This document shows, piece by piece, positions 1-64,000 of a DNA stretch of 64,000 nucleotides. The notes under the pieces were generated by a model. That model had not been told where the DNA came from. It worked only from the letters and a program-made list of their open reading frames with translations, and did no database searches. Positions within the stretch are counted from its first letter, which is position 1, and each line of letters begins with the position of its first letter. A program made the position numbers and the translations under genes. The stretch spans positions 8,687,501-8,751,500 of the forward strand of contig CM072339.1 in assembly GCA_036874045.1 (NCBI GenBank), read 5' to 3'. The stretch comes from Cymodocea nodosa (lineage: Eukaryota; Streptophyta; Magnoliopsida; Alismatales; Cymodoceaceae).

Positions 1-1
1 G

Positions 2-592
2 AATGAAAACATTATAATATATCTAGGACAGAAATCATTAATTAACCAAACACATGTCATACTTGATGGATATATCTATTTAGTCACGGAAATATCATTA
101 GCATATGGATCTGATTTATACATAGTGAGCATAGACAGTTATGATGATTATATAGAAATTTTACCTATACCGAGTGAAATAGCTAAACCACCATCTGCAG
201 AATTTAATGAAATTCAAATAGGAATGTGGTATAATGAAGAAGATGATCCTACTTTATGTCTGATAAGATGGTGGGATGAACTTATGAAATTTCAAATATA
301 GATTATGGAAGACATGAATGAATGGAAGTGGGAAGAGGAGTATATTGAAATAGATGTAGAAATAGAAACTGCTACATTACCCTGAAACCAAAAAGGATCC
401 CTTTCTACATTACATATCATTAATGGTAATACACTCGTATTTGGAATTTATAATATATTGCATGTTTACAAATTAAAAAGGAACAAGAACTGCATTAAAA
501 CAAAATTAATAGCAAGAAGAACTATGCCTAAAAAGTTTGCTTGGATTGATACATTTATTCCATTTGTTTCTACTTTTCAATCATGTTCTTAA
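2..592 (+). pseudogene. F-box-associated domain protein, 3' part, inside Gypsy-F copy 1
   Basis: This is the C-terminal half of the F-box gene that is seen more completely at 58809-59948; the reading frame enters at base 2 and stops at TAA 590-592. The repeated hydrophobic strands, the CLIRWWDE stretch and the motif MEDMNEWKWEEEY are typical of the beta-rich F-box-associated region that recruits substrates in plant SCF ubiquitin ligases. Two in-frame stops, TAG 299-301 and TGA 383-385, are absent from copy 2, which has two different stops upstream. The copies therefore decayed separately from an open ancestor. No function is expected from this copy. Confidence 0.8.
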
Positions 593-2349
593 GCTGTGAT
601 TTTGTGTGTTTAATGTTGTGTATTCTGCATTTATTTTTAGAAAGAAAAAAAAAAAGAATTTTGAAGTTTTCAAGTTCATTTTATAAAAAAAAAACAAACA
701 AAACAAAATATCAATCTAGTTTGTTGGTATTTGTTCTGGGAAACCAACTAGCTTGCTTGTGAGCCACCAAAGGCATAGGAGACTAGGTTCCACACAAGAC
801 ACTGATTTATTAATATTTGTTAAATGTTATTTTGTTTTATATTCTATGTTTATCTGGGAATGAAAAGTTTTTCAGAATGAAAAATTGGAATATGCAGAAA
901 GAGATACAAATGGAACAAGGTATGTAACCAATTACTTATCCTGAATTTTAAATCAAACAAAACTTTATTCATGCCTGCTACAATTACTGTACTTATTGTC
1001 AAATCTTTTACATTGAGGACAATGCAAAATGTAGGTATGGGGGGGAGGTAATTAAAGTAACAGCCATGTAAGTTTGTTAATTAAAGGAATTAAAATGGTA
1101 CCGCAAAGTTTTGAGGAAATTGAAAATTTTTATGAACTTGCTGTAACTATCCGATAATTGAGACTGTAAAATTTTTATAAACTGCTTGAATGTTATATTT
1201 AGAAGGCTATAGAAGATGCTATAGAATTTATTATTTATGTAAATCTAGATATAATATCTTATGATTATTCTAAATTTCATGAGTTTAACAGTGTCACGAT
1301 TTTAAAATGAAATCAGAATATTTAATGCTTAATCAGAAAATTATCTGAAGTCCTGAAGGAGCTGAGATGTGAATTCTAGATTAAATGAAACACATATGAT
1401 GAAAGATACATTTACTTTGACTGATTGAACTTGTAGAATGATTTATGTGTAGATCTTATTAAACTACAGATAAAGTATGAGCTTATTGTTATGGATTCAT
1501 ATTTTTAATAAATGATAGAAGCAGGATTATATGAGATTGGTGTTTTACTACATCTGTATTAATGAAATATGTGCATATACAGTATGTGATTAATGCTTTG
1601 TTTTGTGTTTGCATTTATTTTTAGAAAAAAAGAAAAAAAGAAAAAAGAAAGAAAAAAACTTTGAGAGTTTATTGACTTGTTTGATCACGAGCCTTTTGTA
1701 CTTTAGCATATAGGTATGTAAGGATTGTTGACCTAAAAAAGGACTTTGAAAATCTGGCAACCTAAGATCCTGATCAGATCTGGGATTGTTGATTGAAAGC
1801 TCGTTACATGGGTACATTAGAAAGTTCTTGTATGATTCAAGCTTGTCAAATTAACTTTTAAAGTACACAAAAAAAAAAAAAACATATACTGTTCTGAAAA
1901 GATACAAGTGTTTTGTGAAATACAGATATCTTATGAATCGAGTATATTTTCTGTTATCTAGAATTGCTGAAATATGAATCTGGAATTGACTTTTGAAGTT
2001 GTTTAATGGAAATACAATTCTTTATTCTACTTGTCTTAATCAGATTGAATTGGATTGTACTTTGATTTGTATGTTGTTGAAATTTCATCTAGAAAAACTT
2101 ATTGGAAAATTCAGGATAACAGATGATGAAAAGAAGAACAAACGATAATATAATTAACACCTATATGAAAATGATATACTTTGTATGTAATTTACATATA
2201 TTCTAAATATCTTTGCTGGTTGATTACTGAAACATACAGAATATATGTTTATGTTGAACAGAAGAAAAAAAATAAAAGGGGAAGAATTAATTCTAGCACT
2301 TTTTAAAAGACCAATTAATTAGATCTTAGTTTGCTAAGGGACTAGCAAA
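593..2349 (+). other. Non-coding tail of Gypsy-F copy 1, partly shared with copia elements
   Basis: No credible gene is present. The stretch holds several poly(A)/poly(AG) runs, a first purine tract at 1034-1048, and from about 1170 a long region that aligns by eye with the pol-to-accessory-ORF spacer of the copia elements (16040-16560 and 18164-18720). Matching landmarks include the 'gagtttattga...gccttttgtact' and 'aggtatgtaaggatt' stretches near 1664-1725. The open frame at 1590-1817 on the minus strand is low-complexity and is a shadow. Confidence 0.7.
1034..1048 (+). promoter_or_regulatory. Internal purine tract resembling a polypurine tract
   Basis: The sequence ggtatgggggggagg follows an 'acattgaggacaatgcaaaatgt' context like that before the plus-strand primer of Athila-type elements, and it is conserved at 60388-60402 in copy 2. 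It lies 1.3 kb upstream of the LTR, so it is not the tract that borders the LTR. It may be a remnant of an older 3' end or a second central-type tract. Confidence 0.45.
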
Positions 2350-2367
2350 ATTTAGGTATGGGGGAAG
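2350..2367 (+). promoter_or_regulatory. Polypurine tract of Gypsy-F copy 1
   Basis: A purine-rich run, atttaggtatgggggaag, lies directly against the LTR start TGTTTAG at 2368. This is the expected primer site for plus-strand DNA synthesis. The same run abuts the LTR of copy 2 at 61714/61715. Confidence 0.75.
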
Positions 2368-4271
2368 TGTTTAGAATGAAAAAGTGCATATTATTAACGG
2401 TTAAATGATGGTTAATTACATAATATTTAGCTTATCATATGAGAATTAAGCCATTATGTTATAATTGCACTATTATATGCTTTAATTGAAGAATCTGCTT
2501 AATTTTGGGGAATTAATGTTAATTTAGTACATTTATGAACTGTCGGTAAGTTGCAGGCTGTGAAATATTTAAATATCTGAATTTTCTGATATTTCGGACA
2601 GTTATGTTTAACAGACCGAATATGTATCGGATAGTTATGTTTAAATTGCCGAACAGTTATGTTTAGAGAGAATATTTTATTATTTCCAAATGTACACATG
2701 TCGAGATCTGGTAGATTTACTTAAGTTATAACTCGTTAAGTTAGCATAACTGTACGCGTTGAGTTGCTATGTTGACCACTAATGCAACGCGTTAGGTTAG
2801 CGTTATAAACTTAAGTTGTTAGTTTTGCACGTGTTTTATAGTTAAATCAACGAAGAAAGTCCGTTGAGTTATCTGTAACTCCATAGACTATATATTTTCT
2901 AATATGCCACTGTAGCGGTTGCAGAAACAGACAGTTGGAAGGAAAAACCACGTTTGCACGTATCAAGCAGGAATTCAATCGCATAGGGAGAAAGAAATCA
3001 TCGTCGTTGATCTGAAGGAAGGAAATCCAACCGATCATTCAAGCAGAAGCAGTTACTACTGAAGAAATATAAAAGAAAAGAAGAAAAAAAGAAGGTGTGT
3101 GTGATCGATGGACGGCAAGTGTATACAAAGGAGGAGCACCGAGCTTTCTGCAGACAATATCGGCGATTCTCCGAAGTATCACACCAACCATCGTTATCAC
3201 CACCATAATCACCAATCATCGGAGGTTTGTGAGGATACTTGCCTGATGTCGGGTCGATTCCGAGCCAAACACAATGCCTGACAACCACTGTGAGGAGTGA
3301 TCGCGTCGCGGGAAGGGAAGACATTTTCACCAAGCATCGACTCATATTTCAGGAGATCGTAAAGCTTTTAGCCTTGGCTTCGGGTTGATGCCTGTATGCT
3401 GAAGAGGAGATCATCTTGCAATTCTGGACTCGCGATTCTATAGGGAGAGGAGACAAAATTGTACGTGGTTTAATTTTCAGTGGTGTAATCACGTTGCAAG
3501 TAGTGTCGGAAGTATTTACTATCAAGTGAGATTACTTTACATTTCACCTTTCGCCCATTTCCATGTTCACATCAAAACAAAAATACCAAAAACAATTTAT
3601 CTTTGTTTGTATGTTGTATTTGAGTGTTGTATTGTTTGTGTTGTATCGTGATTAATGTTATCTGTATCAGTTTTATGATTGTTTTATGTTAGTTTTAATT
3701 TTACAGTTTACTGAAATTGGTTCGTACAAAAAACTTAAAGATTTTAATGGTTACTGTTTGAATCATCTGAATGTTAGTATTGCTTAATGATAAATCCAAT
3801 GTTAACTAGCATTAAAAAGCTTAATTGATGTTATTTACAATCTGTGGAATCGCCCAATGGTTGGCCAAATTCCTCTGTAAATAGTAGTATTATAAAGAAG
3901 AGATAGGTTCGTGGAGTTAACTTAAGTCCACGAGGATAGTCCATTGAGTTAGCCATAACTCAACGAACTTAGTCCGTTGAGTTAATTGTAACTCAACGGA
4001 GTGCTTATTGAATATAAATTTGAATTGTTCACAATCAAACATTTCTTAAATTCGTCAGCAATTCCCTATGGGATCAACCTGTACTTGCACACTGATACAA
4101 TAGACACTGTGCACTTGTAGTTAAAGTACAAATTGGAATTAATATCTAAATTGTATTAAAGGTTGTTTGTTTACTTCTAAAAGAAAGAATAGGCATAAAG
4201 ATAAATTAACTAAGTAAAAATAGAAGCAACAAATCCAAGTTTTTCTAGTGAAGTGCTAGGAAAGCCAAACA
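2368..4271 (+). repeat. 3' LTR of Gypsy-F copy 1 (about 1.9 kb)
   Basis: The LTR starts TGTTTAG and ends CCAAACA, giving short terminal inverted repeats (TGTTT/AAACA). It begins right after the purine tract and matches 61715-63579 along its length. It contains stem-loop motifs near 2567-2660 (TTCGGACAGTTA type) and three in a row at 3910-3999, an AACTCGTTAAGTTA block at 2731-2835 shared with the copia LTR, and an A/T-rich TATA candidate near 3066. The minus-strand ORFs in it are shadows. Confidence 0.85.
3910..3999. repeat. Three consecutive stem-loop motifs in the Gypsy-F LTR
   Basis: Stem 1 is cgtggagttaa/ttaagtccacg around 3910-3932, with one mismatch. Stem 2 is TTGAGTTA-gcca-TAACTCAA around 3944-3964. 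Stem 3 is CCGTTGAGTTA (3974-3984), loop attg, TAACTCAACGG (3989-3999), a perfect 11 bp stem. The same trio occurs in copy 2 near 63208-63305 and in weaker form near 24295-24390. Confidence 0.75.
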
Positions 4272-6815
4272 ATGATGTATGCAAAATTATTGATAAAAGT
4301 ACAGATGAACTTAAGTTTATTACTAAAAGAAAAGGTTCTGTATGTATTTTATCTTTACCTTCTGGTGTAGTTGATTTAAATTCATGTTTGCTAGCTGAAA
4401 CTAGTGATGCATATCTATGGCATAGAAGCATCAGGCATATAAATATGAAATTGTTACATAAATTGTGTAGAAAACATTTAGTGAGAGGTTTACCAAAGAT
4501 TAAATACTCAAAAGATTTTATGTGTGATGCATGTGAGTTAGGAAAACTTCACAAAAACTCTTTTAAATCCAAAACTGATATATCAAGCAAGAGAGTCTTA
4601 GAACTTACACATATGGATCTATTTGGACCAACAAGAAGCATAAGTCTAGGCGGTAAATGGTATGTATTTGTTTTAGTAGATAACTTATCTAGATATACTT
4701 GGGTATATTTTCTAGCATCTAAGATAGAAGTTTTTGAAAAGTTTAAAATGTTTTGCAATCTTGTTCAAAATGAACAAAGTGTCTCTATTAAAAAATTTAG
4801 GAGTGATCATGGTAAAGAATTTGAAAATGATCAAATGGATAATTACTGTAAAGATCATGGCATTGATCACAGATTTTCTTTTCCAAGAGCACTGTCTCAA
4901 AATGGTGTTGTTGAGAGAAAGAATAGATCACTTCAAGAAATGGCCAGAACTATGTTAAATTAACATTATTTATCTCAAAATCTTTGGGCTGAAGTAGTGA
5001 ATACAGCTTATTATATTATTAACAGAAGTCACTTAAGACCTCTTGTTAATAAAACTCCTTTTGAAATTATGTTTGATAGGGTTCCAAAAATTTCCTATAT
5101 GAAACCATTTGGCTGCAAGTGCTTTATCCTTAACACTAAGGATAAAATGGATAAATTTCAAGCCAAAGCGGATGAAGGAATTTTTTGTAAGTTACTCTAC
5201 TAGAAGTAAAGCATATAGAGTATATAACAAGACTTCTAGAACTATTGAAGAATCCCTCCATGTAAGCTTCAATGAAAATTCTCTTAAAGAATCTCAATCT
5301 AAAGCTGATAATGATGATATGATCAATTTCCCGAAAGAATTAGAGATCAATAGAGAGATTGATGATTTATCTGAGAAAATCAAAAATATGAACTTAAATG
5401 ATCAAACTAATGATGAAAGTGATGGAGTTTCAGATGTTGATGAGAATATTGAGGAAAATCAGAGAAATTGGTGTTATTCTTCATCACATCCCATTACTCA
5501 AGTCATTGGTAATATTAATGAGGGAGTTAAAACTAGAGCTTCAGTAAATTTAAATAGTATGTGTATGTTTGTTTCTATGGTGGAACCAAGGAATATACAA
5601 GAACCATTATCTGATGAAAATTGGATAGTGGCAATGCAAGAAGAACTAAATCAATTCATCAGAAATGATGTATGGGAATTAGTCTCTCCACCAGAAAATC
5701 AGTCCATAATAGGTACAAAGTGGATCTTTAGAAACAAAACTAACGAAACTGGTCAAATTATAAGGAATAAAGCTAGATTAGTTGCACAATGGTATACACA
5801 GGAAGAAGGATTAGATTATGATGAAACATTTGCTCCTGTGGCTAGGTTAGAAAGTATTAGAATATTATTGGCCTATGCTTGTTATATGGATTTTAAACTA
5901 TATCAAATGGATGTTAAGAGTGTATTTCTAAACGGGTTAATTAATGAAGAAGTTTATGTAAAACAACCACCTAGATTTGAAGATATTAAAAATCGTGACT
6001 ATGTATAAATTGAAGAAAACCTTATATGGTTTGAAGCAAGCACCTAGATCGTGATATGAAAGGTTATCTACTTTTTTAATAGAACAAGGATATATCATGG
6101 GAAAAGTAGATCATACTCTATTTATCAAGAGAGATGATAAAGATCAGATTGTTGTCCAAATATATGTAGATGATATAATCTTTGGAGCAACTTCTAACAA
6201 ACTGATAAAAATATTTTCTGAAGAGATGACTAGTCAGTTTGAAATGAGTATGATAGGAGAACTTTCATATTTTCTAAGACTTCAAATTAAGCAAATGGAT
6301 AAAGGTATATTTTTAAATTAGGAAAAATATGCAAATGAAATGCTTAAGAAATTTAATTTTAGTGATACAAGGATTCGAAGAACTCCTATGAGTACTTCTT
6401 TAAAGTTAGATATTGATGACATAGGAAAATCAATAGACTAAAGAAAATATAGAAGTGTGATTGGTTCTTTACTTTATTTGATAGCTAGTAGACCTGATAT
6501 TATGTTTGCTATGTGTGCTTGTGCTAGATTTCAATTTAATCCTAAAGAATCATACTCAATTGTTGTTAAAAGAATATTTAGATATATACAAGGAACTAAA
6601 AATTTCGGACTGTATTATTCTAAGGATAGTTCAACAGATCTTATAGGATATACTGATGCTGATTACGTGCGATCTAAGTCTGATAGAAAAAGTACCAGTG
6701 GCACATGTCAATTACTTGGAAATAATTTTGTGTCATGGTTTAGTAAAAAGCAAAACTGTGTAGCACTTTCAACCACTGAAGCTAAATATGTTGTTGTTGC
6801 ATTGTGTTGCACTTA
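4272..6815 (+). pseudogene. Copia A1 pol: integrase, reverse transcriptase, start of RNase H
   Basis: The reading starts just downstream of the protease and has the pre-integrase zinc region (LWHRSIRH ... CDACELGK), the integrase core with HMDLFGPT, RSDHGKEF and the catalytic Glu in GVVERKNRS, then the reverse transcriptase with YVDD at about 6163-6174, and RNase H motifs (GYTDADYV, STTEAKY). It is non-functional: a TAA at 4961-4963, a frameshift near 5195, another near 6005, and in-frame stops at about 6051, 6319 and 6438. The frame is cut at 6815, inside the motif corresponding to ALCCTQILWIRQ, by insertion of A2; the coding sequence resumes at 15737. Confidence 0.9.
6811..6815. repeat. Target-site duplication, left copy (ACTTA)
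   Basis: The five bases ACTTA precede the inverted LTR end TGTAGG at 6816 and recur at 15732-15736 straight after the other element end. Removing 6816-15736 restores the A1 RNase H reading across the junction. Confidence 0.92.
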
Positions 6816-6882
6816 TGTAGGATCATATGGCTACACAAGAAGGGGGTGAATTATGTATTTTTAATATTTTCTGAAATATAAT
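6816..6882 (-). repeat. Remnant (67 bp) of the A2 3' LTR
   Basis: The stretch matches the inverse of the copia A LTR end (tgtaggatc...ggctacacaag...gtgaatt...) and stops at 'aatataattg'. The next bases (about 6883-6905) include cccctcttgtgta, which resembles the LTR tail in the opposite orientation and looks like filler at a repair junction. Beyond it the sequence matches the region just before the accessory ORF (compare 49680-49745). Confidence 0.8.
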
Positions 6883-7774
6883 TGCCCCTCTTGTGTAATT
6901 GCACTTAGGTTAACATCGTCGCAGGTTGTAACAGCAACAAGCGGGAAATATTTTCTTGACAAAGTTTACAAATGACCTAAGTGCCTGTGTGGTAAGTGTT
7001 TAAATAGGGTTTTAGGCGAATAACTCAACGTGAAGAGAAGTCAGGTTTAGATATTAAATAAATATTGAATAAAGTTTATTCAATCAAGGTACCCGAAATA
7101 TTCAAGTATAACTCGTTGAGTTAACTAACCTAACAAGTAAAACGCTGTCTAGAGGCAGTTTTACACGTTACCTTATCTAACATAACGTCTAGTTAGTACA
7201 CATAAACAAGTTTCGGATGCTTCCAACTAAAACGTTCCGAAAACAACACATAGGCTAAACTTAACATTATCTTGAGAACATTTTAAACTATTCGAACATT
7301 TTTGTCCTTTCAATCTAAAATAGTTTGTTTGTCTTTTTAAATTATTTCATCAAGATTTTAAGAGGACATTAATTCAGATTAACCATGACAAGTTTAAGAT
7401 GAGTTACAGTTTAAGATGATTAACAGTTTAAGATGAGTTACATATAACTTATTCTACAAGTTTAATCAATTAAGTCAAATTTATGCATGATCATATGCAT
7501 TTTCCTTGATTCAAAGAAAACATTTAATCAAAATTTCAGAATGTCAGAGGTATTTAATGTTTTTCATTTACACTTCCACTTAAAATCGTAAAAACCATTC
7601 AAATTTATAAACTACTTAAAATCAATAAGATACTACTATGATTTTACAATAAATATATAGTATCTTAAGCAGCAGTTTAGATATTACTTTAGATATTTAT
7701 AATAAGTATATAATATCTATGAGGTGAACAACATCATCAATAATATTTATCTTTTTATGTGGAGTTTAAGCATT
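6883..7774 (-). other. A2 spacer between pol and the (deleted) accessory ORF
   Basis: No gene is seen. The right part (about 7400-7774) matches 50910-51260 in A6 and, inverted, the A1 spacer after 16035. The left part (6900-7100) matches the leader of the accessory ORF, and the ORF itself is missing. It includes the inverse of the Gypsy-F-like spacer in shortened form. Confidence 0.65.
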
Positions 7775-9565
7775 TTATACATCACATAGCCTACAGATAC
7801 CTAAATTTAATCTAATGTTGCATAATGTGTTTTCGTCTAGAGGTTTTGTAAATATATCAGCTAATTGATTTTTACTAGACACAAATTCTAATTTAATTTT
7901 TCCTTTAATTACGTTATCTCTTAGAAAATGATGTCTAACCTCTATATGCTTTGCTTTTGAATGTAATACAGGATTTTTGGAAAGATTTATTGCAGAACTA
8001 CTGTCACAATAAATCTCAGTTGTATCATAAGATAATCCAAAATCTTCTAAAGTTTGCCTTATCCACAGAATCTGAGTGCAACACAGTGCAGCAGCAACAT
8101 ATTCAGCTTCTGTAGTAGAAAGTACTACACAGTTTTGCTTTTTACTAAACCATGATACCAAATTATTTCCCAATAATTGACATATGCCACTGGTACTCTT
8201 TCTATCAGATTTAGATCCTACATAATCAGCATTAGTATATCCTATAAGATCTATTGAACTATCCTTAGAATAATACAGTCTAAAATTTTTAGTTCCTTGT
8301 ATATATCTAAATATTCTTTTAACTACAATTAAGTGTGATTCTTTAGGATTAGATTGAAATCTAGCACAAACACACACAGCAAACATAATATCAAGTCTAC
8401 TAGCAGTCAAATAAAGTAAAGAACCAATTATACTTCTATATTTTCTTCTGTATTTTCCTATGTCATCAATATCTAACTTTAAAGTAGTACTCATAGGAGT
8501 TCCTAGAATCCTTGTATCCTTAAAATTAAATTTCTTAAGCATTTCATCTACATATTTTTCCTGATTTAAAAATATACCTTTATCCATTTGCTTAATTTGA
8601 AGTCCTAGAAAATATGAAAGTTCTCCTATCATACTCATTTCAAACTGATTAGTCATCTCTTCAGAGAATATTTTTATCAACTTATCAGAGGTTGCTCCAA
8701 AGATTATATCATCCACGTATATTTGAACAACAATCTGATCTTTACCATCTCTCTTAATAAATAGAGTATGATCCACTTTTCCCATGATATAGCCTTTTTC
8801 TATTAAAAAAGTAGACAATCTTTCATACCATGATCTAGGTGCTTGCTTCAAACCATATAAGGCTTTCTTCAATTTATACACAAAGTTAGGATTTTTAATA
8901 TCTTCAAATCTAGGTGGTTGTTTTACATAGACTTCTTCATTAATTAAACCATTTAGAAATGCACTCTTTACATCCATTTGATATAATTTAAAATCCATAT
9001 AACAAGCATAGGCCAATAATATTCTAATACTTTCTAACCTAGCCACAGGAGCAAATGTTTCATCATAATCTAATCCTTCTTCTTGTGTATACCCTTGTGC
9101 ACCTAATCTAGCTTTATTCCTTATAACTTGACCAGTTTCGTTAGTTTTGTTTCTAAAGATCCACTTCGTACCTATTATGGATTGATTTTCTAGTAGAGAG
9201 ACTAATTCCCATACATCATTTCTAATGAATTGATTTAGTTCTTCTTGCATTGCCACTATCCAATTTTCATCAGATAATGGTTCTTGTATATTCCTTGGTT
9301 CCACCATAGAAACAAACATACACATACTATTTAAATTTACTGAAGCTCTAGTTTTAACTCCCTCATTAATATTACCAATGACTTGAGTAATGGGATGTGA
9401 TGAACAATAACGCCAATTTCTCTGATTTTCCTCAATATTCTCATCAACATCTGAAGGTACATCACTTTCATCATTAGTTTGATCATTTAAGTTCATATTT
9501 TTGATTTTCTCAGATAAATCATCAATCTCTCTATTGATCTCTAACTCTTTTAGAAGATTGATCAA
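7775..9565 (-). CDS. Copia A2 reverse transcriptase-RNase H, open over 596 codons
   Basis: This is the best-preserved coding stretch in the window: an uninterrupted frame for the linker after integrase, the complete reverse transcriptase and RNase H. Visible motifs are the RT start (WIVAMQEELNQF, TKWIFRNK), GLDYDETFAPVARLES, YVDDIIFGAT with the two catalytic Asp, KALYGLKQAPRSWYERL, and RNase H (YTNADYVGSKSDRKSTSG, STTEAEY, the CDSSSAINLSKNP region, KHIEVRHHFLRD). RNase H begins YTNADY where A1 has YTDADY. It is part of a longer polyprotein: the frame continues upstream (stop just above 9565), so the start codon given is not a real initiator. Stops and a frameshift upstream mean the full polyprotein cannot be made. 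Confidence 0.85.
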   Translation of the reverse strand: MINLLKELEINREIDDLSEKIKNMNLNDQTNDESDVPSDVDENIEENQRNWRYCSSHPITQVIGNINEGVKTRASVNLNSMCMFVSMVEPRNIQEPLSDENWIVAMQEELNQFIRNDVWELVSLLENQSIIGTKWIFRNKTNETGQVIRNKARLGAQGYTQEEGLDYDETFAPVARLESIRILLAYACYMDFKLYQMDVKSAFLNGLINEEVYVKQPPRFEDIKNPNFVYKLKKALYGLKQAPRSWYERLSTFLIEKGYIMGKVDHTLFIKRDGKDQIVVQIYVDDIIFGATSDKLIKIFSEEMTNQFEMSMIGELSYFLGLQIKQMDKGIFLNQEKYVDEMLKKFNFKDTRILGTPMSTTLKLDIDDIGKYRRKYRSIIGSLLYLTASRLDIMFAVCVCARFQSNPKESHLIVVKRIFRYIQGTKNFRLYYSKDSSIDLIGYTNADYVGSKSDRKSTSGICQLLGNNLVSWFSKKQNCVVLSTTEAEYVAAALCCTQILWIRQTLEDFGLSYDTTEIYCDSSSAINLSKNPVLHSKAKHIEVRHHFLRDNVIKGKIKLEFVSSKNQLADIFTKPLDENTLCNIRLNLGICRLCDV

Positions 9566-10796
9566 ATCATCATTATCAGCTTTAGATTGAGATTCTCTAA
9601 AAGAATTTTCATTGAAGCTTACATTGAGGGTTTCTTCAATAGTCCTAGAAGTCTTGTTATATACTCTTTAGGCTTTACTTCTAGTAGAGTAACCTACGAA
9701 AATTCCTTCATCTGATTTGGCTTGAAATTTATCCCTTTTATCCTTAGTATTAAGAACAAAACACTTGCAGCCGAATAGTTTCATATAGGAAATTTTTGGA
9801 ACCCTATTAAACATAATTTCAAAAGGAGTTTTATTAACAAGAGGTCATAAATGACTTCTGTTAATAACATAACAAGTTGTATTTACTACTTCAGCCCAAA
9901 GATTTTGAGGTAACTTATGTTCATTCAACATAGTTCTGGCCATTTCTTGAAGTGATCTATTCTTTCTCTCAACAACACCATTTTGACACGGTGCTCTTGG
10001 AAAAGAAAATCTGTGATCAATGCCATGCTCAGTACAATAATTATCCATTTGATCATTATCAAATTCAGTTCCATGATCACTCCTAAGTTTTTGAATATAG
10101 ACACTCTATTCATTTTGAACAAAATTACAAAATATTTTAAACTTTTCAATAACTTTTGTCTTAGATGCTAGAAAATATACCCAAGTGTATCTAGAGAAGT
10201 CATCTACTAAAACAAATGCATACCGTTTACCACCAAGACTCATGATTCTTGTTGGTCCAAATAGATCCATATGTATAAGTTCTAAGACTCTCTTGCTTGA
10301 AATATTAGTTTTGGATTTAAAAGAGTTTTTCTGAAGTTTACCTAACTCACATGCATCACACATAAAGTCCTTTGAGTATTTAATCTTTGGTAAACCTCTC
10401 ACTAAATGTTTTTTTGATAGTATATGTAACAGTTTCATATTTATGTGCCCAATCCTTCTATGCCACAAATATGCATCACTAGTTTCAACTAACAAACATG
10501 AATTTAAATCAACAGCACTAGAAGGTAAAGATAAAATACATACAAAATCTTTTCTTTTAGCAATAAACTTAATTTCATCTGCATACATTATCTTCAAACA
10601 CTACATAATATCCATTTTCAGTTAGTTTTATGACACTCATCAAATTAAATCCAAGGTTTTCTACATATAGTACATTCGAAATAACACAAGTAGGAGTTAT
10701 TTGAACATTGCCCATAACTATGATTTTATCTTTGCTTTTGTTTCCAAATGTTACACTGCCTTTCATGGTATTTGTAAAATTTTTTAGTAGACTTTT
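9566..10796 (-). pseudogene. Copia A2 protease end and integrase
   Basis: Reading right to left, the protease tail (GSVTFGNKSKDK, NLGFNLMSVIKL) is followed by the pre-integrase zinc region (LWHRRIGHINMKLLH, CDACELGK) and the integrase core with HMDLFGPTR, RSDHG and NGVVERKNRS. A deletion of about 20 nt near 10590, compared with A5, removes the 'CKIIDKNT' stretch and shifts the frame. In-frame stops follow at 10106 and 9845. The region joins the open RT frame at 9565. Confidence 0.85.
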
Positions 10797-11966
10797 CTAT
10801 CCGGTAATGTAACTTGACGCTCCACTGTCCAATATCCATTTTGATGTTGTTTCCTCCTCAGACTCATCTGTCATGAAGCACACATGAGCAACGTCTTCTA
10901 ACTCTTGTTCTCCTTCTGAATGTGAAGATTTTGATGCTGATTCCTCAAATTCAAACTCTTCAGACGTGTCATCCCAAGTGACCTTCAAAGCCTTTTTCTT
11001 GTAAAACTTTTTCTAAGTTTTCTAAGCCATCTTCTTCTGATTTGTCCTACTTTGCTTTTCATTTTTCCTCATAGGACAGTCTAGAGAAAGATGTCCAAGT
11101 TTCTTACAGTTGTAACATACATACTTTCTGGATAAAGAATTCTTGTCATTCAGTGATTTTGACGTTAAGGGTTTATCATTTTTGTTCCTTTGCTGTTTCC
11201 TAGCTTTCCATGCTTTCTTGAATTTCCTAGTCAGCAAAATCAAATCCTCGTTAGAATTAGTAGATATATCAGAATCTGAATTAATTTCGAAGGCTATTTC
11301 TTTCTTCATTTTTAGTTTGTTGTGACTCAATGATTCATTTAATTGAACTTCATAAGTTATTAAGTTTCCTATAAGTTCATTCATAGTATAAACATTTAAA
11401 TCTCGTGATTCCTCAATTGATGTTACTTTCTGAGACCATTTAGAAGTTAGGGATCTGAGAATTTTCCTCACCAAATCCTTCTATTCAAAATTCTTTCCTA
11501 AGTATTTTAAAGAGTTTATGATATCAAGAAATCTGGAAAACTTCTCAGAAATACTTTCATCTTCATGCATCTTAAAGAGTTCATATTTATGAATCAACAT
11601 GTTTATTTTAGTCTCTTTAACTTGAGAAATACCTTCATGTGAAACTTCTAATGCATGCCACACCTCATAAGCAGATTTATATGCTGACACTTTACTAAAC
11701 TGTTCATAACTCAATGCACAAAATAAAATATTTAAGCCCTTGGCATTCAGAGTTTCATTTTCTTTTTTAGTAATTGTCCAAGTATTATAAGGGGTAGTTA
11801 ATGGAGTATATGGTTTAGAAATCATGAACCACAACTTATGATCTATACTTTGAAGAAAAACAGTCATCCTATATTTCCAATATTCAAAATGTATTCCATC
11901 AAATAAAGGAAGACGATTTAGATTTTGGCCTTCATATAAAGAAAAATTACCATTTCCAGTAGTCAT
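10797..11966 (-). pseudogene. Copia A2 gag and protease start
   Basis: Gag starts at ATG 11966-11964, 187 bp after the primer-binding site, with GNGNFSLYEGQNLNRLPLF and the capsid core (FEYWKYRMTVFLQSIDHKLW, NILFCALSYEQF, KINMLIHKYELF). A CCHC zinc knuckle, CYNCKKLGHLSLDC, lies near 11076-11117 and would bind RNA. The protease begins WILDSGASSYITG near 10803-10841. All pieces share one frame, but stops at 11481-11483, 11022-11024 and 10797-10799 break it. Between CFMTDESE and EETTSKW about 1.15 kb of coiled-coil coding sequence present in A5 is missing in frame. Confidence 0.88.
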
Positions 11967-12152
11967 CTTACCTTAGATTTTTCAACCTATTTGATTTTAA
12001 ACAGTCTAAAAACATTAAAACAACTTGAGCCTTAAATCAAGAAAGTTAAATGTATGCTCAGATATTATTTTCTATTTAAAAACAAAGAAGGAAGAATAAG
12101 CAATGATATTAAATAAGTTGGTATCGATTTTATATCAAAGATTATTAACAAA

Positions 12153-12164
12153 GCTATGATACCA
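12153..12164 (-). promoter_or_regulatory. Primer-binding site of A2 (initiator tRNA-Met)
   Basis: On the minus strand this reads TGGTATCATAGC, one mismatch from the TGGTATCAGAGC complement of plant initiator tRNA-Met. It lies two bases inside the LTR end at 12167. Confidence 0.85.
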
Positions 12165-12166
12165 CT

Positions 12167-13392
12167 TGTAGGATCTTATGGCTACACAAGAGGAGGGTGA
12201 ATTGTGTATTTTTAATATTTTCTGAAATATAATTGAAACTTTAAAACTCAAAAAACAAGTCAAGACATTGTTTTCATAAAATCATTTTTATTGAAGGTTT
12301 CAATTACAATATACAATTCAATTCTCCTCAGAAATTGTAGATGCAATTTTATCTCAATACCATGTATCATCTTAACAATTTCATAACTACAAACAGAGAA
12401 AACTAATTTGCGGAATTTAAAACATTTCTCCCTGTTTGAGATCTTTCTTCTTCTTCTTTTTCTTCTTCAACAATTCTTCAGTGACGAATATCTTGTCTCT
12501 ACTTCACTGAATTTGCTTTCTTTTGATACTTTAAATCTTCAATGACATAAATAATATCATTTTCTGCTTCACTGAATTTTCTTCCACTTGAGAGATTTTC
12601 CCCGAAGAGGTGTTTTTGATCCCTGAAAAAGATTTTTCTTTTGGTGTGTAGGGATAGTTTGATCCTTGAAACAATTTTTCTTTTTGTGTGCAAGGATAGT
12701 TTGATCACCGAGAATTCTATGCCTTTTATACTATATCTTCATTTCATGCATATCCTTCATGTTTAATCACTACTAGTTTTCCACTTCTCCACGTCTTTTC
12801 TTTTTCCTTCATCGAAACACACACGTTCTGACCCACGTTTATATTTCGAATTTTCTTTAATCATCAGTCCTGGATCTCTAAAAAATTTCTTGCAAAATAA
12901 ACTTTCTCGTCCAAAATCTTTCATCAAGCGTAATAAGAAGTCGTTACTTTAATGTTAAGTAAACGAGTAACACAAGTATATAAATATAACTTAACGTTTC
13001 TAACTTAACGAGTTCCTCATGTGCCATTTCACGTAACAAGTACTATAGCTAACTCAACGAACTAAATCTGTGGTGTTACGCTAACTCAACGAACCAGCTT
13101 AACCTTTCTTTCAGAAGGTTAAACGATAACTCACCGAAAACAGTTTAAGTTTCGAATAGTTACTGTTGTAAGTCACCAAAAAACACTTTATACCATAAAA
13201 CTAGTGAGACACGTGTCAAGACATGAAAACATGACTTAAGTTACCTTTCGGATAGTTACGACTATAAGTCTCCGAAAAAACTTTAACTCACCGATTCAGT
13301 AACAAACAAATGTTTTTATAATAAAAGTTTTACCACGTGCAAAAATAACAACTTAAGTTTATAACGCTAACTTAACGCATTGCCTTAGTATT
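12167..13392 (-). repeat. 5' LTR of A2, distal part (R/U5 and part of U3)
   Basis: This is the inverse of the copia A LTR, from its terminal TGTAGG (12167) inward. A TATA box (TATAAAAGG on the minus strand, 12722-12730) precedes two copies of a unit of about 42 bp and a GA-rich region. The last five bases (13388-13392, GTATT) are the target duplication of the solo LTR that splits this LTR; the rest continues at 15204. Confidence 0.88.
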
Positions 13393-14609
13393 TGTTGAGT
13401 ATTTTTGTTTTGATGATGTGTGCTGAATGAAAATAATCATATTTGCTCAATTACTATTGCTTGTGAAAAGAAATTAAAATCATCAATTAATACAAAAAAA
13501 GCTTACTGATATAAATATTTGTCTGTATTGGATCTGAAGTTAATATCTAGTCGTTTCATTGCATTAATTTCTCATTTAGCTAAACGTTAAGTTAACATGT
13601 GGTTTTATTGAAAAGCATGATATGTTTTAAAGTTATATCTTCTCTATCATGAACAGTGCACCTTTAGACAACTCGTTAAGTTAGAGTTTTGTTTGTATAG
13701 GGGTCACTTGAGAACTCGTTAAGTTAGAGGCTTAAAGGTTAAAATAGGTCACGTAATAACTCGTTAAGTTAGTGAGTAAAAGAAGAGACGAACTCGTTAA
13801 GTTTGTGTTATACACGTGGTGAAATTATAAGTTACGAATGTTGTATTGTATCACGTGAGGTGCACATGTTTAACTCGTTAAGTTAACATAACTAAACGCG
13901 TTGAGTTGCTATATTGATCACTAAGGCAATGCGTTAAGTTAGCGTTATAAACTTAAGTTGTTATTTTTGCATGTAGTGAAATTCTTAGTATAAAAACATT
14001 TGTTTATTATTGAATCAGTGAGTTAAAGTTTTTCGGAGACTTACAGTCGTAACTATACGAAAGGTAACTTAAGTCATGTTTTCAGGTCTTGACACGTGTC
14101 TCACTAGTTTTATAATATAAAGAGTTTTTTGGTGACTTACATCTGTAACTATCCGAAACTTAAACTATTTTCGATGAGTTATCATTTAACCTTCCGAAAG
14201 AAAGGTTAAGCTGGTTCGTTGAGTTATCATAACACAACGGAGATGGTTCGTTGAGATAGCATAACACCACGGACTTAGTTCGTTGAGTTAGCTACAGTAC
14301 TTGTCACGTGAAATGGTACATGAGGAACTCGTTAAGTTAGAAACGTTAAGTTATATATATATACTTGTGTTACTCGTTTAGTTAACATTAAAGTAACAAC
14401 TTCTTGTTACACTGATGAAAAATTTTTGGATGAGAAATTTTATTTTGCAGGAAATTTTTCAAAGATCAAAGACTGATAATTAAAGGAAATTCGAAATATA
14501 AACATGGGTTAGAACGTGTTTGTTTCGATGAAGGAAAAAGAAAAGACGTGGAGAAGTGGAAAACTGGTAGTGATTAAACATGGAGGATATGCATGAAATG
14601 AAGATACAG

Positions 14610-14618
14610 TATAAAAGG
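14610..14618 (+). promoter_or_regulatory. TATA box of the copia A LTR
   Basis: TATAAAAGG lies in a well-conserved context (atgaaatgaagatacag before, catag after) shared by the copia A LTRs. Equivalent boxes are at 17597-17605, 38147-38155, 39601-39609 and 54955-54963 (+) and 12722-12730 (-). In the A1 3' LTR it is mutated to TGTAAAAGG near 23027. Transcription should start about 30 bp downstream, which places U3 before and R/U5 after. Confidence 0.75.
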
Positions 14619-14633
14619 CATAGAGTTCTCGTT

Positions 14634-14760
14634 GATCAAACCATCCTTGCACACAAAACGAAAAATCTTTTCAAGGATCAAACCATCCTTGCACACAAAA
14701 AGAAAAATCTTGTCAAGGATCAAACCATCCCTGCACACCAAAAAAAAATTCTTTTTCAGG
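14634..14760 (+). repeat. Three tandem units of about 42 bp just after the TATA box
   Basis: Units start at 14634, 14676 and 14718, each 'gatcaaaccatcc(t/c)tgcacac...caaggatc'. Each unit has ATCCTTG ... CAAGGAT arms that can pair. Other copies of the LTR carry two units (near 17620 and 39630) or one (near 38170, 23050, 54980), so the array length varies between copies. Confidence 0.8.
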
Positions 14761-15203
14761 GATCAAAAACACCTTCTCGGGGAAAATCTCTCAAGTGGAA
14801 GAAAATTCAATGAAGCATAAAAAGGTAAGATTTTTGTCACTGAGGATTTGAAGTATCATAAGAAAACAAATTCGGTGAAGTAGAGAAAGACAAGATATTC
14901 GTCACTGAAGAATTGTTGAAGAAGAAAGATCTCAAACAGGGAGAAATGTTTTAAATTCCGCAAATTAGTTTTCTCTATTTGTAGTTATGAAATTGTTTAG
15001 ATGATACATGGTATCGAGATATAATTGCATCTACAATTTCTGAGGAGAATTGAATTGTATATTGTAATTGAAACCTTGAATAAAAATGATTTTATGAAAA
15101 CACTATCTCGACTTGTTTTTGAGATTTAAAGTTTCAATTGTATTTCAGAAAATATTAAAAATACACAATTCACCCCCCTCTTGTGTAGCCATACGATCCT
15201 ACA

Positions 15204-15731
15204 GTATTCAATATAGCAACTCAACGCATTTAGTTATGTTAACTTAAGGAGTTAAGCATGTGCACCTCACGTGATACAATACAACATTCGTAACTTATAA
15301 TTTCACCACGTGTATAACACTAACTTAACGAGTTCGTCTCTTCTTTTCCTCACTAACTTAACGAGTTATCACGTGACTTATTTTAACCTTTAAGCCTCTA
15401 ACTTAACGAGTTCTCACAAGACCTCTATACAAACAAAACTCTAACTTAACGAGTTGTCTAAACGTGCACTATTCAAGATCCAGAAAATATAACTTTAAAA
15501 CATATCATGCTTTTTAATAAAAACACACGTTAACTTAACGTTTAGTTAAATGAGAAATTAATGCAACGAAATGACTAGTTATTAACTTTAGATCCTATAC
15601 AGACAAGTATTTATGCCAGTAAGCTTTTTCTGTATTAATTGATGATTTTAATTTCTTTTCACAAGCAATATTAATTGAGCAAATATGATTATTTTCATTC
15701 AACACACATCATCAAAACAAAATACTCAACA
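15204..15731 (-). repeat. 5' LTR of A2, proximal part (start of U3)
   Basis: This is the inverse of the first 520 bp or so of the copia A LTR, ending ...AATACTCAACA at 15731, which is the LTR's TGTTGAGTATT start. The first five bases are the right copy of the GTATT target repeat. It carries four inverse AACTCGTTAAGTTAG-type motifs. Confidence 0.88.
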
Positions 15732-15736
15732 ACTTA
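15732..15736. repeat. Target-site duplication of A2, right copy (ACTTA)
   Basis: Identical to 6811-6815; the A1 RNase H frame resumes right after it. Confidence 0.92.
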
Positions 15737-16034
15737 GATTCTGTGGATAAGGCAAACTTTAGAAGATTTTGGATTATCTTATGATACAACTGAGTTTTCT
15801 TGTGATAGTAGTTCTGCAATAAATCCTTCCAAAAATCCTGTATTGCATTCTAGAGCAAAGCATATAGAGGTTAGACATCATTTTCTAAGAGATAACGTAA
15901 TTAAAGGAAAATTTAAATTAGGATTTGTGTCTAGTAAAAATCAATTAGTTGATATATTTACCAAACATCTAGTTGAAAATACATTCTGCAACATAAGACT
16001 AAAATTGGGTATTTGTAAGCTATGTGATGTGTAA
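15737..16034 (+). pseudogene. Copia A1 RNase H, 3' end
   Basis: This continues the frame broken at 6815: the residues matching ILWIRQTLEDFG, then CDSSSAIN, SKNPVLHSRAKHIEV, the HHFLRD motif, DIFTKHLVEN and the C-terminus GICKLCDV, with a stop at 16032-16034. The last ~100 codons are open. Joined at the ACTTA site, it shows that A1 pol was colinear before A2 arrived. Confidence 0.88.
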
Positions 16035-16564
16035 AATGCTTAGACTCCACAAAAGATAAATATTATTGATGATGTTGTTTATTTCATAGATATTATATAC
16101 TTATTATACATATATTTGAGTAATATCTAAACTGCTACATAAGATACTATGTATTTATTGTAAAATTATAGTAGTATCTTATTGATTTTAGGTATTTTGT
16201 CAAGTTTAATGGTTTTAAAAATTATAAGTGGAAGTGTAAATGAAAAACTTTAAATACCTCTAAAATCCTAAAAATTTGATTAAGTGATTTTCGTTGAATC
16301 AACGTTGAATTTGACTTGATTGATTAAACTTGTAGAATAATTTATATGTAAATCATATTAAACTACTAATCAAAAGTATGAGCTTATTGATAGTGATTCA
16401 TATTTTCAGTAAAATCATAGACATAAAAATTGTATGAGATTAGTGTTTTATTGCATCTATATTAATGGAATACATATATACTGTGCTTAAAATGAAAAGT
16501 GCTTACAAATTGAAAATCTTTGAGAGTTTATTGATCAATTTGATCAAAAGCCTTTTGTACTTGA
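16035..16564 (+). other. A1 spacer, first part
   Basis: No gene is seen. The sequence after pol aligns by eye with the Gypsy-F tail (about 1170-1690 and 60530-61040): the shared landmarks 'aaacttgtagaat', 'tatgagcttattg' and 'tgagattagtgttttattgcatct' occur in the same order. The final five bases (16560-16564, CTTGA) are the target repeat of the solo LTR that follows. Confidence 0.7.
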
Positions 16565-18163
16565 TGTTGAGTATTTTTGTTTTGATGATGTGTGCTGAAT
16601 GAAAATAACATATTAGCTCAATTACTATTGCTTGTGAAAAGAAATTAAAATCATCAATTAATACAAAAAAAGCTTACTGATATAAATACTTTTCTATATT
16701 GGATCTGAAGTTAAAATCTAGTCGTTTCATTGCATTAATTTCTCATTTAGCTAAACGTTAAGTTAACGTGTGTTTTTATTGAAAAGCATGATATGTTTTA
16801 ATGTTATATCTTATATATCATGAACAATGCACGTTTAGACAACTCGTTAAGTTAGAGTTTTGTTTATATAGAGGTCACGTGAGAACTCGTTAAGTTAGAG
16901 GCTTAAAGGTTAAAATAGGTCACGTGATAACTCGTTAAGTTAGTGAGTAAAAGAAGAGACGAACTCGTTAAGTTTGTTATACACGTGGTGAAATTATAAG
17001 TTACGAATGTTGTATTGTATCACATGAGGTGCACATGTTTAACTCGTTAAGTTAACATAACTAAACGCATTGAGTTGCTATATTGAACACTAAGGCAACG
17101 TGTTAGGTTAGCGTTATAAACTTAAGTTGTTATTTTTTGCACGTGGTAAAATTCTTATTATAAAAACATTTGTTTATTACTGGTTCGTTGAGATATCATA
17201 ACACAATGGAAATGGTTCGTTGAGTTATCATAACACAACGGAGATGGTTCGTTGAGATAGCATAACACCACGGACTTAGTTCGTTGAGTTAGCTATAGTA
17301 CTTGTCACATGAGGAACTCGTTAAGTTAGAAACGTTAAGTTATATATATACTTGTGTTACTCGTTTAGTTGACATTAAAGTAACGACTTCTTATTACACT
17401 AATGAAAAACTTTTGGACGAGAAAGTTTATTTTGCAGGAAATTTTTTAGAGATCCAGGACTGATGATTAAAGAAAATTCAAAATATAAACGTGGGTTAGA
17501 ACGTGTGTGTTTCGATGAAGGAAAAAGAAAAGACGTGGAGAAGTGGAAAACTGGTGGTGGTTAAACGTGAAGGATATGCATGAAATGAAGATACAATATA
17601 AAAGGCATAGAATTCTCGTTGATCAATTTATCCTTGCACACAAAACGAAAAATCTTTTCAAGGATCCAACCATCCCTCCACACCAAAAGAAAAATCTTTT
17701 TCTGGGATCAAAAACACCTCTTCGGGAAAAATCTCTCAAGTGGAAGAAAGTTCAGTGAAGCATAAAAATGTAAGATTTTCGTCACTGAAGATTTGAAATA
17801 TCAGAAGAAAGCAAATTCGGTGAAGCATGAAAAGACAAGATATTCGTCACTGAAGAATTGCTGAAGAAGAAAAAGAAGAAGAAGAAAGATCTCAAATAGG
17901 GAGAAAAGTTTTAAATTCTGCAAATTAGTTTTCTCTATCTGTAGTTATGAAATTGTTTAGATGATACATGGTATCGAAATATAATTGCATCTACAATTTC
18001 TGAGGAGAATTGAATTGTATATTGTAATTGAAACCTTGAATAAAAATGATTTTATGAAAACAATGTCTCGACTTGTTTTTGAGTTTTAAAGTTTCAATTA
18101 TATTTCAGAAAATATTAAAAATACACAATTCACCCCCCTCTTGTGTAGCCATACGATCCTACA
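16565..18163 (+). repeat. Solo copia A LTR in the A1 spacer
   Basis: This is a complete LTR, from TGTTGAGTATT to GATCCTACA, 1599 bp, flanked by perfect CTTGA repeats (16560-16564 and 18164-18168) and with no internal region. Excising it restores the spacer sequence 'gtacttgagtagataggtatg' seen uninterrupted near 61038. It has a TATA box at 17597-17605, two 42 bp units and a GAA-rich tract near 17860-17890. Confidence 0.93.
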
Positions 18164-19233
18164 CTTGAGTAGATAGGTATGTAAGGATTATTATTCTGAA
18201 AAATGACTCTTTAAATTTGGTAACCTATGGTCTTGATCAGACTTGGGATTGTTGACTAAAAGCTCATTACTCGGGTACATTAGAAAGCTCTTGTATGATT
18301 CAAGTTTTTCAAACTAACTTTTAAAGAAAATTATCAATATTTACTATTTTAAAAAAAATTAAAATAAAAATAATAAAAAAATTATTTCATTAACTACAAA
18401 TATCTTTGAATCGAATATAGTTTCTACCAATATGACTGCTGATTTATTGAATCAACCTTAGTACTTTTGAAAATGTTTATTTGAGATACATTCTTTTATT
18501 CTCCTTGAGTTAATCATATTAAGTTTAAAGGTATGTTTTGATTCATATACGGTTGGAGTTGATTTTGGAAATCATTCTTAATGAATTCAGGATAACGGAA
18601 GTTTCTGAAAAGAAAATTTAAAGTATAGTTATACTTAACATCTATTTCTATACAAGTATATTTTGTATGTTATTGAATATATTTGAAGTATATTTGTAGG
18701 GGGAGGAATAACAATGTCCAAAACAGATTAATATAATTTAGAATATAAATCTTGGTCAATCTAAGTTTAGTCCTCTTAAGATCTTAATGAAACAATTTAA
18801 AAGACAAACAAACTATTTTAGATTCATAGAAAGAGCATATTAAAATAGTTTACAATGTTCTCAAGATGATGTTATATATGATAAGTTTAGCTTGTGTGTT
18901 GTCTTCGGAAGGTTTCAGTTGAAAGCATCCAAAACTTATTTTTGGTAAAGTGTACTAACTAAATGTTATGTTATATAAGGTAAAGTGTAAAACTGCCTCT
19001 AGACAGTGTTTTACTCGTTAGGTTAGTTAACTCAATGAGTTATGCTTAAATATTGTGGGTATCTTGATTGAATAAACTATATTCAATATTCATTTAAAAT
19101 ATAAACCCGACTACTATACACGTTGAGTTAGTCGCCTAAAACCCTACTTAAACACTTATTCTACTAGCACTTAGGTTATTCGTAAACTTTGTCTGAAAAT
19201 CTTTCCCGCTTGTTGCTATTACATCCTACGACG
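18164..19233 (+). other. A1 spacer, second part, with a purine tract
   Basis: No gene is seen. From 18169 to about 18710 it follows the Gypsy-F tail (1700-2330), ending in a purine tract, gggggagga, at 18699-18707. The last part (18720-19233) is the accessory-ORF leader, also found inverted at 49690-50160 and 6900-7380. Motifs of the AACTCGTTAGGTTAG type occur near 19012-19035. Confidence 0.65.
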
Positions 19234-21496
19234 ATGATTTCCAAGTTCTACAAAGGTCGTGGCAGAGGAAAAGGCAAAGGTAGAGGAGATGGAAAAGGAA
19301 AAGAAATAGACTATGATGAAGTTCCACGAGCTTGGTTTAAAAAAATACTTCAAGTAGACAAAAGGTTAGCAAAAATATATAGCGACTACTTCTTTTCTGA
19401 AGAAATACTAGATGAAGTTAGACAAGAACTTCAAAATACTGATGCCAGTATACAATATATCAAAATAAGAAGTAAATATGATAGAGAATACAGAATGAAG
19501 TGTGCTGAAATTGCATTTTTAGAACAATATGCAAAATATATGGAAAAATGTGTGGGTTCATCAACTAGAATTCCTCAAACACCCATAACCAGTACAAGAT
19601 TACATGCATTTGAGTAAGAACATGAATCTGCTATTCCTACTCCTTTGTATTCAAAAGAAAACCAAACAAATATTGCTATGGATAAAACAAAAGTTGAAGG
19701 ACTTCGAAAGGCAATAGCAATAGAAAGTACCTTAGAAGAATTGAACCAGAAAACTTTTATAGAATAATTTCAGAAGGAAACAGCAATACTTGAAGAAGAA
19801 AGACTAATAGAAGAAGAAAAGTTAGGAAAATTATGTCTAAAGAAACAAAGTCTGCTGGAAAAGAAAAATCAGATGAGCATTTATTTCCAAAGTTCAATGT
19901 ATGTCTAGACATTGTTCCTTTCAGTGCATCTGAAAAACTAATTAGTTTCGAGCATACTAAAACTGATGAAGATTATAAGACTTTATTTTCTCTTACTAGA
20001 AAACTTGAAAAGAAATTCAAGTCAAATATATGTTCAAGTTTTTCTATTAGTTCAAGCCCTGATGATGCAGCAATTGAACAATTAGAGCATCAGGCAACTA
20101 ACATAGAACAAGTTATTACAGATATAATTGAAAATGTTGAGGCAGTAACTAGTTCACAGGCTGAATTGTCTAGAGTAGCTGATATTGAAAAAGTTAAGAC
20201 TCCAGAAGAGCTTAATGTTAATCAGCCTTCTTTAGAATCTATAGAAGCGGAGTGTGAGAATTCATAGCATGAATCAATGGAGATATCTGCTGAACAAAAT
20301 GAACAATTACAGATAGATACACCGATTGTAGAATTTGTAGAAAAATTGAACTCTAACCATTCTATAGAGACTGAACAAATGAATGTTGAGCATATTGAAG
20401 ATGTTCCTTACAATGTTGAAGCTAGAGAATCAAGCTTACATATGCAACTTCAAGAAAATATTTTCATAGAGGAACAACATGACATTCATTTTGAAGAAGA
20501 GGTTCCTGAAAATGAATTAAATTCTAAATCAAGGCTTCAAGTATCACTTTCTTTATATAGAGTATTACACATTCAAGGTAATTCAATTCATTTTAGATCT
20601 GAGGAAGCATTGCAAAAATACAATAATCTGATTACATGTCAGATTTTGCATGCTTGTCCAATAAAGTTTAGAAATTTCATGGAAATAAGAGATCTATTTG
20701 AGTTTCAAGGCCTAATTCAATTCTTGCCAGTTGGAACAAAATGGAAGCAATACAAAGAGCTTATTGCAGCTTTTTATAGCAATCTGGTCAAGAATGACAA
20801 TATACTGACAACTCAAAAATAAATCAACAGGAGTTCACATTGTCTCCTGAATTAATTTTTGAAGTTTTAGGATTATAAAATGAAGGTATTGTTGTCACAA
20901 ATATATTTGACATGATTAGACAGCTGGAATGGGACATTCACTCGCTATCAAAGATTCCAAGTGTATATAGTGAAATGAGGTTAATGGAAAATCTGAATGT
21001 AGAGGCAAGGTTTATTGCAAATATCCTACATGCTAATTTATTTCAGAGAGTCGGACACAATATGGAAGTCAGCAAAAGCTATTTATATGCAACTTATGGT
21101 CTGCTGAATAGAATTCAAATCAATTGGTTTAATGTTTTCATTTCTCAACTACAGCATATGAGTTCAAAGTTATTTTTTGGTGATGCTGTATGTAAACTTC
21201 TTGCAAACCAATTAAATTTATCCAACTGGCCCTCTGAAACTAAAGGCATGAGAGCTTTTAGTGTAAAATATTTGCAAAGATTCCAAGCCATGTATCCACC
21301 TCAACCTCATCAACAACCAGAATGTACAAAATAGATACAATCACCTATACAGGCAAGTTATTCAATTCAAGCAGAACAGCAACCCCAGCTACCTTCTTCC
21401 CTAGATGATGTGCTTAACGAAATTAGAAATGATATTAGGCATCTAGGAGATAAAATATGTAATGCTATAAGTGATATACTTAGGAGGGATAGATAA
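19234..21496 (+). pseudogene. Copia A1 accessory ORF (post-pol 'third ORF')
   Basis: This is a long reading after pol, where SIRE-type elements carry an env-like ORF. The chosen start gives MISKFYKGRGRGKGKGRG, a basic Gly-Arg-Lys N-terminus that suggests nucleic-acid or nuclear binding. Then come an acidic, Glu-rich middle with coiled-coil character (about 19830-20540) and a C-terminal domain (FIANILHANLFQRVGH, ATYGLLNRIQINWFNVF, KLFFGD) resembling the domain listed as 'putative plant transposon protein'. No signal peptide or membrane segment is visible, so it does not look like an envelope protein. Stops at 19615 and 19765, frameshifts near 19780 and 20815, and stops at about 20265 and 21332 inactivate it. 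A less frame-damaged homologue lies at 47424-49685. Confidence 0.75.
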
Positions 21497-22015
21497 ATGT
21501 CTGTTTGCTTGTATCTGAATACAAAATGTAATGTTTGTATTTATTGTTTGATTATTTGAACAATACATTTTTCTGTAAATGATTACAATTCTTATTATTG
21601 TTTACAGAAAGCTTTACTATAAATATGTCTCTCGATTTATATACTGTATAATCATCTTTTTGATTAATGACAAAAAGGGGGAGAGATGTTATAAATTCAA
21701 AAGAAGAAGATGATTATGATTTTAATTGCATATATTATAAAGGGAGATGATATTTAAGTAGTTATTGTAATCTGACAAATGATAATGTAATCTAAAAGAT
21801 AATTATATGGTTATTAAAATTTGAAAGATACTTATGTAATTATTGACATTTGAAAGTTTTATTTCTGAGAGGTGAATTCTACACAAACAATAGAAATAAG
21901 CTTAAGTGAACTTAAGTCAACAAACTTGTTTGTTGAATTAAAAGTTAACCCAACAAAGGTGCTTTGTTGAGTTAAATATATTTCATAATTGATTTAATAT
22001 GGTTTTGTCATCATC
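21497..22015 (+). other. A1 3' untranslated region
   Basis: No gene is seen. It contains 'gacaaaaagggggagag' near 21668, a second purine tract, and the sequence that recurs at 53823-54032 and inverted at 47075-47423. It ends in the true polypurine tract. Confidence 0.7.
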
Positions 22016-22029
22016 AAAAAGGGGGAGAT
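22016..22029 (+). promoter_or_regulatory. Polypurine tract of A1
   Basis: AAAAAGGGGGAGAT abuts the LTR start TGTTGAG at 22030, the expected plus-strand primer position for a copia element. Confidence 0.88.
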
Positions 22030-23536
22030 TGTTGAGTATTTTGTTTTGATGATGTGTGTTGAATGAAAATAATCATATTTGCTCAATTACTATTGCTTAT
22101 GAAAGGAAATTAAGAACATCAATTAATATAGAAAAAGTTTACTAATATAAATACTTGTCTATATTGGATTTGAAATTATACTAAGTTAAATAATTAGTCA
22201 TTTCATTGCATTAATTTCTCATTTAACTAAACGTTAAGTTAACGTGTGTTTTTATTAAAAAGCATGATTTGTTTTACAATTTTATTTTTTGTAACATGAA
22301 CAGTGCATGTTTAGACAACTCGTTAAGTTAGAGTTTTATTCGTATAAAGGTCACGTGAGAACTCGTTAAGTTAGTGAGTAAAAGAAGAGACAACTCGTTA
22401 AGTTAGTGTTGTACACATGGTGAAATTAAAGGTTACGAATGTTATATTGTATCACATGAGTTGCACATGTTTAACTCGTTAAGTTAACATAACTGCACGC
22501 GTTAAGTTGCTATATTGAACACTAAGGCAGCACGTTAAGTTAGTGTTATAAACTTAAGTTGTTATTTTTGCATGTGGTAAAATTCTTATTATAACAACAT
22601 TTGTTTATTATTGGTTCGTTGAGTTATCCATAACACAACGGAGTTGGTTCATTGAGTTATCGTAACACCACAAAGCTGGTTCGTTGAGTTAGTGTAACAC
22701 CACGGACTTAGTTTGTTGAGTTAGTTACAGTTCTTGTCATGTGAGTTGGCACATGAGAAACTCGTTAAGTTATATATCTACTTGTATTACTCGTTTAGTT
22801 AACATTAAAGTAACTACTTGTTATTACACTTGATGACAAATTTTGGACGAGAAAGTTTATTTTGCAGGAAATTTTTCAAAGATCCAAGATTGATGATTAA
22901 AGAAAATTTGAAATGTAAACGTGGGTTAGAACATGTGTATTTCGATGAAGGAAAAAGAAAAGACGTGAAGAAGTGGAAAACTGGTAGTGATTAAATGTGG
23001 AGGATATGCATGAAATGAAGATACAGTGTAAAAGGCATAGAATTCTCATTGATCAGGAATCCCTGCACACCAAACAAAATATATTTTCAAGGATCAAAAA
23101 CACCTTTCAAGGAAAAGCTCTCAGATGGAAGAAAATTCAGTGAAGCAGAAACGGTCAGATTTATGTCACTAAAGATCTGAAGTATCAGGAGAAAGCAAAT
23201 TCGGTGAAGTAGAGAAAGACAAGATATTCGTCACTGAAGAATTGCTAAAGAAGAAAAAGAAGAAGATCTCAAACAGGGAGAAATGTTTTAAATTTCGTAA
23301 ATTAGTTTTCTCTATTTGTAGTTATGAAATTGTATAAATGAAACATGGTATCGATATATAATTGCATCTACAATTTCTAAGGAGAATTGAATTATATATT
23401 GTTATTGAAACCTTGAATAAAAATGATTTTATGAAAATAGTGTCTCAACTTGTTTTTAATTTTGAAGTTTCCATTATAATCGAAAATATTGAGAAACACA
23501 ATTCACCCCCCTCTTATGTAGCCATACGATCCTACA
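22030..23536 (+). repeat. 3' LTR of copia A1
   Basis: This is a complete LTR (1507 bp) from TGTTGAGTATTTTG to GATCCTACA, bordered by the polypurine tract on the left. It is more diverged than the solo LTRs. Its TATA box reads TGTAAAAGG (near 23027), it has only one 42 bp unit, and one AACTCGTTAAGTTAG/CACGTG pair is missing. The next five bases, CATTG, are the presumed target repeat. Confidence 0.9.
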
Positions 23537-24663
23537 CATTGGAAGTTCCCTGAAGCTCCACACTATCACCAAAATCACCAACCATTGGAGGTCTATGAGG
23601 ATACTTTTTGGATGTTAGGTCGATTTTGAGCCAAACATGGTGACTGACAATCATTGTGAGGAGTGATCACATCGTAGGAAGGGAAGCCATTTTCACCAAG
23701 CATCAACTCATATCTTAGGAGATCATAAAGCTTCTAGCCTTAGTTTCAGGTTAATGCCAGTATGCTGAAGAGGAGATCATCTTACAATTCTTGGTTCGTG
23801 ATTCTATACGAAGAGGAGGCAAGATTGTAAGTGATTAAGTTTTTAGTGGTGTAATCGCATCACATGTAGTGACGAAAGTTTTTACTATCAATAGAGATTT
23901 TTACATTTCACATTTCACTCATCTTCAGGAACATATCAAAACAAAAATACCAAAAACAATAAATTATCTGTGTTTACATTTAGTATTAAGGTATTGTATT
24001 ATTTGTTTTGTATCGTGATTAATGTTATCATTGTCAGTATTGTGAATGTTTTATGTTTGTTTGATTCAGAAAATAGAAAATAGTTTTATTGTTTACTAAA
24101 ACTGATTCGTCCCAAATACATAAAGATTTTAATGGTTACTATTTGAAATATCTGAATGTTAGTATTGCTTAATGACAAATCTAATATTAACTAACATTAA
24201 AGAGCTTAATTGATGTTATTTACATTCAATGGAACCGCCCAATGGTTGGCCAAATTCCTTTGTAAATAGTAGTATTTAACTGGAAAGGTAAGCTCATGGA
24301 GTTAATTTAAATCCACAAGGTTAGTCCGTTGAGTTAACCATAACTCCACGAATTAAGTCCGTTGTGCTAACTGTAACTCAATGGAGTGCTTAACTAAACA
24401 CATATAAACTCCAATATAAAAATCAGAATAGTACACAATTCTTACTCAATCTCTATGGGATCGACCTGTACTTGCACACAAATACAATATACATTGAGCA
24501 CTTGCAGTTAAAATATAAATTGGACTTAATATCTAATTTGTATGAAAGGTTGTTTGTTTACTTCTAAAAGAATTTATTTATCTAAGCACAAAAACAAATC
24601 AAACAAGTTTTTCTAGCTCCGACTAATAGACAGGTTCTAATTTAAACTTTCACTACCCAAACA
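23537..24663 (+). repeat. Gypsy LTR fragment (Gypsy-F-related), host of A1
   Basis: From 'gaagttccctgaagctccac' onward this matches the 3' part of a Gypsy-F-type LTR, and is closest to the inverted copy at 52315-53822. It ends CCAAACA at 24663, where copia A3 sequence begins. Its 5' part was separated by the A1 insertion and is outside the window. Diverged stem-loops occur at 24295-24390. Confidence 0.75.
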
Positions 24664-26980
24664 ACAATTACACAACAATTTCATATTTATATACCCGATC
24701 CTTCTATACCAAAGATATGCATCACTAGTTTCAACTAGTAAACATGAATTTAAATCAACTACACCAGAAGGTAAAGATAAAATACATACAGAACCTTTTC
24801 TTTTAGTAATAAACTTAAGTTCATCTGTAATTTTATCAATAATTTTGCATACATTATCTTCAAACAATACATAGTATCCATTATCAATTAGTTTTATAAC
24901 ACTCAGAAAATTAAATCCTAGGTTTTCTACATACAGTACATTCAAAATAACATAAGTTGGAGTTATTTGAACATTGCCCATACCTATGATTTTATCTTTA
25001 TTTTTGTTTCCAAATATTACACTTCCTTTCTTGGTATTTGTAAAATTTTTCAGTAGGCTTTTCTGTCCGATCATGTGACTTGATGCTCCACTATCTAAAA
25101 TCTATTTTGATGTTTCCTCCAACAAAACAAATTAAGAACTGTTTCTTGGTACCCAATGTCTTTGAGGACCAAGTTCATTAAAAGCATATTTCTTCTTTTT
25201 GTTTAAAAACAGCTTAACATTTCCATTTACATTCTTATTGGTTGTAAGTACTATTAATTTATCATTTGCTTCTTACTCACTTATAAAATTATTGCTCTTA
25301 TAAACATTCTATTTATTTTCAAATGTAGTATAACCAAGACCAAACTGATTTTTATCAGATGTTAATTTATTTTTGTCATGCTCATACATTTCAGTAAGTT
25401 CATACCAAGATTTTGTACTAGCATTTAAATTTTCAATACATACAAAATCTTTTTTTGCACATGAATTTTCAAATAAAGAATATGCAGAACTAGTAATTGA
25501 TCTAATACCAATGTTTTGAATTTCATGTTGAGGTTTCTGAATTTTCAGTTTACTATGATTGTTTGAAATTTTAGAAACATTAGTAATTGAATTTCCAGAA
25601 CAAGAAACAAGATTTTTAGAAACATTAATAGTCATGTTAGAAGTATATTTAGACAAATCACATTGATTTATATTATTACTACATGATTCTTCCCTTGAAG
25701 TACCTACTTCTACATATTTATTACCTTGTTTCATGATAAAAGGAATTTTAGTCTTAGATTTACTTAAACTGCAACTAATAAATCCTTTGTTGGCTTGAGA
25801 TTTAGGGTATTTAGGATAATCAAATCCTAAGTCAAATTTATATGACACCATAGAGGTACTAGTTAGTTTGTCTAACTTAGTTTGACTTAAATTCCATTTC
25901 TCAATGGTGGAATTCAAATCTTACTCTCTCATTTTTAATCTATCAATCTCTATCTCAAGATCATTCATATTGTTTCTCAATTTTTCATTTTAAAATTCTA
26001 TCTTTAATTTTCAGCATTTATATTCTGTATTTGTTCATGCAAGACACATTCATTAAATCTAAATTTATGCAAATCTCTAGCATAATAAGCACATAATAAT
26101 TCATCAAAGTTAAAATCTGAATGACTTTCAAGATCAAAAATTACCTCAGACTCATCTGCCATAAAGCACACATGAGCAACGTCTTCTAACTCTTGTTCAT
26201 CTTCTGAATGTGAAGATTTTGATGATTGTTCCTCAGATTCAGACTCTTCTAACATGTCATCTCAAGTGACCTTCAAAGCCTTTTTCTTTTAAAACTTTTT
26301 CTAAGTTTTCTAAGCCATCTTCTTTTGATTTGTCCTACTTTGCTTTTCATTCTTCCTTATAGGACAATCTAGAGAAGGATGTCCAAGTTTCTTGCAGTTG
26401 TAACATACATACTTTCTAGATGAAGAATTCTTGTCATTCAGTGACTTTGACGTTGAGGGTTTGTCATTTCTGTTCCTTTGCTGTTTCCTAGTTTTCTATG
26501 CTTTCTTAAATTTCCTCAAATCCTCGTTAGAATGAGTAGATATTTCAGAATCTAAATTAATTTCGAATGCTATTTCTTTTGTCATTTTTAGTTTGTTGTG
26601 ACTCAATGAATCATTTAATTGAACTTCATAAGTAGTTAATTTTCCTATAAGTTCATTTATAGTATAAACATTTAAGTCTCATGATTCCTCAATTGATGTC
26701 ACTTTTTGAGATCATTTAGAACTTAGGGATCTAAGAATTTTTCCTACCAAATCTTTCTGTTCAAAATTCTTTCCTAAGCATTTTAACGAGTTTATTATAT
26801 CTAGGAATCTAGAAAACATCTTAGAAATACTTTCGTCTTCATGCATCTTAAAGAGTTCATACTTATGAATTAACATATTAATCTTAGTCTCTTTAACTTG
26901 AGAAGTACCTTCATATGAAACTTTTAACGTATGCCACACCTTATAAGCAGATTTATATGCCAACACTTTACTAAACAATT
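24664..26980 (-). pseudogene. Copia A3 gag (3' part), coiled coil, protease, pre-integrase
   Basis: Reading right to left: the gag capsid end (KINMLIHKYELFKMHEDESIS), a zinc knuckle CYNCKKLGH near 26380-26405, the acidic linker ESESEEQSSKSSHSE, a shortened coiled-coil part (26004-26255), the Asn/Ser-rich stretch 25309-25917, the protease (DSGASSHMIGQ near 25070-25100; GSVIFGNKNKDK) and the zinc region LWYRRIGYINMKLL, where the first zinc-binding His is replaced by Tyr and the second (GHI in A2) is also Tyr. Several stops and at least one internal deletion, near 26040, make it inactive. Confidence 0.82.
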
Positions 26981-28829
26981 TGTAAGGAACGAATGGCTTC
27001 ACCAGAGGGGGGGTGAATGGAGAACAGTGTGAATTTATTTCTATTTATCACTTTACTAACTAATTTGATTAATCAGTTTGCACAAGTAATAATCAGATAA
27101 AAATATCATGCATAGCGGAAATAAAGGTAAGAAACACAAGAGAATTTTAGGTGGTTCACCAACTCAGCTAGTCCACCCCCAAGGATCACTTGGGCTTCAT
27201 TAAGTGTCTCAACACTTATACACTTGCTTTCAGGTTGAAGCAAGAACCAACCACATAGAAGTTTTCAGGTATAAACTCAAGAAAGCCAACCTCTTGAGTT
27301 TTCAGGTCGAAACTCAAACCAACAACTGAATGTAGCTTTTAGGTTGAAGCCACGAACCAAATGATCCTTCTTGGATCAGACTTTCAGCACATGGAGAGCT
27401 TTAAGAATCTTCTTGTAAATCCAACTTTCAATCGATTCTTTGTTGAACTGAATTTGAGTTTTCTTCTATATCAGTAATTGATCTGCAATGTATACTGTAT
27501 CTCTATATGTATATGAGCAAAAAGCTATCTAAATCCGTTGTTTGTATCTTGTATATATACCTGATATGTACAATGATCATATTTTCTTCCAACGGATGTA
27601 TTCTACTATACTTGATTAGGATCAAGTCCCAATACGGCAAGTGACCGTTCAGAAAATCATTTCAAGATAACTTACCGATTTTCCTGTTCTTTCGGATAGT
27701 TAGCTATGCAACTCTCCGAAGAGTAACTGTAACTCACCGAAAGATCACTTAACCTTTACTACCAGGTAGGATTCCAGAATATTTAAATGTGAGCTGTCAT
27801 CCAATCGGATACTTATAGCTGTAACTCACCGAACAGTTAAATACTTGTCGGATAGTTTGACTCTATCAACTTTCCGATTGCTTTAATTTAGCACGTGCAT
27901 AAAGGCTGACTTAAGTTTCGGATGGTTATCCCTGTAACTCACCGAAATGCTTTAGGATTTCGTATAGTTATCTTTCTAACTCTCCGACAACTTATTTGCA
28001 CTTCTTTCTGGAATTCTGCACGTGGGAAATTCAGTGACTTAAGTTTCGGATGGTTAACCTGTAACTCACCGAAACTCTTTTGAAATTTCAGATAGTTATC
28101 TTTCTAACTCTCCGAAAACCCATTTGAGATCTATCTGGAATTCTGCACATGGGAAATTCAATGACATAAGTTTCAGACAGTTAAAGTATAACTCACCGAA
28201 ACTCTTTTGAAATTTTAGATAGTTATCTTTCTAACTCTTCGATTTTCCCTTTTAAGCTTTCAACTGCCGGCTTCTCCATTTTGCACATGCGTAATAAAAT
28301 GACTTAAGTTCCGAAAAGTTATGCCTGTAACTTACCGAAAAACTCGAATAGTTATCTAACTCTCCGAAAAGAAAACTCAGATAGTTATATAACTCTCCGA
28401 CAAGTCTTTTAAGCTTCCGTTTTGTATTTCTGCACGTGATTTATTGAATGACTTAACTTTCGGATAGTTATACCTGTAACTCTCTGAAACGTCCTTTAAG
28501 CTTCTGGATAGTTAACTCCTTAACTATCCGATCATTCAATCCCCTTAACTGTCTGATTAAATAACTCTCCAAAGGCTTTATAATTTCGGATAGTTATTCT
28601 TCTAACTGTCCGATAGTATTACTACTGCTTTAAACTTACTCTTCGAACCTGTAACTGTCCGATTTTCCTGTAACTTTAAGGCAGTATTATCTGAAAACTT
28701 CTCCATTTGTTCATCTGCATGGAATTTGTTCTATCTGCCTTCTGATCTAATGCTGCACTAACTTAACTATGAAATACAATATGTTTCCTCACATAGGTTT
28801 TGCATTATCAAAATACTAGGGTCATAACA
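26981..28829 (-). repeat. Solo LTR of a third family ('C') inside A3 gag
   Basis: On the minus strand it starts TGTTATGACCCTAG (28829) and ends CCTTACA (26981), 1849 bp, with no internal region. The flanks CAATT (26976-26980) and CTATT (28830-28834) look like a decayed target repeat, since intact gag elsewhere reads CTGTT here. The end 'cacccccctctggtgaagccat' resembles the copia A LTR end, so it is probably a related SIRE-type family. Its centre (27690-28640) is packed with CGGATAGTTA/TAACTCTCCGA stem-loops. Confidence 0.85.
27690..28640. repeat. Array of CGGATAGTTA / TAACT(C)(A/T)CCGA dyads in LTR C
   Basis: More than ten half-site pairs recur here, one pair about every 60-120 bp, typically TTCGGATAGTTA followed after a few bases by TAACTC(T/A)CCGAA. 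The best is GGATAGTTAA-ctcc-TTAACTATCC at 28506-28529, with perfect 10 bp arms. Others lie near 27691-27720, 27917-27945, 28440-28475 and 28585-28610. Confidence 0.75.
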
Positions 28830-29096
28830 CTATTCATAACTCAATGCACAAAATAAGATATTTAAGCCTTTAGGATTCATAGTTTCATTTTCTTTTTCAG
28901 TAATTGTCCAAGTATTATAAGGAGTTGTTAATGAAGTATATGGTTTAGAAATCATGAACCACAACTTGTGATGTATACTTTGAAGAAAGATTGTCATCCT
29001 ATATTTCCAATATTCAAAATGTATTCCATCAAATAAAGGAAGACGATTAAGATTTTGGCCTTCATATAAAGAAAAATTACCATTTTCAGCAGCCAT
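28830..29096 (-). pseudogene. Copia A3 gag, 5' part
   Basis: The ATG at 29096-29094 opens GNFSLYEGQNLNRLPLFDG and the FEYWKYRMTIFLQSIHHKLW capsid segment, and continues to NILFCALSYE where the solo LTR splits it. It is open over its 88 codons and joins 26980 across the insertion. Confidence 0.88.
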
Positions 29097-29281
29097 CTTA
29101 ACTTAGATTTTTCAACCTATTTGATTTTAAACAGTTTAAAACTTCAAAACAACTTGAGCCTAAAATTAAGAAAGTTAAATGTATGCTCAGATATTAATTT
29201 CTATTTAAAAACTAGGAATGCAGAATAAGCTCTAATATTAATTAAGTTGGTATCGACTTTATATCAAAGATTATTAAACAT

Positions 29282-29293
29282 GCTCTAATACCA
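29282..29293 (-). promoter_or_regulatory. Primer-binding site of A3
   Basis: The minus strand reads TGGTATTAGAGC, one mismatch from the initiator tRNA-Met complement, and lies next to the LTR end at 29296. The 185 bp between it and gag are the leader. Confidence 0.82.
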
Positions 29294-29295
29294 AT

Positions 29296-29565
29296 TGTAG
29301 GATTGAATGGCTACACCAGAGGGGGGTGAATTGTGTTTTTCAACATATTTGACTATAATTAAAACTTCAAAATTAAAAACAAGTCAAGACACTATTTTAA
29401 TCAAATCATTTTATTCAAGGTTTCAATTACAATATACAATTCAATTCTCCTCAGAAATTATAGATGCAATTATATAATGATACCATGTTTCATCTAATCA
29501 ATTTCATAACTACAAATAGAGAAAACTAATTTGCGGAATTTAAAACATTTATCCCTGTTTGAGAT
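29296..29565 (-). repeat. 5' LTR fragment of A3 (R/U5 end)
   Basis: This is the inverse of the last ~270 bp of a copia A LTR, from TGTAGG to 'ccctgtttgagat', ending at a junction with element D near 29565. A partly duplicated 'gtaaatagat(t/c)t' stretch at 29575-29660 suggests an untidy end-joining event. Confidence 0.75.
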
Positions 29566-29609
29566 TGTATATTGTAAATAGATCTACTAATTGTATTTTC
29601 ATCTATTTT

Positions 29610-30284
29610 TCCTTCAAAGTATTTTCATCTAAGGGTTTTGTAAATAGATTTGCTAATTGTTCTGTGGTAGGAACAAAATTTAATACTATTTTTCCTTTTA
29701 TAACATTATCCCTTAGAAAATGATGTCAAACTTCTATATGTTTTGCTCGAGAATGTAACACAGGATTTTTAGATAAGCTTATTGCAAAACTACTATCACA
29801 AAAAATCTTAGTTGGTTCATAGTCTAAATTAAAATCTTTTAAGGTTTGTCTAATTGATAGGATTTGAGCACAGTAAAGTGTAGCAGCTATATATTCGACT
29901 TCAGTTGTAGATAATGCTACACAATTTTGCTTTTTGCTGAACCATGACACTAAAGAATTACTTAACAATTGACAAGTGCCACTGGTGCTTTTTCTTTCAG
30001 ACTAACATCCTGCGAAATCAGCATCACTATAACCTACTAAGTTTAAAGAACTGTGTTTAAAGTAAAACAGTCTGAAATTGATAGTTCCTAATAGATATTT
30101 AAAAATTCGTTTAACACCAAGTAGGTGTGATTCCTTAGGATTAGATTGATATCTAGCACAAGTACACACACTAAACATAATATCTGGTCGGCTAGCTGTT
30201 AAATAGAGTAATGAACCAATCATACTTCTATATTGTTTTACATCTACAGTTTTTCCAAAGTCATCTTTATCCAACTTGGTTCTG
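29610..30284 (-). pseudogene. Copia D end of reverse transcriptase and RNase H
   Basis: The reading begins at KLDKDDFGK, has YRSMIGSLLYLTASRPDIMF, the RNase H start GYSDADFAG, SKKQNCVALSTTEVEY, CDSSFAISLSKNP and the KHIEV tail. Stops at 30002 and 29726 break it. The catalytic polymerase part with YVDD is missing because of the deletion at about 30285. Confidence 0.82.
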
Positions 30285-31195
30285 GACAATTTCCTGAAGT
30301 GATCTATTTTTACGTTCTACTATCCCATTTTGTGAAGGAACTCTTGGAAATGAGTACCTATGATCTATGCCTAATTCTTCACAAAAGGTGTCCATTTGAT
30401 CATTATCAAATTCTATACCATGATCACTCCTAAGTTTTTGAATTTTAACATTTTACTCATTTTGAACTTTATTACAGAATATCTTAAATATTTCAAAAAC
30501 TTCAGTTTTATTAGCTTGAAAATAGACCCAAGTGAATCTAGAATAGTCATCAACTAGTACAAAAGTATAATGTTTACCTCCTAGACTGGTTGTTCTAGTA
30601 GGTCCAAATAAATCAATATTCACTAGTTCTAATACTCTTTTGCTTGTTATTTCATTTAACCTTTTAAAGGATGTTTTATGTAATTTACCTAGTTGACATG
30701 CATCACACATAAACTCTTTTGAGTACTTAATACTAGGTAAACCTCTAACTAGATTCTTTTTAGACAGCTTTTGTAATAATTTTAAGTATGAGTGTCCTAG
30801 CCTTCTATGCCATAAAATGACTTCATCCAATTTTGCAATTAAACAAGCATTGTCTTTAATAATATCATAAGGCAAATTTAGAATACAAACAGATCCTTTC
30901 TTGTATGTAGTGAATAAAATTTCGTTTGTAGACATATCCATAATTTTACAGGAATCTTTTCAAAAATTACTCTGTAAATCTTCATTAAAATAGGAACACT
31001 CAATAAATTAAAACCTAAGTTTTCCACTAATAAGACATCATTTATAAAGCATTTCTCAGTTACCTGAACCTTGCCAAACCCAAAGATATTTGTTTTGCTT
31101 CTATTTCCAAAGGTAACTTGTCCATTCTTGGTCTTTGTTATTTCTGTAAGTAATTGTATATCTCTAGTCATGTGACTGGATGCTCCACTGTCCAT
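30285..31195 (-). pseudogene. Copia D protease and integrase
   Basis: The protease begins MDSGASSHMTRD (31195), followed by VTFGNRSKTN and NLGFNLLSV. After a frameshift near 30940 come the integrase zinc region (LWHRRLGHSYLKLLQ, CDACQLGK), the core with NIDLFGPTR, RSDHG and VERKNRSLQE. The frame then fuses directly to late RT sequence (about 30285), so the integrase C-terminal part and most of RT are gone. Confidence 0.82.
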
Positions 31196-33215
31196 TATCC
31201 ATTTTGATTTGTGTACCTACAAAATAGCCAAAAAGAGATTTTATCTCTTGGAACCCATTTTTGAGTGGGTCCAAGAATTTTAGAGAGAGTCATATCAAAA
31301 TAATCCATATTTTTAGACTTCAACTTATCTATTTTCTGATAATTATTCTTGCATTTCTTTCTTTTAGTGTTATAATTATCAGAACATTTGTCTCTATGTA
31401 AACCAGAGTTGAAATTTTCATTTCTAACATTACTTGATTTCCAATATCCGATATTCTTTAAATATGAAGAAAGTTGATCAAGAATATCAAAATTCTCAAA
31501 TGTCTTAACTTGATTCTTCTGAAGATTTCTTTTGAAATTCTTGCATCGTGTGCTACATTTATATGCTACATTTTATCAACTTGCACATATTTTTCTCCCT
31601 TTTTAATCACACACGGAATAGTTTTTCTCTTACTATTCTTAGTACTGGAAATAAAGACATTATTTTTAGCAGTACCATCATGTAATATATAATTTTCAGA
31701 AGATGCATCGTGTAAACCAATACCATGTTTTTCTACATTTGATATTTTACTACTAAGTTCATTTATTATAGTTTGACTATTATTCCATTTACTTAATATA
31801 GCCTTTTGATCGCAGACTTTAATCTTTAACACATCAATTTCTGAATTTAAATCAGTAATAGTCAGTTCTAGTTTTTCAATTTCACAGATCATTTTCTTCT
31901 TATCAGCAATTAAATTTTCACAATCAGCATGCAATTTTCTTTCTATAGCAGTGAACTTTAAAATTTCCTGTGCATGCCTTTGATTTTCTTCTTTAAATTT
32001 ATTCAACGTAAAGTTCAGAAAATCAATCTTATTTTCAGATTTATCTAGCATTTTCCTAGTGTCCTTTCTTTCTATTTTGACTTTCTTATATTTTTTGGCT
32101 AGTTTATTGTATTCAATAAGTAATCCATCAAAACTATTAAAATTTGCATTTTGATCAGAGGATACCTCACTAGATTTTTCCATAAAGCATACATTTGCCA
32201 AATTTTCTTCTGAATCTGATGTTGATGAGGATTCGTTGTCTGATGTTGAATCCTTTGTTTCTTCACTTTGTGAAGTTGAAGAGTCATCCCATGTCACTTT
32301 AAGCGCCCTTCTCTTTCTGAATTTCTTATTCCTAAAATTCCTCCTTGAATTCTTCTTATCTTTGTTGAGAGGACAATCAGTTTGAAAGTGACCCAACCTG
32401 TTGCACTTGTAGCATATACTTTTGTCTTTCGTAAATGACTTCTTCTCCATATCTCTAGATATCTTTGCTGACCTGAAGTTCCTACGTTTCTTCAACAGAT
32501 TTCTAAATTTTCTAGTCAACAACAGTAAATCATCGTTAGAATCACTAGTGACTTCTGAGACTTTATCAGCCTCAAAAGACAAATCCCTTCTAGGATTTTT
32601 CCCTTTTGGATCTAAATGTTGTACTTCATAGGATGTCAGATTTCCTTTGAGATCATTAAGAGTATATGTATTTAAGTCTTTAGACTCTTCAATAGATGTT
32701 GTCTTTTGAGCCCAAATTTTAGTTAAAGATCTAAGGATCTTTCTTACCAAGTCTTTTTCCTCAAATTTCTTGCCTAAAGATTTTAATGAATTTACAATCT
32801 CAAGAAAACGGGAAAACATGTCAGAGATACATTCATTTTCGTGCATTTTAAAAAGCTCATATTTATGTACTAACATATTGATCTTAGATTCCTTGACTTG
32901 ATTAGTACCTTCGTTGACAACTTCTAATGCATGTCATATCTCATATGCAGTTTGATATGTAGAAACTTTATTAAATTAATCATGAGATAAAGCACAAAAC
33001 AAGATGTTTAAACCTTTAGCATTCAATGTCATTCGCTCCTTTTCATCAAAAGTTCAAGTATCATATGGAGTCGTAAGGAACACTATAGGATTGCTAATTA
33101 TATGCCATAGTTTGAAATCAATTGACTGAAAGAATACTTTCATCCTATATTTCCAGTAGCCATAATTGCTACCTTCGAACATAGGAGGACAATTAGTGGT
33201 CTGTCCTTCAGTCAT
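31196..33215 (-). pseudogene. Copia D gag and coiled-coil region
   Basis: Start ATG 33215-33213, 110 bp after the primer-binding site, with the capsid segment YGYWKYRMKVFFQS. Three stops lie in the first 110 codons. It is open from 32876 to 31566: capsid end (MLVHKYELFKMHENE), zinc knuckle CYKCNRLGHFQTDC near 32380-32420, a basic stretch RRNFRNKKFRKRR, a Ser/Asp-rich acidic block and then about 200 residues of Lys/Glu/Leu coiled coil. The coiled coil, present also in A5, probably drives Gag self-association. The last 370 bp up to the protease are a poorly preserved linker. Confidence 0.85.
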
Positions 33216-33325
33216 AACTAAGATTTCAGAATTATCTATTTTAAACAGATGATCTGAAGTAAATGATAGGAAAAACCGATTCCTAAATATAGAAATAAAG
33301 GCTTTTAATTATGATAATAATTAAA

Positions 33326-33337
33326 GCTCTAATACTA
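33326..33337 (-). promoter_or_regulatory. Primer-binding site of D
   Basis: The minus strand reads TAGTATTAGAGC, two mismatches from the initiator tRNA-Met complement, three bases from the LTR end at 33340. Confidence 0.72.
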
Positions 33338-33339
33338 GT

Positions 33340-34563
33340 TGTAGGATCGTTTGTATCACAAGAGGGGGGGTGAATTGTGTCTTTAGTAATTAAATACTAG
33401 CGGATAAAACAAGAGCACAAAACACTTGTAAATGAAATTCTATTCTTTTATTTCAAGACAGAATTTACAATATCTTTTCAGCTCAATTCCCTTCTTGACG
33501 GTTTAGATACAGTAATGTTCGATATACAATTCAAATAGGAAAATAAAGCTCTTATTCAAAACTAATTTTGAATTGTATAAAACCTGATCTTTATGCACAC
33601 AGCTTCTTTCTTTCTCTTTGCTCAGCTTCTGTATCTCTTTTTCTCCAGTTGTCGAATTTCCAGACTTCTTACGTTTGCAGCTCCTTTTCTGAAATTGCTT
33701 AGAATTTCGAACTTCTTCTGATGTTGGAGAATTTTTCAGAATATGAATATTCAAACTTAACTTTTCAGTTAGGGATCTGGATTGAATATTCAGACTTGGT
33801 TTTTGAGATTGGGATCCTCTACTGTAATGTAGCTCGTACTCTCTATTTGTAGTCGAACTCTGTTGTCCTTCACATTCAGCATGTTCATCCACTTAATCCA
33901 CAATCCATAATCCATAATCCACGTACTAATTTTCTCTTTAATCTAAATTACTTTCTATTTTAATTTCCACTTTCTCCACTAACATTTTGAATTTCCACGA
34001 TCTCCACTTCGTAGATTCACCGAAACTTTATCTTCCTGGAGTCTTGTAGAATATCTTCTAAGTCTTCGATTTAGTCGAACATTTATCCTTTAAGTCCTGT
34101 AAAAACTCAAACACTTATCCTTTAACTCTTCGAGTTTTTGCACTTGTAAAACACGTGACTAAACAAAGAAATTTATCTGTTCGTTAGTCCTTTTATAAAA
34201 CTCGAACAGTTATCTATCCATGCGTATAAAAACTCGAACAGTTATCTAACTATTCGATTTTTCATTACCGAACGCACACGGAAAACACGTGACAATTTAA
34301 AACATTAAAAACACACGTGTAGATAACCTTAACTATACGAGTTTTTAACATAAAGTATTCGACAAAAACGAAACGTTAACTATCCGAATGTTTAACTATT
34401 GCAAATCTAACTCTTCGAAAATCTTTAATTTATCCGACATAAAAATGAAACTTTCCGATAATCTGTTAACTATTATACTTAGAGAAATATACTTAGAGAA
34501 TATTATGTAGACTTATTTAAATACGTTAATAAACCATATATCATCAAAATTAAATACCTAACA
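33340..34563 (-). repeat. 5' LTR of D (1.2 kb)
   Basis: On the minus strand it starts TGTTAGGTATTTAATTTTG (34563) and ends GATCCTACA (33340). The ending is shared with family A, but most of the rest is different. It carries CGAACAGTTAT/TAACTATTCGA motifs at about 34200-34260 and 34330-34460, another version of the recurring dyad, and ACACGTG boxes near 34290-34320. The ORF 33503-33892 lies in the LTR and has no recognisable domain. Confidence 0.82.
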
Positions 34564-37119
34564 GAGGAGTTAAAAATATCCTTACATACTATAGACTTTC
34601 TAGAAGATGAAGGAGATATGCTAGAAGATGTGATTCAAGAAGAATTAAATAGGCAATTATATTATGAAACTTTAGAAGTAAGTGAAAATATAGATGTAGA
34701 AGGAGATCAAGAAGAGTTTAATATCGAAGATGAAAAGATTAAATTAGGAGCTCTAGCTTCTAATAGTCAACACCTAGATTTAAAACCTTTACCTCCTAAA
34801 TTGACCTATGTATTTCTAGAAGAAAAATGAGCATGTCCAATCATTATTGCATCAGATTTAAAGGAGGATCAAATATCTAAATTAAAAGATGTAGTAAAAA
34901 CTTATAAAGAAGCAATAGGATGGACTATGGGTGATATAAAAGGGTTAAGTGCAACTTTATGCTATCACCATATATATTTAGAAGAGAATGCTAAACCAAT
35001 TAGAATTCCTAAGAGGAGATTAAATCCAAACCTTAAAGAAGTAGTCAGGAAGGAAATAGTGAAATGGTTAGATAATGACATAATTTATCTAATTTCTAAC
35101 AGCTCATGGGTTAGTCCAATTCATGTAGTTTCCAAGAAAATAGGATTAACAGTTATTAAGAATGAGAGTCAAGACTTGATACTTACTAGAATCCAATGAA
35201 GCTGGAGAGTGTGTATAGACTATAGAAAGTGGAATGTTGTGACTAGGAAAGATCATTTTTCCTTACCTTTTATAGATCAAATGCTAGAGAAATTAAAAGG
35301 GCAAGAATATTTTTGTTTCCTAGATAGGTATTCAGGATATAACTAAGTTCCAGTAGTATTAGAGGATCAAGAGAAAAAAACTTTCACTTGTCCTAATGGA
35401 ACTTATTCTTTTAAGAGGATGTCATTCGGATTATGCAATGCACTAGCCACCTTTCAAAGGTGTATGCAGGGCATATTCACTGGAAAGACAAAAGATTTTA
35501 GAAATATTTATGGATGATTTTACTGTATATGTAACTTCATATGAAATGTGTTTAAACAATTTATACCAAGTATTAAAGCACTGTGTGGAAAAGAATCTAG
35601 TTCTAAATTAGGAAAAATGTCACTTCATGGTTAAACAAGGAATAGTCTTAGGACATATTGTTTCAATGAAAGGGTTGGAAGTAGATAAAGCTAAGATAGA
35701 AGTAATTTCTAATCTACTAGAACCTAAATCCATAAAAGATATTAGATAATTTCTAGGACATGTAGGATTTTATAGGAGATTTATTGAAGATTTTAGCAAA
35801 ATAGCTAAACCTTTAACTAATCTATTAAAAGATGTTCCATTTAACTTTGATAAGAATTGCAAAGAAGCCTTTTTCAAACTTAAAACTAGCTTAATTTTAA
35901 CTCCTATAATACAAGCACCTAATTGGAGTCATCCATTTGAATTAATGTCTGATGCATCTGATTTTGTTGTAGGAGCAATGTTAGGACATAAGATAGAAAA
36001 ATCTTCTATAGTGATTCATTATGCAAGCAAAACTTTAAATGATGCTCAAGTTAATTATACAACTACTGAAAAAGAATTATTAGCTATTGTGTTTGCCTTA
36101 GAAAGGTTTAGAACATATTTGATAGGAGCTAAAGTGATAGTATACACGGATCATTCAGCTTTAAAACACCTAATAGCAAAGAAAAAGACTAAACCTAGGT
36201 TGATCCGGTGGATATTGTTACTACAAGAATTTGATTTAGAAATTAAAGATAAAAAAGGATGTGAGAATGTAGTAGCAAACTATTTATCAAGATTAAAAAT
36301 AGAAAAATCAAACATTGAAATTAAGGATAATTTTCTTGATGAACAATTAATGACTATAAATACAAGCCTTGGTATGCAGACATAGTTAACTACTTAGTTA
36401 CAGGTTTAACACCTAAAGATTGGAATAGACAGGATAAGAAATTGTTCTTTTCAAGAGTAAAATATTACCATTGGGAAGACCCATACTTATTTAAGAAATG
36501 TCCTGATCTAGTTTTAATGAGGTATGTTCCAAAAACTGAATATCAACGCATATTGTCATTCTACCATGACCAAGCATGTGGAGGACATTTTAGTTCAAGA
36601 AAAATTGCTGCCAAAATTTTGCAATATGGATTCTAATCGCCAACACTATTTAAAGATGCTCATAAATGCTGCTTAAGTTGTTTGAGATGTCAACAAATGG
36701 GAAGGATATCAAAGAGGAATATGATGTCTTTGAATCCTATTGTTGAGGTTGAAATCATTGATGTGTAGGGAATAGATTTCATGGGTCCATTTCCTATGTC
36801 TAATCAATTTAATTATATATTGTTGGGGGTGGATTATGTATCTAAATGGATAGAAGCTATTTCTACAAAAACTAATAACAACAAAGTGGTAATACATTTT
36901 ATAAGAACTAATATAATTGCTAAATTTGGAATACCTAAAGCTATTATTAGTGATAGAGGAACTCATTTCTGTAATAGAAGTTTTGAAGCCTTAATGAAGA
37001 AATTGGAGTAAATCACAAAATAGCAACATCATATCATTCCCAAGCAAGTGGACAAGTAGAAAGTGTAACCAAACAAATTAATTTAATCATAGAAAATGTA
37101 GTAAATCCTACTAGAAAAG
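34564..37119 (+). pseudogene. Gypsy B1 pol: RT, RNase H, integrase core
   Basis: The acidic linker (34564-34830) leads into RT: LKEVVRKEIVKWLDNDIIYLIS, SWVSPIHVV, CIDYRKWN, FLDRYSGYN, FTCPNGTYSFKRMSFGLCNA and the catalytic MDD in FMDDFTVY near 35505-35525. RNase H has [12 protein letters not shown] and [10 protein letters not shown] (35945-36385). Integrase has YHDQACGGHFSSRK with CLRCQQM, the core GIDFMGPF, ISDRGTHF and HSQASGQVE. Stops (34828, 35197, 35344, 35748, 36383, 36634, 36766, 37009) and frameshifts near 35485, 36380 and 37010 inactivate it. This gypsy domain order (RT, RNase H, integrase) differs from the copia order in the same window. Confidence 0.88.
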
Positions 37120-38554
37120 TGTTGAGTATTTTGTTTTGATGATGTGTGCTAAATGAAAAATAATCATATTTTCTCAATTACTATTGCTTGTGAAAAGATA
37201 TTAAAATAATAAATTAATACATAAAAAGCTTACTGATATAAATACTTGTCTATATCGGATCTAAAATTATACTAAGTTAATAACTAGTCGTTTCGTTGCA
37301 TTAATTTCTCATTTAACTAAACGTTAAGCTGACGTGTGTTTTTATTGAAAAGCATGATATGTTTTAAAGTTATATTTTTTGTATCATGAACAATGCACGT
37401 TTAGACAACTCATTAAGGTAGAGTTTTATTTGTATAAAGATCACGTGAGAACTCGTTAAGTTAAAGGCTTAAAGGTTAAAATAGGTCACGTGAGAACTCG
37501 TTGAGTTAGTGAGTAAAAGAAGAGATGAACTCGTTAAGTTAGTGTTGTACACGTGGTGAAATTATAAATTACGAATGTTAAATTGTATCATGTGAGGTGC
37601 ACATGTTTAACTCGTTAAGTTAACATAACTAAATACGTTCAGTTGCTATATTGAACACTAAGGCAACGCGATAGGTTAGCGTTATAAACTTAAGTTGTTA
37701 TTTTTGCAAGTGGTAAAATTCTTATTATAAAAACATTTGTTTATTACTAGTTTGTTGAGTTATCTGTAACACAATGGAGATGGTTCAGTGAGTTAGCATA
37801 ACACCACGGAGTTAGTTCATTGAGTTAGCTACAGTACTTGTCACGTGAGTTGGCACATGAGGAACTCATTAAGTTAGAAACATTAAGTTATATATATATA
37901 CCTGTGTTACTTGTTTAGTTAACATTAAAGTAACGACTTCTTATTATACTTGACAAAAAATTTTGGATGAGAAAGTTTATTTTGCAAGAAATTTTCCAAA
38001 GATCCAGGATTAATGATTAAAGAAAATTCGAAATGTAAACGTGGGTCAGAACGTATGTATTTCGATGAAAGAAAAAGAAAAGACGTGAAGAAGTGGAAAA
38101 CTGGTAGTGATTAAACGTGGAGGATATGCATGAAATGAATATACAATATAAAAGGCATAGAATTCTCGTAGATCAGTTATCCCTACACACAAAAAGAAAA
38201 ATCTTTTTAGGGATCAAAAACACCTCTTCGGGGAAAAGTTTCAAGTGGAAGAAAATTCAGTGAAGAATAAAAAGGTAAGATATATGTCGCTGAAGATTTG
38301 AAGTATCAAATGGAAGAAAATTCAGTGAAGCAGAAAAGGGAAGATATATGTCACTGAAGAATTGCTGAAGAAGAAATAGAAGAAGAAGAAGAAGAAGAAA
38401 GATCTCAAACAGGGAGAAATGTTTTAAATTCCGCAAATTAGTTTTCTCTATTTGTAGTTATGAAATTGTATAGATGATATAGGGTATCGGGATATAATTG
38501 CATCTACAATTTCTAAGGAGAATTGAATTGTATATTGTAATTGAAACCTTGAAT
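37120..38554 (+). repeat. Copia A LTR in gypsy B1, 3'-truncated
   Basis: It starts TGTTGAGTATTTTG right after gypsy integrase sequence and runs to 'gaaaccttgaat', where a second LTR begins. About 150 bp of the LTR end are absent. The simplest reading is that A5 inserted into this LTR and the missing end lay beyond A5. TATA box 38147-38155; one 42 bp unit; a GAA repeat near 38370-38400. Confidence 0.82.
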
Positions 38555-38755
38555 TGTTGAGTATTTTTGTTTTGATGATGTGTGCTGAATGAAAATAATC
38601 ATATTTGCTCAATTACTATTGCTTGTGAAAAGAAATTAAAATCATCAATTAATATAGAAAAAGCTTACTGATATAAATACTTGTCTATATTGGATCTGAA
38701 GTTAATAACTAGTCGTTTCGTTGCATTAATTTCTCATTTAGCTAAACGTTAAGTT

Positions 38756-39303
38756 CACGTGTGTTTTTATTGAAAAGCATGATATATTTTAATGTTATAT
38801 CTTCTGTATCATGAACAGTGCACGTTTAGACAACTCGTTAAGTTAGAGTTTTGTTTTTATAGAGGTCACGTGAGAACTCGTTAAGTTAGAGGCTTAAAGG
38901 TTAAAATAGGTCACGTGATAACTCGTTAAGTTAGTGAGTAAAAGAAGAGACGAACTCGTTAAGTTAGTGTTATACACGTGGTGAAATTATAAGTTACGAA
39001 TGTTGTATTGTATCACGTGAGGCGCACATGTTTAACTTGTTAAGTTAACATAACTAAACGCGTTGAGTTGCTATATTGAACACTAAGGCAACGTGTTAGG
39101 TTAGCGTTATAAAATTAAGTTGTTATTTTTGCACGTGGTAAAATTCTTATTATAAAAACCTTTGTTTATTACTAGTTCGTTGAGTTATCATAACACAACG
39201 AAGATGGTTCGTTGAGTTATCATTACACAACGGAGATGGTTCGTTGAGATAGCATAACACCACGGACATAGTTCGTTGAGTTAGCTACAGTACTTGTCAC
39301 GTG
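38756..39303 (+). promoter_or_regulatory. U3 enhancer-like array: seven CACGTG boxes with AACTCGTTAAGTTAG repeats
   Basis: CACGTG occurs at 38756, 38867, 38912, 38976, 39014, 39132 and 39298. CACGTG is the core of plant G-box/ABRE elements bound by bZIP and bHLH factors. AACTCGTTAAGTTAG is repeated at 38832, 38876, 38920 and 38954, alternating with the boxes. The array lies 300-850 bp upstream of the TATA box at 39601. Regulation by stress or ABA signals is an inference from the motif only. Confidence 0.6.
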
Positions 39304-39600
39304 AAATGGCACATGAGGAACTCGTTAAGTTAGAAACGTTAAGTTATATATATACTTGTGTTACTCGTTTAGTTAACATTAAAGTAACGACTTCTTATTA
39401 CACTGATGAAAAACTTTTGGACGAGAAAGTTTATTTTGCAGGAAATTTTTCAGAGATCCAGGACTGATGATTAAAGAAAATTTGAAATATAAACGTGGGT
39501 TAGAACATGTGTGTTTCGATGAAGGAAAAAGAAAAGACGTGGAGAAGTGGAAAACTAGTGGTGGTCAAACGTGAAGGATATGCATGAAATGAAGATACAG

Positions 39601-39609
39601 TATAAAAGG
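39601..39609 (+). promoter_or_regulatory. TATA box of the A5 5' LTR
   Basis: TATAAAAGG lies in the conserved context shared by all family A LTRs. This is the copy that would transcribe A5. Confidence 0.75.
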
Positions 39610-40169
39610 CATAGAATTCTCGTTGATCAATTTATCCTTGCACACAAAACGAAAAATCTTTTCATGGATCAAACCATCCCTGCACACCAAAAGAAAAATC
39701 TTTTTCAAGGATCAAAAACACCTTCTCGGGGAAAATCTCTAAAGTGGAAGAAAGTTCAGTGAAGCATAAAAAGGTAAGATTTTTGTCACTGAAGATTTGA
39801 AGTATCAGAAGAAAGCAAATTTGGTGAAGCATGAAAAGATAAGATATTCGTCACTGAAGAATTGCTGAAGAAGAAAAAGAAAAAGAAGAAAGATCTCAAA
39901 CAGGGAGAAAAGTTTTAAATTCCGCAAATTAGTTTTCTCTGTTTGTAGTTATAAAATTGTTTAGATGATACATGGTATCCAAATATAATTGCATCTACAA
40001 TTTTTGAGGAGAATTGAATTGTATATTGTAATTGAAATCTTGAATAAAAATGATTTTATAAAAACGATGTCTCGACTTGTTTTTGAGTTTTAAAGTTTCA
40101 ATTATATATCAGAAAATATTAAAAATACACAATTCACCCCCCTCTTGTGTAGCCATACGATCCTATAAG

Positions 40170-40181
40170 TGGTATCAGAGC
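40170..40181 (+). promoter_or_regulatory. Primer-binding site of A5 (initiator tRNA-Met)
   Basis: TGGTATCAGAGC is an exact match to the standard plant copia primer site and begins three bases after the LTR end. Confidence 0.95.
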
Positions 40182-40367
40182 ATTGTTAATAATCTTTGAT
40201 ATAAAATTGATACCAACTTATTTAATATCATTGCTTATTCTACCTTCCTTGTTTTCAAATAGAAATTAATATCTGAGCATACGTTTAACTCTATTGATTT
40301 AAGGCTCAAGTTGTTTTAAAGTTTTTAGACTGTTTAAAATCAAATAGGTTGAAAAATCTAAGGTAAA

Positions 40368-42482
40368 ATGGCTACTGGAAATGGTAATTTTTCTTTATAT
40401 GAAGGCCAAAATCTTAATCGTCCTCCTTTATTTGATGGAATACATTTTGAATATTGGAAATATAGGATGACTATTTTTCTTCAAAGTATAGATCATAAGT
40501 TGTGGTTCATGATTTCTAAACCATATACTCCGTTAACTACTCTTTATAATACTTGGACAATTATTAAAAAAGAAAATGAAACTCTGAATGCTAAGGGCTT
40601 AAATATTTTATTTTGTGCATTGAGTTATGAACAGTTCAGTAAAGTGTCGGCATATAAATCTGCTTATGAGGTGTGGCACGCATTAGAAGTTTCACATGAA
40701 GGTACTTCTCAAGTTAAAGAGACAAAAATAAACATGTTGATTCATAAGTATGAACTCTTTAAGATGCATGAAGACGAAAATATTTCTGAGATGTTTTCCA
40801 GATTTCTTGATATCATAAACTCTTTAAAATGTTTAGGAAAGAATTTTGAATAGAAGGATTTGGTGAGGAAAATTCTCAGATCCCTATGTTCTAAATGGTC
40901 TTAGAAAGTAAAATCAATTGAGGAATCACGAGATTTAAATGTTTATTCTATGAATGAACTTATAGGAAATTTAACAGCTTATGAAGTTCAATTAAATGAA
41001 TCATTGAATCACAACAAACTAAAAATGAAGAAAGAAATAGCCTTCGAAATTAATTCAGATTCTGATATATCTACTGATTCTGATGAGGATTTAATTTTGC
41101 TGACTAGGAAATTCAAGAAAACATGGAAAGCTAGGAAACAGCAAATGAACAAAAATGATAAACCCTCAACGTCAAAATCATTGAATGACAAGAATTCTTC
41201 ATCCAGAAAGTATGTATGTTACAACTGTAAGAAACCTGGACATCTTTCTCCAGATTGTCCTATGAGGAAAAATGAAAAGCAAAGTAGGACAAATCAGAAC
41301 AAGACAGCTCAGAAAACTCAAAAAAAGTTTTACAAGAAAAAGGCTTTGAAGGTCACTTAGGATGACACATCTGAAGAGTCTGAATCTGAGGAATCATCAT
41401 CAAAATCTTCACATTCAGAAGGAGAACAAGAGTTAGAAGACGTTGCTCATGTGTGCTTCATGGCAGATGAGTCTGAGGTAATATCTGATCCTGAAAGTCA
41501 TTCAGATTTCAACTTTGATGAATTATTATGTGCTTATCATGCATTATTACAAAAACTTAAAGTATGTAAACTAGAAAATAAGAATATTAGAAAATCTTCA
41601 TCCATTATGGAAGAAGAAAATTGTTTCCTGTCTACTACTTTAGAAAAGTTTAAATGTGATAATGAAAATCATGCTAGAGATTTGCAAAAATTTAAATTTA
41701 ATGAATGTATCTTGCATGAACAAATACAGAATATAAATGCTGAAAAATTAAAGATAGAATCTAAAAATGAAATGCTGAGAAACAATACAAATGAACTTGA
41801 ATTAGAGATAGATAAATTAAAACTGAGAGAGCAAGATTTAAATTCTACCTTTGAGAAATGGAATTTAAGTCAAACTAAGTTAGACAAACTAACTAGTACC
41901 CCTGCGGTGTCTTATAAATTTGGCTTAGGATTTGATTATCCTGAATATCCAGAATCTCAAGCCAATAAAGGATTTATTAGTTGAAGTTCAAGTAAATCTA
42001 AGACTAAAATTCCTTTTATTATGAAACAAGGTAATAAATATGTAGAAGTAGATACTTCAAAGGATAAATCATGTAGTAATAATATAAATCAATGTGATTT
42101 GTCAAATTGTACTTCTAACATGACTATAAATGTTTCTAAAAATCTTGTTTCTTGTTCTGGAAATTCAGTTTCTAATGTTTCTAAACTGAAAATTCAGAAA
42201 CTTGAGCATGTAATTCAATACACTGGTATTAGACCAATTACTCATTTTGCATGTGATAAAACAAAAAATTCTTGTGCAGAAAAAGATTTTGTATGTACGG
42301 AAAGTGTTAATACAAGTACAAAATCTTGGTATGAACTTACAGAAATGTATAAGCATGACCAAAATAAATTTACATCTGATAAAAATATGTTTGGTCTTGA
42401 TTGTACTACATCTGAAAACAAAAAGAATGATTGCAAAAGCAATAATGCTATATGTGAGTATGAGCTAATGATAAATCAATAG
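40368..42482 (+). pseudogene. Copia A5 gag with full coiled-coil extension
   Basis: Gag opens with ATGGCTACTGGAAATGG (GNGNFSLYEGQNLNRPPLF), 187 bp after the primer site, then the capsid core (FEYWKYRMTIFLQSIDHKLW), the zinc knuckle CYNCKKPGHLSPDC near 41218-41260, an acidic Ser/Glu segment, a coiled-coil block (about 41530-41860) and an Asn/Ser/Lys-rich tail to 42482. All parts are in one frame, broken by TAG 40851, TAG 40903, TAG 41358, TGA 41982 and TAG 42480. This is the longest version of the gag-to-protease linker here. A2 lacks it and A3 has it shortened. Confidence 0.88.
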
Positions 42483-43436
42483 TACTTACAACTAATAAGA
42501 ATATAAATGATAATGTTAAACTATTTTTAAACAAAAAGAAGAATTATGCGTTTAATGAACTTGGTCCTCAACAACATTGGGTACCAAGGAAAAGTTTTCC
42601 TTAATTTGTGATGCAGGAGGAAACAACATCAAAATGGATCTTGGACAGTGGAGCGTCAAGTCACATGACCGGACAAAAAGGTCTATTACAAAATTTTACA
42701 AATACCATGAAAGGAAGTGTAACATTTGGAAACAAAAGCAAAGATAAAAATCATAGGTATGGGCAATGTTCAAATAACTCCTACTTGTGTTATTTTGAAT
42801 GTACTATATGTTGAAAACCTAGGATTTAATTTGCTGAGTGTCATAAAACTAACTGAAAATGGATATTATGTAGTGTTTGAAGATAATGTATGCAAAATAA
42901 TTGATAAAAATACAAATGAAATTAAGTTTATTGCTAAAAGAGAAGGTTCTGTATGTTTTTTATCTTTACCTTCTGGTGCAGTTGATTTAAATTCATGTTT
43001 GCTAGCTGAAACTAGTGATGCATATCAATGGCATAAAAGGATTGGGCATATAAATATGAGACTGTTACATAAACTATCTAGAAAACATTTAGTGAGAGGT
43101 TTACTAAAGATTAAATACTCAAAGAACTTTATGTGTGATGCATGTGAGTTAGGTAAACTTCACAAAAACTCTTTTAAATCCAAAACTGATATTTCAAGCA
43201 AGAGAGTCTTAGTACTTATACATATGAATCTATTTAGACCAACAAGAATCATGAGTCTTGGTGGTAAACGGAATGTATTTGTTTTAGTAGATGACTTCTC
43301 TAGATATACTTGGGTAATTTTTCTAGCATCTAAGACAGAAGTTTTTGAAAAATTTAAAATGTTTTGCAATTTTGTTCAAAATGAGCAAAGTGTCTCTATT
43401 CAAAAACTTAGGAGTGATCATGGAACTGAATTTGAT
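42483..43436 (+). pseudogene. Copia A5 protease and integrase (5' part)
   Basis: The protease has WILDSGASSHMTGQ (42629-42670) and GSVTFGNKSKDK; an extra A near 42750 shifts the frame. The integrase part has the zinc region WHKRIGHINMRLLH and CDACELGK, the first catalytic Asp replaced by Asn (HMNLFRPT instead of HMDLFGPT), and LRSDHGTEFD. It stops at 43436; the codons to 43457 that complete the frame belong to the gypsy side. Confidence 0.85.
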
Positions 43437-43765
43437 AAGCTTATTCGAAGACTGTAAGAGAAAAAGAGAAAATGAAATTCTGGCATGATAGGAAAATTAT
43501 TTCAAAAAGCTTTGAAATAGGACAAGAAGTATATCTTTACATGGCTAGAATCCATAACCATCCAGGAAAATTAAGATCTAGATGGGCAGGACCTTACGTA
43601 GTTCGAAATATTTATCCTTATGGAGCTATTGAGATTGAAAATCCTAAAAATTAGAATATCTTTAAAGTAAATGGACAAAGACCTAGACCTATTCTGAAAA
43701 TACCAAAAAGCTCCTTTGGAATTGTAGAAGAAGTCAGAGTAGAGGACTACTCGAGCTTTACTTAA
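43437..43765 (+). pseudogene. Gypsy B1 integrase C-terminal domain
   Basis: The frame holding KMKFWHDRKI, FEIGQEVYLYMARIHNHPGKLRSRW and AGPYVV..IYPYGAIEIENP is the typical C-terminal part of Athila/Tat integrases. A stop at 43652-43654 precedes the terminal residues SSFGIVEEVRVEDYSSFT, and the ORF ends at TAA 43763-43765. The upstream piece of integrase was lost at the copia junction. Confidence 0.85.
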
Positions 43766-44344
43766 TAAGAAATCAGTTTTTATTTTATTTTCATATAAAA
43801 AAAAATCGTAGTAATTTTAAAAAGTTATAAAATATAAAAAATAGTTGCAATTCAACCGGTTGGATCCATCGGTATGACCGGAACATAAAAAAATCTATAT
43901 TAATTTTTAGTAAAAAATAAAAAAAACTTTTGGTTTTACCGAAACATAGTATCGATTCAAACAGAAAAAAGTCGATCTGACCAAAACATAATATCAGTTA
44001 AACCGGTAAAAAAAAAAAAACTATTATCTTAACTTTTTTTTTTATTATATCTGTTTGTACGGGGAGTCTGTTGAGTTACGCTTAACTCAACGAACTTACT
44101 CCGTTGAGTCTTGAGTTAGTTAACGAGCTTATTTTGTTGAGTTAACTGTAACTCAACGGAGTATTGTAACTAATTCCACGGATGAGAGAATGAGAGTTTT
44201 GTTTGGGAAATGACCCGATTACCCACCTAAACTTAGGGCTTATTTAGACTAAAACTTAGGGTTTTGGGGGCATTATCCAACAGATCAGTTAGAACTTAGA
44301 ACAGTAGATATCAGAGTGATTCTATGTTGTTGTGTAATTCCACG
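43766..44344 (+). other. Gypsy B1 spacer between pol and accessory ORF
   Basis: No gene is seen. It contains a degenerate repeat around ACCGAAACATAGTATCG(G/A)TT (43855-44020), poly(A) stretches, and two perfect stem-loops, GTTGAGTTA-cgct-TAACTCAAC at 44070-44091 and GTTGAGTTA-actg-TAACTCAAC at 44136-44157. The same order is found in B2 at 56086-56425. Confidence 0.65.
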
Positions 44345-45725
44345 ATGAGGAAGATGACACCCGAGTTCTGGGAAGATGTGGTTGACACATCACAATTTCT
44401 AAACGAGTCAGAGGAATGGCACACGCGGTAGAAAATTCAGAACACGATAAGAGAAAAAGAGTTACAGAAGGTAGAATCAGAACTCTTCAACATGAGAAAA
44501 TTTTTAGTTGATTTGGGTATACAAATACCCCAAATAGTAGTAACAAAAATCAAAGTAGCAATAGAAATTGCTTTAAGCAAAGAAAGAAAAATCAGGTGGA
44601 ATAATGAAGTAGCCCTAGTGCTAATGCAGGCAATGCCAGATTATGGTTCAAAAAGTGCATTGCTGGTCGTGCAAGGGGTGCAATAAGGCGACAGCAACAA
44701 GTAGAGGAAGAACAAGAGGAGCTGACTGTTGAAATACCTATTCCTAAGGAACAACAGCCAGGACCTTCAATTCCACCATTCAGGCCGTTGGCACGAATAG
44801 CAATGTTGGGGCCTTCAACTGAAGAGGAATTAAGAGAATTCCAAGGACTAGTTCAAGTTGGGAAAAACTAAGGAGAACCAAAAGATGTACAAGAAGAAGA
44901 AAAATAGGCTGAAATTAGTCTGCAGCCTATACAAGAAGAAGAAATAGAAATTAGGGCAGAAGCTGATTTGCCCATGACTCTATCCTAATCTACCATAGAA
45001 TCAGAAAGAACAGTGACAGTGCAGATTGGTAGTCGGGAGGAAGAAGAAAGAATAGAAACTGAACAAGAAGCTGAACAAAGCCATATAAAAGAAAATATGA
45101 CTTTGCAGATTCGACTGAATTTAATGAAACAATTCAAGATAGAGTGGAGAATTCTACTGGCTCACCACCACAAACAAAAGCAGAAGCAAATGTTCAGGAA
45201 TCTACAGAACATTTTCAGCAAGTTCAAGTTTAGCTTATGGAAGAGTAGGAAATCAAGAACTGTTTGGCTATCAATCGTAGTGTGCCATTATTAAATAGAC
45301 TGAAGCATTTAAATGGTAAAGCACACATGATAGCTAACATTTTGATTAAAAATGTCTACCAACGACAGGGCTATGACATTGAACTGAGTCAATTTGTCAA
45401 GTGGGCCACTTATGCAGTTGTGAATAGAATTCAAGTTAATTGGTGTCAAGTTTTCTTATCCAAAATGAAGTCTGCAAAGAAGAAATTATTTTATGGAGAT
45501 TTGATACCTATATTGATGGTAGACTGTATTAATTTCACGAAATGGACATCCAAAAGGATAAGATCAAGAACCATTGTAGTGAAAAAATACAAAAATTATG
45601 TTGCAACTGCTGAAGTATCTGTATCTTCTGGAGGCATTATTGAAGCTGTAGAGAGGATAGAACAATTAGAGCAGCAATTAGAAAAACTCTAGAAGGAAGT
45701 AGATGAACTTAGGAATAGAGGCTAA
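44345..45725 (+). pseudogene. Gypsy B1 accessory ORF
   Basis: An ORF after pol, opening with ATG at 44345 (RKMTPEFWEDVVDTSQF), with an acidic Glu-rich middle and a C-terminal part (45264-45692) reading LNGKAHMIANILIKNVYQR, ATYAVVNRIQVNWCQVFLS, KLFYGD and a short coiled coil, EQLEQQLEKL. That C-terminal part aligns by eye with the copia accessory ORF (20990-21240): IANIL, QR.G, NRIQ.NW, KLF.GD fall in register. Stops near 44429, 44684 and others and at least two frame changes inactivate it. No membrane segment is visible. Confidence 0.72.
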
Positions 45726-46019
45726 TTGTATAGTTTGTCTACTTATACTTGTATATATTTGTATGAAAAATATCTGATTTGATTGTACTGTAATTGATTC
45801 ATATGAATGAATATATGTTTTTCAGATATATTTTTCATGCGTGTTTAGAATGATGAAATGGATGAACTATATTGAATGTTATATAATTTGTGGAACATTA
45901 TGCATGAATGTTTAAAAAGATTTACAGTTTGCTGAATGACAGGATTAAATAATAGATGCTTGAAAATATCTACATGTTGTAAGGTAAAATGTAAATTCTG
46001 CATAACATGAAATGAATTG
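45726..46019 (+). other. Gypsy B1 3' untranslated region
   Basis: No gene is seen. It matches 56480-56760 in B2 (landmarks 'gaatgaatatatgtttttcag', 'gctgaatgacaggat', 'taaggtaaaatgtaaattct'). It ends where a copia LTR begins at 46020; no gypsy polypurine tract or LTR is reached. Confidence 0.6.
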
Positions 46020-46666
46020 TGTTGAGTATTTTGTTTTAATGATGTGTGCTGAATGAAAGTATTCATATTTGCTCAATTACTATTGCTTGTTAAAAGAAAT
46101 TAAAATCATCAATTAATACAAAAAAGCTTACTAACATAAATACTTGTCTGTATTGGATCTAAAGTTAATAACTAGTCATTTCGTTGCATTAATTTCTCAT
46201 TTAACTAAACGTTAAATTAACGTGTGTTTTTATTGAAAAACATGATATGTTTTAAAGTTATATCTTTTGTATCATGAACAGTGCACGTTTAGACAACTCG
46301 TTAAGTTAGAGTTTTGTTCGTATAGATGTCACGTGAGAACTCGTTAAGTTAGAGGCTTAAAAGTTAAAATAGGTCACGTGATAACTCGTTAAGTTAGTGA
46401 GTAAAAGAAGAGACAAACTCGTTAAGTTAGTGTTATACACGTGGTGAAATTATAAGTTACAAATGTTGTATTGTAACACGTGAGGTGCACATGTCTAACT
46501 TGTTAAGTTAACATAACTAAACGCATTGAGTTGCTATATTGAACACTAAGGCAACGTGTTAGGTTAGCGTTATAAACTTAAGTTGTTATTTTTGCACGTG
46601 GTAAAGTTCTTATTACAAAAACATTTGTTTATTACTGAATCGGTGAGTTAAAGTTTTTTTGGAGAC
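46020..46666 (+). repeat. Copia A LTR, first 647 bp, cut by A6
   Basis: It starts TGTTGAGTATTTTG and matches family A up to 'ttttttggagac', where the inverse LTR of A6 starts. GAGAC (46662-46666) would be the left target repeat of A6. The remainder of this LTR is not found intact in the window. Confidence 0.82.
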
Positions 46667-47074
46667 TGTAGGATCGTATGGCTACACAAGAGGGGGGTGA
46701 ATTGTGTATTTTTAATATTTTCTGAAATATAATTGAAACTTTAAAACTCAAAAACAAGTCGAGATATTGTTTTCATAAAATCATTTTTATTCAATGTTTC
46801 AATTACAATATACAATTCAATTCTCCTCATGAATTGTAGATGCAATTATATTTCGATACTATGTTTCATCTATACAATTTCATAACTACAAATAGAGAAA
46901 ACTAATTTGCGAAATTTAAAACATTTCTCCCTGTTTGAGATCTTTCTTCTTCTTCTTCTTCTTTCTTCTTCAGTAATTCTTCAATGATGAATATCTTGTC
47001 TTTTTATGCTTCACCGAATTTGCTTTCTTTTGATACTTCAAATCTTCAGTGACAAAAATCTTACCTTTTTTTGT
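46667..47074 (-). repeat. A6 3' LTR, terminal part
   Basis: This is the inverse of the R/U5 end of the family A LTR, from TGTAGG to the 'caaaaatcttacctttt' stretch. There it joins the accessory-ORF 3' region directly, so the polypurine tract and U3 are deleted. Confidence 0.82.
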
Positions 47075-47423
47075 GTAAATTTTACCTCTCAGAACTAAAA
47101 CATCTCAAATGTCAATAATTATATAAGTATCAGTTTTCTAATTATCATCTGTCAGATTATAATAACCATTAAATAGCATCTCCTTTTATAATATATATAT
47201 GCAATTAAGATCATAATCATCTTTTTATAATATTTCTCCCCCTTTTTGTCATTAATCAAAAAGATAATTACAGAGAATATATATACATATATAAGAGAAT
47301 TACAACAATGATTTCTGTAAACAAGAGTAATAATTGAACACATTTATAGAAAAATGTATTGTTCAATGAATCAAACAAGTAATACAAACATTACAATTTG
47401 TATTCAGAAACAAACAAAAACAG
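47075..47423 (-). other. A6 3' region after the accessory ORF
   Basis: No gene is seen. It is the inverse of 21497-21880 in A1, including the purine tract read here as ctccccctttttgtc near 47236. The ORF at 47152-47343 is A/T-rich noise. Confidence 0.65.
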
Positions 47424-49685
47424 TTATCGACCCCTCCTAAGTATATCACTTATAGCATTACATATTTTATCTCCTAGATGCCTAATATCATTTCTGATGT
47501 CGTTAAACACTACATCTAAGTCAGGAGGTAGCTGGGTTTGCTGTTCTTCTTGAACTGAATAACTTTGTTGTTGTTGTATATGGTCTATATCAAGTTGTTG
47601 TTGTTGTCGTTGAGGTTTATGCATGGCCTGGAATTTTTACAAATCTTTGACACTAAATGCTCTCATGTCGTTAGCTTCAGAGGGCTAGTCGAATAAAGTC
47701 AATTGGCTTGCAAGGATTCTACATACAGCATCACCATAAAATAACTTTGAACTCATATGCTGTAGTTGAGACATAAATACATCAAATCAATTTATTTGAA
47801 TTCTATTCAGCAAGCCATAACTTGCATATAAACAGCTTCTGCTGACTTCCAAATTGTGTCCAACTCTCTGAAATAAATTTGCATGCAATATATTTGCAAT
47901 AAACATTGCCTCTGCATTCAGATTTTCCATTAATCTCATTTCAAAATATACATCTGGAATTTTTGATAAAGACTGAATGTTCCATTCAAGTTGTCTAATC
48001 ATGTCAAATCTGTTGGTAACAACAACACCTTCATTCTTTAATCCTAAAACTTCAAAAATTAACTCAGGAGACAATATAAACTCCTGTTCATTTATTTGAG
48101 TTTTCAGAAAATTTCTATTCTTGACTAGATTGCTATAAAAAGCTGCAATAAGCTCTCTGTATTGCTTCCATTTTGTTCCTACAGGCAAGAATTTAATGAG
48201 GCCTTGAAACTCAAACAGATCTCTTATTTCCATCAAATTTCTGAATTTTATTGGACGAGCATGCAGAATCTGACATGTAATCAGATTATTGTATTTCTAC
48301 AATGCTTCTTCAGATCTAAAGTGAATTGCATTACCTTGAATTTTTAATATTGTATACAAAGAAGGTGACACCTAAAGCCGTGATTCAGAGTTTAATTCAT
48401 CTTCAGGAACCTCTTCTTCAAAATGAATGTCATGTTGTTCCTCTTCCAAAATATTATCTTGAAGCTGCTCAGGTAAGCTTGATTCTTCAGCTTCAACAGT
48501 GTTAGGAACATTGTCAATATGCTCAACATTCATCTGTTTAGTCTCTATAGAATGTTCAGAGTTCAATTTTTACACAAATTCTACAGCCGGTGTATTTGTC
48601 TGTAATTGTTCATTTTGTTCAACAGATAATCCTATTGATTCATGCTGTGTATTCTCAGACTCTACTTCTATAGATTCTGTAGAAGGCTGGTTAACTTTTA
48701 GCTCTTTTGGAGTCTTAACATTTTCAATATCTGCTACTCTAGACAATTCAGCCTGTGAACTAGTTACTACTTCAACATTGTCAATTATATCTGCAATAAC
48801 TTGTTCAATGTCAGGTGTCTGATGCTCTGAATTGTAAATTTCTGCATCATCAGGACTTGTACTAATAGAAAAACGTGGGCTCATATTTGACTTGTATTTC
48901 TTCTCAAGCTTTCTAGCAAGGGAAAATAAAGTCTCATTATCTTCATCAGTTTCAATGTGTTCGAAACTGATGAGTTTATCAGATGCACAATAAGGTACAA
49001 TGTCTAGACATACATTGTCCTTTGGAAATAAATTTTCGTCTGATTTCCCTTTTTCAATAGACTTTGTTTCCTTAGACATAATTTTTCTGACTTTCCTTCT
49101 TATATAACATTTCTATTTCTCCTTTTCAAGTATTGTTGTTTTCTTTTCAAATTGCTCCATAAAAGCTTTCTGCTTTAATTCTTCTAAGGCACTTTCTTTT
49201 GCAACGGCCTTTCGAAGACTGTCAACTTTTGTTTTGTCTACAGCAATATCTGATTCTACTTGTTTTGAATATAAAGGAGTAGTGATAGTTGATTCATGCT
49301 CTTCCTCAAATGCATGTAATCTTATACCGTTTATAGGAGTTTAAGGAGTTCTATTTGATGAACCTACACCTTTTTCCAAATATTTTGCATACTGTTCCAA
49401 AAATGCAATCTCAGCACATTTCATTCTGTATTCTCTATCAAATTTACTACGAATACCCATGTATGTAATACTAGCATCAGTATTTTGGAGTTCTTGTCTA
49501 ACTTCATTTAGTATACCTTTAGGAAAGAAATATTTACTATAAATTTTTGCTAACCTTTTGTCCACTCGAAATATTTTCTTGAACCAAGTACGTGGAACTT
49601 CATCATTCTCTATTTCTTTTCCTTTTCCATCTCCTCTACTTTTGCCTTTTCCTCTGCCACGACCTTTGTAGAACTTGGAGACCAT
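47424..49685 (-). pseudogene. Copia A6 accessory ORF, one frame throughout
   Basis: This is the better-preserved homologue of 19234-21496. From ATG 49685 (VSKFYKGRGRGKGKSRGDGKGK) to the end (IRHLGDKICNAISDILRRGR) all segments lie in one reading frame, about 753 codons, broken only by stops (49341, one or more up to 49080, 48570, 48372, 47787 and two further on). Order: basic Gly-Arg-Lys N-terminus, a charged segment, an acidic coiled-coil-like middle, the conserved domain (LFEFQGLIKFLPVGTKWKQY, FIANILHANLFQRVGH, YGLLNRIQIN) and a Gln-rich stretch (QRQQQQLDIDHIQQQQ). No signal peptide or transmembrane helix is seen. Function unknown; an RNA- or chromatin-associated protein is only a guess from composition. 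Confidence 0.75.
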
Positions 49686-51260
49686 CGTCGCAGGTTGTAA
49701 CAGCAACAAGCAGGAAAGATTTTCTTGACAAAGTTTACAAATAACCAAAGTGCCCGTGTAATAAGTGTTTAAATAGGGTTTTTAGGCATATAACTTAACG
49801 TGAAGAGAAGTCGGGTTTAGAAATAAAATAAATATTGAATAAAGTTTATTTAGTCAAGGTACCTGAAATATTCAAGTATAACTCGTTAACTAACCTAACG
49901 AGTAAAACGTTGTCTAAAGGCATTTTTACACGTTACCTTATCTAACATAATGTCTAGATAGTATACGAAACAATTTTCGGATTCTTCCAACTGAAACGTT
50001 CTAAAAACAACACACATGCTAAACTTAACATTATCTTGAGAACATTGTAAACTATTTGAATATTTTGTCTTTTGAATCTAAAATAGTTTATTTGTCTTTT
50101 TAAATTATTTCATCAATATTTTAAGAGGACATTAATTCAGATTAACTAAGATTTGTATTCTAAATTACAATAATCTGTTTTCAACATTGTTAATCCTCCC
50201 CCTACAAATATACTTCAAATATATTCAATCAACATACAAAATATACTTGTAGTAACAATAGATGTAAAGTATAACTATACTTTTAAATTTTCTTTTCAGA
50301 GACATCCGTTATCCTGACATCATCAAAAATGATTTCCAGAATCAATTCCTACTGTATATGAATCAAAACACAACTTTGAACTCAATGTGATTAATTCAAG
50401 GAGAATAAAAGAATGTATCTCAAATAAACGTTTTCAAAAGTACTAATGTTCATTCAATAAATCAGTAGTCATATTGGTAGAAACTATATGCGATTCAAAA
50501 ATATCTGTAATTAATGAAACAACTTTTTCTTTCCAAAACAGTAAATATTGATAATTTTCTTTAAAAGTTAGTTTAAAAAGCTTGAATCATACAAGAGCTT
50601 TCTAATGTACCCGTGTAATGAGCTTTCAATCAACAATCTCAAATCTGATCAGGACCTTAGGTTGCCAGATTTAAAGAATCCTTTTTTAGGACAACAATCC
50701 TTACATACCTATCTGCTCAAGTACAAAAGGCTCGTGATCAAACTGATCAATAAACTCTCAAAGATTTTTACTTTGTAAGCACTTTCCATTTTAAACACAT
50801 TATATATGTATTCCATTAATACAGATGCAATAAAACACAGATCTCATACAATTTTTACTTCTATGATTGTACTGAGAATATGAATCAGTTTCAATAGGCT
50901 TATACTTTTGATTAACAGTTTAAGATGAGTTACATATAACTTATTCTACAAGTTTAATCAATTAAGTCAAATTTATGCATGATCATATGCATTTTCCTTG
51001 ATTCAAACAAAACATTTAATCAAAATTTCAGAATGTCAGAAGTATTTAATGTTTTTCATTTACATTTCCACTTAAAATCGTAAAAACCATTAAAATTGAT
51101 AAACTACTTAAAATCAATAAGATACTACTATGATTTTACAATAAATACATAGTATCTTAAGCAGCAGTTTAGATATTACTTTAGATATTTATAATAAGTA
51201 TATAATATCTATGAGGTGAACAACATCATCAATAATATTTATCTTTTTATGTGTAGTTTA
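49686..51260 (-). other. A6 spacer between pol and accessory ORF
   Basis: No gene is seen. It is an uninterrupted version of the spacer split in A1. Its middle (about 50160-51000) is the inverse of the Gypsy-F tail, with the purine tract as 'cctccccctac' near 50197. The undisturbed 'tatctgctcaagtacaaaag' near 50711 is the site hit by a solo LTR in A1. Confidence 0.7.
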
Positions 51261-51319
51261 GCCTACAAATACCTAGATTTAATCTAATGTTGCAGAATGT
51301 ATTTCCGTCTAGAGGGATC

Positions 51320-51400
51320 ATTAGCTAAATTAGCTAAATTACCTGTGTAATTATCAACAATCCTAGATCTGATCAACATTACCCGTGTAATTAGCTAAAT
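51320..51400. other. Templated filler DNA at a deletion junction
   Basis: Between the end of pol and the RNase H fragment lies a scrambled stretch. 'ttagctaaat' is repeated, and 'acc(t/c)gtgtaatta' occurs twice, around a 'tcaacaatcc.agatctgatca' stretch. The source appears to be 50609-50655 (acccgtgtaatgagctttcaa, tcaacaatctcaaatctgatca) about 700 bp away. Confidence 0.65.
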
Positions 51401-51974
51401 TTTTAGTTCCTTGTATATATCTAAATATTCTTTTAACTGCAATTAAGTGTGATTCTTTAGGATTAAATTGAAATCTTGCACAAACACACACAGCAAACAT
51501 AATATCAAGTCTACTAGTAGTCAAATAAAGTAAAGAACTAATCATACTTCTATATTTTCTTTGATCTATAGATTTTCCTATGTCATCAATATCTAACTTT
51601 AAAGTAGTACTCATAGGAGTTCCTCGAATCCTTGTATCATTAAAATTAAATTTCTTAAGCATTTCATCTGTATTTTTATTAATTATTTTGCATACATTAT
51701 CTTCAAACACTACATAATATCCATTTTCAATTAGTTTTATGACACTCAGCAAATTAAATCCTAGGTTTTCTACATATAGTACATTCGAAATAACACAAGT
51801 AGGAGTTATTTGAACATTGCCCATACCTATGATTTTATCTTTGCTTTTGTTTCCAAATGTTACACTTCCTTTCATGGTATTTGTAAAATTTTGTAATTGA
51901 CTTTTCTGTCCGGTCATGTGACTTGACGCTCCACTATCCAAGATCCATTTTGATGTTGTTTCCTCCTGCAACAC
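51363..51974 (-). pseudogene. Copia A6 protease fused in frame to late reverse transcriptase
   Basis: The protease start WILDSGASSHMTGQ and GSVTFGNKSKDK reads on to VCKIINKNTDE and then directly to MLKKFNFNDTR..PMSTTLKLD, part of RT just before RNase H. The junction (near 51665) falls in the shared GATGAAAT of the two regions, so about 2 kb (integrase and most of RT) was lost between 8 bp repeats. The result is an open 203-codon frame ending in filler DNA (NLANYTGNVDQI). No activity is expected. Confidence 0.85.
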
Positions 51975-52314
51975 AAATTAAGAAAAACTTTTTCTTGGTA
52001 CCCAATGTTGTTGAGGACCAAGTTCATTAAACGCATATTTCTTCTTTTTGTTTAAAAATAGTTTAACATTATCATTTATCAGATGTTAATTTATTTTGGT
52101 CATGCTTATACATTTCAGTAAGTTCATACCAAGATTTTGTACTTGTATTAACATTTTCTATACATACACAATCTTTTTCTACACAAGAATTTTTAGTTTT
52201 ATCACATGCAGAATGAGTAATTGGTCTAATACCAGTGTATAGAATTACATGCTCAGGTTTCTGAATTTTCAGTTTACTACAATTGTCTGAAATTTTAGAA
52301 ACATTAGAAACTGA
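51975..52314 (-). other. A6 remnant of the gag-to-protease linker
   Basis: Reading leftwards, pieces matching 42100-42200, 42300-42380 and 42540-42600 of A5 appear, with gaps between them. It ends at 52314 in the inverse of 'tcagtttctaatgtttct'. No intact frame. Confidence 0.65.
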
Positions 52315-53822
52315 ACATTCAAATATTTCAAATAGTAACCATTAAAATCTTTAAGTATCTAGAACGAATCAATTTCAGTAAATAATAAAACTATTTTCTA
52401 TTTTCTATTTTCTGAATCAAACAAACATAAAACATTCACAATACTAACAATTATAACATTAATCACAATACAAAACAAACAATACAACATTCTAATACTA
52501 AATGTAAACATAGATAAGTTGTTGTTTTTGGTATTTTTGTTTTGATATATTCTTGAAGATGAATGAAGGTGCAATGTAAAAATCTCTATTGATAGTAAAA
52601 ACTTCTATCACTACATGCGACACGATTACACCACTGAAAACTTAATCACTTACAATCATGCCTCCTCTCCCTATAGAATCGCGAATCCAAAATTGTAAGA
52701 TAATCTCCTCTTCAGCATACTGGCATCAACCAGAAACCAAGGCTAGAAGCTTTACGATTTCCTGAGATATGAGTCGGTGCTTGGTGAAAATGGCTTCCCT
52801 TCCTACGACGCGATCACTCCTCCTCACAGTGGTTGTCAGTCACCGTGTTTGGCTCAGAATCGACCTGACATCAAGAAAGTATCCTCACAGACCTCCGATG
52901 GTTGGTGATTTTGGTGGTGGTGTGGAGCTTTAGGGAACTTCTAACGCTACCTGCAATTAGCACGATTCTCCACCTCTACACACACACTTTTTCTTTGTCT
53001 TTTATATTTCTTTCTGTAGTAACTACTTATACTTAAATGATCGGTAGGATTTTCCTCATTCATATCAACGATGGTGATTTCTTCTTCATTCCACGAGTGA
53101 ATTCCTACGTGATACGTGCAATCGTGGTTTTCCTTCGAAGTTCCTGTTTTTGCAACTGCTATAGTGGCATATTCGAAAATAAACGATCTATGGAGTTACA
53201 GATAACTCAATGGACTTACTTCATTGATTTAACTATAAAACACGTGCAATAAAGAAATAACTTATAAGCTACTAACACAACGTGTTACCTTAGTGTATAT
53301 TCAAGTAACTCAACGAGCATAGTTATGCTAACTTAACGAGTTATATATGTGCAACTCACATGACATAATAAAGTATTTAAATTCAACACATGCATAATTC
53401 TAACCTAACGAGTTTAGATATTTCGAATACTTACAAATCTAACTATCCGATGCTTAGATGCATTTCAGATAGTTAGCAAATAACTTACCGAAAATCTATT
53501 TAAATCATGCATTCAAGTTTCAGCACATGTATTCCAAGAAATAATAAAATATTCATTTAAAACATAACTGTCCGATACATTAAACATAACTCTCCAAAAT
53601 AACAAAAAATTCAGATACTTAAGAATTAAAAACCTGTAATTCACTAATAGTTCAGAAATGTACTTAATTAATGCTAATTCCTGGAAATTATGCAAATTCT
53701 TTCATTAAAGCATATAACAATGCAATTATAACATAATGTCTTAATTCTCATATGATAAGCTAAATATTATGCAATTAACCATCATTTAACCCTTAATATT
53801 ATGCACTTTTTCATTCTAAACA
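52315..53822 (-). repeat. Gypsy LTR (Gypsy-F-related), reverse, 3'-truncated
   Basis: On the minus strand it starts TGTTTAGAATGAAAAAGTGC at 53822 and follows the Gypsy-F LTR for about 1.5 kb. It is cut near the 'aatggttactatttgaa' stretch, with the last ~270 bp absent. It is closest to the fragment 23537-24663. Right flank is the copia 3' region (53823). Confidence 0.82.
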
Positions 53823-55386
53823 TTTAGCTGTAAATATATCTCTTGATTTATATACTGTGTAATCATCTTTTTGATTAATGACAAAAAAGGGGAGAGATGT
53901 TATAAATTCAAAAGAAGAAGATGATTGTGATTTTAATTGCATATATTATAAAGGTAGATGATATTTAAGTGGTTATTGTAATCTGACAAATGATAATGTA
54001 ATCTGAAAGATAATTATATGGTTATTAAAATCATATACTAAGTTAAATAACTAGTCATTTCATTGCATTAATTTCTCATTCAACTAAACGTTAAGTTAAC
54101 ATATTTTTTTATTAAAAAGCATGATATGTTTTAAAGTTATATTTTCTATATCATGAATAGTGCACGTTTAGACAACTCGTTAAGTTAGAGTTTTATTCAT
54201 ATATAGGTCACGTGAAAACTCGTTAAGTTAGAGGCTTAAAGGTTAAAATAGGTCACATGAGAACTCATTAAGTTAGAGGCTTAAAGGTTAAAATAGGTCA
54301 CGTGAGACTTGTTAAGTTAGTGAGTAAAAGAAGAGACGAACTCGTTAAGTTAGTGGTGTACACGTGGTGAAATTAAAGGTTACGAATGTTATAGTGTATC
54401 ATGTGAGTTGTACATGTTTAACTCGTTAAGTTAACATAACTACACATGTTGAGTTGCTATATTGAATACTAAGGCAACGCATTAGGTTATCGTTATAAAC
54501 TTAAGTTGTTATTTTTACACGTGGTAAAATTCTTATTATAAAAATATTTGTTTATTACTAGTTCATTGAGTTATCTGTAACACAACGGAGTTGGTTCGTT
54601 GAGTTAGCGTAACACCACAAACTTAGTTCATTGAGTTAGTTATAGTACTTGTCACGTGAGTTCGCACATGAGGAACTCGTTAAGTTAGAAACGTTAAGTT
54701 ATATATCTACTTGTTTTACTCATTTAGTTAATATTAAAGTAACAACTTGTTATTGCATTTCATGAAAAATTTTGGACGAGAAAGTTTATTTTGCAGGAAA
54801 TTTTTCAGAGATCTAGGATTGATGAATAAAGTAAATTCGAAAAGAAAATGTAGGTCAGAACGTGTGTATTTCGATGAAGGAAAAACAAAAGACGTGAAGA
54901 GTGGAAAACTAATAGTGATTAAACGTGGAGGATATGCATGAAGTGAATATACAGTATAAAAGGCATAGAATTCTCATTGATCAATTATCCCTATACACCA
55001 AATGAAATATCTTTTTAGGGATCAAAAATACCACTTCAGGGAAAAGTTCTCAAGTAGAAGAAAATTCAGTGAAGCAGAAAAAGGTAAGATTTATGTCACT
55101 GAAGATCTGAAGTATCAGGAGAAAGCAAATTCGGTGAAGTAGAGAAAGATAAGATATTCATCACTGAAGAATTGTTGAAGAAGAAAAAGAAGAAGATGAT
55201 GAAAGATCTTAAACAAGGAGAAACGTTTTAAATTCCACACATTAGTTTTCTCTATTTGTAGTTATGAAATTGTATAGATAAAACATGGTATCGATATACA
55301 ATTGCATCTACAATTTCTGAGGAGAATTGAATTGTACTTTGTAATTGAAACATTGAATAAAAATGATTTTATGAAAGTAGTGTCTT
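53823..55386 (+). mobile_element. Copia A7 3' end: 3' region fused to a 5'- and 3'-truncated LTR
   Basis: 53823-54032 matches A1 21610-21820 (3' region, with 'gacaaaaaaggggagag' near 53880). It then jumps into an LTR about 170 bp past its start (54033-55386), so purine tract and LTR start are deleted. TATA box 54955-54963; one 42 bp unit. The LTR stops near 'gtgtctt', where gypsy RT begins. CACGTG boxes and AACTCGTTAAGTTAG repeats are retained, one block in duplicate (54210-54310). Confidence 0.8.
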
Positions 55387-56011
55387 AAGTTCAACTTTAT
55401 GCTGTCACCACATATATTTAGAAGAGAATGCTAAACCTGTTAGAATTCCTGAGAGGAGATTAAATCAAAACCTTAAAGAAGTAGTCAGGAAGGAAATAGT
55501 CAAATGGTTAGATAATGATATAATTTATCCGATTTCTGATAGCTCGTGGGTTAGTCCAATCCATGTAGTTCCCAAGAAATTAGGATTAACAGTTATTAAG
55601 AATGAAAGTCAAGACTTGATACCTACTAGAATTCAATCAAGCTGAAGAGTATGTATAGACTATAGAAAGCTGAATGTTGTGACTAGGAAAGATCATTTCC
55701 CTTACCTTTTATAGATCAAATGCTGGAAAGATTAGCAGGGCAAGAATATTTTTGTTTCCTAGACGGGTATTCAGGGTATAATCAAATTTCAGTAGCATTA
55801 GAGGATCAAGAGAAAACAACTTTCACCTGTCCTAATGGAACTTATGCTTTTAAAAGAATGCCATTCGGATTATGCAATGCGCCAGCTACCTTTCAAAGGT
55901 GTGTGCAGGGCATATTTACTGGAATGACTTAAACCTATTCTGAAAACACCAAAAAGCTCCTTTGGAATTATAGAAGAAGTCAGAGTAGCCTACTCGAGCT
56001 TTACTTAGTAA
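55387..56011 (+). pseudogene. Gypsy B2 RT fragment fused to the end of integrase
   Basis: The RT start (YLEENAKPVRIPERRLNQNLK, SWVSPIHVVPKK, CIDYRKLN, FLDGYSGYNQISVALED, FKRMPFGLCNAPATFQR) is clearer than in B1 but lacks everything after GIFTGMT. At 55931 it jumps to the last residues of integrase (PILKTPKSSFGIIEEVRV, SSFT). One stop near 55645 and a frameshift near 55700 are visible. About 7 kb of B1-equivalent sequence, or its uninterrupted 2.5 kb or so, is missing. Confidence 0.82.
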
Positions 56012-57586
56012 GAAATCAGTTTTTATGTTTATATATATATATATATATATAAAACATTAAAAATATATATAAAACATAAAAATAGTTGCGGTTCGACCGA
56101 AGCATAGCATCGATATGACCGGTTAAAAAAATTGTATATTAATTTTCAGAAAAAATATTGGTTTTACCAAAACATAATATCGGTTCAACCGAAAGAAAAA
56201 TTAAAAAAAATAAAAAAATATTTAGGTCTGACCGAAGCATAGTATCAGTTAAGTCGGTAAAAAAACAGAAAAACTATTCTCTATAATATTTTTATTATTA
56301 TATTTGCTTGTACGGGGAGTCCATTGAGTTACGCTTAACTCAACGAGCTTACTCCATTGAGTCTTGAGTTAGTCAACGAGCTTATTCCGTTGAGTTAACT
56401 GTAACTCAACGGAGTTCTATAGCTAAGACCTAAAATAAGAAAAACTCTAGAAGGAAGTAGATGAAGTTAGGCATAGAGATTAAATTGTATTGTTCGTCTA
56501 CTTGTGTAAAATTGTATGAAATTGTATGATGTACTTGTAATGTAATTGATTCATATTAATGAATATAATTTTTCAGATGCAATTTTCATACGTATTTGGA
56601 TGTGAAATGAATGGAATTTATTGAATATTATGTAATTTGTGGAACTTTATGAATATGTAACAGATTTACAATTTGCTAAATGACAGGATAACTGCTTAAA
56701 AATTTCTGCATGTTATAAGGTAAAATGTAAATTCTACATAACGTAAAATGACCTGCAAGTTAAATCTTTATATAATGCTCAGATTTAAATGTATTTTAAT
56801 CAAAATGATGCATTAATGACATAGATTTAACTTTATTACAGTTAGCAGAATGAAAAACAAAGAAAAAAAAATAGAATAGAAAACTTACGAGAGTGAAACT
56901 TAGAAGTTGCCAAGTGTTAACTCAACGAAGTAAGTCCGTTGAGTTAACCGTAACTCCATGAGGTCAGTAATATAATATAAGGTCACTCCGTTGAGTTATC
57001 TGTAACTCAACGAAGTTAGTCCATGGAGTTAGCAACAATAACCGACTGTGTTCTATTGAGTAATCTCTAACTCAACGACGTTAGTTCGTGGATTAAGCAG
57101 AACGGTTATTCTTTCAACCACAAACGACACTTCGTCGGTTTAGCGGTTACCAAAATTTGAAATTAGTAGTGGTACACGTACCCATAAAAATAGGAACCAC
57201 GATGCACGTTACAAGCCACGTTCTTGCAAGGAGATTTATTCACTTTATGGATGTGCAGTATATATATGAAACAAAATGTTATTTACGAGTTACCAACACT
57301 TTTAAGAGAAAGGAGAAAGCGTTGGAGGAATTGGAAGGAGAAGCAGCTCATTCAACCTTCATCCGACAACAAATATTTATAGGATGGAAAGCTTCAGACT
57401 GGTATGTAATTAATCTTCTGTTATTTATTTATGAGCACATGGACTCGTTCTCTAAGCACTAAATGATTAGTAAGAACACCTACCTAGGAATTTTCATTAC
57501 AGAGGAGTACTGAAAAATTTTCTGAACTGAACTTTAACGAAATTCTTTGGGGTGTAGCTAACCTTTCTTTAAAAGAGAACGTAGAG
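56012..57586 (+). other. Gypsy B2 3' parts and unassigned sequence before gag
   Basis: 56012-56425 matches the B1 spacer: an (AT)n run near 56032-56052, the degenerate ACCGAAGCATAG repeat, and stem-loops near 56327-56350 and 56388-56413 (CCGTTGAGTTA-actg-TAACTCAACGG). A jump at about 56430 skips the accessory ORF. 56447-56760 matches the B1 3' region. From 56920 to 57090 there are more stem-loops (GTTGAGTTA-tctg-TAACTCAAC near 56992). 57100-57586 matches nothing else here; a 101-codon frame at 57157-57462 has no ATG near its start and no recognisable domain. No Gypsy-F LTR is visible where the 5' LTR of copy 2 should be. Confidence 0.55.
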
Positions 57587-58774
57587 ATGGCTGCTCCAGT
57601 AGAAAAACCATTAGGAAAGATTCTGTATCCTGAATTAATTGATGAACCTTCATGTATTCGATTGCCAAACTTTGAGGGAGATAGGTTTGAACTGAAATCT
57701 AATTATATTAGTCAATTGCCACATTTTCATGGATTAGAAAGAGAGGATGTCTATTATTTCCTTAGAGAATTTAACGAAGTTTGTCAAATGATGAGAATGC
57801 CGAACATGAGTATAGATGCTATTAAACTTAGATATATCCCTTTTGCTTTAAAAGATACAGCTAAGAGATGGTTATATACTCTATCGCCTGATTCAATTTC
57901 TACATGGACTGAATTTTGCTCTGTTTTTTTGGAAAAATACTATCCAACACATCAAACGATTAAAAAGAAGAAAGAAATATTAATGTGCAGCCAAAAACAG
58001 GGTGAATCATTCTGGAAATATTTTGAAAGATTTAAAGATTTACTGACTTAATGTCCACATCATGCAATGAGTAAAGCACAATTAATAGGCATAATTTATG
58101 AAGGCATAGATGTTTCAACGAAATCTTTATTAGAATCTACTTGTCAAAATGGATTTTTAAAATTATGTAGTGAAGAAGCATGGGCATATTTAGAAAATTT
58201 TGCAAAAAGAACTGCATAGTGGGAAAATTCGGCTGAAGCTATTGCAGATAAAAGATTATTGCCAAGAGGAATGCATGAAATAGATTCCAATACTATGCTT
58301 GAGGTGAAATTAAATGAATTAACAAAGAAAATAGAAGAGTTATCATTAAATCAGAAGCTAGCAGAAAAGAATACAAACATAAATGACTTAGATATTATTT
58401 ATGCTAGAAACCAAAGAGATAACTTGGGAAATTCTTATAATCCTAATTGGAGAAATCATCCGAATTTATCTTGGAGAAACAACAATTTCCAGGGAGGAGA
58501 AAATATAAATGAGAAGAACATAAGTTATGAAGTATTAATTGAACAAGGAGCTAGAATAGAGAAATTAGAAAAGATAATCCAACAAGTAAACAAACGTCTA
58601 GAATTTATATTTGGAAATGCTACAAATCAAAATCAGAATAGAAATATATCACTTAGACAGAAGGAACCAATGGAAGTTAGACCTACTAGAGGATTGCCAA
58701 TACAAGCTATACCTAATCCTGTCAATAGAACGGTTAATGAAATTGATACCTCTTCTAGGAGGGCAGCTAAATGA
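57587..58774 (+). pseudogene. Gypsy-F gag
   Basis: An Athila-like Gag of about 395 codons in one frame, with stops at TAA 58049-58051 and TAG 58217-58219. The Retrotrans_gag-type core is at residues 35-155 (FELKSNYISQLPHFHG, IKLRYIPFALKDTAKRWLYT, FLEKYYPTHQT, SFWKYFERFKDLL), followed by CPHHAMSKAQLI, the YNPNWRNHPNLSWRNNN motif near residue 284, and a coiled coil near residues 310-345. ATG 57587 was chosen because it starts the conserved AAPVEKPLG. No zinc knuckle is visible. It would form particles for an element with no enzymes of its own. Confidence 0.85.
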
Positions 58775-58808
58775 AGTAGCATATCTGAAGCAACTATCTA
58801 GTCGACAA

Positions 58809-59948
58809 ATGGAATTAATGCAATTACCGTTGGATGCACTAAGGGAAATACTAAGTAACTTGTCAACTAAAGATCTGTGCAGGCTGTGTTGTGTATCAAA
58901 GGAAATTAAAGACTGTATTGAAGAAAAATATTTTCAGGGACTACAAGCTGCAAAAATGACTAAGATTAGAGATGGATTCATATGGAGGTCATTTAATCGT
59001 AGTTCAAATACCCATGAATATCTGGCTATGGAAGAAACTAATGGAATTCCACCCAATGTATTAGAAGGAATGAGTCATATTATGGGGATAGATGAAGGAT
59101 TAATCATATACAAGACGAGACCAAGATATGCAAGTTTATCATTACTTGATATTTTGATAAGAAATCCTATAACAGGAGAAGAATGGAATATAGGAAGACC
59201 TAATAGATTTGAAGCACAAACTGTAAATTCCTAGTCAGCTTTAATATTTTCTGATAAAAATTCTGCAATTCCTGAAAAATTATATTATTGGAGACCTACA
59301 GGAAATTAGGGTGAAGATTTACAATTAAGTGTGTATAATTTTCTGAACAGATCTTGGAATGAAAACATTATAATATATCTAGGACAGAAATCATTAATTA
59401 ACCAAACACATGTCATACTTGATGGATATATCTATTTAGTCACGGAGATATCATTAGCATATGGATCTAATTTATACATAGTGAGCATAGACAGTTATGA
59501 TGATTATATAGAAATTTTATCTATACCGAGTGAAATAGCTAAACCACCATCTGTAGAATTTAATGAAATTCAAATAGGAATGTGGTATAATGAAGAAGAT
59601 GATCCTACTTTATGTCTGATAAGATGGTGGGATGAATTGATGAAATTTCAAATATGGATTATGGAAGACATGAATGAATGGAAGTGGGAAGAGGAGTATA
59701 TTGAAATAGATGTAGAAATAGAAACTGCTACATTACCCTGGAACCAAAAAGGATCCCTTTCTGCATTACATATCATTAATGGTAATACACTCGTATTTGG
59801 AATTTATAATATATTGCATGTTTACAAATTAAAAAGGAACAAGAACTGCATTAAAACAGAATTAATAGCAAGAAGAACTATGCCTAAAAAGTTTGCTAGG
59901 ACTGATACATTTATTCCATTTGTTTCTACTTTTCAATCATGTTCTTAA
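58809..59948 (+). pseudogene. Captured F-box protein gene inside Gypsy-F
   Basis: The frame begins MELMQLPLDALREIL with a canonical F-box (LPLDALREILSNL..KDLCRLCCVSKEIKDCI, residues 6-37), the part that binds SKP1 in SCF ubiquitin ligases. An F-box-associated region follows: RNPITGEEWNIGRP, YNFLNRSWNENI, ILDGYIYLVTE, LCLIRWWDE and MEDMNEWKWEEEY. Length is about 379 codons, usual for plant F-box proteins. Two TAG stops (59232-59234 and 59307-59309) break one otherwise continuous frame. It lies 34 bp after the gag stop, and its frame is open upstream to 58611, overlapping gag. No introns are evident, consistent with capture through RNA. It occupies the place of pol. Confidence 0.85.
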
Positions 59949-61696
59949 GCTGTGATTTTGTGTGTTTAACGTTATGTATTCTGCTTTATTTTTAGAAAGA
60001 AAAAAAAAAGAATTTTGAAGTTTTCATGTTCATTTTATAAAAAAAAAACAAACAAAACAAAATATCAATCCAGTTTGTTGGTATCTATTCTGGGAAACCA
60101 ACTAGCTTGCTTGTGAGCCACCAAAGGCATAGGAGCTTGGGTTCCACACAAGAAACTGATTTATTAATATCTGTTAAATGTTATTTTGTTTTATATTCTG
60201 TGTTTATCTGGGAATGAAAAGTTTTTCAGAATCAAAAATCGGAATATGCAGAAAGAGATACAAATGGAACAAGGTATGTAACCAATTACTTATCCTGAAT
60301 TTTAAATCAAACAAAACTTTATTCATACCTGCTACAATTACTGTACTTATTATCAAATCTTTTACATTGAGTACAATGCAAAATGTAGGTATGGGGGGGA
60401 GGTAATTAAAGTAACAACCATGTAAGTTTGTTAATTAAAGGAATTAAAATGGTACTGCAAAGTTTTGAAGAAATTGAAAATTTTTATGAACTTGCTGTAA
60501 CTATCCGATAATTGAGACTGTAAAATTTTTATAAACTGCTTGAATGTTATATTTAGAAGGCTATAGAAGATGCTATAGAATTTATTATTTATGTAAATCT
60601 AGATATAGTATCTTATGATTTTTCTTAATTTCATGAGTTTAACAGTTTCACGATTTTAAAATGAAATCAGAATATTTAATGCTTAATCAAAAAATTATCT
60701 CAAGTCCTGAAGGAGCTGAGATGTGAATTCTAGATTAAATGAAACACATATGATGAAAGATACATTTACTTTGACTGATTGAACTTGTAGAATGATTTAT
60801 GTATAGATCTTATTAAACTACAGATAAAGTATGAGCTTATTGTTATGGATTCATATTTTTAGTAAATGATAAAAGCAGGATTATATGAGATTGGTGTTTT
60901 ACTACATTTGTATTAATGAAATACGTGCATATACAGTATGTGATTAATGCTTTGTTTTGTGTGTGCATTTATTTTTAGAAAAAAAAAAAAAAAAAAAACT
61001 TTGAGAGTTTATTGACTTGTTTGATCACGAGCCTTTTGTACTTGAGTAGATAGGTATGTAAGGATTGTTGACCTGAAAAAGGACTCTGAAAATCTGGCAA
61101 CCTAAGATCCTGATCAGATCTGGGATTATTGACTAAAAGCTCGTTACATGGGTACATTAGAAAGCTCTTGTATGATTCAAGCTTATCAAATTAACTTTTA
61201 AAGTAAACAAAAAAAAGAAAAAAAAAAAAACATATACTGTTTTGAAAAGATACAAGTGTTTTGTGAAATACAGATATCTTATGAATCGAGTATATTTTCT
61301 GTTATCTAGAATTGTTGAAAGATGAATCTGGAATTGACTTTTGAAGTTGTTTAATGGAAATACAATTCTTTATTCTACTTGTCTTAATCAAATTGAATTG
61401 GATTGTACTTTGATTCGTATGTTGTTGAAATTTCTTCTAGAAAACTTATTGGAAAATTTAGGATTACAGATGATGAAAAGAAGAACAAACGATAATATAA
61501 TTAACACCTATATGAAGATGATATACTTTGTATGTAATTTACATATATTCTAAATATCTTTGCAGGTTGATTACTGAAACATACAGAATATATGTTTATG
61601 CTGAACAGAAGAAAAAAAACAAAAGGGGAAGAATTAATTCTAGCACTTTTTGAAAGACCAATTAATTAGATCTTAGTTTGCTAAGGGACTAGCAAA
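59949..61696 (+). other. Non-coding tail of Gypsy-F copy 2
   Basis: No gene is seen. It matches 593-2349 base for base with scattered differences, including the internal purine tract (60388-60402) and the copia-like spacer (about 60530-61690). It differs by A-run lengths near 60979-61000 and 61207-61231. It retains the uninterrupted 'gtacttgagtagataggtatg' site. Confidence 0.75.
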
Positions 61697-61714
61697 ATTT
61701 AGGTATGGGGGAAG
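61697..61714 (+). promoter_or_regulatory. Polypurine tract of Gypsy-F copy 2
   Basis: The run atttaggtatgggggaag abuts the LTR start TGTTTAG at 61715, as at 2350-2367 in copy 1. Confidence 0.78.
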
Positions 61715-63579
61715 TGTTTAGAATGAAAAAGTGCATATTATTAACGGTTAAATGATGGTTAATTGCATAATATTTAGCTTATCATACGAGAATTAAGCCA
61801 TTATGTTATAATTGCACTATTATATGCTTTAATTGAAGAATCTGCTTAATTTTGGGGAATTAATGTTAATTTAGTACATTTATGAACTATCGGTAAGTTG
61901 CAGGCTGTGAAATTCTTAAGTATCTGAATTTTCTGATATTTCGACAATTATGTTTAACATACCGAACAAATTCGAACAGTTATGTTTAACAGACCGAATA
62001 TGCATCGGATAGTTAGACCTGTAACTCTCCGAAATGTTATTTTATGTTTAAACTGCTGCTGACACGTGTCAAGATCTGGTAGATTTACTTAAGTTATAAC
62101 TCGTTAAGTTAGTATAATTGTACGCGTTGAGTTACATGAATATACACTAAGGTAACGCGTTAGGTTAGCGGCTTATTTCTTTATTGCATGTATTTTATAG
62201 TTATTTTCCAAAATGCCACTATAGCGGTTGCAGGAACAGATAGTTGGAAGGAAAAACCATGTTTGTACGTATCACGCAGGAATTCAATTGCGCATGGAGA
62301 GGGAAGCATCGCCGTTGATCTGAAGGAAGGAAATCCAACTGATCATTCAAGCAGAAGCAGTTACTACTGAAGAAATATAAAAGAAAAGAAAAAAAAAAAA
62401 AAAAAGTGTGATCGATGGACGGCCAGTGTATACAGAGGAGGAGCACTGAGCTTTCTGCAAATAGTATCGGCGATTCTTCGAAGTATCACACCAGCCATCG
62501 TTATCACCACCATAATCACCAATCATTAGAGGTCTGTGAGGATACTTGCCTGATGTCGGGTCGATTTCGAGCCAAACACAGTGCCTGACAACCACTGTGA
62601 GGAGTGATCGCGTCGCGAGAAGGGAAGACATTTTCACCAAGTGCCGACTCATATTTCAGGAGATCGTAAAGCTTTTAGCCTTGGCTTCGGGTTGATGCCT
62701 GTATGCTGAAGAGGAGATCATCTTGCAATTCTGGACTCGCGATTCTATAGGGAGAGGAGACAGAATTGTAAGTGGTTTAATTTTCAGTGGTGTAATCACG
62801 TTGCAAGTAGTGTCGGAAGTATTTACTATCAAGTGAGATTAGTTTACATTTCACCTTTCACCCATTTCCATGTTCACATCAAAACAAAAATACCAAAAAC
62901 AATTTATTTTTGTTTGTATGTTGTATTTGAGTGTTGTATTGTTTGTGTTGTATCGTGATTAATGTTGTCTGTATCAATTTTATGATTGTTTTATGTTAGT
63001 TTTAATTTTACAATTTAATGAAATTGGTTCATAGAAAAAACTTAAAGATTTTAATGGTTACTGTTTGAATCATCTGAATGTTAGTATTGCTTAATGATAA
63101 ATCCAATGTTAACTAGCATTAAAAAGCTTAATTGATGTTATTTACAATCTGTGGAATCGCCCAATGGTTGGTCGAATTCCTCTGTAAATTACAGTATTAT
63201 AAAGAAGAGACAGGCTCGTGGAGTTAACTTAAGTCCACAAGGATAGTCTGTTGAGTTAGCCATAACTCAACGAACTTAGTCCATTGAGTTAACTGTCACT
63301 CAACGGGGTGCTTATTGAATATAAATTTGAATTGTTCACAATCAAACATTTCTTAAATTCGTCAGCAATTCCCTGTGGGATCGACCTGTACTTGCACACT
63401 AATACAATAGACACTGTGCACTTGCAGTTAAAGTACAAGTTGGAATTAATATCTAAATTGTATTAAAGGTTGTTTGTTTACTTCTAAAAGAAAGAATAGG
63501 CATAAAGATAAATTAACTAAGTAAAAATAGAAGTAACAAATCCAAGTTTTTCTAGTGTAGTGCTGGGAAAACCCAAACA
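61715..63579 (+). repeat. 3' LTR of Gypsy-F copy 2 (1865 bp)
   Basis: From TGTTTAG to CCAAACA, matching 2368-4271 with small indels: an extra CGAACA/GGATAGTTA motif block near 61970-62035, and deletion of the 'actccatagac' stretch near 62190. Stem-loop trio near 63208-63305. The target repeat after it is probably CTCGG (63580-63584). Confidence 0.87.
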
Positions 63580-64000
63580 CTCGGTTATCTACCCCTTATA
63601 ATACTTGGACAATTACCGAAAAAGAAAATGAAACTCTCAATGCTAAAGGCTTAAATATTTTATTTTGTGCATTGAGTTATGAACAGTTCAGTAAAGTGTC
63701 GGCATATAAATCTACTTATAAGATGTGGCATGCATTAGAAGTTGCACATGAAGGTACTTCTCAAGTTAAAGAGACTAAGATTAACATGTTAATTCATTAG
63801 TATGAACTCTTTTAGATGCATGAAGACGAAAGTATTTCTGAGATATTTTCCAAATTCCTTGATATCATAAACTCTTTAAAATGCTTAGGAAAGAATTTTG
63901 AACAGAAGGATTTGGTGAGGAAAATTCTCAGATCCCTAAATTCCAAATGGTCTCAGAAAGTGGCATCAATTGAGGAATCACGAGATTTAAATATTTATAC
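63580..64000 (+). pseudogene. Copia gag fragment (element A8), host of Gypsy-F copy 2
   Basis: From a point equivalent to 40527 in A5 the frame reads YNTWTITEKENETLNAKG, NILFCALSYEQFSKVSAYKS, KETKINMLIH, then NSLKCLGKNFEQKDLVRKIL and continues past the window edge. Two TAG stops (near 63798 and 63813) break it. Gypsy-F inserted in its capsid region; the 5' part should lie left of that element. Confidence 0.85.

What the first reader, a model, noticed from the sequence alone, without database searches (positions are those of the whole stretch)
57587..59948. LTR retrotransposon with an F-box gene in place of pol
Gag is followed at once by a nearly full-length F-box/F-box-associated gene, then an element tail, purine tract and LTR. 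Pol is absent. An element that carries a ubiquitin-ligase adaptor could in principle tag a host silencing factor or its own Gag. A passive gene capture by a non-autonomous element is the null hypothesis. I know of no described family with this layout, but I cannot search.
Basis: partly seen in the sequence, partly recalled or inferred. Interest (0 to 1): 0.88.

Follow-up and report, generated by a model that had tools for sequence, protein, structure and literature searches.

The report
Retrotransposon with displaced gag and F-box
This is one worn copy of a very abundant plant retrotransposon in which the coat-protein gene sits after the enzyme genes instead of before them, joined by an intron to a protein-degradation adaptor (F-box) gene, an arrangement I could not find described.

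Summary
Gag next to F-box is real and belongs to the element, but the F-box does not replace pol. The window copy is 5'-truncated: RT remnant (55385-55930), integrase end, gag and F-box (two internal stops each), purine tract, 3' LTR (61715-63579). Longer copies in the same genome read LTR - PBS - [zinc knuckle/PR-RT-RH-IN] - [ORFX] - gag capsid - intron - F-box - PPT - LTR; 7 of 7 copies with both ends in hand have perfect 5-bp target duplications. The capsid half of gag thus lies 3' of integrase: gag is split and the order permuted. Pattern counts give 1,455 gag/F-box junctions with an intron and 13 lacking exactly that intron; intronless copies are not one clade, so spliced RNA was reverse-transcribed repeatedly. 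A diverged sister subfamily has the same layout. Between subfamilies gag is constrained (omega about 0.26); the F-box changes faster (about 0.74, not distinguishable from neutral). Best reading: an Athila-like family, once able to move with its own pol, whose env position now holds gag capsid plus a captured F-box gene; what the F-box does is inference. Eight library searches listed no such layout.

The parts
55385..55930 (+). reverse-transcriptase remnant of the element's own pol (5' part of the copy is lost here; next to it lies sequence of another repeat family)
   Evidence: tblastn with family RT, 91-92% aa identity over 55385-55905; repeat matches on either side
55931..56008 (+). C-terminal remnant of integrase; RT to integrase deleted in this copy
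   Evidence: read by eye and compared with the integrase ends translated
56009..56433 (+). spacer 1; in 12 of 20 fetched copies ORFX (about 2.3 kb) lies at its 3' end, absent here
56434..57586 (+). spacer 2 upstream of gag; clusters of CCGTTGAGTTA-type repeats and a TATA-like stretch from 57256, 331 bases before the gag ATG (candidate internal promoter)
   Evidence: TATA-like stretch (up to 2 edits) in 21 of 21 copies, at 329-332 bases in 19 and at 305 and 267 in two; motif clusters
57587..58774 (+). gag, capsid half (Retrotrans_gag); two internal stops in this copy
58799..58800 (+). splice junction: exactly the 153-161 bp (136 in L024) intron GTATGT...TTACAG of sister copies is missing here
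   Evidence: genome counts
58809..59948 (+). F-box gene, 379 codons plus stop; two internal stops in this copy
59949..61696 (+). 3' non-coding tail of the element
   Evidence: shared between copies
61697..61714 (+). polypurine-type tract before the 3' LTR
61715..63579 (+). 3' LTR, TG...CA, 1865 bp
1..4271 (+). second copy of the same family, cut by the window edge: F-box C-terminal part (1-592), tail, 3' LTR (2368-4271)
34564..37115 (+). PR-RT-RH-IN of a sister-subfamily copy (RT, RH, IN 84-86% aa; partial PR 69%), followed by nested repeats
43677..46012 (+). probable continuation of that sister copy: integrase end, spacers, ORFX remnants

Best explanation
The locus is a 5'-truncated copy of an abundant Ty3/gypsy-type LTR retrotransposon family with Athila-like proteins and a permuted gene order. 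[quoted passage not shown] the capsid half of gag sits 3' of integrase, in the place where env-class elements carry env, followed by a short intron and an F-box gene, then the purine tract and LTR. SHOWN (the confidence below is for this part): the whole arrangement moves as one unit; copies lacking exactly the intron arose more than once, best explained by reverse transcription of spliced RNA; the layout predates the split of two subfamilies. INFERRED (my odds about 0.3): Pol is translated directly from genomic RNA, whereas capsid Gag and F-box come from a separate 3' transcript, probably from the internal TATA-like promoter 5' of gag, which would give Gag in excess without a gag-pol frameshift; the F-box protein works as an SCF adaptor helping the element (degrading a host restriction or silencing protein, or tuning Gag).
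For: Gag then F-box in 38 of 40 scored places and in 20 of 20 fetched copies, which I picked from places listed with both genes. Complete zinc knuckle-PR-RT-RH-IN upstream of gag in L009, L017, L020, L028; RT-IN in L011; an integrase piece in L013, L021, L022, L025, L026; of the other 10, 8 begin in ORFX (further upstream not fetched) and 2 (L012, L027) have no pol. tblastn at E 1e-4 finds no second capsid upstream, and in L036 only about 120 bp separate PBS and knuckle frame. Pfam: RT PF00078, RNase H PF17917, integrase PF00665 above cut-off; protease PF13650 and zinc knuckle below it. Unfetched copies: of 47 exact RT-pattern rows (contigs 1-7), 12 have an exact gag start within 10 kb on the same strand, all 12 downstream; 9 a gag/F-box junction, all 9 downstream; 18 of 47 have either, the rest none listed (repeating 139 with all 100 junction rows). 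Perfect 5-bp TSD in 7 of 7 copies with both ends in hand. Split: canonical protein P0002 20-434 aligns to the 3' gag, 365-666 to the 5' frame. Intron: 1,455 junctions with, 13 without, controls 0; intronless copies not one clade (AU p 5e-12; rooted on the sister subfamily 6 changes, at least 4 forced). Sister subfamily: gag in 4 of 4, F-box in 2 of 4 fetched pieces. Gag omega about 0.26, p 2.6e-4.
Against: F-box omega about 0.74, p 0.21: no significant constraint (one fixed change scored as a stop was left out). Its fixed differences per site (52 of 1,128, about 4.6%) are not lower than in the non-coding tail (25 of 647). Both sister F-box frames are broken (L041: one 1-base deletion and one stop; L043: two stops), and only 3 of 21 main copies have a stop-free F-box and 3 of 21 a stop-free gag. 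Two of four sister pieces break off inside gag; two of 40 places have only remnants of the F-box. No transcript data: promoter, subgenomic RNA and translation of Gag and F-box are unproven. No fold for the F-box C-terminal part (pLDDT 31) and only weak FBA hits. Recombination between copies could spread the intronless state and lower the number of splicing events. RT hits (2,609) outnumber gag starts (2,030) and junctions (1,468), so related families with other layouts may exist.
Confidence: 0.85

Rival explanations
1. Passive passenger: the permuted element picked up a host F-box gene once in an ancestor and has copied it ever since with no function for the element.
For: F-box omega about 0.74 is not significantly below 1 and its N/S ratio exceeds that of gag (Fisher p 0.020); divergence is similar to the non-coding tail; both sister frames are broken.
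Against: Retained over the split of two subfamilies; the only indel shared by both sister copies is 3 nt in frame; kept next to gag at about 1,470 junctions. Within the young copies N/S ratios look neutral for gag as well as F-box, so that test had no power. Fast change is also what an arms-race gene would show.
Confidence: 0.4
2. Non-autonomous gag-only element with an F-box in place of pol.
For: True of this copy and of L012 and L027, which have LTRs, PBS and target duplications but no pol between PBS and gag.
Against: Copies with complete pol and perfect target duplications exist, and exact-match rows show RT upstream of gag in unfetched copies too; the pol-less copies look like deletion derivatives.
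Confidence: 0.05
3. Composite of two elements: a pol element that lost its capsid and, downstream, a second element's gag-F-box unit, fused once and then amplified as one unit. (A rival about origin only; it can hold together with the main reading.)
For: The 3' gag has no recognisable zinc knuckle while the 5' frame has a weak one; both match an overlapping part (365-434) of canonical P0002, which fits two sources or a duplication. Spacer 2 carries the same repeat motif as the LTR.
Against: Spacer 2 resembles the LTR only through the short motif. With P0004 and P0006 the matches of the two halves overlap little or not at all.
Confidence: 0.35
4. Assembly error or chance neighbourhood of a gag and a host F-box gene.
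For: None found.
Against: Same order at many sites with target duplications.
Confidence: 0.01

Closest known systems
Athila lineage and env-class plant Ty3/gypsy elements (passages of PMC7264820 and PMC6317226)
   Same: PR-RT-RH-IN order; PBS TGGCGCCGTTGCCGGGG next to the 5' LTR, which I recall as tRNA-Asp-type and typical of Athila/Tat; long 3' region with extra ORFs after integrase; gag and protease similar to canonical CA-knuckle-PR proteins.
   Different: PMC6317226 classes 8,453 elements as Ty3/gypsy with the order GAG-PROT-RT-RH-INT; here capsid gag is 3' of integrase. The same passage says that GAG could not be identified in 159 of its Ty3/gypsy elements, so a permuted layout could hide there. 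An F-box follows gag here.
Ogre (Tat) elements with a spliced intron (passages of PMC6317226)
   Same: An intron inside the element that is removed from only part of the RNA.
   Different: In Ogre the intron lies between gag-protease and RT-RH-IN and splicing joins the polyprotein; here it lies between gag and the F-box.
Orchid Ty3/gypsy elements with a captured m6A demethylase (PMC9289625; passages and section 12)
   Same: A host enzyme-type gene fixed in a multi-copy plant Ty3/gypsy family.
   Different: Different gene. Section 12 names only some of the 15 extra domains found over 121 angiosperm genomes, F-box not among them, and 'F-box' occurs nowhere in the main text. Supplements not read.
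Polerovirus P0 F-box silencing suppressor (passages of PMC6356646)
   Same: A plant-infecting genetic element using the SCF machinery through an F-box-like protein; shows that such a function is possible.
   Different: An RNA virus protein; no sequence relation was tested and no target is known here.
Bdelloid rotifer LTR elements with captured ORF3s (passages of PMC5408684)
   Same: Extra ORFs of cellular type in the env position, variation there mostly neutral.
   Different: ORF1 and ORF2 are gag and pol in the usual order.

Membership tests
LTR retrotransposon | two LTRs, PBS, purine tract, short target duplication | tested here: met
   7 of 7 copies with both ends fetched have perfect 5-bp TSD; PBS recognised in 6 of these 7 (L009, L012, L013, L020, L027, L028), not in L017
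Ty3/gypsy superfamily | PR-RT-RH-IN order within pol | tested here: met
Ty3/gypsy superfamily | gag upstream of pol | tested here: not met
   capsid gag downstream in 4 of 4 copies with complete pol and in 12 of 12 unfetched RT-gag pairs; only a knuckle-bearing gag remnant is upstream
Athila lineage | placement by RT phylogeny | not tested
   no reference set of named plant RTs was at hand; Athila-like is judged from recalled motifs and the PBS
Non-autonomous elements without pol (LARD, TR-GAG kind; names recalled) | family lacks pol | tested here: not met
   pol present in longer copies
F-box protein | N-terminal F-box domain | tested here: met
   PF00646 E 7e-8, 32.5 bits against cut-off 20.5; in 4 of 7 rows of A2, some of which are fragments without the N terminus
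F-box/F-box-associated (FBA) protein | FBA or kelch propeller C-terminal | tested here: inconclusive
   FBA_1 E 0.012 in 1 of 7 and FBA_3 best E 0.59 in 3 of 7 rows; model pLDDT 31
SCF adaptor | binds SKP1 | not testable with these tools
   needs an experiment
Ogre-type spliced element | intron whose removal joins gag-protease to RT-IN | tested here: not met
   intron lies between gag and F-box

The most novel reading that the evidence does not exclude
A retroelement family has turned its genome round: Pol is expressed first from genomic RNA, and capsid Gag together with an SCF adaptor is expressed from a spliced 3' transcript of its own, the way viruses express structural and accessory proteins. 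That frees it from gag-pol frameshifting, lets the F-box act as an accessory factor against host restriction, and helped it to well over a thousand copies.
Probability: 0.3. Interest if true: 0.92.

Novelty: new variant of a known kind. Interest (0 to 1): 0.8.

Why it matters
Gag before pol is treated as a fixed feature of LTR elements; annotation and classification rely on it. A family of well over a thousand copies with the capsid after integrase shows that the order can be broken and still spread, and asks how the Gag to Pol ratio is then set. An F-box gene carried by a transposon in an intron-bearing unit makes it testable whether transposons, like polerovirus P0, use the host's protein-degradation machinery. 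The natural mixture of spliced and unspliced genomic copies is a record of which RNAs were packaged and reverse-transcribed.

Tried and rejected
One-off insertion of a host gene: rejected. Pol-less family: rejected. A second intron upstream of gag (GTATGT near 57403): of 10 copies aligned only L017 lacks part of it, 67 bp that do not end in AG, so I take it for a microhomology deletion, not an intron. ORFX loss and leader-to-spacer joins as splicing: boundaries are not GT-AG, left as deletions. Spacer 2 as a relic LTR: only the repeat motif matches. Selection test within the young copies: no power, gag itself looks neutral. Structure of the F-box protein: pLDDT 31, not searched further. Relatives of the F-box in a 5.8-billion-protein set, which seems to hold few plants: none at E <= 0.001 for one sequence or for an alignment; PDB none convincing. 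The host parent gene was not found: near-identical element copies fill the result list. Species not identified.

Paper searches; none of the listings showed an LTR element with an F-box gene or with gag after pol; one search returned no paper at all; subscription journals and supplements were not covered.

Biases to keep in mind: the window query favours intronless copies, so 8 of 20 fetched were intronless whereas genome-wide it is 13 of 1,468; the 20 were picked from places listed with both gag and F-box. Pattern counts allow 3 mismatches and miss more diverged copies. One search was given only 46 of the 100 listed junction rows, 4 of them picked by eye, and left out 4 of the 100 gag rows; one search repeats it with all 100 junction and all 100 gag rows and the 47 RT rows of contigs 1-7 (of 100 listed), with the same 12 and 9 pairs. 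For minus-strand hits the lower coordinate was used.

Full report
What was checked. The window lies in an unnamed 374.6-Mb genome in 28 contigs, at G000:C7:8687501-8751500. In the window, a gag frame (57587-58774) and an F-box frame (58809-59948) lie head to tail, each with two internal stops. Stop-free frames of other copies score Retrotrans_gag PF03732 (E 2e-20) and F-box PF00646 (E 7e-8). A purine tract (61697-61714) and a 1,865-bp 3' LTR (61715-63579) follow.

It is a family. The DNA search scored 40 places (its cap) and listed 71 pieces; by my count 38 of the 40 places have gag and all or nearly all of the F-box, two have gag with only 135 and 37 bases of F-box. I fetched 20 of them, all from places listed with both genes, as 10-kb stretches; 20 of 20 carry gag then F-box. 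A protein search scored 108 near-full-length F-box places at 89-100% identity, the cap out of 7,001 candidates. Pattern counts with up to 3 mismatches gave 2,030 gag starts, 1,455 unspliced and 13 spliced gag/F-box junctions and 2,609 RT sites, with zero hits for the reversed control pattern in each. At 15-17 kb for long copies (lengths) and about 10 kb for short ones, roughly 1,470 copies would be some 4-6.5% of the genome (my estimate).

Pol is there, but upstream of gag. Fetching further 5' showed pol frames before gag. Pfam finds RT, RNase H and integrase above cut-off, and protease and a zinc knuckle below cut-off. In L009, L017, L020 and L028 the order is knuckle, PR, RT, RH, IN, then (in 12 of the 20 copies) ORFX, with a weak match to the 'putative plant transposon protein' family (E 0.0072), then capsid gag, then F-box. 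L011 shows RT to IN before gag, and L013, L021, L022, L025 and L026 an integrase piece; of the other ten, eight begin in ORFX so that pol would lie outside the stretch fetched, and L012 and L027 have none. No second capsid match was found upstream (tblastn E 1e-4), and the knuckle frame starts about 120 bp after the PBS in L036. The arrangement is flanked by LTRs with perfect 5-bp target duplications in 7 of 7 copies for which both ends were in hand: L009 GCAAC, L012 ACAAG, L013 TCATG, L017 TTCTC, L020 AATAT, L027 GGACT, L028 GGATG. LTR pairs, some of them partial, differ by K 0.040-0.050 in 6 copies, mostly by transitions; with a rate of 1.3e-8 (recalled) this would be about 1.5-1.9 million years, an upper value if methylation speeds C-to-T change. 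On copies I did not fetch: of 47 exact RT rows, 12 pair with an exact gag start on the same strand within 10 kb, all with gag downstream, and 9 with a gag/F-box junction, all downstream; 29 of the 47 had neither partner in the lists of exact matches and say nothing.

Split gag. Twelve proteins matched the capsid frame in the large protein set. Canonical P0002 (666 aa) aligns by residues 20-434 to the 3' gag (38% identity) and by 365-666 to the 5' frame (36%); P0004 and P0006 likewise match the 3' gag with their N-terminal and the 5' frame with their C-terminal part; P0003 from Tasmannia lanceolata is a canonical capsid-protease protein. The element therefore holds the two parts of one canonical-type Gag in permuted order. 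Whether this arose by permutation or by fusion of two elements I cannot tell.

The intron. Twelve of the 20 fetched copies have 136-161 bp between gag and F-box, beginning GTATGT in 10 of 12 and ending AG in 8 of 12; the exceptions differ by single bases at the sites. The window and eight fetched copies lack exactly this stretch. The intronless copies do not form one clade (6 changes, at least 3 forced, AU p 5e-12); rooted on the sister subfamily, whose two F-box-bearing copies have a stretch aligning to the intron, 6 changes are needed and at least 4 forced. Retrotransposition of spliced RNA, more than once, is the simplest explanation; copy-to-copy recombination could lower the number of events. 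Removing the intron opens the F-box frame back into the end of gag, while the unspliced frame hits a stop within 8-12 codons, so a recoded Gag-F-box fusion would be possible only from spliced RNA. That is speculation.

A sister subfamily. The window's other copy (34564-37115, probably continued at 43677-46012) is 84-86% identical in RT, RNase H and integrase. Its relatives led to four downstream stretches: gag in 4 of 4, F-box in 2 of 4 (78-79% identity); the other two break off inside gag. Neither sister F-box frame is intact: L041 has a 1-base deletion and a stop, L043 two stops; of the 21 main copies 3 have a stop-free F-box and 3 a stop-free gag. Fixed differences between the two F-box-bearing sister copies and the 21 main copies give gag 13 non-synonymous and 17 synonymous (neutral expectation 22.4 and 7.6; omega about 0.26, p 2.6e-4) and F-box 36 and 15 (39.7 and 12.3; omega about 0.74, p 0.21; one change scored as a stop left out); the two genes differ (Fisher p 0.020). 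The first 45 F-box codons hold 2 of 37 non-synonymous changes in a recount that includes the stop. Per site, the intron has 12 of 153, the tail 25 of 647 and spacer 2 15 of 677 fixed differences. So gag is clearly constrained; the F-box has been carried at full length but changes quickly, which fits weak constraint, a passenger, or an arms race.

How it most likely works. Shown: one mobile unit, precise repeated intron loss, layout older than the two subfamilies. Inferred: Pol from genomic RNA; Gag and F-box from a 3' transcript. A TATA-like stretch lies 329-332 bases before the gag ATG in 19 of 21 copies and at 305 and 267 in the other two, and spacer 2 is as conserved as gag. The F-box protein most likely binds SKP1 like other F-box proteins; polerovirus P0 shows that an F-box-like protein can serve a plant virus by removing AGO proteins (passages of PMC6356646). 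No target is known here.

Comparison. PMC6317226 (passages) reports 8,453 elements classed Ty3/gypsy with the order GAG-PROT-RT-RH-INT, 159 of them without an identifiable GAG, and the Ogre intron; PMC9289625 (passages and section 12) names extra domains over 121 angiosperm genomes without naming F-box; passages of PMC7264820, PMC11963269 and PMC5408684 describe extra ORFs and show no F-box or gag-after-pol layout, though PMC11963269 mentions clusters without a GAG domain. Eight library searches listed no element with an F-box gene or with gag after pol. I call it a new variant of a known kind.

Noticed in passing
window 2861-63306, clusters in the LTR (63248-63306), spacers (56321-56412, 56918-57078), other repeats (13050-24384, 37498-44159, 53203-54606) and the gag/F-box intron of sister copies: An 11-base motif CCGTTGAGTTA in both orientations, often as inverted pairs, occurs 46 times (up to 1 mismatch) against 0.61 expected (0 of 100 shuffles reach it), in LTRs and spacers of several element families; the intron resembles the same LTR part. 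The AACGG core recalls MYB/MSA-type sites (recalled); a shared enhancer is one reading.
   Followed up: partly
L009:1-1847, L016:3-947, L017:807-1961, L020 and others; window 20580-21049 and 47865-48665: ORFX between integrase and gag: acidic N-terminal part, weak match to PF20167; diverged relatives (about 28-37% aa) sit in other repeat families of the window.
   Followed up: partly
L012, L027: Pol-less derivatives with LTRs and perfect target duplications: the leader after the PBS is joined close to spacer 1 or 2; the L027 boundary is not GT-AG.
   Followed up: partly
L018:9152-9161: An LTR end, 8 bases of leader, then a new LTR start: a tandem LTR arrangement suggesting recombination between copies.
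   Followed up: no
window 18163-18700, 50201-50989, 60747-61566: The 3' tail of the element is about 71-72% alike to stretches in other repeat families of the window, so several families share the tail.
   Followed up: no
window 63580-64000: Just after the 3' LTR lies a stretch that repeats at 91% elsewhere in the window (11386-11816, 40518-40946); by eye it reads like a gag of another (copia-like) family, not tested.
   Followed up: no
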